NCBI GenBank assembly: GCA_020445785.1
Contig: JAGRFZ010000078.1
Span: 398 to 57,022 of the forward strand
Direction: 5' to 3'
Source of the DNA: Rhodocyclaceae bacterium
GTDB lineage: Bacteria; Pseudomonadota; Gammaproteobacteria; Burkholderiales; Rhodocyclaceae
Length of the DNA: 56,625 nt
The translations under genes were made by a program, and so were the position numbers. This document shows positions 1 through 56,625 of this stretch, one piece after another; the first letter of the stretch is position 1, and every line of letters starts with the position of its first letter. The notes under the pieces were generated by a model. It had not been told where the DNA came from and ran no database searches. It worked only from the letters and a program-made list of their open reading frames with translations.

Positions 1-811
1 CCATGAAGGTCTCGAAGCGGTTGCCGGAAGGATCCCATGCGTAGATCGTGCAGCCGCGCGTGACGCCGTGGCGGGTCGGACCGATATCGATGTTGACGTC
101 GTTCATCGACAGGATGTCGCTTGCCCGCAGCACGTCTTCCCAGCTCTCGAGCAGGAAGGACAGGTGATGCAGCTTGCCCGGTTCGGGATGCTCGACGAAG
201 GCGATGTCGTGCACCTTGTGGGAACACGACAGCCAGATCGCCGCATTGGCCTCGCCATCGGGCGTCAGTACCCGTTCGACCAGATAGAAGCCGAGCACTT
301 CGGTAAGCAGCTTCTGCACTTCGGCAATGTTGGGTCCGTAGAGCAGGCAGTGATCGAGGCGCACCGGCGCGATGCCCTTCTCCGCCGCCGGCGTCCACGG
401 TGCCGGATTCAGCACCTGGAGGCCATTGCCGACCTGGGTCTTGTCCGCGTAGAGCTCGATCTGGTGACCACTCGGAATCTCGAAACGCACCCGCTCACCG
501 GTCTCCAGCAGCTCGCCGGCCGGTATCCGTTCGGTCGTCACACCATAGGCACGCAGGTCCGCCTCCAACTGGTCGAGGGTCGCCGCGTCGAGCACCTTGA
601 AGGCAAAGAAATCGATGCCCGCCCGGTCGTCCTCGCGCAGGATCAGGCTGTTGTGGTCACGTTCGTCCCAGCACTTGAGATAGACCCGCCCCGACGCGTC
701 GCGGCCGGTCTCCACCATGCCCAGGACGTCGCGGTAGTGACGAACCCCCTCTTCCAGGTCCAGAACCCGCAATTGTGCGTGCCCCGGCCGCAAAACTCCG
801 GTCATTGCCAT
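1..811 (-). CDS. Catechol 2,3-dioxygenase (extradiol meta-cleavage), 3' end cut by window edge
   Basis: Cleaves catechol next to the two hydroxyls to 2-hydroxymuconic semialdehyde, the entry to the meta pathway of phenol, toluene or benzoate degradation; cytoplasmic, Fe(II)-dependent. About 270 of the usual ~307 residues are visible. The Fe ligands of the XylE/DmpB family are recognisable: His in RLDHCLLYG, His in KLHHLSFLLESW and Glu in SGNRFETF. The N-terminal half is the degenerate vicinal-oxygen-chelate domain. The chosen start (MAMTGVLRPGHAQLR) has a strong GGAGGAG ribosome site just upstream; a second ATG lies two codons in. It follows the ferredoxin gene by 13 bp on the same strand, so the two are surely cotranscribed from the sigma-54 promoter at 1251-1266. 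Family is clear; whether it belongs to a phenol (dmp) or toluene (xyl/tbu) operon cannot be told because the rest lies outside the window. Confidence 0.93.
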   Translation of the reverse strand, partial: MAMTGVLRPGHAQLRVLDLEEGVRHYRDVLGMVETGRDASGRVYLKCWDERDHNSLILREDDRAGIDFFAFKVLDAATLDQLEADLRAYGVTTERIPAGELLETGERVRFEIPSGHQIELYADKTQVGNGLQVLNPAPWTPAAEKGIAPVRLDHCLLYGPNIAEVQKLLTEVLGFYLVERVLTPDGEANAAIWLSCSHKVHDIAFVEHPEPGKLHHLSFLLESWEDVLRASDILSMNDVNIDIGPTRHGVTRGCTIYAWDPSGNRFETFM

Positions 812-824
812 ATCAGTCTCCTCC

Positions 825-1169
825 TCAGTCTCGTTTCGTGGTGTTCGTTTCTGGACGGATCCCCGCCGCCGTGCACACGGCGCGATGCATCCGCCCCAGC
901 ACCCGCACCGACACATCGCCCCGCGGATAGACGCGACAGGCCAGCAGGCGGTCGCCTGCCCGGTCCTCGTCGCTGACATGCTGGCGGCTCATCGCGCCAG
1001 TCTCGAAGCTGCCGCGGGTGATCTCGATCTTGCAGACACCGCAGCCGCCGCCCCGGCATCCCAGCGGGATGCCGCGACGACCGCTGCGGGCCATCGCGAT
1101 CAGCAACGACTCCTGCGCACCGCAGGCGTACTGCTCGCCGGTTTCCTCGATCGTGATCCGATGTTGCAT
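825..1169 (-). CDS. Plant-type [2Fe-2S] ferredoxin (XylT/DmpQ family)
   Basis: Small electron carrier of 114 residues. The Cys pattern is that of chloroplast-type ferredoxins: CRGGGCGVC near residues 38-46, then a fourth Cys in LLACRVYP. In xyl and dmp operons the ferredoxin encoded just before catechol 2,3-dioxygenase re-reduces the iron of that enzyme when substituted catechols inactivate it; the same gene order here supports the same role. A strong GGAGGAG ribosome site precedes the ATG. It is the first gene visible after the sigma-54 promoter. The C-terminal tail after the VRVLGRMHRAV segment is about ten residues longer than in typical XylT, which is a weak observation. Confidence 0.9.
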   Translation of the reverse strand: MQHRITIEETGEQYACGAQESLLIAMARSGRRGIPLGCRGGGCGVCKIEITRGSFETGAMSRQHVSDEDRAGDRLLACRVYPRGDVSVRVLGRMHRAVCTAAGIRPETNTTKRD

Positions 1170-1250
1170 GGCGTCTCCTCCAGCACAGGCCGATGTCGGC
1201 TAGGGTCACGCGGCCATACAGCCATCTGATCGCGCCCTAAGCGTGCTTTA

Positions 1251-1266
1251 TGCACGGGCTGTGCCA
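1251..1266 (-). promoter_or_regulatory. Sigma-54 (-24/-12) promoter of the ferredoxin/dioxygenase operon
   Basis: Read on the minus strand the sequence is TGGCACAGCCCGTGCA. The invariant GG and GC doublets have the exact RpoN spacing of the consensus TGGCACG-N4-TTGC, with two mismatches (A at the seventh base and G at the twelfth). It lies about 80 bp upstream of the ferredoxin start, directly downstream of a gene for a sigma-54 activator and of a candidate activator site, so the assignment is well supported. Confidence 0.85.
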
Positions 1267-1338
1267 GGGAGGACGAACGCTTGATTCGCCTGTTTTCTCG
1301 AGATTTTTTTCAACTACCGACATTCCGGCGGCCTTACA

Positions 1339-1371
1339 AAATTGTCACTTTGGCGATTGACATGACAATTT
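1339..1371. promoter_or_regulatory. Candidate upstream activating sequence for the XylR/DmpR-type regulator
   Basis: Perfect 9-bp inverted repeat, AAATTGTCA (1339-1347) and TGACAATTT (1363-1371), separated by 15 bp. It sits about 73-105 bp upstream of the -24 element at 1266, the usual distance for enhancer sites of sigma-54 activators. The half-sites resemble, without matching exactly, the TTGA/TCAA-rich palindromes bound by XylR and DmpR. The stretch between it and the promoter is T/A-rich (about 1299-1313) and could bend, but I found no full IHF consensus. Confidence 0.55.
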
Positions 1372-1397
1372 CGTCGAGCTGCGGCGCAACACGAAGG

Positions 1398-1424
1398 GCC
1401 GGCAGCCACTTCGATGGCGCCGGC
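1398..1424 (-). terminator. Possible hairpin after the sigma-54 activator gene
   Basis: GCCGGC arms (1398-1403 and 1419-1424) with an additional CCA/TGG pairing inside form a GC-rich stem about 55 bp past the regulator stop codon. There is no clear U-run, so it is only a weak terminator candidate separating the regulator transcript from the ferredoxin promoter region. Confidence 0.3.
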
Positions 1425-1478
1425 GGGATCGAGGCGAATGCGCTGCAAGCCCGCCATCGGCGTGCCGCACGCGCGCGC

Positions 1479-3158
1479 TCAGTCCTTTCGCTGGCGCTGA
1501 CGGAAGCGGTAGGCCAATTGGCGTCGGCTGATGCCGAGCGCCCGGGCGGCGTGGGTGAGGTTGCCGCCGGCCCGCTCGACCGCCAGTTCGATCAGGCGTT
1601 GCTCCTGTTCCGGCAGCGTCATGCCCTGGTCGAGCAGACGTTCGCAAAGCCGGCGTCGACCGGCTTCGTCCTGGTTGGCGACGAGGCCCGAGCGCCCGAC
1701 TTCGGCGCCAGCCTCCCATTCGGCCGGCGGCTCCGCGAACAAGTGCTCGAGTTCGATCTGACAGCCTTCCGGTGCCAGCAGCACGCCGCGCTCGATGTGA
1801 TTCTCGAGCTCGCGTACGTTGCCGTGCCACGCGTTGGCGAGCAGCGCCCGCAGCGCCCGGTCGCTGAGGCCGCCGAGCCGCTTGCCGTAGCTCGCCTCGT
1901 ACTTGGCGATCAGCGCCGCGGCCAATTGCGGAATGTCGCCCGGTCGTTCGCGCAGCGGCGGAATCCGGACGGGATAGGTCGCGAGGCGATAGTACAGGTC
2001 GGCAAGGAAGCGGCCCTCGCCGATCGCCTGCTGCAGGTCCACGTTGGTCGCGGCCACCAGGCGCACGTCCACACGGCGTACCTCGTGGCCGCCCAGCCGT
2101 TCGACTTCCCCGGTCTGCAATACCCGCAGCAGCTTGACCTGGGCCGCCGGCGACAGGTCGCCGACCTCGTCGAGAAACAGCGTACCGCCGTCGGCGCGCT
2201 CGAAGCGGCCGGGCCGCGAATGCTGCGCGCCGGTAAAGGCCCCTTTTTCGACGCCGAACAGCTCCGATTCGATCAGATCGTGGGGAATCGCGCCGCAATT
2301 GATCGCCACGAACGGGCCGTCGGCCCGGGTACCGTGGTCGTGCAGCCAGCGCGCGAACATCTCCTTGCCGACCCCGGTCTCACCCAACAGCAGCACATTG
2401 ATCGTACTCGCCGCGGCCTTGCGGACGAGATCGAGGGCGGCCCGGAATCCCGGCGCACTGCCCACCAGTTCGCGCTCGGCGACGACCGGCGTACGCGCGT
2501 GCCCGCGCAGTTGGGCGAGTTCGTCCTCGAGGCCGCGCATCGGGAACGATCCGGGCGTCTGGCGGAAGTAGTCGAGATACCCATCGTCTTCCTCCCACGC
2601 TTCGGCCGGCTTCGCCACCAGCTTGCACACCGCGTCGCCACGGCCGACGCAACTCACTTCGCGGAACACGATGAAGCGCTGAAAGAACTGGCTGGTGTAG
2701 CCGGACGCGTAGCCGACGATGGTCCAGCACACCGGATCGTCGCCAATGCCGAAGTGCTGGACATGCGACTCGCACTCCCAGGTGTTGGCCAGCAGCACCT
2801 CACCGAAGAACAAGCCCCGTTCCCAGTCGATCTCCCGCTTCGTGATGGTCGACTTCACCATGCCTTCGAAGGCATGCAGTTCGGGGCCGATGCGAAACAC
2901 GTCGAATGGATCTCCCTCGCCGGTCAGCGAGCGCGCCAGTTCGGCGTCCTGCTGGCCGGCACCGAAGCCCATGCGCACCAGCACCCCACGCGCGCCGCGT
3001 TCGCCGAGGGCGTCGAACATTTCGCGACGCATGTGCCCTACGGCCTTGGCGTGCAGCAGCAGCATGCGATTCTCGTCGAGCCAGATCTGGCCGGCATCGA
3101 TGTCGAAGCGCAGCCGGGAGCGCAGATTGAACTTCTCGATCAGCTTCTGGGCGGCCAT
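1479..3158 (-). CDS. Sigma-54-dependent activator of aromatic degradation, XylR/DmpR family
   Basis: 559 residues, close to DmpR and XylR. The N-terminal part (about 1-110) is the XylR_N effector domain and about 115-190 the V4R domain, with candidate zinc ligands Cys129, Cys170 and Cys178. The AAA+ domain follows with Walker A GETGVGKE near 259-266, the sigma-54 contact loop GAFTGA, and Walker B LFLDEVGD. A Fis-type helix-turn-helix ends the protein (NLTHAARALGISRRQLAYRF). In this family a phenol or alkylbenzene binds the N-terminal domain directly and relieves inhibition of the ATPase. It lies just upstream of, and on the same strand as, the ferredoxin/dioxygenase operon whose sigma-54 promoter it probably activates. 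The actual effector cannot be deduced from sequence alone. Confidence 0.92.
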   Translation of the reverse strand: MAAQKLIEKFNLRSRLRFDIDAGQIWLDENRMLLLHAKAVGHMRREMFDALGERGARGVLVRMGFGAGQQDAELARSLTGEGDPFDVFRIGPELHAFEGMVKSTITKREIDWERGLFFGEVLLANTWECESHVQHFGIGDDPVCWTIVGYASGYTSQFFQRFIVFREVSCVGRGDAVCKLVAKPAEAWEEDDGYLDYFRQTPGSFPMRGLEDELAQLRGHARTPVVAERELVGSAPGFRAALDLVRKAAASTINVLLLGETGVGKEMFARWLHDHGTRADGPFVAINCGAIPHDLIESELFGVEKGAFTGAQHSRPGRFERADGGTLFLDEVGDLSPAAQVKLLRVLQTGEVERLGGHEVRRVDVRLVAATNVDLQQAIGEGRFLADLYYRLATYPVRIPPLRERPGDIPQLAAALIAKYEASYGKRLGGLSDRALRALLANAWHGNVRELENHIERGVLLAPEGCQIELEHLFAEPPAEWEAGAEVGRSGLVANQDEAGRRRLCERLLDQGMTLPEQEQRLIELAVERAGGNLTHAARALGISRRQLAYRFRQRQRKD

Positions 3159-3386
3159 CCGGTCTCCATGCGGCTTCGATCGAGCCGCTGCAGCGCACTG
3201 TACCCGATGCAGCCGCCAGGAGGCGGCCGGACTTGAGCGATCGTCGCGAGCCGAGTGGGATAGCGAGAACAGATTTCGTCGGCTTTGAAGCGCGTAGTGG
3301 GGCGACGTAACGAAAAGGCCGGCAAGACATGGGCCGCGGCACCACCGGCGCAGCAGAGCGGCCTTGAGCCCGACAGCCTCCTAGGA

Positions 3387-4871
3387 TCAGGTTCCTTCGG
3401 CCAAAGGCGCGCGCAGGCCACCGACGTAACGCAGCGGCCAAAGCCAGCATCCGGCCCAGCTCCGCATCAGGTCCGCATTCGACAGATGGGTCCCGAAGCG
3501 GCGCGAATCCGGTTGCGCGAGCAGACGCGCCGGCCACTCGCCCAGCCACTGCGCCAGGCCTGTCGCCACCAGCACCGGGTCGGCGGCGTCTTCGGCGCCG
3601 AGGTCGGCGATGACACCGGCGATGGTCAGCCATGCCTTGCGAAACAGCAGCAGATCCTGCTGCGGGTTCAGCCCCGCGGAACGCCCCAGATCGTCGAGCA
3701 GGCCGACCAGCCAGTCGGCACCGGCGAAACGTGCCCGACGCATCGCGGCGAGGCCCTCGTCCACCGCCGTCATCAGGTGGGCGTCGTCGCGCCCGAGCCC
3801 GGTCAGACGGCCGAGGGCGTCGCCGAGCCGTGCGGCATCGAGCAGGACACCGCCGAGGACGGCGTCGACGATCGCCTCGCGCTGGGGCTTCTCGAGGCAG
3901 GCGACCAGGCTCCAGTCGATGATGGCGAGCCGACCATCATCGGTGGCGAGCAGGTTGCCCCCATGGGGATCGCCATGGAACAGCGCACGCTGCGCGCTGC
4001 TCCAGAACGGCTTCGCCACCAGCGCCGAAACGGCCTTTTGGGCAAGGCGTCTACGCTGCCACGGGGCCAGCGGCGCGTCGGGAAGCTTACAGCCGAACAC
4101 GCGCTCCATCACGGTCAGGCGGGGCCCGCAACCGGGCAACAGCCGCGGGATCAGGACGTCGGGATCATCCCCGTAGCACTCGGCGGCCGCAACCATGTTT
4201 GCCTGCTCCACATCGAGTCGGAGCTCGCGCTGCAGCAAGCGGCCGACATGCACCAGGATGCCGGAAAAATCGACGCTTGCGAGGCCCAGTTCACCGCTGC
4301 GCCGCGCCAGCAATTCGGCCAGCGGCACGAGCAGGGCCAGTTCCTCGGCGAGCTTCTCCGCCACACCCGGCTTGACCACCTTGAACACGCCCTGCCCCAC
4401 GACCCCGTCGGCGCGGAAGTCGAAGGGCAGCACCGCAGCAACGCTGCCCTCGGCCAGGATTTCTTCGCCGAGGACAGGCGCCAGGGTCGACCGGGCCTGT
4501 GTCGGTAGTTCGGCAAGGATCGCGACGCGGATCGCCGCCGGATCCGACACGCCGGGCAAGGATTCCAGCGTCTGCAATTCGGCCTTCAATGCCTCCGGCA
4601 GCCCGGGGTGGCGCGCGACGACCTGGCCGAGCTTGTGCAGGGTCGGGCATTCGCCGAGCAGGGTCGTCAGGCGTCGCTCGGGCGTGGCATCGAGCGGGAG
4701 CTGCCATTGCCCCTGCACGATGGCGAGGCGGCGCGCTTCGGACAGCCCGGCCAAAAAGAACCACAACCCGTCGCGCACCAGCGGTGTCCATGCGGCCAAG
4801 GCCGGTGGCATGAAATCGGCAATGCCCAGGTGATCGAGCAAGCGCCTGTCGAAATTCTTGATTGCGTCCAT
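3387..4871 (-). CDS. ABC1/UbiB-family atypical protein kinase-like protein
   Basis: 494 residues from the ATG at 4871; an in-frame TTG at 4919 would add 16. The family hallmark KxGQ is present as KLGQ near residue 80, together with a Lys in FKVVKPGV, the catalytic-loop motif HGDPHGGN and the metal-binding D in IIDW. UbiB/ADCK proteins are atypical ATPases linked to ubiquinone biosynthesis or lipid handling. Here the usual Ala-rich loop (normally like AAASIGQV) reads AEGSVAAVLPF, and the C-terminal membrane anchor pair of UbiB is not obvious, so this is a divergent paralogue rather than housekeeping UbiB. It stands alone between the aromatic regulator and the signalling island, with no pathway neighbour to narrow its role. 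Confidence 0.75.
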   Translation of the reverse strand: MDAIKNFDRRLLDHLGIADFMPPALAAWTPLVRDGLWFFLAGLSEARRLAIVQGQWQLPLDATPERRLTTLLGECPTLHKLGQVVARHPGLPEALKAELQTLESLPGVSDPAAIRVAILAELPTQARSTLAPVLGEEILAEGSVAAVLPFDFRADGVVGQGVFKVVKPGVAEKLAEELALLVPLAELLARRSGELGLASVDFSGILVHVGRLLQRELRLDVEQANMVAAAECYGDDPDVLIPRLLPGCGPRLTVMERVFGCKLPDAPLAPWQRRRLAQKAVSALVAKPFWSSAQRALFHGDPHGGNLLATDDGRLAIIDWSLVACLEKPQREAIVDAVLGGVLLDAARLGDALGRLTGLGRDDAHLMTAVDEGLAAMRRARFAGADWLVGLLDDLGRSAGLNPQQDLLLFRKAWLTIAGVIADLGAEDAADPVLVATGLAQWLGEWPARLLAQPDSRRFGTHLSNADLMRSWAGCWLWPLRYVGGLRAPLAEGT

Positions 4872-5032
4872 TGCAACCGCGCCGCAGGGCGCGTCCCCAG
4901 ACCTGGAAAAACCCGCCAACCGCCGGCTGCGTTCCGTCGCGCCTCGAATCCGGCGGTCTGTCCGCCTGGTCCGCGCTCAGCCGGCGGGTGAGCGCCAAGG
5001 CCTCATTGTGGCCCAGCCGACCGCCATGCGCA

Positions 5033-8656
<3,624 letters not shown>

Positions 8657-8933
8657 GAACTCCTACGTTGGACTCTTGCGCACCCGGCTGCGCGCCCGGC
8701 GCCACCGGCCTCGGCACCCGCCGCCAGGCGGCGAATCGAGTGGGCACGTGATTTCACCCAGATCTACGGCCGCCGTGGCAGTGAATTGAGGGTTGCCGGC
8801 AAGGCCGGACGAGCGGTCCCCGATGGGCGGCTCGCACCCCGCGGATGGGTCGCGCCCGAGCGCCCTAAAGATTCGTCGCGTTGCGCTCGTAGACCACCTG
8901 AATCGCTGTTCCGACGGAGCCGCTTCGACGATC

Positions 8934-11705
<2,772 letters not shown>

Positions 11706-11746
11706 CCCGCCCGCGATTGCGGCGTCGGGCCCGACCCGTCGGCAGA

Positions 11747-13390
11747 TCAGCACTCGCGGCTGCGGACCAACCATTCCGCGAGGAGCCGAAAGCGGTAGCC
11801 GCGAACATAAGGTTGCACGTACTCGACGAACTCGCGGTACGCAGGCTGGCCGTCTAGGCGTTCCAGCATGCGCCGCAGACCAAGGACGTTGTGTCGGCGC
11901 GCGTGCTCCAGGAATTCGTCGAGAAATTCTGCGTCGGGCAAGCTGAGCCCGACACCTGTGCGGGACGACACCGGTGCCGCCCCCGACGCTGCGCCCGTGT
12001 CGACGGTACCGGCCTCCGCCACCACCAGGAGATCGAGATCGAACCAGAAATGGCTGCCGACGCCCGGTTCGCTTTCGACCTTCAGTTCCGACCCCATCAA
12101 GCGAACCAGGTGCTCGCTGATCGTCAGGCCCAGTCCGGACCCCTCGGCCCGGGTGATCGGATTGTCGATCTGACGAAATGCGACGAAGATGCTTTCGAGC
12201 TCGGTGGGGCCGATACCGATGCCGCTGTCGAGCACGCCGAAGCGCAGTCGCGCCTCGCCTTCGTTGCCACCAGCGATGCGTTCGACCGAGAACTGCACGC
12301 CGCCGCGTTCCGTGAATTTGACCGCGTTGCCCAGCAGATTCAACAACACCTGCCGCAGCCGCTTTTCGTCCAGTTGGACCACCGCCGGCAGGTTCGGCTG
12401 GAACTGACGCTCGAGCCGGATGCCCTTGAGCCGGGCGCGCACCTCCATCATCTCGACCAGGGTTTCGAGGAATCCCGGCAAGGCCACCTCGGCCGGGTGC
12501 AGCGCGAGCCTGTCCTCGCCCATGCGGGAGAAATCGAGGATGTCGTTGATCATCATCAGCAGGTGCTCTGCACTGCGATCGATCGACGAGATGCCCTCGC
12601 CATGACCGGCCATCAGCGTGCCGTCCTGCTTGTAGAGCTGGGTATAGCCGAGGATCGCGTTCAGTGGCGTGCGCAGTTCGTGGGTCACGTTGGCCATGAA
12701 GCGGGTTTTCGCGCGGTCCGATGCCTCGATCGCCAGCTTGGCCTTGTACAGGCGATGGAACATCACCAGCATCGTGATCCAGACCAGCGCCATCAGTACC
12801 ATCGCCAGACTCGACTCGGCGATCAGCTTCGAGCGCATCTCGCCGGACAGGGTGTCGAAATAGCGCGGACTGAGCAGGAAGTCGGCGACCCCCAAGAGCC
12901 GGCCGCTCTGTGCGATGAGCGGGATCGACGCATGAAAGCATCGCTCGCAGCTGTGCGCACCGTCCTGCAGTTCGAGGGAGCCTGCCGGCACCGCGACGGC
13001 CTCGTAGTCGATCTGCAGATCCAGTCCGAGTACGATGCGTCCGCCGGTGGCGGGATCCTCCACCAGCAGAATCTCCTGCGTCAGATCGAACAGTTTCTCG
13101 CGCAAATTTTCCGGCGCGCCGTGTTCGATGGTCTCGAGCAGCGCGGCGGCCTGCGATTGGGCCAGGATGCGGGCCTGGGTCTCGGCGGTCAGATACAGGC
13201 GCGGTTCGAGCGAACCCGTCCAGTAGCGTGCCAGCGAAAAGACCAGCGAAGCGAACAGCAGCACGAAGACCGCGGTGATCAGCAGGTGGCTGCGCATGCG
13301 CGGGTGGCCGAGCATCGCCAGCACCCGGCGCCATCCACCCACCAAGCTCGTGGCCGGGGCTTCGGCCGGCGCCGCGGGTCGGTCAGTCAT
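11747..13390 (-). CDS. Membrane sensor histidine kinase, last gene of the TonB/YfiR operon
   Basis: 547 residues. Two membrane helices (about 33-52 and 193-212) bracket a periplasmic domain that contains a Cys pair in SCERCFHAS, a possible redox or metal site that is not a CxxCH haem motif. The kinase core has His237 in ANVTHELRTPLNA, N box NLLGNAVKFT and G boxes DSGIGI and GSGLGLTI. There is no receiver. The last 60 residues form a helical tail (LDEFLEHARRHNVLGLRR) of the kind seen at the C-terminus of some multi-domain kinases. Its ATG overlaps the end of the YfiR-like gene by 8 bp, so the two are translationally coupled. Likely output partners are the REC-GGDEF protein of the same operon or the divergent REC-AAA+ regulator; this is inferred from context. 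Confidence 0.87.
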   Translation of the reverse strand: MTDRPAAPAEAPATSLVGGWRRVLAMLGHPRMRSHLLITAVFVLLFASLVFSLARYWTGSLEPRLYLTAETQARILAQSQAAALLETIEHGAPENLREKLFDLTQEILLVEDPATGGRIVLGLDLQIDYEAVAVPAGSLELQDGAHSCERCFHASIPLIAQSGRLLGVADFLLSPRYFDTLSGEMRSKLIAESSLAMVLMALVWITMLVMFHRLYKAKLAIEASDRAKTRFMANVTHELRTPLNAILGYTQLYKQDGTLMAGHGEGISSIDRSAEHLLMMINDILDFSRMGEDRLALHPAEVALPGFLETLVEMMEVRARLKGIRLERQFQPNLPAVVQLDEKRLRQVLLNLLGNAVKFTERGGVQFSVERIAGGNEGEARLRFGVLDSGIGIGPTELESIFVAFRQIDNPITRAEGSGLGLTISEHLVRLMGSELKVESEPGVGSHFWFDLDLLVVAEAGTVDTGAASGAAPVSSRTGVGLSLPDAEFLDEFLEHARRHNVLGLRRMLERLDGQPAYREFVEYVQPYVRGYRFRLLAEWLVRSREC

Positions 13391-13982
13391 CGCCGTCGCC
13401 GTAGCGCTTCGCCACCCGGAGGTAGAAGCGCTTGATCGCCAGCCGGCTCGCCCGCAGCGTGTTCATGTTGATCAGCGGCCGGATCGTCGCCTCCACCGAA
13501 ATACCGCCGAGCACCCCCTTTTCGACGTCGCCCTCGAACGGCGAGAACAGGATCGCCCGCTGCCGAATGGCATAACCGACGAGCCGCGCGAGTTCCCGTT
13601 CGTCGAGCGGTTGGGTGATGAACATCGCCGCGGGCCGAATCTCGGCGCCGGTCAGCAGCTTCGCCAGCGGCATGACCGCGATCCGCACTTCCGCACCACG
13701 CACCTTGCCCATGTCGGCCGCCAGCTCGCGGGCGTATTCGCGCGCGTCTCGGCCATTGTCGACGTAGACCAGATACACCGGCAGCCTGCCCTCGGCGTCC
13801 AGCTTCTCGCCGCTTTCGGTGTCGGCCGCCACCAAGGTGCGGAAGAGCTTGAGGCCGACATGCACGCGGCGCTCGCCGAACGACTGCGCCACCAGGCTCG
13901 CGCTCGGCAGCGAGAACAGCAGCACGATCAGCATGAGCTGCACCGACAGCAGGCGCCTGGTGGTACTCGCCCGTATCGTCAT
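13383..13982 (-). CDS. YfiR-like (DUF4154) periplasmic protein
   Basis: 199 residues from the ATG at 13982, which has a GAGGA ribosome site. An N-terminal signal peptide or anchor (LLSVQLMLIVLLFSLPSASLVAQS) is followed by an alternating fold. The C-terminal block GVLGGISVEATIRPLINMNTL and LAIKRFYLRVAKRYG resembles the conserved end of YfiR/DUF4154 proteins. In Pseudomonas aeruginosa YfiR is a periplasmic inhibitor of the diguanylate cyclase YfiN. Here no YfiN homologue is adjacent; instead the gene lies between a TonB-dependent receptor (49 bp upstream) and a sensor kinase (8-bp overlap). It may therefore transmit the receptor state to the kinase. The mature protein lacks the cysteines found in P. 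aeruginosa YfiR. Family assignment is moderate. Confidence 0.65.
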   Translation of the reverse strand: MTIRASTTRRLLSVQLMLIVLLFSLPSASLVAQSFGERRVHVGLKLFRTLVAADTESGEKLDAEGRLPVYLVYVDNGRDAREYARELAADMGKVRGAEVRIAVMPLAKLLTGAEIRPAAMFITQPLDERELARLVGYAIRQRAILFSPFEGDVEKGVLGGISVEATIRPLINMNTLRASRLAIKRFYLRVAKRYGDGDD

Positions 13983-14031
13983 CGGCGTCCTCGCCGATTC
14001 GAGCGTCCATGCACCACGTCGTCTCCGGCCA

Positions 14032-16119
14032 TCAGAAACGGTACTCCCCGCGCAACCAGAACTCGCGCTGACCTTGTGCCAGCCCCTCGGGAAACTGGCC
14101 GGGCGTGGCAACGCTGTCGTAGTGCTGGTCGGTCAGATTGCGAATACCGGCGCGGATTTCGAACCCTTCCAGATCGTACGGCTCGGCCAGGGTCAACGCG
14201 TAATCAACGGTGGTGTACGCATCGAAGCGTTCGCGCTGCGCCACCCGCGTGGCCAGCTCCCAGCCTTCCTGCTCGCCCACGTGCTTCAGGCTCACGGCAT
14301 GGGTCAGCCGACCGGTCTGGCGCCAACTGGCACCCAGCGTCGCCAACCAATCGACGGCGCCGAGCAGGCGTTCGTCGGCGTCGAGGTGGTCCTCGGCCTC
14401 CACGTAGGCCAGATTGGCCCACCACTGCAGCTTGCGGCCCAGTCGTTGGACCCACTCGAGTTCGACGCCGTGGGTCTCGATGTCGCCACGATTTCGCCAC
14501 ACCGGCGGATCGCCAGGGTTGATGAAGAACTCGATGAGGTCGCGGACCTGGGTGCGGTAGACGGTCAGGCGCGCTCGCCGGTCCGCCTGTCGGAAGATGT
14601 ACGCCGCCTCCAGCGACCGAATCCGTTCGTCATCGAGCCGGCCGGTGAGCGTGACGCCGGGGAAGGTGTTCGGGCCAGGACGAAACTCCTCGAGACTGGG
14701 TGGCCGGAACGCTTCGGAATATTGCAGCTTGAGGATGTGGTGGTCGGCCGGATGCCAGACCGCGGCCAGCCGCGGCGAGCTGCGTCCACCCCAGTCGTCG
14801 TAGTGGTCGTGGCGCAATCCGGCAGTCATTTCGACTGTTTCGGCGAGGCGAATCTGGTCCTGCAGGGTCAGGCTGGTCAGCGTGCGGCTCGATCCCGACA
14901 GCACCGGTGCCTGATCGGGCGGCAGCACCCGGGTCGGACCGCCCCGCTCGGTCAGGGAGGCGAACGAACCGGTGACCTCGCTATGCACCCGTTCGATGCC
15001 GAGGAACACCTGATGGCGCTCGTGGGCCATCCAGCGCAGCGCGAGCTGACCGCTGACCGCACGGTCGGCGCTGCCGGTACGGCGATAGACTTCGATGCCT
15101 CGCGCCGTCGGCAGTCCGGGTGGCCCGGCGCCGGCCGGCAAGGGCATCAGCGTCGCCTGCTCCAGGTCGGTCTGGAGCAGGCCGACCGAGCCAGACAGGG
15201 TCAGCGTGTCGTCGAGCAGCCAGTCCTTGTCGAGTGCCACCCCCAGCACCCGCTCGAGGCGCGGCTCGAGCCCGGGCGGCAGTGCCGCGACACGACCGTA
15301 GCCACCACCCCGCGTCAGCACCGCGTGGCGCAACTGCAGCCGGTAGCCCGACGCATTTAGGGTCGCCAGCAGATAGCGGCCATGCTCACTGTCGTACACC
15401 GGCGCCGGCGAATAGCCGAGCCCCGCACCGGCAAAGTTGTCCGGATTGGTGACCAGGCCACTGTCGCCGATCCGCCAAGCGCCGGCCCCGAGGGTCAGGC
15501 TGGCGCCGTTCCCCGCTCCCAGCGCGAGGCGCAACTCGCCACGACGAAGGCCGTGGCTGCCGACCCCACCCGCGACCGCGTCGCCGCCGCGGGTCAATAC
15601 GTTGATCACGCCGGAAAAGGCGAAGCCTCCGTAGATGGCAGAGCCGGGGCCACGGATCACCTCGATGCGTTCGACCTGGGAAAGTGGCAGGCGCAACAGC
15701 CAGTCGGCCGAGCCGTCGGTCGGCCGGTTCACCGCGACCCCGTCCAGCAGGATCTTGAAATTGGTCGCGTCCAGCGTCGCGCCGATGCCGCGCACGATCG
15801 CTCGGGCGTCGCCGGCATTGTCCACGGTGACGTGAAAGCCCGCCACCTGGCCCAGGGCGTCCCGCACCGTTGCCAGGCCGCGCACGCGCATGTCCTCGCC
15901 ATGCAGCACGGTCACCATGCCGGGCACATAGTCGGCATTCATCCGCGTCTGGGTGGCGATCGTGGTCTGTTCGTGGAGCAGGTCGAGCAGCGCGACGAGC
16001 TCCGGGTCGCTGTCCTCGGCCGCCTGCGCCGCACCGCCTGCCAGCACGAGCGCAGTGGCGACACCGCCGAACAGCCGCCGCAATGCGCGCCAACGGGATC
16101 GATGCCGAGTCACCCTCAT
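14032..16119 (-). CDS. TonB-dependent outer-membrane receptor
   Basis: 695 residues. Signal peptide to about residue 33 (GGAAQA). A possible TonB-box-like segment TTIATQTR is followed by a plug domain (DYVPGMVTVLHGEDM, VRGIGATLDATNFKILLDGV, VERIEVIRGPGSAIYGGFAFSGVINVLTR). The rest is a ~22-strand barrel with TonB-receptor repeats (FRPPSLEEFRPG, LEAAYIF, WWANLAYVEA) and ends in REFWLRGEYRF, with the terminal Phe typical of outer-membrane proteins. No N-terminal STN signalling domain is present, so any signalling would have to go through a partner such as the adjacent YfiR-like protein. Its ATG overlaps the stop of the REC-GGDEF gene by 4 bp (ATGA). The cargo is not identifiable; nothing nearby looks like siderophore, cobalamin or sugar metabolism. 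Confidence 0.93.
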   Translation of the reverse strand: MRVTRHRSRWRALRRLFGGVATALVLAGGAAQAAEDSDPELVALLDLLHEQTTIATQTRMNADYVPGMVTVLHGEDMRVRGLATVRDALGQVAGFHVTVDNAGDARAIVRGIGATLDATNFKILLDGVAVNRPTDGSADWLLRLPLSQVERIEVIRGPGSAIYGGFAFSGVINVLTRGGDAVAGGVGSHGLRRGELRLALGAGNGASLTLGAGAWRIGDSGLVTNPDNFAGAGLGYSPAPVYDSEHGRYLLATLNASGYRLQLRHAVLTRGGGYGRVAALPPGLEPRLERVLGVALDKDWLLDDTLTLSGSVGLLQTDLEQATLMPLPAGAGPPGLPTARGIEVYRRTGSADRAVSGQLALRWMAHERHQVFLGIERVHSEVTGSFASLTERGGPTRVLPPDQAPVLSGSSRTLTSLTLQDQIRLAETVEMTAGLRHDHYDDWGGRSSPRLAAVWHPADHHILKLQYSEAFRPPSLEEFRPGPNTFPGVTLTGRLDDERIRSLEAAYIFRQADRRARLTVYRTQVRDLIEFFINPGDPPVWRNRGDIETHGVELEWVQRLGRKLQWWANLAYVEAEDHLDADERLLGAVDWLATLGASWRQTGRLTHAVSLKHVGEQEGWELATRVAQRERFDAYTTVDYALTLAEPYDLEGFEIRAGIRNLTDQHYDSVATPGQFPEGLAQGQREFWLRGEYRF

Positions 16120-17171
16120 CGCGCCTCGCCTCCGCTGCGCGGATCGCCCGCCGTGCCGCCATCCCCATCGCCGTCCCCGATCATCCGGTTGCGCCCGGCC
16201 GCCTTGGCCCGATACAGGCGTCGATCCGCGCTGGCGAGCAGGTCTGCCGCCGAGCCCGGCTCACCGGGAACCACGGTCGCGAGCCCGAGGCTGACGCTGA
16301 CGTTGCAGCAAGCGGAATTGTCGGCATGGGCGATCGCCAGCGCCGAGACCGCCGCCAGCATCTTCTCGCCGATCGCCCGTGCCGCCACTGCGTCGGTATC
16401 CGGCAGCAGCGCGACGAACTCCTCGCCGCCATAGCGCGCCACCAGATCGCCGGGCCGGCGGCTGCACGACGACAGCGCCTCGGCGACGCGCTTCAGACAC
16501 TGATCGCCTTCGGCATGGCCGTAGCGGTCATTGAACCGCTTGAAGTGATCCACATCCACCACGATCAGCGACAACGCACGGCCGTGTCGCTGGGCGCGCA
16601 GCCACTCGCTCTCGAAGCTGATGTCGAACTGGCGCCGGTTGGCCACGCGGGTCAGGCCGTCGGTCGACGCCAGTTGCGCAAGTTCGTCGCTCTTGCGCTT
16701 GAGGGCCAGGTGGTTGTGCATCCTCGCCTTCAGGATCGGCAGAGAAAACGGCTTGCTGACATAGTCCACCGCCCCCAGCGCGAGGCCGCGTTCGATCTCG
16801 ACATCGTCGTGGGCGGCAGTGAGGAACAGCACCGGGATGTCTGCCAGTTCCGGGTCGGCCTTCAGCCGCCGGCAGACCTCGAAACCGTCCATGCCCGGCA
16901 TCATCACGTCGAGCAGGATCAGGTCCGGGCGCAATTCCTGCGCCAGCGCCAGCCCCTCTTCGCCGGAAATGGCGACGGTCAGTTCGATGTCTTCCCGGTG
17001 CAGATGCTCGACGAGGACATCGAGATTGGCCGGTACGTCGTCCACCGCCAGCACCAAGGGTGCCGGCCGCGGGTTCGCGAAGTGCATGGTCATTGGTTCG
17101 CCACCATGGTGGGCGGCGCCGCTCATCGGCACCACCGCTCGTTGCGGTGGGACGCGCACGAAGCGTGCCAT
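16116..17171 (-). CDS. REC-GGDEF response regulator (diguanylate cyclase, PleD/WspR-like)
   Basis: 351 residues. The receiver domain (about 38-155) has the acidic pocket in AVDDVPANL and phospho-Asp in LILLDVMMPGMDG. The GGDEF domain (about 185-345) has the intact active site GGEEF at residues 248-252. The product-inhibition site RxxD (RPGD, 239-242) lies exactly five residues before it, so an active, feedback-inhibited c-di-GMP synthase is expected. It is the first gene of a four-gene minus-strand operon (GGDEF, TonB receptor, YfiR-like, kinase), joined to the receptor gene by a 4-bp overlap. The start at 17171 lacks a good ribosome site; an internal ATG at 17093 (MTMHFANP) is an alternative and keeps the receiver whole. 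Confidence 0.92.
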   Translation of the reverse strand: MARFVRVPPQRAVVPMSGAAHHGGEPMTMHFANPRPAPLVLAVDDVPANLDVLVEHLHREDIELTVAISGEEGLALAQELRPDLILLDVMMPGMDGFEVCRRLKADPELADIPVLFLTAAHDDVEIERGLALGAVDYVSKPFSLPILKARMHNHLALKRKSDELAQLASTDGLTRVANRRQFDISFESEWLRAQRHGRALSLIVVDVDHFKRFNDRYGHAEGDQCLKRVAEALSSCSRRPGDLVARYGGEEFVALLPDTDAVAARAIGEKMLAAVSALAIAHADNSACCNVSVSLGLATVVPGEPGSAADLLASADRRLYRAKAAGRNRMIGDGDGDGGTAGDPRSGGEAR

Positions 17172-17242
17172 GCCAATCGGGCAGAAGCGCCGGCTGGCGA
17201 CGGTGTCGATCCGGCCCCTGGCCGCCCATAGCGCTTATGCGT

Positions 17243-17276
17243 CTTACATTACGCCGATAGCCGCCTATACTATCGG
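17243..17276 (+). promoter_or_regulatory. Candidate promoter and operator of the REC-AAA+ regulator gene
   Basis: A -35-like CTTACA (17243-17248) and a -10-like TATACT (17266-17271) are spaced 17 bp, about 35 bp before the GTG start at 17306. A perfect 7-bp inverted repeat CCGATAG (17254-17260) / CTATCGG (17270-17276) overlaps the -10 and lies in the region between the two divergent response-regulator genes. It could let one factor control both directions. Confidence 0.5.
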
Positions 17277-17305
17277 ACATTCCCAACTTCGCCGCGGAGC
17301 GCCCC

Positions 17306-18877
17306 GTGACCGCCCAGCCCCTGGTGCTGATCGTCGACGACCAAGCGGACAATCTGGACATCCTGGTAGCCCACCTGGCCGACAGCGGTTTCGAGCTGGC
17401 GGTCGCCACCGATGGCGGCGATGCCCTCGCACTGACGCACGAGCGCGCACCGGATGTGGTGCTGCTCGACGTCATGATGCCGGGCATCGACGGCTTCGAA
17501 GTGTGCCGGCGGATGAAGGCCGATGCGCGCACCGCCGACGTGCCGGTGATCTTCACCACCGCCCTGACCGATACCGCCAGCAAGCTGCGCGGCTTCGAGT
17601 CCGGCGCCATCGATTTCTTGTCCAAACCGCTGCAGCGCGAGGAACTGCTGGCCCGCATCCACGTGCACCTGACGATCGTCCAGCAACGTCGCGAATTGGA
17701 GGCACGAAACGACCGGCTGCTATCCCTGAACCGCGAACTGCAGGAACAGATCGAACGGCGGCAGAAGCTCGAGGACCAGCTTTCGCTGACCGACCAACGC
17801 CTCGACACCATCACCCGGCACGATGTCGAACGCTGGAGCATCGACGGCTTCGTCGGCACCGGTCCGGCCGCCTGCCGATTGATGGACGAGGTGCGCAGCC
17901 TGCAGCACGCCGAACGCACCCACGTGCTGGTGCTCGGCGAGAGCGGCACCGGCAAGGAACTGGTGTCTCGGGCCATCCATGTCGGCGGCCCGCGCGGCAC
18001 CCGACCCTTCATCGCGGTGAACTGCTCGGCCATACCGGCCGAACTGGCCGACGCGGAATTCTTCGGTCACAGCCGGGGCGCTTACACCGGCGCCGCCGGC
18101 CCCCGCCACGGCTACTTCAGTCAGGCCGACGGCGGCACCCTCTTCCTCGACGAGATCGGCGACCTCGAACCACGGCTTCAGGCCAAGTTGCTGCGGGTGC
18201 TCGAAGACGGCGTCGTCACTCCCCTCGGCGCCAATGCGTCGCGCACGGTGGACGTGCGCGTCGTCGCCGCCACCAATGCCGATCTCACCGCTCGAGTCGC
18301 CGACGGCCGCTTCCGGCGCGATCTGTATTTCCGCCTCGCCGGCTACGTCCTCACGCTGCCGCCGCTGCGCGAACGCCGCGACGACATTCCACTGCTGGTC
18401 CGCCACTACCTGCAGCATCTGAGCGGCCAGATGGGACGCGACACCCCCGAGATTTCCGACGACGCCCTCGCCTCGCTGTGGGGCTACGACTTTCCGGGCA
18501 ACGTGCGCGAGCTGCGCAACCTGATCGAATATGCCCTGATCGCCGCGCGTGGTGCCCGCATCGACGTCGCCCACCTGCATTTCCTCGGCGGTGCCGTCGC
18601 CCCCTTGTGCGGGCCGGCGGCTCGGTCGGCGGACCGTCTGCCCGAGATCACCGCCACGAGCGGCAGCGGCGGCTGGGCCGGGCACGACGAGCAACGCCTG
18701 CTGGCGCTGGCAAGGCGCGACGGCCGCGTCGACAATGCCGGCGTCCAGGCCGCTCTCGCGGTGGACCATGGCCGCGCCTCCTACCTGCTGAAGAAGCTCC
18801 ATCGCGAGGGCCGCCTCGACAAGCACGGCGAGCGCCGCTGGACCTTCTACACGCCGGCCCAGTGGTCTGCTTCGTAA
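17306..18877 (+). CDS. REC-AAA+ (NtrC-like) response regulator with an atypical C-terminus
   Basis: 523 residues from a GTG start with GGAG six bases upstream. The receiver (1-120) has phospho-Asp55 in LLDVMMPGIDG. A coiled-coil linker (about 128-170, RRELEARNDRLLSLNRELQ) leads to the sigma-54 AAA+ domain. It has Walker A GESGTGKE, GAYTGA at 258-263 (conservative change from GAFTGA), Walker B LFLDEIGD and the FPGNVRELRN motif. The last ~60 residues do not look like a Fis-type helix-turn-helix. They read as a helical domain followed by a basic hairpin (VDHGRASYLLKKLHREGRLDKHGERRWTFYT), resembling a winged helix. It is divergent from the GGDEF-TonB-YfiR-kinase operon, so the kinase at 11747-13390 is its natural candidate partner. 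Targets are unknown. Confidence 0.88.
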   Translation: MTAQPLVLIVDDQADNLDILVAHLADSGFELAVATDGGDALALTHERAPDVVLLDVMMPGIDGFEVCRRMKADARTADVPVIFTTALTDTASKLRGFESGAIDFLSKPLQREELLARIHVHLTIVQQRRELEARNDRLLSLNRELQEQIERRQKLEDQLSLTDQRLDTITRHDVERWSIDGFVGTGPAACRLMDEVRSLQHAERTHVLVLGESGTGKELVSRAIHVGGPRGTRPFIAVNCSAIPAELADAEFFGHSRGAYTGAAGPRHGYFSQADGGTLFLDEIGDLEPRLQAKLLRVLEDGVVTPLGANASRTVDVRVVAATNADLTARVADGRFRRDLYFRLAGYVLTLPPLRERRDDIPLLVRHYLQHLSGQMGRDTPEISDDALASLWGYDFPGNVRELRNLIEYALIAARGARIDVAHLHFLGGAVAPLCGPAARSADRLPEITATSGSGGWAGHDEQRLLALARRDGRVDNAGVQAALAVDHGRASYLLKKLHREGRLDKHGERRWTFYTPAQWSAS

Positions 18878-19023
18878 TTCAAGGAACATGACGAAAGTGA
18901 TGCATCGGGTGCCGTGGCAAGGCGCGAACCACAGCGATAGCGAGGCCTATCGCGAGGATGAGCATCGCCGCCACGGTGCGCGAGGCGCGCTTGCCGGTTG
19001 CGGCATTTGCGAAGCAGACCACT
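18861..19023. repeat. 163-bp nested imperfect palindrome overlapping the end of the regulator gene
   Basis: Three inverted-repeat pairs share one centre near 18943. The outer 14-bp arms are AGTGGTCTGCTTCG (18861-18874) and its complement (19010-19023), the middle pair is CCGTGGC (18912-18918) / GCCACGG (18970-18976), and the inner pair is GCGATAG (18934-18940) / CTATCGC (18947-18953) with a 6-base loop. The left arm contains the last four codons of the REC-AAA+ gene. It fills most of the 326-bp gap before the decarboxylase operon. It could be a MITE- or REP-like insertion that replaced the original gene end, or a large transcriptional terminator. No transposase is present and no second copy was noticed in the window. 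Confidence 0.6.
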
Positions 19024-19203
19024 AGATCCAGCCGCGCGACCCCCTTTCGCCACCAGGGAATCCGGCCCGGGACTTGTCATCCTCGCTCGCGTGCCGCACG
19101 ATCCTGTCCTGCCGTCGACAGCGGGCGTGGTTCGGCCACCGGAACCGCATCAGCGATGGCAGCACACCAGCAGAGCCGAAAAGGCCGGGGGCAAGGGAGA
19201 CGC

Positions 19204-20757
19204 ATGGCGATAGATCGCAATCTCATCGATGATCTGCAGCGGCGGCAGCGCGAAGCCGAGAACCCGAGCAGTGCCGAGCGGGTGGCCAAGCGGCATGCCG
19301 AGGGCCGCCTGACCGCGCGCGAGCGCCTGCACGATTTGTTCGCCCGCGATACCTTCCAGGAATTCGGTCTGCACGCCCAGCACGAGACCCGGGGCTTCGG
19401 CATGGAGAAGAAGCCGCTGCCGACCGATGGTGTGGTCACCGGCGTCGGCTTCGTCGACGGTCGCCCGGTGGCGGGTTTCAGCCAGGACTTCATGATTGCC
19501 GGCGGATCGCTCGGTCGCATCCATGCCCGCAAGATCTGCGACCTGCTCGACTACGCCGGCCGCGCCGGCATGCCGGTGGTCGGCTTCAACGACTCGGGCG
19601 GCGCGCGCATCCAGGAGGGTGTCGAGAGCCTGTCGGGCTATGGTCAGGTGTTCAACCGCAACGTCATGATGTCGGGCGTGGTGCCGCAGATCGCGGTCAT
19701 CTGCGGTCCCTGCGCCGGCGGTGCCGCCTACTCGCCGGCATTGATGGACTTTCTGATCATGACCCGTGAATCGGCCCACATGTTCATCTGCGGACCCGAG
19801 GTGATCCGCGCAGTGACCGGCCAGCAGACGACGATGGCCGAGATCGGTTCGGCCGAGGCCCACGCCCGCGATTCCGGCAACATCCATTTCATCGCCGAGG
19901 ACGACCGGCACGCGATCGAGCTGGTGGGCCGCCTGCTCGGCTACCTGCCGTCGAACAACATGATGGATCCGCCGCATCAGCCGACCGAAACCGTCTCGCT
20001 CAGCGACGACCTCGCCATCGAAGCCTTGATCCCCGACGACAGCAAAGTCGCCTTCGACGTCAAGCGGGTCATCGCACGCATCGCCGACGACGGCGACTTC
20101 CTCGAGGTGCAGCAGGATTTCGCGCCCAACATGGTGGTGGCGTTCGGCCGCATCGACGGCGTCGTGGTGGGCTTCGTCGCCAACCAGCCGACGGTGATGG
20201 CCGGCACCCTCGACATCGACGCCTCGGACAAGGGCAGCCGCTTCATCCGCTTGTGCAATGCCTTCAACATTCCGCTGGTCACCCTGGTGGACGTGCCGGG
20301 CTTCATGCCCGGCATCGCGCAGGAAAAGGGCGGCATCATCCGCCACGGCGCCAAGATGCTGTTCGCCTACGGCGCGGCGACCGTGCCCAAGATCACCGTC
20401 ATCATGCGCAAGGCGTACGGCGGCGCCTATCTCGCGATGTGCTCGCGCGACATGGGGGCCGACCTGGTGCTGGCCTGGCCCACCGCCGAAATCGCGGTGA
20501 TGGGCGCCGAAGGCGCGGTCAACGTGCTCTACCGGCGGGAGCTGGAAGCCGCCGAGGACAAGGCGGCCCGGCGCAGCGAACTGATCGATGCCTACCGCGG
20601 CGAGTTCGCGTCGCCCTACCAGTCGGCGGCGCGCAACTTCATCCACGATGTGATCCTGCCCCGGCGCACCCGCGGCGCGGTCTCCCTGGCGTTGCGCACG
20701 CTGCTGTCGAAGCGCGAGGCGCGGCCACCCAAGAAGCATGGAAATATCCCGCTGTGA
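19204..20757 (+). CDS. mmdA: Carboxyltransferase (alpha) subunit of a Na+-translocating acyl-CoA decarboxylase, methylmalonyl-CoA type
   Basis: 517 residues, the length of methylmalonyl-CoA decarboxylase alpha and propionyl-CoA carboxylase beta proteins. It moves the carboxyl group from an acyl-CoA (probably methylmalonyl-CoA) to biotin. Both halves of the crotonase-like carboxyltransferase fold are present, with acyl-CoA oxyanion-hole glycines in CGPCAGGAAYSPAL and biotin-side glycines in AYGGAYLAM. The start at 19204 (MAIDRNLIDD) has GGGAGA upstream; longer in-frame upstream sequence is non-coding. It heads an operon with the gamma, biotin-carrier and beta subunits (4-bp overlaps to the next two). 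This context, rather than a biotin carboxylase partner, identifies it as a decarboxylase component. Related substrates such as malonyl- or glutaconyl-CoA cannot be excluded. Confidence 0.88.
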   Translation: MAIDRNLIDDLQRRQREAENPSSAERVAKRHAEGRLTARERLHDLFARDTFQEFGLHAQHETRGFGMEKKPLPTDGVVTGVGFVDGRPVAGFSQDFMIAGGSLGRIHARKICDLLDYAGRAGMPVVGFNDSGGARIQEGVESLSGYGQVFNRNVMMSGVVPQIAVICGPCAGGAAYSPALMDFLIMTRESAHMFICGPEVIRAVTGQQTTMAEIGSAEAHARDSGNIHFIAEDDRHAIELVGRLLGYLPSNNMMDPPHQPTETVSLSDDLAIEALIPDDSKVAFDVKRVIARIADDGDFLEVQQDFAPNMVVAFGRIDGVVVGFVANQPTVMAGTLDIDASDKGSRFIRLCNAFNIPLVTLVDVPGFMPGIAQEKGGIIRHGAKMLFAYGAATVPKITVIMRKAYGGAYLAMCSRDMGADLVLAWPTAEIAVMGAEGAVNVLYRRELEAAEDKAARRSELIDAYRGEFASPYQSAARNFIHDVILPRRTRGAVSLALRTLLSKREARPPKKHGNIPL

Positions 20758-21179
20758 GCATCGACATCGCGGATACGCTGCTGCTGATCGTTACCGGGTT
20801 CGCGGTGGTGCTCGGTGCGCTCGCCCTGCTGTGGCTGATCAGCGCAGCGATCGGCCGACTGTTTGCCGGCGGCACCAGCGCCGCCGCGGCCCCGCCGCCG
20901 GCGACCGCCCCGGCGCCGCCGACGGCCGACGTTCCAGCGCCACACCTGGCAGCCATCGCCGCCACTGTGGCTGCCGTCACCGACGGCCGCGGTCGGGTCG
21001 TCTCGGTACGGGCACCGGCCCATTTGGCCACCGCCTGGGCCAGCGAGGGCCGCGCCGATCAGCTCGCCAGCCACCGCCTGCGCTGGAATTGGGAGGCGGC
21101 GGCGACGCGGCGTTCCGATCGCCCGCCCACCGCAATGTCCAGCGCAGCAACGGCCAGCGATCACAAGGGGAACCCATGA
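20754..21179 (+). CDS. OadG-like gamma (membrane anchor) subunit of the decarboxylase
   Basis: 141 residues from a GTG start that overlaps the alpha-subunit stop by 4 bp (GTGA). One N-terminal membrane helix (LLLIVTGFAVVLGALALLWLISAAIG, about 8-33) is followed by an Ala/Pro-rich linker and a small soluble domain (HLAAIAATVAAV...). This is the layout of OadG/MmdD small subunits, which tether the carboxyltransferase to the beta membrane subunit. The C-terminal 60 residues contain LRWNWEAAATRRSDRP and otherwise have low complexity. Sequence similarity is weak by nature in this family, so the call rests on topology and on its place between alpha and biotin-carrier genes. Confidence 0.8.
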   Translation: MSIDIADTLLLIVTGFAVVLGALALLWLISAAIGRLFAGGTSAAAAPPPATAPAPPTADVPAPHLAAIAATVAAVTDGRGRVVSVRAPAHLATAWASEGRADQLASHRLRWNWEAAATRRSDRPPTAMSSAATASDHKGNP

Positions 21180-21580
21180 GAAAGTTCAGGATCACCGTCG
21201 ACGGTACGCCCTACGAGGTTTGCGTCGAAGAGCTCGACGAGGCGCAGCCATCGGCCGCGACGACACCCCGGCCACCGCGGCCGGCCGCAGCCGCGGCCGC
21301 GGCCGCCCCACGCCCGGCAGTCGCCACCGCACCGGGCGTCGCGCCGCCGACGCCAACGGCCGCCGGCAGCGGCGATGTCGTCAGCCCGCTGGCCGCCACC
21401 GTCGTCCAGCTCGAAGTACACGTCGGCCAGCAGGTGATTGCCGGTCAGGAGGTGGCCGTGCTCGAGGCGATGAAGATGAACAACTTCGTCCATGCGCCGA
21501 GCGACGGCACGGTGACCGCCGTCCTCGTCGCCGCCGGCGACGTCGTGGCCGAAGGCCAGCCCCTGCTGACGCTGGCCTGA
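21176..21580 (+). CDS. Biotin carrier subunit of the decarboxylase
   Basis: 134 residues. A short N-terminal domain ([20 protein letters not shown]) and an Ala/Pro-rich flexible linker (about 25-58) lead to a biotinyl domain. The biotinylation motif is LEAMKMNNF, in which the central Lys of AMKM carries biotin. It starts inside the gamma stop codon (ATGA, 4-bp overlap) and ends 40 bp before the beta subunit. In the complex the biotin swings between the alpha subunit, where it is carboxylated, and the beta subunit, where decarboxylation drives Na+ export. Confidence 0.93.
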
Positions 21581-21620
21581 ACATGCGTCCGCAGCGGCCA
21601 CTTCCCGCCCAACTGCCATC

Positions 21621-22754
21621 ATGATCGAATCCCTCGGCTCCCTGCTCGAGCTCACCGCCATAACCCGTGTGACCCCGGCGATGGTGGTCATGTGGGTGGT
21701 GGTCGGCGTCCTCCTCTACCTCGCCGTATACCGCCACTTCGAGCCCCTGCTGCTGGTGCCGATCGCCTTCGGTGCGCTGCTCGCCAACCTGCCAACCGAG
21801 GGACTGGTGAACCTGCCCCAGGGGGACACCCCCGGCGGCCTGTTCCACTACATCTCCCTCGGCATCCATCTCGAGCTATTCCCGCCGATCATCTTCCTCG
21901 GCGTCGGCGCCCTCACCGATTTCGGCCCGGTGATCGCCAACCCACGCACCTTCCTGCTCGGCGCCGCCGCCCAATTCGGGGTCTTTGCGACCTTCATCGG
22001 CGCCGCGTCGATCGGCTTCACCACCGACCAGGCCGCCGCCATCGGCATCATCGGCGGTGCCGACGGTCCGACCTCGATCTTTCTCGCCAACAAGCTCGCG
22101 CCGGAACTGCTGGCACCGATCGCAGTGGCCGCCTACTCCTACATGGCCTTGGTGCCGCTGATCCAGCCGCCGATCATGCGCGCGCTGACGACACCGGCCG
22201 AGCGTGCGATCCGGATGCGTTCGCTGCGCCCGGTCTCGAAGACCGAAAAGCTGGTGTTCGCACTGGTCGTGACCGTGCTCGTGATCCTGCTGGTGCCGGC
22301 CGCCTCGGCGCTGATCGGCATGCTGATGCTCGGCAATTTTCTGCGCGAATGCGGCGTCACCGACCGCCTCAGCAAGGCCGCGCAGAACGAGATCATCAAC
22401 GTCGTCACGATCCTGCTCGGCACCTCGGTCGGCATCACCATGACCGGCGAACGCTTCCTGCAGCTCGAAACCCTGAAGATCCTCGCGCTCGGCATCGTCG
22501 CATTCTCGATCTCGACCGCCTCCGGCCTGCTGATGGCCAAGCTGATGAACCTGGTCTCCAAGGACAAGATCAATCCGCTGATCGGCTCGGCCGGCGTGTC
22601 GGCGGTGCCGATGGCCGCGCGGGTCAGCCAAGTCGAAGGCCAGAAGGCGGACCCCGGCAACTTCCTGCTGATGCATGCGATGGGCCCTAACGTAGCCGGG
22701 GTCATTGGCACCGCCGTGGTCGCCGGCTACTTCATCGCCCGCCTCGGCGGCTGA
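21621..22754 (+). CDS. Na+-pumping beta subunit (OadB/MmdB/GcdB family)
   Basis: 377-residue polytopic membrane protein with about 9-11 hydrophobic segments. The family signature [17 protein letters not shown] (about 149-165) contains the Asp that takes part in Na+ and proton movement in Klebsiella OadB. The C-terminal conserved region [11 protein letters not shown] and [21 protein letters not shown] is present. It decarboxylates carboxybiotin and couples this to Na+ export. Together with the three preceding genes it makes a complete decarboxylase pump, which would let the cell conserve energy from methylmalonyl-CoA, for example during propionate or succinate metabolism. Confidence 0.93.
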
Positions 22755-22784
22755 GGGCGCCGCCACCAGACCATCGGACGGCGA

Positions 22785-24425
22785 ATGCCGGTAGGCTTGC
22801 GCATCGACCGGCGACATCCCCGACCAGCCATGCCAGACACCCAGAGCCCTCCGTTCCGCCCCGCCCACCTCTTTCGGCGCTTGCGCAGCCGCTGGCACGC
22901 GATGGTCGAAGACATCGATCAGGCGGATATCCTCCGGCTGCTGCGCGCCGACGGCCAACTGACCGCGCGCTACCTGTTCATGGTGGCGATCGCGGCCGGC
23001 ATCGCCACCATCGGCCTGTTGCTGAATTCGCCCGCGGTGATCATCGGCGCCATGCTGATTTCGCCACTGATGGGCCCGATCGCCCTTACCGGCGCGGCGG
23101 TGGCCACCCTGTCGGCACCGCATCTGCGCGCCGGCCTCACCGCCCTCGCCGCCGGCGCCCTCGCCGCCCTCGCCCTCTCCGGCCTCATCGTGCTGCTCTC
23201 TCCGCTCCACGACAACACACCGGAGATTCTGGCCCGCACCCGCCCCAACCTGTTCGATCTGGTGGTCGCGGTGCTCTCGGGCCTGGCCGGCGGCTACGCC
23301 ACCGTGCGCGGCCGGGGTGGCGCGGTGGTCGGCGTCGCCATCGCCACCGCCCTGATGCCGCCGCTGGCGGTGGTTGCCTTCGGCATCGTCTCCAAGCAAT
23401 GGCAACTCGCCAGCGGCGCCGGCCTGCTGTTCCTGACCAACATGGTCGCAATCGCGCTGGCCATTGCATTGGTCTTGAGTTGCTACGGCTTCGCACGCCG
23501 GGAAACCCGCTCGAAGCTGGTCTGGCAGACCGTACTTTGGGGTGCATTGCTGGCACCGCTGGCCTATCCGCTCACCACCTCGCTGCAGTCCATCGTGGCC
23601 GAGACCTTCTTCGCCCAGCGCTCGAGCGAAGTCATCCGCGAGCACATCGGCGACGATGGCCGCATCGAACGACTGTCGTTGAGCTACCCGGATCGCCAGA
23701 GCGTTCGGGTCGAAGCGGTGGTGCTGCTGAGCGAACCGGTCGAATCCCTCGAAGCGCAAGTCGCGGCGGCGCTGCAGTCGGCTTCCTCGCGACAATGGTC
23801 GGTGCGCATCGCCCAGCTGCAGGTGGCCGACCCCGCTGCCCTGTTGGCCGAGCGCTCGGCAGTGGCCAATCCGGTGGCGGCGCCGACCCAGGTGGCGATC
23901 GTCGCCGAGCGCTCGCCCCTCGACGGATTTCCGCTGCCCCTCGAGCAGGCGGCCATCGATCACGCCCGCCGTACCGCGCTGCTGGTGCCTCGCCCCAGCG
24001 TGCGCCTGCCGCTCGGCACCTACCGCGAGGCCGAAGCCGAGGCCGCGGCAGCGCACCCGGGCTGGACGGTGCGCGTGCGCCCGCCCCTGCTGGCCATTCC
24101 GCCAATACGATTCGCCCACACTTCCGCCGCCATCGATCCGCAGGACGCGGCACGCCTCGAAGACATCGCCTGGGCGGTGCGGGCCTGGGGTGCCGGCGGC
24201 GTCGATGTCACCGGCTATGCCAGCACCGAGGCCGGCGGCAATCTGCCCCTGGCCCGCACCCGCGCCGAAAACGTCGCGTCCCGGTTGCGCGCCATGGGCC
24301 TGGCGGTGTCGGTGGACGCCGTCTATCCGGCGCCGGATCAGCCCGCCATCGAGCACGAGCGCGGCATGGCCTACTTCCGCCGGGCCGAACTGCGCCTCCA
24401 GCCGATCGCGATGGCGGCCGAGTAG
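22785..24425 (+). CDS. DUF389 membrane protein with a C-terminal OmpA-like domain
   Basis: 546 residues (ATG at 22785; an internal ATG at 22830 is an alternative). Residues about 60-260 form six or so membrane helices with DUF389 features (NSPAVIIGAMLISPLMGPI, GGYATVRGRGGAVVGVAIATALMPPLAVV). After a soluble middle region, residues about 440-540 match an OmpA/MotB-like fold (IRFAHTSAAIDPQDAARLEDIA, VDVTGYASTEAGGNLPLARTRAENVASRLRAMG). The Asp that binds peptidoglycan in GHTD of OmpA is replaced (GYAS), while the Arg of TRAENV is kept. It follows the pump beta gene by 30 bp on the same strand and is probably cotranscribed. Function of DUF389 is unknown; the fusion is unusual. Confidence 0.75.
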   Translation: MPVGLRIDRRHPRPAMPDTQSPPFRPAHLFRRLRSRWHAMVEDIDQADILRLLRADGQLTARYLFMVAIAAGIATIGLLLNSPAVIIGAMLISPLMGPIALTGAAVATLSAPHLRAGLTALAAGALAALALSGLIVLLSPLHDNTPEILARTRPNLFDLVVAVLSGLAGGYATVRGRGGAVVGVAIATALMPPLAVVAFGIVSKQWQLASGAGLLFLTNMVAIALAIALVLSCYGFARRETRSKLVWQTVLWGALLAPLAYPLTTSLQSIVAETFFAQRSSEVIREHIGDDGRIERLSLSYPDRQSVRVEAVVLLSEPVESLEAQVAAALQSASSRQWSVRIAQLQVADPAALLAERSAVANPVAAPTQVAIVAERSPLDGFPLPLEQAAIDHARRTALLVPRPSVRLPLGTYREAEAEAAAAHPGWTVRVRPPLLAIPPIRFAHTSAAIDPQDAARLEDIAWAVRAWGAGGVDVTGYASTEAGGNLPLARTRAENVASRLRAMGLAVSVDAVYPAPDQPAIEHERGMAYFRRAELRLQPIAMAAE

Positions 24426-24442
24426 CCGCCACCCGCCGCGCG

Positions 24443-25171
24443 TCATCGCGCGGCGCAGACGTCCAGCGCGGCCGGCGTCGTGATCTCGGTCGGCGGGGTG
24501 CAGCGGCCGGTCTCGACCAGTCCGGATGGCCGCAAACCCACCATGCGCACCTGCGCACGCCGGGCATCGGGCACCAGCAGCCGCATCTCGCCGCCGATGC
24601 GCGCAGGCCGCGACAAACCCAGTTCGGCGGAGCCGTAGACGTGATTCGAGAATCCGGCGAGGGACGCGACTTCTTGCAGGCGTTCGCCGGCGCGTCGATA
24701 GACCCGCAACACACCGCCGATGTGCGGCGTCGTGACGGCGGCGATCTCCGCCACGCCATCGCCGTCGAGGTCGGCCACTCCCACCGGGTTGAGCCAGCGA
24801 TTGGGCGTGCCGATGGCTGCCGATTCGGCGACGATCTCGAGCCCCGCACCGCGCAATCCGACCAAGGCCAGGCGCGATCCGCTGTCGCGGGCGCTGACCA
24901 CGACCAGCAACAGCCGCTCGCCGTCGGCTTCGAGCCTCAGCGGCCGCGGCGCGAGATCTTCGAACACTTCGTCTGCCGGCAGGCTCAGCTCGGCCTCCCG
25001 TCCGCTGGCCGTCGTCGCATGGATGCGTGCGTACTCGTGGGGCCGACCGAGGGCGAAATGCCCGTAGCGTTCGACCGGCGACCCATAGGCCGCGCCGGTG
25101 ATCTCGTCGGCCCGGGCCGGTAACGCCGACCACACAGTGGCGGCAGCCAACGCCAGGATCCGGTGCATCAT
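24443..25171 (-). CDS. Exported protein with an FG-GAP/VCBS-like repeat, function unknown
   Basis: 242 residues from MMHRILALAAA, which begins a signal peptide cut after ALPARA. The mature part resembles a beta-propeller built of FG-GAP-type blades; one clear Ca2+-binding loop reads VADLDGDGVAEIAAV, followed by related blades (GGVLRVYRRAGERLQEVA, LGLSRPARIGGEMRLLVPD). Such proteins often read as periplasmic or surface propellers, but no catalytic motif is visible. The gene ends 17 bp from the DUF389 gene on the opposite strand, so the two converge; nothing ties it to a pathway. Confidence 0.65.
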   Translation of the reverse strand: MMHRILALAAATVWSALPARADEITGAAYGSPVERYGHFALGRPHEYARIHATTASGREAELSLPADEVFEDLAPRPLRLEADGERLLLVVVSARDSGSRLALVGLRGAGLEIVAESAAIGTPNRWLNPVGVADLDGDGVAEIAAVTTPHIGGVLRVYRRAGERLQEVASLAGFSNHVYGSAELGLSRPARIGGEMRLLVPDARRAQVRMVGLRPSGLVETGRCTPPTEITTPAALDVCAAR

Positions 25172-25402
25172 GATGGATGCCCCCCGCGAATGCGTCACCT
25201 GTTTCGGACAACGCGGCGGGGCTGTTGGATCCCTCACGGCCCATCGCGCGCGAGCTGGTTCAGGGCAGCAGCACGTGGCAAGTGGTGGTCATCCGCGTTT
25301 CGAGATCGCGCCGGGCAGTTGCCACATCCGCCAACGCATGGCGCCGCTCGATCGGGATTCGCAGCTTCCCGTCACCGACCCTGCGCCGAGGTCGGTGCTT
25401 TC

Positions 25403-26365
25403 TCAGACCAGCAGCGCGACGGCCGCCGAGAAGGTGAGGAACGCCAGTGCCGTGGTCAGCAAGACCACCTGTGCGACGCGACCGGTGTCGGCCCCATAGC
25501 GCTCCGCCAGCATCGGCACATTGCTCGCACTCGGCAATGCGGCGGTCAACACCAATACTTTCAGCGCGAACGGGTCGAGCCCGAGGCCGGCACGGATGGC
25601 AAGCGTGCCGACCGCGTACACCAACACCGGATGGAGCAACAGCTTGTACGATGCCACCCACGCGACGCCGACGGGTGCGCGAACGCCGGGGCTCGCGGCA
25701 ACCGCCATGCGCGATCGCGCGAGAACCGCGCCGATCGTGAACAAGGCCGTCGGCGATCCCGCCTCTGCCAGCATGTCGATCGCGCTCGTCAGCGGACCGT
25801 ACAGGACGAAGCCCGAATACGAAGCCAGCCCGCCGAGCCCGATCGCCCACGGCAGCGGATTGACCACGATTCCCCTGAGCGCCTTCTTCGCGGCCTTCGT
25901 GGCTCCGTCCGACCCTGCCGAATCGAGCCGCGACAGCGCAATGCACAGGGACGAAGTAACGACCATGTCGATCGCCAGCGCGACGATCACCGGCCCCGCC
26001 GCGACAGCACCGAGCAGCGATAACAAGAGCGGCATGCCCATGAAACCCGAGTTCGGAAACGCGGCTACCAGGGCGCCGAAGGCGGAATCGTTCCAACCGA
26101 TCGAGCCCCTGCGGGTCGTCACCACCGCGAGCCCCACCATCGCCACCGCACACCCCAGGTAGACCACGAAGGCGCCCACATCGAGCAGCTTGTCGATCGG
26201 CGTGTCCGCAGCGAATCGGTACAGCATGCAGGGCAGCGCGAAGAACAGCACGAAGCCGTTCAGACCCGGGATCGCCTCCAAAGGCAGGGCCCGGCTGCGG
26301 GCCGCGAGATAGCCGCACAGCACCAGCGCGAAGAATGGGAAGGTGACGAGCAGGATCTGTTGCAC
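25403..26365 (-). CDS. AEC-family (auxin efflux carrier-like) membrane transporter
   Basis: 320 residues from a GTG at 26365 (VQQILLVTFPFFALV) with GAGG upstream; longer in-frame sequence upstream is not hydrophobic and is probably not translated. About ten membrane helices in two inverted halves, with family segments NGFVLFFALPCMLYRF, FGALVAAFPNSGFMGMPLLL and LPSASNVPMLAERYG (the conserved helix-breaking NS/N sites). Bacterial relatives export or import small dicarboxylates and other organic acids. It lies 82 bp downstream of the acyl-CoA ligase on the same strand, so it may move the acid that the ligase activates. That role is inferred from position only. Confidence 0.82.
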   Translation of the reverse strand: MQQILLVTFPFFALVLCGYLAARSRALPLEAIPGLNGFVLFFALPCMLYRFAADTPIDKLLDVGAFVVYLGCAVAMVGLAVVTTRRGSIGWNDSAFGALVAAFPNSGFMGMPLLLSLLGAVAAGPVIVALAIDMVVTSSLCIALSRLDSAGSDGATKAAKKALRGIVVNPLPWAIGLGGLASYSGFVLYGPLTSAIDMLAEAGSPTALFTIGAVLARSRMAVAASPGVRAPVGVAWVASYKLLLHPVLVYAVGTLAIRAGLGLDPFALKVLVLTAALPSASNVPMLAERYGADTGRVAQVVLLTTALAFLTFSAAVALLV

Positions 26366-26447
26366 TTCGGCCTCTTGTCGGTGCGCGCCCGCCTTCGGCC
26401 GGGCGCGCTTTTCCGGGGACGTCGGCAGCGGCGCCGCCCCTGCAGGA

Positions 26448-28013
26448 TCAGACCAGGGACACGCTGTCGGTAAAACGCTGGCGCAGCATCCGGTGGAGGA
26501 TCTTGCCGGTGGCCGTGCGCGGCATGTCGGCCTCGTCGATGAAGGCGATCGCGCGTGGGCATTTGAAGGCGGCCAGGCGCTCGCGGCACCACGACTGGAT
26601 CTCCGACGAATCGGCCTGTTGCCCATCGTGCAGCACGATGACCGCCTGCACGGTTTCGCCCCACTTTTCGTGCGGCACGCCGATCACCGCCACGTCCTTG
26701 ACCTTCCGGTGGCTGGCGAGCACGCCCTCGACTTCGGACGGGTAGATGTTTTCGCCACCGCTGATGATCATGTTGCTCTTGCGATCCACCAGCCAGATAT
26801 AGCCGTCCTCGTCGCGGCGCGCCATGTCGCCCACCGAGCACCACTCGCCCCGGAACGCCTGGCCGGTCTTCTCCGGGTTGCGCCAGTAACCGTCGAACAC
26901 GTAGCACGTGCGGGAGTACAGCTCGCCGACTTCGCCGTCCGGCACCTCGACGCCGTTTTCGTCGAGCAGGCGGATCGCACCGCTGCCGGCCCACTCCCTG
27001 CCGACCGAGCCGAGTTTGTGCAACTGCTCGTGGGGACGCAGCAGGGTGACCCATCCAGCCTCGGTAGAACCGTACAGTTCGTAGAGCTTGCCGTTGGTGA
27101 AGTATTCGAGGATCGCGACCTTGGTGGCCTTTCGCGCCGGCGCCGAAGAGATCATCAGCTTGCCGACGCTGGACATGTCGTACTTCGCTTTTACGTCCTC
27201 CGGCAGGGCCAGGATCATGATGTAGTGGGTCGGCACCAGCGACGTGAACGTGACCCGCTCGCGTGCCAGCGTGGCGAGCAAGGCTTCGGGGTCGAAGCTG
27301 CGGCGGTCGTCGACGATGACGGTCGCACCCATGTGCACGAAGGTCGTACCGAAATAGAGGGAGTTGGCGTGGCACATCGGCATCACCAGCAAGCCGGTGT
27401 CGTCCGCCGAGAACCCCATCTCGAGCGCCGTCGCGAGCGCGATCAGGGTGCTGCCGGCATGGCTTCGGATTGCGCCCTTCGGCCGACCGGTGGTGCCCGA
27501 GGTATACATCAGGGCACAGGTCTCGTCCGGACACACCAGCGGCAATGCAATGCGGCGCTGCGCGCCTTCGACCAGTGCATCGTAACTCTGCCAGGCGCTG
27601 GCCGGGCGCTCGTCGAACACGATGTAGCGGTCCGGCGCGATCGCCAGTTCGGCGCGGATCGGCGCCACCGTGTCGACGAATTCCGGGCCGGAAATCAGGG
27701 CCGCAGCCTCGCAGTCGCCGACGATATAGGCGATCTCTGGGGCGCTCAAGCGAAAGTTGAGCGGCACCGCGACGAGGCCGGCACGGGCGAGGCCCACGTA
27801 GATCTCCATCCATTCCACGCAGTTGTAGGCCAGCACCGCCACCCGATCCCCTTTGACCAGTCCGAGACCGAGCAGCGACTGGGCCAGCAGGCTGGCGCGC
27901 CGATCCCACGCCGCGTAGGTCAGTGAACGGCGGGAATCGCGGGTACCGAGTTTTTCCGGATTGCGGCGGGCGTGGGCGGCTACGGCGTCAGAAATGGTCA
28001 GCAGATGGTTCAT
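26448..28013 (-). CDS. Acyl-CoA ligase (AMP-binding, ANL superfamily)
   Basis: 521 residues. Activates a carboxylic acid to acyl-AMP and then acyl-CoA. Motif A3 is YTSGTTGRPKG (about 171-181), A5 YGSTEAGW, A7 SVGDMARRDEDGYIWLVDRKSNMI, A8 GGENIYPSEVE, and the C-terminal catalytic Lys is in RTATGKILHRML. It is transcribed away from the ThDP-enzyme gene across a 203-bp region that holds a candidate GntR operator at 28083-28097. The acid is not known; the size and motifs fit medium-chain or branched acid ligases (such as LvaE or cyclohexanecarboxylate types). Its control appears shared with the ACAD operon at 34995-36191. Confidence 0.87.
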   Translation of the reverse strand: MNHLLTISDAVAAHARRNPEKLGTRDSRRSLTYAAWDRRASLLAQSLLGLGLVKGDRVAVLAYNCVEWMEIYVGLARAGLVAVPLNFRLSAPEIAYIVGDCEAAALISGPEFVDTVAPIRAELAIAPDRYIVFDERPASAWQSYDALVEGAQRRIALPLVCPDETCALMYTSGTTGRPKGAIRSHAGSTLIALATALEMGFSADDTGLLVMPMCHANSLYFGTTFVHMGATVIVDDRRSFDPEALLATLARERVTFTSLVPTHYIMILALPEDVKAKYDMSSVGKLMISSAPARKATKVAILEYFTNGKLYELYGSTEAGWVTLLRPHEQLHKLGSVGREWAGSGAIRLLDENGVEVPDGEVGELYSRTCYVFDGYWRNPEKTGQAFRGEWCSVGDMARRDEDGYIWLVDRKSNMIISGGENIYPSEVEGVLASHRKVKDVAVIGVPHEKWGETVQAVIVLHDGQQADSSEIQSWCRERLAAFKCPRAIAFIDEADMPRTATGKILHRMLRQRFTDSVSLV

Positions 28014-28074
28014 GGTTGGTCTCCCCAGGGTCGCCCCCGATCACGCTGCATTCGTCGAAAATCGAAAATTTGTT

Positions 28075-28104
28075 TTGTCTTCTGTATTCAGAATGCGCTA
28101 TGCT
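28075..28104 (+). promoter_or_regulatory. Promoter of the ThDP-enzyme gene with an embedded GntR-type operator (site A)
   Basis: TTGTCT (28075-28080) and TATGCT (28099-28104), 18 bp apart, are a plausible sigma-70 promoter 113 bp before the ATG at 28217. Between them lies the near-palindrome TGTATTCAGAATGCG (28083-28097), a TGnATTC-n-GAATnC arrangement shared with sites at 29974 and 36286. A repressor bound there would block polymerase. The intervening region serves both this gene and the divergent ligase gene. Confidence 0.6.
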
Positions 28105-28216
28105 TTTTCGCAAGTCAACGACTTTTCGACGAACACGAACGACCCCGTCCCGCGATGATGCCGCCGTGACCCATCGGCCGCCCTTCGCCCGGACGAACCA
28201 CCCTAGAGGAGGCACC

Positions 28217-29953
28217 ATGAACACCCTGCAGACCATCTCGGATCAATCCGCCGCCGCCGTCATCGCTCGCTTCCTGAAGCGGCGCGGCGTCCAGCGCGTG
28301 TATGCCTTGTGTGGCGGCCACATCATGCCGCTGTGGATGCGCCTCGACGCCGAAGGAATCCGCATCATCGACGTGCGCGACGAACGTGCAGCCGTCTACA
28401 TGGCCCACGCCGAAGCCCAGCTCACCGGCAACTTCGGCGTCGCGCTGGTCACCGCCGGTCCAGGCGTGACCAACGCCATGACCGGCATCGCCAATGCCGA
28501 CGTGGCGCGCGTACCGGTGCTGGTCCTCTCGGGCACGCCACCCCGCGCCCAGGAGAACCGTGGCGCGCTGCAGGACATGGTGCATACCGACCTGGTCCGC
28601 TCCCTCACCCGCTACGCGCGTACCGTGCGCCAGCCCGAGCTGGTGCTGCAGGCGCTGGACGAGGCGGTCTCCTGGGCCCTCGGCGACGGCGGCGAGCCCG
28701 GTCCGGTATATCTCGACTTTCCGGTCGATACGCTGCGCGCCGAGGTGCCCCAGGCCGTCCAGCTTCCGGAACACTTTGCACCGAAGCGCGCGGCCGCCAT
28801 CCCGCCCGATGCCGGCGCCGTTGCGGCCGCCGTGGACCTGCTGTGGTCCGCCAGGCGACCCCTGTTCATCTCCGGCCGAGGTGCCCAGGCTGCCGGCAAG
28901 GCACTCGCCGCCCTACTCTCCCGGCTGGGGGCCCCCTACCTGGACACCGGCGAGAGTCGCGGCCTGGTGCCTGAGGACCATCCCTCGGTGGTCGCCGCGA
29001 TGCGCGGCTCGGTGATGGGCCAGGCCGACCTGGTGGTCACCGTCGGTCGCCGCCTCGACTTCCAGCTCGCCTACGGCTCACCGGCGGTATTCGGCAATGC
29101 CCGCTTCCTGCGCATCGCCGACTGCACCGGGGAATTGCGCGACAACCGGCGCGGCGTGGTCGAACTGATGGCCACCCCGGCGCTTGCCCTCGAGGCGATC
29201 CTCGCTGCAGCCGGCGAGCGCCAGCCGGCGACCGACGTCGATTGGTCCCAAACCCTGCGCGCCAAGCACTGCGATCGCTCCGACAAGCTAGCCGCCTCGA
29301 TGGCCAACGCGCCGTCCGGCAGCGACGGCCTGATGCATCCGAACCGCGTGCTGGCGGCACTGCGCGAGGCGATGCCCGACGATGCCGTGGTCGTCGCCGA
29401 CGGCGGCGACTTTCTGAGCTTCGCCCGGGTCGGCCTGCCGGCCTCGACCTACCTCGACCCGGGGTCGCTGGGCTGCATCGGCGTCGGCACGCCGTTCGGC
29501 GTCGCCGCCAGCCTGGCCTGCCCGGACCGCACGGTGGTCGTCGCCACCGGCGACGGCGCCTTCGGCTTCAATGCGATGGAGCTGGATTCGGCGGTGCGCC
29601 ATCAGGCCCCGGTGCTGGTGGTGGTCGCCAACAACGGCTCGTGGGCGATCGAGGTTCGCGACCAGCAGGAGACCCACGGCAAGGTGGTCGGCACCCGCCT
29701 GCGCTTCTCCGACTATGCCGGCATGGCCCGCGCCTTGGGCATGCATGCCGAACGGGTGGAAAAAGCCGAAGATCTGCCCGCCGCGATCGAGCGGGCGATG
29801 GCCAACCGGCCGGCGCTGCTCGACGTGCTGGTCACGCCGGAGGCGGTGTCGTCCGACGCCAAGAGCGGCCTCGCCTGGGTCCCCGACCTGCAGCCCCTGG
29901 CCGCCTGGGACGAGGCCGAGCGGCGCTGGCGCGCTCGCAGCGACGGCGAGTGA
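28217..29953 (+). CDS. ThDP-dependent acetolactate synthase-like enzyme, candidate 2-hydroxyacyl-CoA lyase
   Basis: 578 residues; the ATG at 28217 has a near-perfect AGAGGAGG ribosome site. Three domains in the order PYR (1-175), central Rossmann-like (about 195-335) and PP (about 375-555). The activating Glu is in RDERAAVYMAHAEAQ. The ThDP/Mg2+ motif is GDGAFGFNAMELDSAVRHQAPVLVVVANN in the PP domain. The family covers acetolactate synthase, oxalyl-CoA decarboxylase and 2-hydroxyacyl-CoA lyase. No small ALS regulatory subunit is nearby and the neighbours are an acyl-CoA ligase and a GntR regulator, so C-C cleavage or formation on a CoA ester or keto acid is more likely than valine biosynthesis. 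Exact substrate unknown. Confidence 0.78.
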   Translation: MNTLQTISDQSAAAVIARFLKRRGVQRVYALCGGHIMPLWMRLDAEGIRIIDVRDERAAVYMAHAEAQLTGNFGVALVTAGPGVTNAMTGIANADVARVPVLVLSGTPPRAQENRGALQDMVHTDLVRSLTRYARTVRQPELVLQALDEAVSWALGDGGEPGPVYLDFPVDTLRAEVPQAVQLPEHFAPKRAAAIPPDAGAVAAAVDLLWSARRPLFISGRGAQAAGKALAALLSRLGAPYLDTGESRGLVPEDHPSVVAAMRGSVMGQADLVVTVGRRLDFQLAYGSPAVFGNARFLRIADCTGELRDNRRGVVELMATPALALEAILAAAGERQPATDVDWSQTLRAKHCDRSDKLAASMANAPSGSDGLMHPNRVLAALREAMPDDAVVVADGGDFLSFARVGLPASTYLDPGSLGCIGVGTPFGVAASLACPDRTVVVATGDGAFGFNAMELDSAVRHQAPVLVVVANNGSWAIEVRDQQETHGKVVGTRLRFSDYAGMARALGMHAERVEKAEDLPAAIERAMANRPALLDVLVTPEAVSSDAKSGLAWVPDLQPLAAWDEAERRWRARSDGE

Positions 29954-29958
29954 GATGC

Positions 29959-29988
29959 TAGACTCCGCCCGTTTGCATTCCAAATACA
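29959..29988 (+). promoter_or_regulatory. GntR gene promoter (-10) and self-operator (site C)
   Basis: A -10-like TAGACT (29959-29964) precedes the palindrome TGCATTCCAAATACA (29974-29988), which ends ten bases before the ATG of the GntR gene. Its reverse strand, TGTATTTGGAATGCA, matches sites A and B-prime at most positions. The position suggests negative autoregulation. Confidence 0.6.
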
Positions 29989-29998
29989 AAAGGCCGCG

Positions 29999-30727
29999 AT
30001 GAAGCTCCTGGAGACGCAACCCAAGCTGGTCGAACAGGTCTTCGATGCAATCCTCGAAGAGATCACGTCCGGGCGCCTGCGCCCCGGAGCGCGCGTGATC
30101 CAGGAGCAATTGGCCAAGGAACTCGGCGTGTCGCGGCAGCCGGTGCAACAGGCCCTGCTACTGCTGCGCAATCAGGGCGTGCTGCAGGACGCGCCCGGTC
30201 GCGGGCTCCAGGTGGCACCGCTCGACCTGGACTACGTGCGCAACATGTACGACATGCGCGCGGTGGTCGAAGGGCTGGCCTGCCGCCGGGCGGCCGAGGT
30301 CAACGCTGCCAACGCGAAGGCGAGAGGCTCCGCGTTGATCCGCGCCGGCCGCAAGGCGGTCGATAACGGCTCCGTCAACAGCATGATCACGGCCGACCGG
30401 GCGTTCCACCAGATGATCTACGAACTCTCGGAGAATCCACTGGTGGCGCCCATCCTCGAAAGCCAGTGGACCAACACCCAGCGCATCATGGGCGAGGTAC
30501 TGCTGCGCGACGACCAGCCACGCAACGTCTGGAACCAGCACGAAGAGATCCTCGACGCGATTTCGGCCGGCGACGGGGAGAAAGCCGAAGCGCTCGGGCG
30601 TGCCCACATCTCGCGGGCGGCCGACTTCATGATCGAGCGTCTGCGCGAACTCGACCGCTCGGAGGTCGCAGCGGAATCGACGCGCACGCGTCTCGCCGGC
30701 CGGCGCAAGGCAGGCACCTCCCCGTAA
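29999..30727 (+). CDS. GntR-family regulator, FadR subfamily with FCD ligand domain
   Basis: 242 residues. The winged helix-turn-helix occupies about 8-75 (EEITSGRLRPGARVIQEQLAKELGVSRQPVQQALLLLRNQGV). The all-helical FCD domain follows (about 82-225) with its metal ligands in DRAFHQMIYE, NQHEEILDAI and RAHISRA. FCD regulators are usually repressors released by a small carboxylate or CoA-related ligand. The gene starts 45 bp after the ThDP-enzyme gene on the same strand, with its own operator in between. Palindromes similar to this operator occur upstream of the ThDP enzyme/ligase pair and the acyl-CoA dehydrogenase operon, so it is the likely repressor of both. Confidence 0.9.
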   Translation: MKLLETQPKLVEQVFDAILEEITSGRLRPGARVIQEQLAKELGVSRQPVQQALLLLRNQGVLQDAPGRGLQVAPLDLDYVRNMYDMRAVVEGLACRRAAEVNAANAKARGSALIRAGRKAVDNGSVNSMITADRAFHQMIYELSENPLVAPILESQWTNTQRIMGEVLLRDDQPRNVWNQHEEILDAISAGDGEKAEALGRAHISRAADFMIERLRELDRSEVAAESTRTRLAGRRKAGTSP

Positions 30728-32030
<1,303 letters not shown>

Positions 32031-32142
32031 CCGCCCGGGGAAGACCGATTTTCCCCACCGCGGACCGTCGATCGGCTTCTGGTCGCCATGCCCCCGTGTC
32101 TGCGGCCGGATGACGCTTGACCACGCCTGGCGCCGCCTTGGT

Positions 32143-32820
32143 TCAGATGGTGGAGCCCAGGCCCGACGGCAGGTGCCCGGTGCAATTGAAACGTTTCAGT
32201 CCGCGCCGTCCGTTCGAGAACAGCACTTCGGTCAGTGACGCGTTCTGGATGACCCGAATCAGCGCCGTCCATTGTTGATCCGGCAGGTCCAGCACCTCAC
32301 AAACCACCGCGCAGATCACGCCCGCCGAGCTCACCGCGATGAGGTGACGGCCGCCCGGCTCGCCGCCGCCGTCGGTCACGCCGTCCAGCCAGCGGCAGAT
32401 CCGCCGGCGGAATTCCCGGTAGGACTCGCGCCCGGCAATCTCGAGCTCGCCGCGCGCCCAGGCCTGGTAGGCCGCCTCGTAGCAGCGCAGCTGCTCCGCC
32501 CGGGGCGGTGCGTCCGGGCCCTGCATCGGTCGGCCGAACAATTCGCCGGCTGCGGCGAGGATCTCCTCGCCCTCGGCGAACTCGTCGATACCCTCGTCGA
32601 ACTGTAGCCCGAGGCTCAGGCCGGCGGCTTTCGACAGCTCGCTCGCGGTGTCGGCGTGGCGGCGCCGCGGCCCGTGGCGCAGCGCGCTCCAACGTCCGGC
32701 GCTGCCCCCTGCCCAGGCGCCGAGGGCACGGCTCTGCGCGACTCCGAGTTCGGACAGCCGGTCGTAGCGATCGACCGCGAATGATGCTTGGCCGTGGCGG
32801 ACCAGCATCAGCAAGCTCAT
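32143..32820 (-). CDS. Histidine phosphatase-family protein, last gene of the ACAD operon
   Basis: 225 residues. The catalytic motif LVRHGQAS lies at residues 6-13, a second Arg in LRHGPRRRHADTA and the second catalytic His in the VSSAGVICA region (unusually SSAG rather than SHGG, so the second His is missing or displaced). Enzymes of this branch hydrolyse phosphate monoesters through a phospho-His. It starts within the stop codon of the preceding DUF6285-like gene (ATGA overlap), so it is the fifth, translationally coupled member of the operon. In this setting it could remove phosphate from a phosphoacyl intermediate or a side product. The altered second motif leaves activity uncertain. Confidence 0.8.
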   Translation of the reverse strand: MSLLMLVRHGQASFAVDRYDRLSELGVAQSRALGAWAGGSAGRWSALRHGPRRRHADTASELSKAAGLSLGLQFDEGIDEFAEGEEILAAAGELFGRPMQGPDAPPRAEQLRCYEAAYQAWARGELEIAGRESYREFRRRICRWLDGVTDGGGEPGGRHLIAVSSAGVICAVVCEVLDLPDQQWTALIRVIQNASLTEVLFSNGRRGLKRFNCTGHLPSGLGSTI

Positions 32821-33191
32821 CGCGCCGCTTTCGGCAGGGCCTTCGGATTGCTCTCGGCAAGCCGGCGCCGGCCCTGCGCCCTGAGTTGCGTGAAGATCGC
32901 GCTGCGGGCCGCCTGCCCCGGATCGCCGCGCCCGGCGCGGATCTCGCGCGCCAGCCGCCGATTGGCGTCGGCCAACGTGACCTTCGAATCGTCCAGCAAG
33001 CCCTGCAGCTCGGCCAACTCCTGGCGCTCCGGCTGGTCGCCATTGGCCAACTGACGCTCGGCGATCGACATGGCGTTGATCGACATCAGCAGCGCATGCC
33101 TGCGCTCGGCAGGCAGCGCCGGCAGCACCTGATCGCGCAGCAGCCGCCGGGCGCAAGCCAGCAGCGCCTCGCCCCTGGGTTGTTCGCGCAT
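32817..33191 (-). CDS. Small DUF6285-like protein, probable partner of the APH-like kinase
   Basis: 124 residues, helical, soluble, basic towards the C-terminus (MREQPRGEALLACARRLLRDQVLPALPAERRHALLMSINAMSIAERQL). This resembles the small DUF6285 proteins that accompany APH-like kinases beside ACAD10/11-type dehydrogenases. In the Pseudomonas putida levulinate operon the small protein LvaB is needed with the kinase LvaA; equating the two is my inference. Its ATG shares one base with the kinase stop codon (TGATG) and its own stop overlaps the phosphatase start, so expression of all three is coupled. Confidence 0.7.
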   Translation of the reverse strand: MREQPRGEALLACARRLLRDQVLPALPAERRHALLMSINAMSIAERQLANGDQPERQELAELQGLLDDSKVTLADANRRLAREIRAGRGDPGQAARSAIFTQLRAQGRRRLAESNPKALPKAAR

Positions 33192-34207
33192 CAGTCGTCC
33201 TCCGTCATGTTCAGAATCTCCCACTCCAGCTCGGGCACGATGTGCCCGGTGAGCGCCAGCAGCAGCGAATCTTCTTCGCCCGAACAGAAGCGCTCGGCCT
33301 GCTGGACGGCGATCACCGCCCAGTTCACGTGGGCCATCACCTCCCAATAATGCACCGCGTCGCGGTCCAGCGTGCGACCCGATTCCTGCTCGTAGCCGTG
33401 GTAGAAATCTTCGCGGGCGCCGATGCCACCGGCCTCGGCCGAGACCTTGCCGAAGCGCCAGCACTTGGAACAGAACCAGCCGATGTCTTCCAGCGGATCG
33501 CTCCAGCCGGCGAACTCCCAGTCGAGAATGCCGGTCAGCCCGTGCTCGTCGACCATGTAGTTGCCAGTGCGGTAGTCGCGGTGGGTCAGGGTCACGAGGT
33601 CGCGCGGCGGCGCATGTCGCTCGAGCCAGCGCAGGCCCCACTCGATCGCCGGATAGGCGGTGTGATGCGCGTCGAGAAAGGCGCGATGCTGGGCGATCCA
33701 GTGCCGCGCCGGCGCTTCGTCGTAGGTCGGCAGGAAGTCTAGGGCAGTCTGCGGCGGGCGCACCGAGTGAATGCGGGCCAACTCGCGCCCGAGGCGTTCG
33801 GCGAGTTGAACCCGGTCGGCGCCGTAGGCGTCGTCCCTGACCAGCAGGTGGCCTGCGGCGGTGCCACCGATGCGCCGCATCAGGAAGAACGGGCGGCCGA
33901 TGACCGAGGGGTCGTCGCACAGCCAAAGGGGTTCGGGCACGGCAACGCCGGCCTCGAATACGGTCTTCAGCAGGGCGAACTCCTGCGCCCGCCCGTGACT
34001 GATCGCGACGCCGGCGGTCGGCGAGTCGCAGCGCAGCACGCATTCGTGGCGCCCGGCCCTTGCCCCGCCGGAGATCTCCAGATCCACCAGCCAATTCTCC
34101 TGCACCGCGCCGCCCGACAGTTGACGCACGTCGCGCACGGCGGCCGACGCAGCGCCGGTCGCGCCGGCGACGAAGGCCTCGATCGCCTGGCGTGTCTTGT
34201 CGTCCAT
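33191..34207 (-). CDS. APH-like phosphotransferase (ACAD10/11 kinase type)
   Basis: 338 residues from MDDKTRQAIEAF. The aminoglycoside-phosphotransferase fold is shown by a Lys/Arg-containing N-lobe (LSGGAVQENWLVDL, HECVLRCD), Brenner motif THRDYRTGNYMV (catalytic Asp, Asn) and metal-binding ILDWEFAGWSDPLEDIGWF. It is the subfamily that in animals is fused to ACAD10/ACAD11 and in bacteria (LvaA) phosphorylates the 4-hydroxyl of a hydroxyacyl-CoA. It is not expected to give antibiotic resistance. The gene lies 8 bp downstream of the SDR and overlaps the next gene. A CoA ester kinase role is inferred from subfamily and neighbours. Confidence 0.85.
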   Translation of the reverse strand: MDDKTRQAIEAFVAGATGAASAAVRDVRQLSGGAVQENWLVDLEISGGARAGRHECVLRCDSPTAGVAISHGRAQEFALLKTVFEAGVAVPEPLWLCDDPSVIGRPFFLMRRIGGTAAGHLLVRDDAYGADRVQLAERLGRELARIHSVRPPQTALDFLPTYDEAPARHWIAQHRAFLDAHHTAYPAIEWGLRWLERHAPPRDLVTLTHRDYRTGNYMVDEHGLTGILDWEFAGWSDPLEDIGWFCSKCWRFGKVSAEAGGIGAREDFYHGYEQESGRTLDRDAVHYWEVMAHVNWAVIAVQQAERFCSGEEDSLLLALTGHIVPELEWEILNMTEDD

Positions 34208-34215
34208 GGCTGGCC

Positions 34216-34998
34216 TCACAGCCCGCTGACCAGATGAGCGCGATCGACCGCGACGCTGGCGCCGGACATGGCGCCACCGGCGCCGGAGGCGAGCAGCAGC
34301 AGCGGGCCGTCGAGGTCGCTCAGCTCGCTGAAGCGGCGGCTGGGAATCCGCATGCGCAGCTTGTCCCCGGCCTCGCTGCCGAGGAAATCGCGATTCAGGT
34401 CGGTAACCACGTAGCCGGGCAGCAAGGCATTGACCCGGATGTCGTGGCGGGCGAGTTCCAGCGCCAAGGCCTTGGTCAGCTGCAGCACGCCGGCCTTCGA
34501 AACCGCATAGGGGGCAACGCCGCCACCGACGCGCTCGCCGAGGATGGATGCGATATTGACGATGCTGCCGCCCTTGCCGGCCTCCACCATGCGGCGCGCC
34601 GCCTCGGTGGCCACCAGCCAGCATCCCTTGAGGTTGGGGTCGACAACGGCGTCCCAGTCGGCCTCGGTCTGCTGCAGCACCGCCTTGGTGACGGTCTGGC
34701 CCGCGTTGTTGATGACCACGTCCGGCACCCCGGCCAGTTCCGCCGCCCGGTCGAAGGCGACCCGCACCGCGTCACCATCGGTGACGTCGATCGCCACGGC
34801 ACAGGCCCGCCCCCCGGCAGTTGCGATCTCGGAGACGAGATCCTGCAGCTTGTCGACTCGCCGCGCGCTGACGACGACCCGGGCGCCGGCGCGTGCGAGC
34901 AGCGACGCAAAGTGGCGGCCGAGGCCGCTGGATGCACCGGTGACGAGGGCGACCTTGCCCTTCAGCGAGAACATCTCGCCGATCGATTGGATGCTCAT
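34216..34998 (-). CDS. Short-chain dehydrogenase/reductase
   Basis: 260 residues. Classical SDR: cofactor motif TGASSGLG (about 20-27), NNAG (about 97-100), catalytic Ser in NIASILGE and YAVSK. The residues after the second beta strand (SARRVDKL) suggest NADP(H) or relaxed use. It begins inside the stop codon of the acyl-CoA dehydrogenase gene (ATGA). In the levulinate pathway LvaD, an SDR in the same kind of operon, oxidises a 3-hydroxyacyl intermediate; a similar step, or interconversion of keto and hydroxy acyl groups, is plausible here. Confidence 0.9.
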   Translation of the reverse strand: MSIQSIGEMFSLKGKVALVTGASSGLGRHFASLLARAGARVVVSARRVDKLQDLVSEIATAGGRACAVAIDVTDGDAVRVAFDRAAELAGVPDVVINNAGQTVTKAVLQQTEADWDAVVDPNLKGCWLVATEAARRMVEAGKGGSIVNIASILGERVGGGVAPYAVSKAGVLQLTKALALELARHDIRVNALLPGYVVTDLNRDFLGSEAGDKLRMRIPSRRFSELSDLDGPLLLLASGAGGAMSGASVAVDRAHLVSGL

Positions 34999-36191
34999 CG
35001 GCTGCTCGCTCCCGTGCTTTCGGTCGGCGCCTTCCGCCCCGCGACCAGTTTCCTGCCGAGGTTGTAGCGGTGCACTTCGCTCGGACCGTCGTAGATCCGG
35101 AAGGCGCGCATGTCGGCGAAGATGCGCGGCAGGATGGTCTCGTGGGTGACGCCCTGCCCGCCCAGGATCTGCACGCTGCGATCGACCACCCGCCACTCCG
35201 CTTCCGAGCACACCACCTTGGCGCGGCTCGACTCGAAGTTGCAGCGCCGGCCCTGGTCGAGCAGCCAGGCGGTGTGCCAGATGTGCAGACGGGCGGTGTG
35301 CAGGTCCATCTCGTTGTCGGCAAGCATGAAGCTGACACCTTCGTGCTCGCCGAGGATGCGGCCGAAGGCCTGGCGGCGGCGCGCATAGTCGAGGGCAACG
35401 TCGTGGGCCCGCCGCGCCTGGCCGAGCCAGCGCATGCAGTGGGTCAGGCGCGCCGGCGCCAGCCGCACCTGGGCATAACGGAAGCCCTTGCCGATCTCAC
35501 CCAACACGTCGCTGGCCGGCACCCGCAGGTCGTTGAAGCGCAACACCCCGTGACCGCCGGTGAAGCAGGTATCGAGCGCATCCATCGTGCGCACCCGTTC
35601 GAGGCCCGGGCGATCCATGTCGGACAGGAACATCGTCGCCGAACCATCCTCCATCTTCGCCATGATGATGGCGAACGACGCCCCCTCGGCACCGGTGATG
35701 AACCACTTGCTGCCGTTGATGACGTAGTCGTCGCCGTCGCGCACCGCGGTGGTGGCCAGCAGCGACGGGTCGGCACCCGCGCCCGGCGGCGGCTCGGTCA
35801 TGGCGAAGCACGAGCGCGTCTGGCCCTGCACCAGCGGCTTCAGCCAGCGCGCCTTCTGCGGTGCCGACGCGACCGCCTCCATCAGATGGATGTTGCCTTC
35901 GTCGGGAGCATGAATGTTGAGCGCGGTCGGACCGAGCGTCGAGTACCCCGCCTCCTCGAAGACCACCGCCTTTTCCACGTGGGAGAGGCCCAATCCGCCC
36001 ATCTCGCGGGAGGCGTGCGGCGTCAGCAGGCCCGCTGCCCGAGCCATGCCGACCAGTTCCTCGCGCAGCGATTCGCCGGGGCCGTGCTGGGTCTGGCGCG
36101 GGTCGTTCTCCAAAGGGATCACCGCCTCCGCGATGAAACTGCGGACACGCTCCTGCAGTTCCTGCAATCGAGGGCTGAGTGAAAAGTCCAT
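34995..36191 (-). CDS. Acyl-CoA dehydrogenase of the ACAD10/11 type
   Basis: 398 residues, FAD flavoprotein. N-terminal helical domain (1-125), FAD-binding motif CFAMTEPPPGAGADPS and KWFITGAEG, C-terminal four-helix domain with RRQAFGRILGEHEGV and QILGGQGVTHE. The catalytic segment reads IYDGPSEVHRYNL; the usual EGT is DGP, a variant I associate with the ACAD10/11 and LvaC group. LvaC removes phosphate from a 4-phosphoacyl-CoA to make the enoyl-CoA. First gene of a five-gene minus-strand operon (ACAD, SDR, kinase, DUF6285-like, phosphatase) with a near-consensus promoter containing a GntR-type site. The mechanism here is inferred from the motif and the kinase neighbour. Confidence 0.9.
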   Translation of the reverse strand: MDFSLSPRLQELQERVRSFIAEAVIPLENDPRQTQHGPGESLREELVGMARAAGLLTPHASREMGGLGLSHVEKAVVFEEAGYSTLGPTALNIHAPDEGNIHLMEAVASAPQKARWLKPLVQGQTRSCFAMTEPPPGAGADPSLLATTAVRDGDDYVINGSKWFITGAEGASFAIIMAKMEDGSATMFLSDMDRPGLERVRTMDALDTCFTGGHGVLRFNDLRVPASDVLGEIGKGFRYAQVRLAPARLTHCMRWLGQARRAHDVALDYARRRQAFGRILGEHEGVSFMLADNEMDLHTARLHIWHTAWLLDQGRRCNFESSRAKVVCSEAEWRVVDRSVQILGGQGVTHETILPRIFADMRAFRIYDGPSEVHRYNLGRKLVAGRKAPTESTGASSR

Positions 36192-36285
36192 GCCTGCTCC
36201 TTTCCGTTGGATTGCTTCATCCTTCGCCGTGAACCGCAGGGATCACGGAACTTGGCCCCGCAATGCAACCGGGGAAGCGGCTTTT

Positions 36286-36300
36286 CGAATTCAGAATTCT
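36286..36300 (-). promoter_or_regulatory. Second GntR-type operator upstream of the ACAD operon (site B-prime)
   Basis: CGAATTCAGAATTCT contains the same 9-bp core ATTCAGAAT as site A at 28086-28094. Its centre is 32 bp (three helical turns) from site B, between the promoter and the ACAD start, so two repressor dimers could lie on one face of the DNA. Confidence 0.5.
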
Positions 36301-36315
36301 TTAATTGACGAGTTA

Positions 36316-36343
36316 ATTGTATTCAGTATTCACTTGATGTCAA
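36316..36343 (-). promoter_or_regulatory. Promoter of the ACAD operon with embedded GntR-type operator (site B)
   Basis: On the minus strand TTGACA (36343-36338) and TACAAT (36321-36316) are 16 bp apart, close to the sigma-70 consensus. The palindrome TGTATTCAGTATTCA (36318-36332) fills the spacer and overlaps the -10. It matches sites A and C in the TGTATT half. The transcription start would be about 120 bp before the ATG at 36191. Confidence 0.7.
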
Positions 36344-36682
36344 GCCGCTCGAGCGTCACCCGGGCAACCGGCAGCATCCCGGGCCGGGCACCCCGCGACA
36401 GCGCGAATCGAGCTCTCGCCGGCAATGTGCGTTGACTGCAAGGTGGCAGCCCGCGATTTCCGCCGGCCGCATCGCGAGCTGCGTCCGGCGCAGCACACAG
36501 ACGCCAGCACCCCAGCGAGCGGTCTTCCGGCCGCACGCCGCCCGTGCGTGCACTACGGCTACCGCCATCGGAAGAAACGGTGGAATCGGCCCGGCTGCGG
36601 ATGCCGCTCCGGTGCGGGCCGGCGCCGCGGCGGGGCGCTGGCTCTTTGCATTACGGCAGGCCGAGGTCTGCCTTCGACGGGG
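36344..36682. other. Intergenic region without a convincing gene
   Basis: 339 bp between the ACAD promoter and the stop of the ABC-exporter adaptor gene, which lies upstream on the same strand. GC-rich; small open frames on both strands lack motifs and ribosome sites. No clear terminator hairpin with a U-run was seen. Confidence 0.55.
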
Positions 36683-37879
36683 TCAGCGCATCACCACCCG
36701 CGCGCCGACGTGCAGGCGATCGTCCGGGTGTACGACGACGATCTCGCCGGCTTCGACGCCGGCCAGCACCTGCGCCGCGAGACCACTCTTGCGGCCGATG
36801 TCGATCGGCCGCTTGTGGGCGACGCCGTCGTCGACGATGAAGGCCGCCCAGCCCTCGCCGTCACGAAACAGGCTGCTGGCGGGAATCTGCAGCACGTCGT
36901 CACCGTGCCAGAGGATGAAGCTGGCTTCGACCCGATAGCCGTCGCCGAGGCGCTGCCACAGCTCCCGCGGCGAGGCGAATTCAACGATCACCCACACCCG
37001 CTGTTCCTCTACGCCGAGCGCGGAGACCTTGGTGAAGCCGACCGGCTCCACCCGGCGCACGACGCCACGGAGGGGCTGCTCCTGCCCCCAGCGCTCGAAC
37101 ACCACCGGCGTACCGGCTGCAACGCGTACGGCGTCGGCCGACAACAGGTCCACCTCCACCTCCAAGTCGCCGGGATCGCCGATCTCGAGCAGGGCCTGCC
37201 CGATCTCGACCGGCCCCTCGCTTTTGCGCGGGATCCTCAGCACGCGGCCATCCACCGGCGATCGCACCTCGACCGGCTCGGCACTGCCGCCGGCACCGGC
37301 GAAGTTCAGCGCCGCACGTGCCGCTTCGAGTTCATGGCGGGTGGTGCGCACCGCGAACTTCGCCGAGCGCAGTTCCGCATCGGCGCGGTCGGCCTCGGCC
37401 CGGGCGCGATCCTCGGCGTCCTGCGTAACGTGGCCGGTGCCGCGCAATTCGCGCATGCGTTCGAAATTCTTGTGGGCGAGCTCGGCGTCGGCCAGCGCCG
37501 CCTTTTCGTTTTCGGCAACGGCACTCAGGGTGTCGCGCGCGGCCGCTACCCGCTGCTCGGCCTCGGTCCGTCGCCGCACGTCCAGCACCTCGGCACGCAG
37601 CGGCTCCAGCGATACGACGGTCGCGCCGCTCGCCACCGCATCCCCCACATCCAGTGCGATCCGGCGCGCGTAACCGGCGACCGGGGCGGTGATCACGTAG
37701 CGATCGACCACCCGCGTGCGCCCCTCCTGCTCGATCGTGACCTGCAGCGGCGCACGACCGACGACACCGACATCCACGTCCACCGGCTGCGTCCGAAATC
37801 CGGAATAGAGCCCCCAAGCCAACAGGATGGAGAGCACGCCGGCGGCGATGCCCCGACGCCATGCCACTTCGTGTTTCAT
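36683..37879 (-). CDS. Periplasmic adaptor (HlyD/MacA-like) of an ABC exporter
   Basis: 398 residues. One N-terminal membrane helix (about 11-27) anchors a periplasmic protein with a split lipoyl domain (APVAGYARRIALDVGDAVASGATVVSLEP and SPVDGRVLRIPRKSEGPVEIGQALLEIGD). A long alpha-hairpin lies between (about 100-195, VRRRTEAEQRVAAARDTLSAVAENEKAALADAELAHKNFERM) and a beta-barrel follows. This is the membrane-fusion protein architecture. It is the third gene of a three-gene operon, 4 bp after the permease. Together they would move a lipid, peptide or drug; substrate unknown. No outer-membrane TolC gene is adjacent. Confidence 0.88.
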   Translation of the reverse strand: MKHEVAWRRGIAAGVLSILLAWGLYSGFRTQPVDVDVGVVGRAPLQVTIEQEGRTRVVDRYVITAPVAGYARRIALDVGDAVASGATVVSLEPLRAEVLDVRRRTEAEQRVAAARDTLSAVAENEKAALADAELAHKNFERMRELRGTGHVTQDAEDRARAEADRADAELRSAKFAVRTTRHELEAARAALNFAGAGGSAEPVEVRSPVDGRVLRIPRKSEGPVEIGQALLEIGDPGDLEVEVDLLSADAVRVAAGTPVVFERWGQEQPLRGVVRRVEPVGFTKVSALGVEEQRVWVIVEFASPRELWQRLGDGYRVEASFILWHGDDVLQIPASSLFRDGEGWAAFIVDDGVAHKRPIDIGRKSGLAAQVLAGVEAGEIVVVHPDDRLHVGARVVMR

Positions 37880-37883
37880 CGCT

Positions 37884-40247
37884 TCACTCCGCTGCCTTCA
37901 ACACCGCCACCAGGTCCAGCCGATCCAACTGGCGGCGCACCATCAGCCCGGACAGCAGCGCGGAGACCAGCACCACCGTCACCGCGAAGGCGTAGGTCTG
38001 CGGCACCAGCACCACGGGCACCCGGTACAAGTCGCTCTGCATCGTCTGGGCGATGTAGTAGCACATCCAGTTGCCGAGCCAGAGCCCGAGCGGAATCGCG
38101 AGCAAGGTCAGCAGCCCCAGCTCGCCCAGCAGGATGTAGGCGATCTCGCCGCGCGTGAAGCCGAGCACGCGCAGGCTCGCCAGCTCCCGCCCGTTCTCGG
38201 CCAGGGCGATCTGGGCATTGTTGTAGATCACGCCGAAGGCGATGACGACCGCGAACACCGTCGCCACATAGGTGAAGAACAGCATCGATTCGTCCATCGT
38301 GCGGTTGAAATTGCGGATCTCCTGGCGCCGCTCGGCAACGCCCGCGACGCGCGGCATGTCCCGCAGGCGCAACAGCAGTGGCTGCAGCGAACCGTCCTCG
38401 ATGCCGAGGTAGGCGCCCGAGATCGTCGGCCCCTCCCGTAGTAGGCGGTTCAGCGCGGCCAGTTCCATGTAGCCGGACACGCCCAGGAACTCGTTCACCA
38501 GCCCGGCGACGGTCACCTCGCGCGTCGGTCGGTTGCCTTCGAGCACCTCGACGACGATGCGATCACCGACCCGCACATCGAGCATCTCGCCGAGGAAGTC
38601 GGTGAGCAGGATGCCCTCCGCCGGCAGCACCACCGGCTGCAGCGCCACATCGAGCAGGCGCTGAATGTCGCCGCCGGGCTCGTAGCCGCGCACACCGCTG
38701 CGATACTCCCGATGGCCGTGGCGAAAGCGCACCGGAACGGCCCGGTAGGGCTCGACATGGCGCACGCCGGCGAGCCCAGCGAGGTCGTAGCGGGCCAGGA
38801 AGGAGGTGGGGTCGGTGAAGGTCACCGACAAATCCTCGCGCTGCATCAGGCCGAACTGCACGTACACCATGTAGCCGACCGTATCGCGCTGGAACAGGCC
38901 GGTCAGGATCAGACCGCAGGCCAGCGCGATGCCGAGCGCGGTGAGGGCCGATTTGAAGGCGCGACGCTGGATGTGGCGGATGATCATGCGCGCCGGTTGC
39001 GACAGCCAGCGCTTGAGGCCGAGCCGCTCGATCCAGGTTTCGCGGTAGGTCGGCGGCGGCTCCGGCCGCATCGCCACCGCGGGCCGCAGATTGGCGGCAC
39101 GCCACACCGCCAGGAAGGTGCCGAGGCCCGCGGCGAGCAAACTGGCGATCGCGGCTTCGGCCACCACTGCCGGCGACAGGCGGAAACTGAGGTAGGGGAA
39201 GTGATAAAACTCCGAAAAGATGCCGGCGAGTTCCCGGCCCAGCCAGGTTCCGAGCACGGCACCGCCGGCGATGCCGAGGCCGACGATCACCGCAACCGAG
39301 CCGAGGTAGTGGACGAACACCTGAAGATTGCCGTAGCCGAAGGCCTTGAGGGTGGCGATCTGCTCTCGCTGCATGGCCACCTGGCGCCCGATCACGACGT
39401 TCAGCAGGAAGGCCGCGATCCCCAGGAACATGGCCGGAAACAGGCGCCCGAGAGTGGCGAGCTGTTCCAACTCCTGGCTCAGAAAGCGGTGCGAAATCTG
39501 GTCCTCGCGGCCGTAGGCGCCGAGGCCACCGTAGGGCCGGATCAGCTCATCGACGCGCTCGATCACCGCCTGCACGCTGGCGCCCCGGTAGAGGCTCAGC
39601 GTCAGATCATTGAACGCATCGTGCAGATCGTAGGCCTGCCCCAGGGCCCGGCGCCCCATCCACAGGACTCCGTAGCGCTTGCTGTCGGGAAACACGGAGC
39701 CGGGACGCAATTGCTGGATGAACTCGGGGGACAGGGCCGTGCCGACCAGGGTCAGAGTCTGGCGGCGGCCGTTGAGGATGGCATCGAAGCGGCTGCCCGG
39801 GCGCAGCCGATGGGCCGCCGCGAAGGTCTCGCTGGCCACCACCTCGTCCCCCTGCCCCGCCGCCGGCAAGCGTCCAGCCCGCAGGTGCAGGCCATTGAGC
39901 CTCGGCGCGCCACGGTCGGGCAGCGAGGTCACCACCGCCGCCACCGGCTCCGGAAACGCCGGCATGTCGAGCCGCACCTGCACCGCGACCCGGGTCTGAA
40001 CCTGGTCGACGCCTGGAATCTCGGCGATGCGCCGACGCAGGCTCTCGGGCGCACGCTTGAGCGAAGCGAACACGTCGGCGAAGCGGTATTCGCGATAGTA
40101 GGCCGCCTGGGTCGTGCCCAGTGCATCCAGCGTGGCCAGGAACATGACGTAGTTGCCGATGCCGCACATCACCACCAGCGCGATCGCCAGCGCCTGGCCC
40201 TTCATTCGCCACAGATCGCGCCAGAGTTTGTGGTGAATGGCCCGCAT
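37884..40247 (-). CDS. ABC transporter permease with two FtsX domains
   Basis: 787 residues from MRAIHHKLWRDLWRM (ATG at 40247). An N-terminal helix (ALAIALVVMCGIGNYVMFLATLDAL) leads to a large periplasmic domain. Then come two FtsX units of membrane helices: about 265-400 with FPAMFLGIAAFLLNVVIGRQVAMQREQIATLKAFG, and 660-780 with FFTYVATVFAVVIAFGVIYNNAQIALAENGRELASLRVLGF. The duplicated FtsX arrangement is that of large MacB-superfamily permeases that work with lipid or lipoprotein cargo. It follows the ATPase gene by 5 bp. Function as an exporter with the downstream adaptor is likely. Confidence 0.88.
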   Translation of the reverse strand: MRAIHHKLWRDLWRMKGQALAIALVVMCGIGNYVMFLATLDALGTTQAAYYREYRFADVFASLKRAPESLRRRIAEIPGVDQVQTRVAVQVRLDMPAFPEPVAAVVTSLPDRGAPRLNGLHLRAGRLPAAGQGDEVVASETFAAAHRLRPGSRFDAILNGRRQTLTLVGTALSPEFIQQLRPGSVFPDSKRYGVLWMGRRALGQAYDLHDAFNDLTLSLYRGASVQAVIERVDELIRPYGGLGAYGREDQISHRFLSQELEQLATLGRLFPAMFLGIAAFLLNVVIGRQVAMQREQIATLKAFGYGNLQVFVHYLGSVAVIVGLGIAGGAVLGTWLGRELAGIFSEFYHFPYLSFRLSPAVVAEAAIASLLAAGLGTFLAVWRAANLRPAVAMRPEPPPTYRETWIERLGLKRWLSQPARMIIRHIQRRAFKSALTALGIALACGLILTGLFQRDTVGYMVYVQFGLMQREDLSVTFTDPTSFLARYDLAGLAGVRHVEPYRAVPVRFRHGHREYRSGVRGYEPGGDIQRLLDVALQPVVLPAEGILLTDFLGEMLDVRVGDRIVVEVLEGNRPTREVTVAGLVNEFLGVSGYMELAALNRLLREGPTISGAYLGIEDGSLQPLLLRLRDMPRVAGVAERRQEIRNFNRTMDESMLFFTYVATVFAVVIAFGVIYNNAQIALAENGRELASLRVLGFTRGEIAYILLGELGLLTLLAIPLGLWLGNWMCYYIAQTMQSDLYRVPVVLVPQTYAFAVTVVLVSALLSGLMVRRQLDRLDLVAVLKAAE

Positions 40248-40252
40248 CGCGA

Positions 40253-41113
40253 CTACCAGCTGAGCTCGGCCGGGGATTTCTTCTCGGCGTTGGTGGCAAC
40301 GCTGACCACCCGCCCATCGCCGAAGTGCACGACGCGGTCCGCCATCTCGGCGATGACCGAGTTGTGGGTGATGACGGCGGTGGTGGTCCCCAACTCCCGA
40401 TTCACCCGCGCGATCACGTCCAGCACCAACACGCCGGTCGGCGCGTCGAGCGCTCCGGTGGGCTCGTCGCACAACAACACCTGCGGGCGCTTCGACACGG
40501 CGCGGGCGATCGCCACGCGCTGCTGTTCGCCGCCCGAGAGCTGGGTCGGGAAGTGATCGAGTCGCCCCCCCAGGCCGACCATCGCCAGGGCCTCTTCCGG
40601 CGCCATCGGTGCCGCCGCGATTTCGGTGACGAGGGCCACATTCTCGCGCGCCGTCAGGCTGGGGATCAGGTTGTAGAACTGGAACACGAAGCCCACGTGC
40701 TCGCGCCGGTAGCGGGTCATCGCGGCGTCGTCGAACACCGAAAGATCGTGGTCGCCGTAGCGCACGCTGCCGCGGCTCGGCGCGTCGAGACCACCGAGAA
40801 TGTTGAGCAGGGTCGACTTGCCGCTGCCGGACGGGCCGAGGAGGACCACCAGTTCGCCCTCGAACAGGTCGAGATCGACGCCCCTCAAGGCCTCGACCTG
40901 GACCTCGCCCATCTGGTAGGTCTTGGACAGGCCGCGGATCTCGAAGATCGGGGGCGGTGCCTCGGCGGAAGGAAGGGCCGGCCTATTCCTCGCAACTCGC
41001 CCCCTCGCCGGGCCACCCGCCTGTCGAGCCGGCGTCGACGAGCCCGCGCGCCGATTCTGCGCGACCGGGACCGCGTCCTGCTTCTCGTCGAACTCTCCGG
41101 CTGCACGATTCAT
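40253..41113 (-). CDS. ABC transporter ATPase (MacB/LolD-like)
   Basis: 286 residues from MNRAAGEF at 41113; in-frame ATGs at 41170 and 41230 would lengthen the disordered N-terminus. The first ~60 residues are a Pro/Arg-rich tail not seen in LolD. The NBD has Walker [11 protein letters not shown]-loop [12 protein letters not shown], signature [14 protein letters not shown], Walker [13 protein letters not shown] and H-loop VITHN. Order ATPase, permease, adaptor and spacings of 4-5 bp indicate one operon. It powers the exporter at the inner membrane. Confidence 0.88.
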
Positions 41114-41323
41114 CGCCTTGCCCCATCCGGATCGCGAGTCGCCGCTGCCGAGGCGATTCGCATTCGCCATCGAGGACAACACTAGGGGATTCGATCCAGG
41201 AATGGTTTGATCGACGTCAATCGATGGCATGCCGACCAGACGCGATGCGCCGGCGCGGGACCGCAGGTCGATCGCCTGGCTCGACAGGCGGCGCCCGGCT
41301 ACCGGTGCGGAACGGATGTTCCC

Positions 41324-44300
41324 TCAGTGGAGAATCGCCGTGCTCCCGTAGCGCGCCCCGTGGCGTACCCAGCCCGGCACGGCGTCTGCCGGCATCGGGC
41401 GGGCAATGCCGTAGCCCTGGCCGAGTTCGCAGCCGAGTTCGAGCAGACGTGCGACGTGTGCATCGCTCTCCACGCCCTCGGCGATCACCTGCCTGTGAAA
41501 GGCGCGACTCAAGCCAATGACGCCTTCGACGATCGCGTGGCCCCCGGAATCGGTCAGCATTTCGCCGACGAAGGATCGATCGATCTTGAGGATGTCCGCC
41601 GGCAGGCGGCGCAGATGTGACAACGAGGAGTAGCCCGTGCCGAAGTCGTCGAGCGCCACCGACAAGCCGATTCGACGGCACTGCTCGATCGAGCGTGCCA
41701 CGGCAGCGAGGTCGTCGAGGGCGCTCGATTCGAGCACTTCGAGCTCCAGCATCGCCGCATCGACGGATGGATGCGCGGACAACGCCCGGCGCACGCTCTC
41801 GGCCAAGCCCCCCTTGAGCAGGTAGCGGCCGGACACGTTCACGCCTACCGGCAGGCGGACGCCTTGGGCAAGCCAGCCGGCCTGAAGGCGTACGGCCTCC
41901 CCGATGACCCAGTCGTCGAGCGCGATCGCGAGTTCATGACGCTCCACGAGCGGCAGGAAATCCGACGGCGGCAAGATGCCCCGCTCCGGGTCTTGCCAGC
42001 GGATCAGCGCCTCTGCACCGACCACGGTACCGAGCCGCATGTTCACCTTCGGTTGGAAGTACAGGACGAATTCGTTGCCCTGCAGACCGGCTTCGATGCG
42101 CGACAGCCGATTCTTGCGGTCACGAGTGCGCCGTCCCTGTTCGGCGTCGAATATGCTGTAACGGCCGCGCCCCGCCTCCTTGGCAACGTACATCGCTTGG
42201 TCGGCATGCCGCAGCAGGGTATCCGCGTCCACATCGTCGCTCGGAAACAGCGCGACGCCAACGCTGGCCGCGATCTGGACCGAGTGCTGTTCATCGATCA
42301 GGTAGGCTTCGCCGAGGCCGGCCACCAGGCGGTCGAGCACGCGCACGCAGTCCGCACGGTCGGCGATGTCGCCAAGAAGCAGCACGAATTCGTCGCCACC
42401 CAGCCGAGCGACGCTGTCCGACTCGCGCAGCAGTGCGGTCAGTCGCGCCGCCACCGCCACCAGGAGCATGTCGCCTGCCGCGTGGCCGTAGCGGTCGTTG
42501 ATCGGCTTGAACCCATCCAGGTCGAGATAGCACACCGCAAGAAGGTTTTCGTGTCGCCGCGCGAGACCCATCGCCCGCTGCAGGCGGTCGCTCAGGAGCA
42601 CCCGATTCGGGAGGCCGGTGAGTGCGTCGTGGTGTGCGAGATGCTGCATTTCGTTCTGTTGCTCGACCATCTTGGTGATATCGCTGAAGATGCCGATGTA
42701 ATGCTTTATCTCGCCGCGCACATCGCGGACCACGGAGATGGTCTCCAACTGCGCCGCCAGTTCTCCGGATTTGCGCCGATTCCATATTTCGCCGCGCCAG
42801 AAGCCGTTGCGGTCGATTTCATCCCAGATCCCGCGATAAAAGGTGTCGTCGTGCATCCCGGAACGCATCACTGCGGGACTCAGTCCGACGACCTCCTCGC
42901 GCGAATATCCGGTTAGCTGTTCGAACGCCGGGTTTACGTCGATGATGCGACGCGCCGTGTCGGTGATCAGAATGCCCTCGTGCGCATGGTCGAACACGCT
43001 GGCGGCCTGCAACAGGCGCGCTTCCGCTTCCATCCGCGCACTGACGTCCAGATTGATGCCGACCAGGCGCTGCGGGCGACCCTCGGTGTCCCGGTGCAAC
43101 TTGGCGTGTAGTTCCGTCGCACGCAACACGCCGTCTCCACCGATGATCCGGAAGGTCTCGTTTACGCGAGTACCATCGGCAATCGCTCGCGACAGCGCCT
43201 TCTCGAACGCATCGCGGTCATCGGCGTGCACGTGGCGCTGCCAGTCCCGCAAGGTGTCGCCGATTTCGCCGGCGTTGCCGCCATAGAGTTCCCGCATGCG
43301 CTCGTCCCAATACAGGCGCCCGCTGTCCACCTCCAGTTCCCAGGTGCCGATATCGGCGGCCTGGTGCGCCAGGTCGAGTCGTTCGTTGGCCTGACGCAGC
43401 TCGGCGGTAATCGCGTGGGCCTTTGCCGCTACCCGGCAACGTTCGGTTCCGAGCGATCGGATGATCGCGAACAGCAACAGGTCGACGACCAGCCCACCGA
43501 TCGCGATCAGCTCGGGCTGGCGGCTGGCGACGCCCGCCTCGAAGCGGGCCGTACTGGTGAAAACGGCTTGCCAGCTCCGCCCGGGAAACGGAATCGAGAC
43601 ACGCATCGTCCGCTCGGCCAGGCCACGGCTGGCGGTCGGCGCACTGTCGTACAACAGGTTGTCGTCGGACGGCGCGGCGGTGCCGTCGAAGAGGGCGAAA
43701 TCGACCTCTGGCGCTTCGCTGCCCAGAATGCCCGCCATCAGATCCGCCATTCGAAAGGGGCTGTAGACGAAGCCCCGAAGAGTCTGCCGGCGCTGCTCGA
43801 TGTCGGCTGGGCGGTACCCGCCGCGGTATACCGGCAAGTAGACCAGGAATCCCGCCTGCACGTCTTCACGGGTTTCCTGTACGAGGGTGACTCGCCCGGA
43901 TACGGCCGCCTCCCCCGTATCGCGTGCATGGTCCATCGCACGCCGACGCATCGCATTGGAGTACATGTCGAAGCCGAAGGCACGTTGGTTGCGCCAGTCG
44001 AAGGGTTCCAGATAGACGATCGCGCTGTAGGCATCCCGCGGGCCGTCGGGCTTGACCGTGTAGGCCGGAAATCCCTCCGCGCGGACCGCGGCGACATGCG
44101 CGTCCAGTCGATCGGGCGTGAGCATGACCGCGTAGCCCATTCCCTGGATTCCGGGAAAATTGCGCTCGATCTGCAATCCTTCGACGAACGTACGCCACTC
44201 GTCACGCTGCGCCTCCCGCCCCAGCGTAGCAAAGAGCGCGACCCCGCTCCGTAAGACCTGCTCATAGTCCTGCATGCGCGCGACGATGCGATCGCGCGCA

Positions 44301-44479
44301 TCGACCACTTCGAACTCGAATCGCTCCTCGGCGCGCTTCTCGACGTAGGTCTCGGCAACGTACCAACCCAGTGCCGTCACGGCCAGCGAAACCGCCAGTA
44401 CCAGCCAGGCGGTGACTTCGTTGTGGAAGATGTCGGCAAAGGTTTGCCGACGGCCAGTGCTGTCTTGTCTGGTTGGCAT
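41324..44479 (-). CDS. CHASE-PAS-PAS-GGDEF-EAL signalling protein (c-di-GMP turnover)
   Basis: 1051 residues from the ATG at 44479 (MPTRQDSTG); an in-frame start 144 bp upstream (44623) is less likely because the extra residues are not conserved-looking. A membrane helix (about 22-43) and a second near 330 enclose a CHASE sensor (GIQGMGYAVML, FGFDMYSNAMRR). Two PAS domains with a PAC-like segment follow. The GGDEF motif RLGGDEF is intact and the EAL domain has EALIRW and DDFGTGYSSLSHLRRLPADILKIDRSF, so both synthase and phosphodiesterase motifs are kept. It is the second GGDEF protein of the window. The signal is unknown and no dedicated partner is adjacent. Confidence 0.92.
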   Translation of the reverse strand: MPTRQDSTGRRQTFADIFHNEVTAWLVLAVSLAVTALGWYVAETYVEKRAEERFEFEVVDARDRIVARMQDYEQVLRSGVALFATLGREAQRDEWRTFVEGLQIERNFPGIQGMGYAVMLTPDRLDAHVAAVRAEGFPAYTVKPDGPRDAYSAIVYLEPFDWRNQRAFGFDMYSNAMRRRAMDHARDTGEAAVSGRVTLVQETREDVQAGFLVYLPVYRGGYRPADIEQRRQTLRGFVYSPFRMADLMAGILGSEAPEVDFALFDGTAAPSDDNLLYDSAPTASRGLAERTMRVSIPFPGRSWQAVFTSTARFEAGVASRQPELIAIGGLVVDLLLFAIIRSLGTERCRVAAKAHAITAELRQANERLDLAHQAADIGTWELEVDSGRLYWDERMRELYGGNAGEIGDTLRDWQRHVHADDRDAFEKALSRAIADGTRVNETFRIIGGDGVLRATELHAKLHRDTEGRPQRLVGINLDVSARMEAEARLLQAASVFDHAHEGILITDTARRIIDVNPAFEQLTGYSREEVVGLSPAVMRSGMHDDTFYRGIWDEIDRNGFWRGEIWNRRKSGELAAQLETISVVRDVRGEIKHYIGIFSDITKMVEQQNEMQHLAHHDALTGLPNRVLLSDRLQRAMGLARRHENLLAVCYLDLDGFKPINDRYGHAAGDMLLVAVAARLTALLRESDSVARLGGDEFVLLLGDIADRADCVRVLDRLVAGLGEAYLIDEQHSVQIAASVGVALFPSDDVDADTLLRHADQAMYVAKEAGRGRYSIFDAEQGRRTRDRKNRLSRIEAGLQGNEFVLYFQPKVNMRLGTVVGAEALIRWQDPERGILPPSDFLPLVERHELAIALDDWVIGEAVRLQAGWLAQGVRLPVGVNVSGRYLLKGGLAESVRRALSAHPSVDAAMLELEVLESSALDDLAAVARSIEQCRRIGLSVALDDFGTGYSSLSHLRRLPADILKIDRSFVGEMLTDSGGHAIVEGVIGLSRAFHRQVIAEGVESDAHVARLLELGCELGQGYGIARPMPADAVPGWVRHGARYGSTAILH

Positions 44480-44764
44480 TGGGGCGTCGGTCGACCAGCG
44501 TAGAACGTTTGCCGGAAGGGGCGCAACTCCCGGTTCTGCTCGCTGATTTCTATGCAAAGTCTTGGCGATGCAATCTACGACTGCCTGCGGACCAACTTGA
44601 GACGAACGAAGCACATGTATCAAACGCTCCCGGCGAACGGTGTCGCTACCGGCGCGGCGCCGTAGCGCCTAAGACGACGATCTCCCCCCCGGGCGGCGAG
44701 ACGAGCCGACCCCGAGCGGCGCGCGGATCGAATCCATCGTCATGGCGCCGTCCCGAGGCCACCT

Positions 44765-45568
44765 TCAGGCGGATGCCCTGCCTCGTCGTCGCCCGAGCGC
44801 CCGCGACAGCGCTGCCGGGCTGCGATAGCCGGCGGAACGGGCAGCCCGCTTGAGGCCTTCGCCGCGGTCGATGCTGCGCTCGGCGATTGCCAGACGCAGG
44901 CCGGCGAGGTAACCGCCGGGGGTCTGGCCCATTTCGACGCGGAAGCGTTGCGCAAAGGCAGTGCGCGACATGCCGGCGCATTCGGCGAGGGATTCGAGTG
45001 ACCACGCTGCGGCGGGCCGTTCGTGGATCGCCACCACAGCGCGGGCGATACGTTCGTCGGCAAGCGCGCGGAGAATGCCGGCGGCGCTTCCCGGGCGCGC
45101 AATGAGGTGACGCAGCACGGTGATCAGCAGAATCTCGCCGGCGCGGGACAGCAGGGCCTGCCGGCCGCAGCGCGGCTCCTGCAGCTCGCCTCGAATCAGC
45201 GCCAACAAATGGGTGAGGTCGGTGCCGGCGCTCTCCAGCCCGGCGATCACCGGCTGCGCGAAGGCCTGCACCAGCATTTCGCCGGCGGGGCCGTCGAAAG
45301 CGATCTCCGCGCTCATCAACGAAACCGCATTACCCGCACGGGCGAACCGGAGCACGACATCATCGCGCAACACCATCACCGCCGGGGCCGTCAAGACGGC
45401 TTCCCCGCGGCCGTCGTCGATGGACATGGCGCCGACGACGAGTAGGTGAATCACCAGCCCACGGCCGTCGCCACGCCCCGGTTGCAGGCCGGCCGGATCG
45501 CCGGCGCAGCACAGGGCGAGCCGGGGCAATAAGCCCGAGATGAGGGCGCTGAGCCGGTCGATGGCCAT
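44765..45568 (-). CDS. AraC-family regulator (cupin_6-like sensor)
   Basis: 267 residues from MAIDRLSALISG. The N-terminal part (about 5-155) resembles the AraC_binding/cupin_6 type (LHQ-poor, with LVIHLLVVGAMSIDD and DGPAGEMLVQAF). The C-terminal ~100 residues hold two helix-turn-helix units (WSLESLAECAGMSRTAFAQRFRVEMGQTPGGYLAGLRLAIAERSI). The usual second unit with its FSRAFKR-like end reads AALSRALGRRRGR. It is divergent from the peroxiredoxin-like gene across 94 bp with a perfect inverted repeat, so it probably controls that gene and itself. Members of this branch often sit beside genes for oxidoreductases. Confidence 0.87.
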   Translation of the reverse strand: MAIDRLSALISGLLPRLALCCAGDPAGLQPGRGDGRGLVIHLLVVGAMSIDDGRGEAVLTAPAVMVLRDDVVLRFARAGNAVSLMSAEIAFDGPAGEMLVQAFAQPVIAGLESAGTDLTHLLALIRGELQEPRCGRQALLSRAGEILLITVLRHLIARPGSAAGILRALADERIARAVVAIHERPAAAWSLESLAECAGMSRTAFAQRFRVEMGQTPGGYLAGLRLAIAERSIDRGEGLKRAARSAGYRSPAALSRALGRRRGRASA

Positions 45569-45591
45569 GGTATGTACGATCTGCAAACAAA

Positions 45592-45616
45592 TACGAACCC
45601 GAAGATACCGTTCGTA
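45592..45616. promoter_or_regulatory. Inverted repeat between AraC regulator and peroxiredoxin genes
   Basis: Perfect arms TACGAAC (45592-45598) and GTTCGTA (45610-45616) with an 11-bp spacer; a further GTACGA half-site lies at 45574-45579. AraC-type proteins normally bind paired half-sites, so this is a good candidate operator for the divergent regulator. Confidence 0.55.
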
Positions 45617-45662
45617 CAGAAGAATGCAAGACATCATCGAACCAACGCCACAGGAGACGAAG

Positions 45663-46199
45663 ATGTTGATGCCCCGCCAGCCGGTCCCCGCCCTCGATCT
45701 GCCGACCCTCACCGATCGACGCTTCGTGCTGGCCGACGAGCAGCCGACGCTGTTTACGATGCTCGTCTTCTACCGCGGCCTGCACTGCCCGATCTGCGCC
45801 AAGTACCTGCTCGAACTGGAACGCCTGCTGCCGGAGTTCGCGCAGCGTGGGGTCGGCGCGGTGGCGATTTCCAGCGACACGGCTCAACGCGCGGCGGCAA
45901 TGGCGGAAAAGCTCAAGGCAACGCAATTGCGCTTTGCCTACGGACTCGATCTCGCCGCAGCCCGTGACTGGGGGCTCTACGTCTCGACCAGCCGAGGCAA
46001 GACCTCGATCGGCATCGACGAGCCCGCACGCTTCTCCGAGCCGGGCCTGTTCCTGGTACGGCCCGATGGCAGCCTGTACTATGGCGCGGTGCAGACCATG
46101 CCGTTTGCACGCCCGAACTTTTCGGAATTGCTCGGCGCCCTGGACTTCGTCGTCAAGTCGGATTACCCGGCCCGCGGCGAGTACGACGGCCCCTTGTAG
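45663..46199 (+). CDS. Peroxiredoxin-like thioredoxin-fold protein (AhpC/TSA family)
   Basis: 178 residues from the ATG at 45663 with AGGAGA upstream. The active-site region reads VFYRGLHCPICAKYLLELERLL, a Cys-x-x-Cys pair at the position of the peroxidatic Cys in AhpC/TSA proteins. The later part (GLFLVRPDGSLYYGAVQTMPFARPNFSELLGALDFV) fits the family of unassigned peroxiredoxin-like redox proteins. It would reduce peroxides or act as a disulfide reductase in the cytoplasm. Divergent AraC regulator suggests inducible expression. Confidence 0.87.
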   Translation: MLMPRQPVPALDLPTLTDRRFVLADEQPTLFTMLVFYRGLHCPICAKYLLELERLLPEFAQRGVGAVAISSDTAQRAAAMAEKLKATQLRFAYGLDLAAARDWGLYVSTSRGKTSIGIDEPARFSEPGLFLVRPDGSLYYGAVQTMPFARPNFSELLGALDFVVKSDYPARGEYDGPL

Positions 46200-46333
46200 T
46201 CGCGTAGCCGATACCCCGCTCGGCAGTGCTCGCGCCACCGCCGACGCAGGCGGCGAGCCGTGCGACCGAGGGCCGGCGGATGCCACCCGGCTTGCGTTAC
46301 AATGCGGTCCCCCAACGCAGCGCGGAGCCGACC

Positions 46334-47407
46334 ATGAGCGTCGCCCAGACCGACAACCTGAACGTCGGCACCTTCGACGATATGCCCTCCCCGGAGGATA
46401 TCAAGGCGCTGGTGCCGCTGACCCCGACCGCCACCGAAACCGTACAGCAGGGGCGCCGCGCGCTGCAGCGCATCCTCGACCGCGACGACAACCGGCTGTT
46501 CGTCGTGGTCGGGCCGTGCTCGATCCACGATCCGGTCGCCGGCGTCGACTATGCACGACGGCTGAAGGCACTGGCCGACGAAGTCGCCGAGACGATGCTG
46601 CTGGTGATGCGGGTGTATTTTGAGAAGCCGCGTACCGCCACCGGCTGGAAGGGGTACATCAACGACCCTTACATGGACGACTCCTTCCGCATCGACGAAG
46701 GCATGCAGAAGGCCCGGCAGTTCCTGCTCGACGTGTGCGAGGTCGGCCTGCCGACCGCGACCGAGGCGCTCGATCCGATCGCCCCCCAGTACTACGGCGA
46801 CCTGATCTCGTGGACGGCGATCGGCGCACGCACCTCCGAATCGCAGACCCACCGCGAAATGGCCTCCGGCCTGTCCACCCCGGTGGGTTTCAAGAACGCC
46901 ACCGACGGCGACCTCGACGTCGCCATCAACGCGATCATCTCGGCCTCGAATCGCCACAGCTTTCTCGGCATCAACAGCCAGGGCAAGTCGGCGATCGTGC
47001 GCACCAACGGCAATCGCTACGGCCACATCGTGTTGCGTGGCGGCGGCGGCCGGCCGAACTACGACACCGTATCGATCTCACTGGCCGAGCAGGCGCTGGC
47101 CAAGGCCAAGCTGCCCGCGAACGTCGTGGTCGATTGCAGCCATGCCAATTCGTGGAAGAAGCCGGAGTTCCAGCCACTGGTGATGAAAGACGTCTGCCAC
47201 CAGATCCGTGAGGGCAACCGTTCGGTGGTCGGCATGATGATCGAGAGCAACATCGAGGCCGGCAACCAGCCGATCCCGAAGGATCTGTCGCAGTTGAAGT
47301 ACGGTTGCTCGGTGACCGACGCCTGCGTCGGCTGGGACACCACCGCGGAGATGATCACCAACGCCCACAAGGTGTTGCGCGAAGGCCTGCCCCAGCGGAG
47401 CGCGTAG
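46334..47407 (+). CDS. aroG: 3-deoxy-D-arabino-heptulosonate-7-phosphate synthase, class I
   Basis: 357 residues, the size of E. coli AroG/AroF/AroH. It condenses phosphoenolpyruvate with erythrose-4-phosphate, the first step of aromatic amino acid synthesis. Family segments are VVGPCSIHDP, MRVYFEKPRTATGWKGYINDP, TEALDPIAPQY, GFKNATDGD, HIVLRGGGGRPNY and VDCSHANSWKK (metal-binding Cys and His). A -10-like TACAAT lies at 46297-46302. It is followed 3 bp later by serB. The paralogue (Phe, Tyr or Trp sensitive) cannot be set from motifs alone, so the symbol is by general class. Confidence 0.93.
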   Translation: MSVAQTDNLNVGTFDDMPSPEDIKALVPLTPTATETVQQGRRALQRILDRDDNRLFVVVGPCSIHDPVAGVDYARRLKALADEVAETMLLVMRVYFEKPRTATGWKGYINDPYMDDSFRIDEGMQKARQFLLDVCEVGLPTATEALDPIAPQYYGDLISWTAIGARTSESQTHREMASGLSTPVGFKNATDGDLDVAINAIISASNRHSFLGINSQGKSAIVRTNGNRYGHIVLRGGGGRPNYDTVSISLAEQALAKAKLPANVVVDCSHANSWKKPEFQPLVMKDVCHQIREGNRSVVGMMIESNIEAGNQPIPKDLSQLKYGCSVTDACVGWDTTAEMITNAHKVLREGLPQRSA

Positions 47408-47410
47408 TCG

Positions 47411-48241
47411 ATGCATCTGGTCGTCCAGGGCGATGACATTCCCACCCGCGCCCTGAAGGAGTTGGCGGGCATGGCCTCGGCCGCCGGCATCCAGCGGATC
47501 ACCGGCAACGCCTTTCGCCTGCTCGACGCCAGCGACTGCGACGACGTGGCCGATTACTGCGCCGAGCGCGACCTCGACTTCGCCTGGGTGCCGGACGGTC
47601 GGCGCCTGCGCGATTTCGGTCTGTTCGTTACCGACATGGACTCGACGCTGATCGACATCGAGTGCATCGACGAACTCGCCGAGCGCTACGGCGTCGGCCG
47701 CGAGGTGGTCGCCATCACCGAGTCCGCGATGCGTGGCGAACTCGACTTCGCCGAGAGCCTGAGTCGCCGCGTCGCGCTGCTCGCAGGCCTCGACGAAGGC
47801 GCGCTGCAGTGGGTGTACGAGGAGCGACTGCGGCTCAACCCCGGTGCCGAGAGCCTGCTGCGCGGACTGCGCCAAGCCGGCATCCGCACCGTACTGGTTT
47901 CCGGTGGTTTCACCTATTTCACCGAACGCCTGCAGCGCGAGCTCGGCTTCGACCACGTCTTTGCCAACCGGCTCGAGATCATCGACGGACGTCTCACCGG
48001 TCGCCTCCTCGGCGACATCGTCGATGCCGCCGCCAAGCGACGGGCCTTGATCCAGGTACGCGACGAGATCGGCCTGCTGACGACCCAGACCATCGCCGTC
48101 GGCGACGGCGCCAACGACCTGCTGATGCTCGAGGAAGCCGCCCTCGGCATCGCCTACCATGCCAAGCCGGTGGTGCGCGCCCGCACCCGCTGCGCGATCA
48201 GCCACGTCGGCCTCGACGGCATCCTGCATCTGTTCAACTGA
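47411..48241 (+). CDS. serB: Phosphoserine phosphatase
   Basis: 276 residues; HAD-family enzyme that makes L-serine from phosphoserine. Motif I FVTDMDSTLI with nucleophile Asp75, motif II VLVSGGFTYFTERL, Lys of motif III in AKRRALIQ and motif IV AVGDGANDLLML. The N-terminal ~70 residues form a shortened ACT-like domain, as in many SerB proteins. It lies 3 bp after aroG and converges with the membrane protein gene 18 bp downstream. Confidence 0.94.
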   Translation: MHLVVQGDDIPTRALKELAGMASAAGIQRITGNAFRLLDASDCDDVADYCAERDLDFAWVPDGRRLRDFGLFVTDMDSTLIDIECIDELAERYGVGREVVAITESAMRGELDFAESLSRRVALLAGLDEGALQWVYEERLRLNPGAESLLRGLRQAGIRTVLVSGGFTYFTERLQRELGFDHVFANRLEIIDGRLTGRLLGDIVDAAAKRRALIQVRDEIGLLTTQTIAVGDGANDLLMLEEAALGIAYHAKPVVRARTRCAISHVGLDGILHLFN

Positions 48242-48259
48242 ACGTCAGCCCGTCGGCAT

Positions 48260-48772
48260 TCAGGCCCCCTGCCCCGTCACGGCCATGCGACGAAGGCGAT
48301 GTTCCGTGACCAGTCGCTGAAAGATATAGACGTGGCTCACCAGCAACAAGGGCACGATCAGCGCGGGTATCCAGAAGGTTGCGCCGAGGGCCCCGTCGGG
48401 CGTGAAGCGCAGGCCGCGGGCGACCGCATTGACGAGGTCGGCGAGGCCCCAGACGTTGAACAGCCAGACGAGGGCGATACCGGGGCTGCGGCCGAGTCGG
48501 AACGCGGCGATCGCCGCCAGTGCGAGCAGCGCGGCAACGAGGTCGCCATAGGCGGCGGGCGCGGCAAAGCGCAGGTCGAGCGGCTCGCTGGTGACGCCGG
48601 GAATCAGGAACATCAGGCCCACGTAGCGAAAACCGTGCAACAGCAACAGCGGACGCAGCGCGTGTTCGAGGGACAGCACCCGCAGCCGGGGATGCACGTA
48701 CCAAGCGAAGGCGAGGCCCCACGCGAAGATCGCGAGGACCATGCTGACGGGGAGGATGAGTTCGATCGGCAT
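48260..48772 (-). CDS. Uncharacterised four-helix inner-membrane protein
   Basis: 170 residues from MPIELILPVSMVL. About four to five hydrophobic helices (ILPVSMVLAIFAWGLAFAWYV, LLLLHGFRYVGLMFLI, LVAALLALAAIAAF, ALVWLFNVWGLADLV, FWIPALIVPLLLVSHVYIF). No recognised motif. It is divergent from the HxlR regulator across a 145-bp region with two strong palindromes, so it is probably the regulator's target. Confidence 0.75.
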   Translation of the reverse strand: MPIELILPVSMVLAIFAWGLAFAWYVHPRLRVLSLEHALRPLLLLHGFRYVGLMFLIPGVTSEPLDLRFAAPAAYGDLVAALLALAAIAAFRLGRSPGIALVWLFNVWGLADLVNAVARGLRFTPDGALGATFWIPALIVPLLLVSHVYIFQRLVTEHRLRRMAVTGQGA

Positions 48773-48781
48773 GGCATGTCT

Positions 48782-48816
48782 CCTACAGTAACTTGCAAAT
48801 CGCAATTTACTGTAGG
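48782..48816. promoter_or_regulatory. Palindromic operator 1 between the membrane protein and HxlR genes
   Basis: Perfect 10-bp arms CCTACAGTAA (48782-48791) and TTACTGTAGG (48807-48816) around 15 bp. The block is A+T-rich compared with its surroundings and lies directly before the membrane protein start. Confidence 0.6.
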
Positions 48817-48820
48817 CGCT

Positions 48821-48841
48821 TAACTTGCAAAAAACAAGTTA
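48821..48841. promoter_or_regulatory. Palindromic operator 2 of the HxlR region
   Basis: TAACTTG (48821-48827) and CAAGTTA (48835-48841) with a 7-bp spacer. The segment TAACTTGCAAA (48821-48831) repeats one at 48789-48799, 32 bp away, so both operators share a half-site and could bind the same dimeric HxlR protein. Confidence 0.6.
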
Positions 48842-48917
48842 CGGCGGCACGATGGCCGGGTCGGCGCCGACCGCAGGCCCGCGCGGACGACAGGGGCAAC
48901 TCGATGGGAGCGATACG

Positions 48918-49262
48918 ATGGAGGCAAAACGGTCCGACTGTCCGATCGCGGCCGCGCTCGACGTTTTCGGCGACCGCTGGACCTTGCTGCTGGTGCGCGA
49001 CATCGGCCTCTTCGGCAAGCACCGCAACAAGGACTTCCAGGACGGCGCCGAGGGCATTCCGTCCAACATCCTGGCGGATCGCCTGCGGCGGCTGGTCGCC
49101 ACGGGCTTGGTCGTTCGCCGCCGCTACCAGGCCCACCCGCCCCGCTACGAATATCACCTCACCGAGGCTGGTGCGGCGCTGCTGCCGATCCTCGAGGCCA
49201 TGGCATTGTGGGCCAAGGACCACATCGCGGGCGTGCGCTTGCCGCCCTTGCCCGGCGACTGA
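48918..49262 (+). CDS. HxlR-family winged-helix regulator
   Basis: 114 residues from MEAKRSDCPIAAALDVFGDRWTLLLVRDI, with GGGAG upstream; the earlier in-frame ATG at 48825 reads through operator 2 and is unlikely. The conserved CPI...GDRW opening, recognition helix (GIPSNILADRLRRLVATGLVVRRRY) and wing (PPRYEYHLTEAGAALLPIL) are all present. Some HxlR proteins sense electrophiles through the N-terminal Cys (here Cys8). Divergent from the membrane protein gene, which it likely regulates. Confidence 0.92.
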   Translation: MEAKRSDCPIAAALDVFGDRWTLLLVRDIGLFGKHRNKDFQDGAEGIPSNILADRLRRLVATGLVVRRRYQAHPPRYEYHLTEAGAALLPILEAMALWAKDHIAGVRLPPLPGD

Positions 49263-49271
49263 CCGGCCGGA

Positions 49272-49556
49272 TCAATCGCGCTTGCGGGGAATCTGGACGA
49301 AGACTTCACCCGGTTTGGTCAGCCCCAGCTCGAATCGGGCGCGTTCCTCGATCGCCTCGTAGCCGGTCTTGAGATCCCGCACCTCGGCTTCCATCGCCGC
49401 GTTGCGCTGCTCCAGGCTCTGGTTGAGTTCGCGCTGGTCCTGCAGTTGCCGATCGACCTCCCACACCCGCAGCCAACCGCCCTTGCCGAACCACAGCGGA
49501 TACTGCAGAAGGACCAGCAGGGCAGCGAGGATGATCGTGGGCCAGCGCATCGGCAA
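49272..49556 (-). CDS. ftsB: Cell division protein FtsB
   Basis: 94 residues, the usual length. A short cytoplasmic tail, one membrane helix ([17 protein letters not shown], about 8-24) and a periplasmic coiled coil ([44 protein letters not shown]). The end [15 protein letters not shown] is characteristic. FtsB with FtsL and FtsQ regulates septal peptidoglycan synthesis. It follows eno, as is usual in proteobacteria, separated by a strong hairpin. Confidence 0.93.
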
Positions 49557-49576
49557 TGTCGGGTTCAGAAGGCAAG

Positions 49577-49605
49577 AGGGCCGGGCCCCTGACGGGCCCG
49601 GCCCT
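49577..49605 (-). terminator. Strong hairpin between eno and ftsB
   Basis: AGGGCCGGGCCC (49577-49588) and GGGCCCGGCCCT (49594-49605) form a perfect 12-bp stem with a 5-base loop, 45 bp past the eno stop. There is no long U-run on the minus strand, so it may be an attenuator or processing site that lowers ftsB expression relative to eno. Confidence 0.65.
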
Positions 49606-49649
49606 GAATTCTAGCCGGTCGTTGCGGCCGGCATCGGCGAATCGACCGC

Positions 49650-51819
<2,170 letters not shown>

Positions 51820-51829
51820 AGTGGTTTCC

Positions 51830-54402
<2,573 letters not shown>

Positions 54403-54431
54403 TCGCGTCACTGCCGTCGGCGACCGCGGCG

Positions 54432-54974
54432 TCAGCGCAGGTAGCGCTTGCTGATCTCCCGGAATTCGTCGCTGCCGGCGCGGGCGAGCCATTCGAACGC
54501 GACCATCTCGCGGGACACCACGGCAATGCCCGCGGCAGCCATTCGGGCCAGCGCCAGAGCCTTGTCGGACGGACGCCGGGAGCCGCAGGCCTCGGCCACC
54601 AGGAACACCGCCTTGCCGGCAGCACGCAATCCGATCGCGGTCTGCAGCACGCACACGTGCGACTCGGTGCCGCACACCACGACCTGGCTGGCGGCGTCGA
54701 TCGGCGTGCCGGCAAGGCAGCCGTCGGCGGCACAGGAAAAGCTCAGTTTCTCGACCACCGCTGCCCCGGCGGCCGCTTCGAGCACTCGCGGGTCGGAATG
54801 CCCGAGCCCCTGCGGATACTGCTCGGAGACCACCGTCGGCACGCCGAGACGTGCCGCCACCTCAGCCAGCCACACGGCATGTCCGATCACCGCTTCGCCG
54901 TCGTCGATCGCCGGCAACAGCCGCTGCTGTAGATCCACGATCAGCAGCGCGGCGCCCTTTCTTTGCATCAGCAT
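54432..54974 (-). CDS. Isochorismatase-family cysteine hydrolase
   Basis: 180 residues. The catalytic triad is visible: Asp in LLIVDLQQRLL, Lys in VEKLSFSC and Cys in GTESHVCVLQTA; the cis-peptide segment precedes the Cys. Relatives hydrolyse nicotinamide-like amides or are of unknown use (YcaC-like). It sits 12 bp from the truncated acetoacetyl-CoA synthetase gene and 29 bp before the hydrolase gene, so the three formed one operon. Confidence 0.9.
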   Translation of the reverse strand: MLMQRKGAALLIVDLQQRLLPAIDDGEAVIGHAVWLAEVAARLGVPTVVSEQYPQGLGHSDPRVLEAAAGAAVVEKLSFSCAADGCLAGTPIDAASQVVVCGTESHVCVLQTAIGLRAAGKAVFLVAEACGSRRPSDKALALARMAAAGIAVVSREMVAFEWLARAGSDEFREISKRYLR

Positions 54975-54986
54975 CCCGTCGTCTCC

Positions 54987-55582
54987 TCAGTTCGCCAGTT
55001 CGGGCCGGTCGGCGAAGTGCGCCAGCGCGTCCGGATTGGCCAGCGCTTCGACGTTCTTGACCGGCCGACCGTGGACCACGTTGCGCACCGCCAGTTCGAC
55101 GATCTTGCCGCTCTTGGTGCGCGGGATGTCGGCCACCTGCAGCACCCGGGCGGGCACGTGGCGCGGCGTGGTGTTGGCGCGGATGGTCTGCTTGATGCGG
55201 TCCACCAGGGCGTCGTCGAGGGTCAAGCCATCGCGCAGTTTGACGAACAGCACGACGCGCACGTCGCGCGCCCAGTCCTGGCCGATCACCAGCGATTCCA
55301 CCACCTCGTCGAGCTTTTCGACCTGGCGGTAGATTTCGGCGGTGCCGATGCGCACGCCCCCCGGATTCAGCGTGGCGTCGCTGCGGCCGAAAAAGCTCAT
55401 GCCGCCGCTGTCCTCCAGCTGCACCCAGTCCCCGTGATGCCAGATGCCGGGAAAGCGCTCGAAGTAGGCCGCACGGTAGCGGCTGCCGTCCGTATCACCC
55501 CAGAAGCCGGTAGGCATGGAAGGAAAGGGCGCGCAGCAGACCAACTCGCCCGGCTCGCCCTGCAGCGCAGCACATAGCCGCC
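54987..55582 (-). pseudogene. Acetoacetyl-CoA synthetase, C-terminal part only, disrupted
   Basis: About 195 codons of the C-terminal end of an acetoacetate-CoA ligase (normally about 650 residues). The preserved part runs from [20 protein letters not shown] through [12 protein letters not shown]-like [25 protein letters not shown] to the catalytic-Lys segment [14 protein letters not shown]. Upstream of about 55582 the similarity stops where the A+T-rich element begins. The AMP-forming N-terminal domain is absent from the window, and the 61 bp beyond the element do not resume it. No start codon and ribosome site of its own is convincing, so it is probably a pseudogene, unless the window edge hides a complex rearrangement. 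Confidence 0.75.
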
Positions 55583-55602
55583 CGTTAGGTGCCGTTGGGC
55601 AA
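55583..55602. repeat. Left terminal inverted repeat
   Basis: CGTTAGGTGCCGTTGGGCAA, reading into the element. Matches the complement of 56545-56564 at 18 of 20 positions. The acetoacetyl-CoA synthetase similarity ends at this boundary. Confidence 0.7.
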
Positions 55603-55630
55603 AATCTTTACATTGATCAACGTGCAGACA

Positions 55631-55936
55631 CTATGATACTAATCCGAGCTCTTGAGCTGATGGGATCTTCTTTATTTCTTTCGAGTATTTCCTTTCTGCT
55701 TCTTCAAGGTCATATCGAGCTTGAAGATTCATCCAGAACTGAGCTGACATACCAAAAAATTTGCCCAGCTTCAACGCCGTTTCGGCAGTAATTCCACGAT
55801 CCTCTTTAAGTATCTGACTGAGCCTTGTTTGTGAAAGCCCGGTCTCCTTGGATAATCTATAAGCAGATATACCCATTGGTACCAGGAATTCTTCTTTCAG
55901 GATTTCTCCTGGGTGTATATTTTTTAACCGGGTCAT
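55631..55936 (-). CDS. higA: HigA-type antitoxin (HTH)
   Basis: 101 residues. The helix-turn-helix MTRLKNIHPGEILKEEFLVPMGISAYRLSKETGLSQTRLSQIL is that of HigA/VapI antitoxins, followed by the family end FGMSAQFWMNLQARYDLEEAERKY. It binds and neutralises the HigB toxin and represses the operon. It follows higB by 18 bp, the typical toxin-first order. Codon use is A+T-rich, as in the whole element. Confidence 0.92.
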   Translation of the reverse strand: MTRLKNIHPGEILKEEFLVPMGISAYRLSKETGLSQTRLSQILKEDRGITAETALKLGKFFGMSAQFWMNLQARYDLEEAERKYSKEIKKIPSAQELGLVS

Positions 55937-55954
55937 GATGGTTTAGTGCTCTAC

Positions 55955-56242
55955 TTAATGATAATCAATTATCTCAACTCGATGTGCATTTCCTTCAAGC
56001 CACTCGAAGCAAATTCGGTATCTATTGTTGATTCTGATACTGTATTGACCCTTGCGGTTTCCTTTCAGCAGTTCAAGATGATTGCTGGGAGGGATTCTTA
56101 AAGTCTCTATATCCGTAGCGGCATCGATAAGCCTGAGTTTTCTTCTGGCAAGATTATGCAAATTGGCCGGAAGCTGAATTTTCTTCCTGAATTCTCCTGC
56201 CCAGATGCTTTCCGTCTCCTGATCCCGGAAAGATACTATCAC
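55955..56242 (-). CDS. higB: HigB-type toxin (RelE fold, mRNA interferase)
   Basis: 95 residues from a GTG start (MIVSFRDQETESIW), which matches the conserved opening of HigB. Family segments: LARRKLRLIDAATDIETLRIPPSNHLELLKG and GQYSIRINNRYRICFEWLEGNAHRVEIIDYH at the C-terminus. It cleaves mRNA on the ribosome. A candidate promoter with TTGACA (56276-56271) and two ATACTATCA direct repeats lies upstream. Confidence 0.92.
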   Translation of the reverse strand: MIVSFRDQETESIWAGEFRKKIQLPANLHNLARRKLRLIDAATDIETLRIPPSNHLELLKGNRKGQYSIRINNRYRICFEWLEGNAHRVEIIDYH

Positions 56243-56257
56243 AAAGCTATACTATCA
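56233..56257 (-). promoter_or_regulatory. Direct repeats at the higBA start, candidate HigA operator
   Basis: ATACTATCA occurs at 56233-56241 and 56249-56257 (16 bp apart); one copy overlaps the higB start codon. A TTGACA -35-like box lies at 56271-56276. Confidence 0.45.
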
Positions 56258-56289
56258 ACCATCGAAAGCATGTCAACATAAAATTACAT

Positions 56290-56496
56290 CTACCTACAGC
56301 ATGACAGACGGGCTCTGCCCTGCCGCCCCTGACATGTGCAATAGAATCTACCATTCCGATCCTGTCTTAGAGTGCAGTTGCCATTACCGCATCCCCCGGC
56401 TGCCATAAGACAGCCTTCTAAATGATACTCAGCACTAAAGGAAAATGGAATTAAAGTGATAACTATGCCAATTAAAATATATCTAAAGGTTTTCAT
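56290..56496 (-). CDS. Small secreted Cys-rich protein, function unknown
   Basis: 68 residues. A classic signal peptide (MKTFRYILIGIVITLIPFSFSA) is followed by a 46-residue mature part with seven Cys (EGC, GGCGNGNC, YCTC, SCC) and several Gly. An AGGGA ribosome site lies five to six bases before the ATG. A+T-rich codons match the higBA genes, and it is on the same strand 47 bp upstream of higB. No known family is recognised; a disulfide-stabilised effector, or bacteriocin-like peptide, is possible but unproven. Confidence 0.55.
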   Translation of the reverse strand: MKTFRYILIGIVITLIPFSFSAEYHLEGCLMAAGGCGNGNCTLRQDRNGRFYCTCQGRQGRARLSCCR

Positions 56497-56544
56497 AAAT
56501 CCCTGAATTTTGATGAAATCATAGAGAAATTTAATATGGTAGTA

Positions 56545-56564
56545 TTACCCAATGGCACCTAACG
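56545..56564. repeat. Right terminal inverted repeat
   Basis: TTACCCAATGGCACCTAACG, the complement of the left end with two changes. The GC-rich flank after it (56565-56625) shows no acetoacetyl-CoA synthetase reading frame. Confidence 0.7.
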
Positions 56565-56625
56565 TGACGCGGGTATTCGACGTTGCGGGACGGTTCGGAT
56601 CGCAGGCGCAGCCGTAGCGACGATC

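What the first reader, a model, noticed from the sequence alone, without database searches (positions are those of the whole stretch)
32143..36191. Kinase-assisted hydroxyacyl-CoA degradation operon (ACAD10/11 or Lva-like) with an added histidine phosphatase
The APH-like kinase, small DUF6285-like protein, SDR and acyl-CoA dehydrogenase carrying a DGPxEVH motif are the core of the levulinate pathway (LvaA-D in P. putida) and of mammalian ACAD10/11, which phosphorylate a 4-hydroxyacyl-CoA and then eliminate phosphate. Here gene order differs, the operon is GntR-regulated rather than sigma-54-regulated, and a histidine phosphatase is translationally coupled as fifth gene. The phosphatase may be a repair or control enzyme not described for the pathway.
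Basis: partly seen in the sequence, partly recalled or inferred. Interest (0 to 1): 0.75.

Follow-up and report, generated by a model that had tools for sequence, protein, structure and literature searches.

The report
Levulinate-type kinase operon with phosphatase
This looks like a bacterial operon for burning 4-hydroxy acids by first tagging them with phosphate, and it carries an extra phosphatase-like protein with an altered active site that may clean up or restrain the tagging step.

Summary
The five genes are real, coupled and conserved in order: LvaC-type ACAD, LvaD-type SDR, LvaA-type kinase, LvaB (DUF6285) and a histidine phosphatase (HP). The ACAD is 72% identical to the LvaC of an operon in which NCBI names LvaB, lies in its clade and keeps the phosphate-binding residues reported for ACAD11. 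GntR control is supported: a sigma-70-type promoter carries paired GAATNCNGAATNC sites, and the motif recurs at promoters of neighbouring lyase, CoA-ligase, transporter and alcohol-oxidation genes in relatives. An HP gene in an lva cluster is not new (Pseudomonas citronellolis, 2019; untested). New here: (i) this HP belongs to a subfamily whose second catalytic His is Ser in 47 of 47 sampled members, while nucleophile His, both Arg and a Glu stay invariant; (ii) this subfamily and a second, His-complete HP family each occur beside kinases of both pathway branches (LvaC-type and ACAD10/11-type). Best reading: a partner phosphatase that removes or limits phospho-acyl-CoA. Main rival: a regulatory pseudophosphatase, like the degenerate HAD domain of ACAD10. 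No activity was tested; 24 of 47 subfamily members have no such kinase nearby, and most Lva-type loci sampled lack any HP.

The parts
34995..36191 (-). LvaC-type acyl-CoA dehydrogenase family protein (398 aa); RLAPARLTHCMR and DGPSEVH match R626, R631, H634, R637 and D753 of mouse ACAD11
34216..34998 (-). LvaD-type short-chain dehydrogenase (260 aa), 62% identical to the SDR of the L241 lva operon
33191..34207 (-). LvaA-type APH-fold kinase (338 aa) with HRDYRTGN and DWE
32817..33191 (-). DUF6285 protein (124 aa), 50-51% identical to a protein that NCBI names 4-hydroxypentanoyl-CoA kinase subunit LvaB
32143..32820 (-). Histidine phosphatase branch 1 protein (225 aa), Ser-type: R8, H9, R54, E80 kept, second catalytic His replaced by S165
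36316..36343 (-). Sigma-70-type promoter TTGACA-16-TACAAT before the ACAD
   Evidence: 11 of 12 consensus positions; shuffles mean 0.0
36319..36331 (-). Operator-like site GAATACTGAATAC, between -35 and -10 and overlapping the -10
36287..36299 (-). Operator-like site GAATTCTGAATTC, 32 bp from the first
29999..30727 (+). GntR family regulator with FCD domain, the likely repressor
28217..29953 (+). 2-hydroxyacyl-CoA lyase (NF058623, 818.7 bits over a cut-off of 600)
26448..28013 (-). AMP-forming acyl-CoA ligase, divergent from the lyase
25403..26626 (-). AEC-type membrane transport protein (start codon uncertain)
28077..28096 (.). Overlapping one-mismatch copies of the operator motif between the ligase and lyase genes

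Best explanation
An Lva-type operon for 4-hydroxyacyl-CoA (or, through the SDR, 4-oxoacyl-CoA). The SDR reduces the 4-oxo group; the kinase with its LvaB partner phosphorylates the 4-hydroxyl; the LvaC-type flavoenzyme eliminates phosphate to give a 2-enoyl-CoA for beta-oxidation. GntR represses the operon together with the neighbouring ligase and lyase genes. The HP is a partner of the kinase step: most likely it dephosphorylates phospho-acyl-CoA (or the free phospho-acid) that the ACAD cannot use or that accumulates. Shown by sequence: family membership, active-site residues of kinase and ACAD, coupling, promoter, operator-like pairs, and recurrent placement of HP genes beside such kinases. 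Inferred from named homologues: the reactions. Inferred only: the HP's substrate, that it is catalytic, and that GntR binds the sites. By part, my odds are about 0.9 for the pathway class, 0.8 for GntR control and 0.5 for a catalytic HP; the figure below is for the whole.
For: ACAD 72%, SDR 62%, kinase 51% and LvaB 51% identical to the L241 lva operon; ACAD in the LvaC clade with the ACAD11 phosphate-binding residues. Paired operator sites on the -10 of a sigma-70-type promoter, repeated in relatives. Two HP families, each beside kinases of both pathway branches: Ser-type with LvaC-type (16 loci) and with ACAD10/11-type ACADs (13 of 47 survey loci); His-type in Lva operons of Stutzerimonas, Azospirillum and Thermus and near ACAD10/11-type ACADs in 3 of 7 survey loci. 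APH kinase near the Ser-type HP in 23 of 47 loci against 0.024 expected per locus. The His-type keeps all catalytic residues (10 of 10); the Ser-type keeps R8, H9, R54 and E80 in 47 of 47.
Against: The second catalytic His, present in 21 of 21 control HPs, is Ser in this subfamily. 24 of 47 Ser-type loci show no APH kinase within about 6 kb (at least 3 of the 47 stretches are cut short by contig ends). HP is optional: none of 25 DUF6285 loci of other genomes and none of 10 other LvaC-like loci of the order has either HP type nearby. The HP is the fastest-diverging gene of the operon (56% to Azoarcus KH32C against 88, 82, 79 and 67% for the others). By eye on the alignment, the two arginines that PMC12440821 models as CoA contacts in the ACAD11 kinase (R86, R176) do not seem conserved in this kinase; numbering there was uncertain. 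The operon itself lacks LvaE, LvaF, LvaG and a sigma-54 regulator.
Confidence: 0.5

Rival explanations
1. The HP is a pseudophosphatase that binds phospho-acyl-CoA or the kinase and restrains the kinase, as the degenerate HAD domain of mammalian ACAD10 does.
For: Second catalytic His replaced by Ser in 47 of 47; translationally coupled next to LvaB and kinase. PMC11342911 section 8: mutating the remaining Asp of the ACAD10 HAD domain raises kinase activity, with negligible phosphatase activity.
Against: The nucleophile His, both Arg and Glu are invariant in the Ser-type, and the His-type HP in the same genomic place is complete, which favours catalysis.
Confidence: 0.3
2. The HP takes part in the main route, removing the phosphate of 4-phosphoacyl-CoA during conversion to 3-hydroxyacyl-CoA, as suggested for P. 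citronellolis.
For: Proposed in PMC6692424 (passages).
Against: The ACAD alone converts 4-phosphoacyl-CoA in ACAD10/11 (PMC12440821 section 6), the ACAD here keeps those residues, and most Lva-type loci sampled have no HP nearby.
Confidence: 0.07
3. The HP acts on a different substrate of the same hydroxy-acid catabolism and is only co-regulated.
For: 24 of 47 Ser-type loci have no APH kinase nearby.
Against: Strong enrichment beside the kinase and placement in the same coupled operon.
Confidence: 0.13
4. Compatible with the best explanation, on the wider cluster: the neighbouring 2-hydroxyacyl-CoA lyase serves the alternative beta/alpha-oxidation route of 4-hydroxy acids, so that both routes known from mammals lie in one regulon, fed by oxidation of a diol or hydroxy-alcohol.
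For: Lyase, GntR and ligase lie beside the operon in 7 of 15 loci with enough flank; in G556 the lyase lies directly upstream of ACAD-SDR-kinase on the same strand. The motif also stands before Rieske/PQQ-dehydrogenase/aldehyde-dehydrogenase genes, and formate dehydrogenase genes lie about 3 kb further on in Azoarcus KH32C. Two mammalian routes: PMC12440821 section 6, PMC4693237 passages.
Against: 8 of 15 loci lack the lyase nearby; no substrate is known.
Confidence: 0.35

Closest known systems
lva operon (lvaRABCDEFG) of Pseudomonas, levulinate catabolism
   Same: Kinase, LvaB (DUF6285), ACAD and SDR at 51, 51, 72 and 62% identity to the L241 operon; same ACAD motif RLAPARLTHCMR
   Different: Order ACAD-SDR-kinase-LvaB-HP; no LvaR/E/F/G in the operon; sigma-70-type promoter with GntR-type operator pair; HP added
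lva clusters with a histidine phosphatase (P. citronellolis, PMC6692424; Stutzerimonas stutzeri plasmid, L242)
   Same: Phosphatase-fold gene next to kinase/LvaB in an lva cluster
   Different: The Stutzerimonas HP belongs to another family that keeps the second catalytic His; the P. citronellolis HP sequence was not seen. Regulator there is of the sigma-54 type
ACAD10 / ACAD11 (mammals)
   Same: Kinase plus ACAD chemistry, phosphate-binding residues; ACAD10 also has a degenerate phosphatase-fold domain next to its kinase
   Different: Separate polypeptides here; HAD fold in ACAD10, histidine-phosphatase fold here; the ACAD belongs to the LvaC rather than the ACAD10/11-type clade
Bacterial ACAD10/11-type operons (HP, kinase, SDR, ACAD; e.g. 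Caballeronia L101, Deinococcus L098)
   Same: Ser-type HP beside kinase, SDR and ACAD
   Different: ACAD with RLGPGR[IV]HHCMR; no DUF6285 seen; only 28-38% identity gene by gene
Histidine phosphatases such as PGAM5 and phosphoserine phosphatase
   Same: Fold (Foldseek E about 1e-12 to 1e-11), RHG, second Arg, Glu
   Different: Second catalytic His is Ser; about 20% identity

Membership tests
LvaABCD pathway enzymes | ACAD residues for 4-phosphoacyl-CoA and catalytic Asp | tested here: met
   RLAPARLTHCMR and DGPSEVH
LvaABCD pathway enzymes | ACAD groups with LvaC in a tree | tested here: met
   12-row clade (100/100) with the L241 ACAD; no KT2440 or mammalian row was in the tree, and groups were labelled by motif
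LvaABCD pathway enzymes | LvaB (DUF6285) next to the kinase | tested here: met
LvaABCD pathway enzymes | Kinase catalytic residues (HxDxxxxN, DWE) | tested here: met
lva operon as in Pseudomonas | Sigma-54-type regulator and lvaE/F/G in the cluster | tested here: not met
   absent from the operon; an unrelated AMP ligase and transporter lie beyond GntR and lyase; no -24/-12-like site at 36000-36700
LvaABCD pathway enzymes | Phosphorylation of 4-hydroxyacyl-CoA and phosphate elimination | not testable with these tools
   needs purified proteins
ACAD10/11 | Kinase and ACAD fused in one chain | tested here: not met
   separate genes
Histidine phosphatase superfamily, branch 1 | Pfam model and fold | tested here: met
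Histidine phosphatase superfamily, branch 1 | RHG nucleophile and second Arg | tested here: met
Histidine phosphatase superfamily, branch 1 | Second catalytic His | tested here: not met
   Ser in 47 of 47 subfamily members; His in 21 of 21 controls. It is a member by fold; catalytic activity is open
GntR regulon | Shared operator-like motif at operon and neighbour promoters, not found where GntR is missing nearby | tested here: met
   exceptions: G002 keeps the sites though no GntR gene was seen in about 4.9 kb to the contig end; Limnobacter P1 has only one-mismatch sites before its ACAD
GntR regulon | Binding of GntR to the sites | not testable with these tools
   needs purified protein

The most novel reading that the evidence does not exclude
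Control of the phospho-acyl-CoA made by 4-hydroxyacyl-CoA kinases is a general need that has been met by repeated recruitment of phosphatase folds: a degenerate HAD domain in ACAD10, a His-complete HP in some bacteria, and here an HP whose active site is fixed in a Ser form and acts as a phospho-acyl-CoA sensor or specialised repair phosphatase coupled to the kinase.
Probability: 0.4. Interest if true: 0.8.

Novelty: new variant of a known kind. Interest (0 to 1): 0.58.

Why it matters
Why ACAD10 carries a broken phosphatase domain beside its kinase is open (PMC11342911 sections 8 and 10). Bacteria offer stand-alone, separable versions of a similar arrangement, some with a complete and some with an altered active site, so the question becomes testable with small purified proteins. 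The operator set also outlines a regulon (alcohol oxidation, transport, CoA ligase, 2-hydroxyacyl-CoA lyase, Lva enzymes) that may point to the natural substrate of this pathway in relatives of Azoarcus and Aromatoleum.

Tried and rejected
Considered and rejected: that the ACAD is an ordinary beta-oxidation enzyme (it has the phosphate-binding set and groups with LvaC); that GntR is merely a bystander (shared operator-like sites); that the HP is a chance neighbour (fixed order in 16 loci; kinase enrichment).

Led nowhere: no NCBIfam model over its cut-off for ACAD, SDR, kinase, LvaB or HP; a single-sequence search of solved structures gave only weak hits for the HP and one irrelevant hit for DUF6285; paper searches for the HP-kinase-ACAD cluster returned no paper. 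Of 13 places of the exact operator motif in the whole genome, 2 are this promoter; of the other 11 only the one on C158 was followed, and none of 19 Azoarcus island proteins matched around it. The exact motif also occurs at places with no link to this operon, e.g. near the Ser-type HP of G197 (L148) and in L192, L288 and L289. I could not check whether P. citronellolis really lacks lvaB: its ORF numbers skip from 0390 to 0393.

Limits: in the HP tree each HP family is one clade (S 77 rows, 100/100; H 3 rows, 100/99), but deep branches are weak (21/76), so 'recruited at least twice' is inference. The ACAD tree warns of long branches that meet, including the Thermus ACAD. The position of the second catalytic His rests on alignments and on the predicted fold, where S165 lies between strand 159-164 and helix 166-176. 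Control HPs: the 30 loci given were the best of a longer match list; 5 had no match to the S-type model and were dropped, 4 were S-type themselves, 21 remained. HP survey: of 49 places, 47 were refetched; the own place and G043 had been read before and also have Ser. H-type survey: of 37 matches only the 7 over 99 bits were followed; the next best had 55.6 bits. The 3 H-type HPs in Lva operons on plasmids came from DUF6285 and kinase searches, not from an unbiased survey. The binomial takes loci as independent; by genus it is 15 of 32.
Full report
Observation. The window carries five minus-strand genes at 32143-36191 that overlap or nearly touch: ACAD, SDR, APH kinase, DUF6285 and HP. The same five in the same order were seen in 16 loci of different genome records including this one (Rhodocyclaceae MAGs, Aromatoleum, Azoarcus KH32C, Limnobacter, a Burkholderiales MAG and a MAG labelled Gammaproteobacteria that is nearly identical to a Limnobacter one); one more, G029, has no SDR between ACAD and kinase. 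In G004 the HP is cut by a contig end. The arrangement is therefore not chance.

What the enzymes are. On a P. aeruginosa plasmid NCBI names an operon member LvaB; around it lie a PrpR-type regulator, kinase, ACAD, SDR, acyl-CoA synthetase, DUF485 protein and acetate symporter, the lva layout (the layout of P. putida is as described in PMC6692424, passages). The window proteins are 51% (kinase), 51% (LvaB), 72% (ACAD) and 62% (SDR) identical to it. The ACAD reads RLAPARLTHCMR and DGPSEVH, which matches the spacing of R626, R631, H634, R637 and D753 of mouse ACAD11 (PMC12440821, section 7; alignment). In a 78-row tree the LvaC group (20 rows, 96/91), the ACAD10/11-type group (36 rows, 100/99), both labelled by motif, and other ACADs separate; the window lies in a 12-row clade (100/100) with the plasmid LvaC. 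Mammalian and KT2440 sequences were not in the tree, which also warns of some long branches. The kinase was judged by identity and motifs only; two arginines modelled as CoA contacts in the ACAD11 kinase (R86, R176) did not seem conserved when I read the alignment by eye.

Regulation. A sigma-70-type promoter TTGACA-16-TACAAT (36343-36316) stands before the ACAD. GAATNCNGAATNC occurs at two sites there, 32 bp apart, one overlapping the -10; the window has 3 exact matches counting both strands against 0.11 expected, and none of 100 shuffles reached 3. One-mismatch copies sit between the divergent ligase and lyase genes. Paired sites 29-32 bp apart stand before the ACAD in G005, G001 (one with a mismatch), G002 and G004, and before the TRAP-transporter genes, or their remnant, in A. 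evansii, A. toluvorans, A. tolulyticum and Azoarcus KH32C. Further copies stand at lyase/ligase promoters (exact in five loci, one mismatch in the window and G001) and before Rieske/PQQ-dehydrogenase/aldehyde-dehydrogenase genes. G029 and the six Limnobacter-type loci without GntR and lyase nearby have no exact site, only scattered one-mismatch matches in some; Limnobacter P1, which has GntR and lyase, has an exact site at the lyase promoter and one-mismatch sites before its ACAD. In the whole genome the exact motif occurs at 13 places, paired only here. No -24/-12-like site lies near the promoter. GntR control is well supported, though binding is unproved.

Neighbourhood. GntR plus 2-hydroxyacyl-CoA lyase, with a divergent acyl-CoA ligase, lie beside the operon in 7 of the 15 loci with at least about 3 kb of flank; 8 of 15 lack them, and 2 more of the 17 loci end too soon. 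In G556, which has an LvaC-type ACAD but no DUF6285 or HP detected, the lyase lies directly upstream of ACAD-SDR-kinase on the same strand. On the Azoarcus plasmid the stretch continues with PQQ-dehydrogenase and aldehyde dehydrogenase genes and, about 3 kb further, formate dehydrogenase genes. In mammals 4-hydroxy acids take a phosphorylation route and a beta/alpha-oxidation route (PMC12440821 section 6 part 1; PMC4693237 passages). That the lyase serves the second route here is inference.

The phosphatase. The HP keeps R8, H9, R54 and E80, but the second catalytic His is Ser. All 47 refetched relatives from a 299-genome sample (49 places in 47 genomes) have the same state; 21 of 21 other HP1 proteins from 20 of those genomes keep His. 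The family is sharply bounded: the weakest of the 49 matches has E 3.3e-43 under a limit of 1e-20. The AlphaFold2 model is confident (mean pLDDT 90.7) and resembles PGAM5, phosphoserine phosphatases and others at about 20% identity. 23 of 47 loci (15 of 32 genera) have an APH kinase within about 6 kb, against 0.024 expected per locus; 13 of 47 (10 genera) also have an ACAD with RLGPGR[IV]HHCMR, the form seen in ACAD11. 24 of 47 show no such kinase nearby, among them most loci of families f26 and f70.

A second HP family. Lva-type operons of Stutzerimonas, Azospirillum and Thermus thermophilus HB8 carry an HP gene directly after LvaB that keeps the second His. Seven further clear relatives appeared in 398 genomes; all keep His (10 of 10 in all). 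3 of the 7 sit beside a kinase, with an ACAD10/11-type ACAD next to it in two and about 5 kb away in the third; 2 of 7 have a kinase-DUF6285 pair about 9-10 kb away; 2 have neither. So both HP families occur with both branches of the pathway. HP is nevertheless optional: 0 of 25 DUF6285 loci of other genomes (within about 8 kb; 6 of them with an LvaC-type ACAD) and 0 of 10 other LvaC-like loci sampled from the order have either type nearby. Three of eight annotated plasmid loci with a DUF6285 gene besides Azoarcus (L241-L248) have an HP.

Mechanism. Because one of the two HP families looks fully catalytic and both take a similar place, the common task is most likely phosphatase-like: removing phospho-acyl-CoA, or its free acid, that the ACAD cannot process. 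The main rival is a regulatory role, supported by the Ser substitution and by ACAD10, whose degenerate HAD domain restrains the kinase (PMC11342911 section 8). I give about 0.5 to a catalytic clean-up role and 0.3 to regulation.

Prior art. PMC6692424 (passages) reports a histidine phosphatase gene in the P. citronellolis lva cluster and calls for its functional analysis. PMC12440821 (abstract, section 6 part 1, section 7, passages) and PMC11342911 (abstract, sections 8 and 10 part 1, passages) do not contain the words LvaB, DUF6285 or histidine phosphatase in the main text. In the listings of searches I saw no report of the Ser-type HP or of HP genes with ACAD10/11-type operons; only open-licence PMC papers are covered, most listed papers were not opened, and the original lva paper (Rand et al. 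2017) was not read.

Noticed in passing
window 31050-32030 (+): An aldo/keto reductase gene lies between GntR and the 3' end of the operon; it was not found at that place in the other loci compared.
   Followed up: partly
window 18958-22754 (+): Genes like a sodium-pumping decarboxylase (mmdA-like alpha, biotin carrier, beta subunit; the beta model is over its cut-off).
   Followed up: no
window 36683-41230 (-): MacAB-like export set (membrane fusion protein, permease frame, ATP-binding protein) upstream of the ACAD on the same strand.
   Followed up: no
L244 8972-9600: Azotobacter salinestris lva cluster: a weak His-type HP match (24 bits) at the LvaB gene and the gap before LvaC, perhaps a remnant or chance.
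   Followed up: no
L052-L064: DUF6285 next to APH kinases in loci whose nearest ACADs mostly lack the phosphate-binding motif, or with no ACAD seen; DUF6285 may serve other hydroxyacyl kinases.
   Followed up: no
L294 (G556), about 5370-10113: Lyase directly upstream of LvaC-type ACAD, SDR and kinase on the same strand, without DUF6285 or HP detected; an exact operator-like match lies at 14420 near a GntR gene.
   Followed up: partly
L264 (G001) 1820-8096: A second ligase, Rieske, PQQ-dehydrogenase and aldehyde dehydrogenase set with an exact operator-like site in front, besides the one in L263.
   Followed up: partly
L158, L159, L162, L164, L169, L170, L173, L176: In family f33, 8 of 11 Ser-type HP loci have an APH kinase and an SDR but no ACAD within about 6 kb.
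   Followed up: no
PMC6692424, P. citronellolis LA18T cluster: The paper says lvaB is missing, but ORF numbers skip from 0390 (LvaA) to 0393 (HP); in the Stutzerimonas relative an LvaB gene lies exactly there.
   Followed up: no
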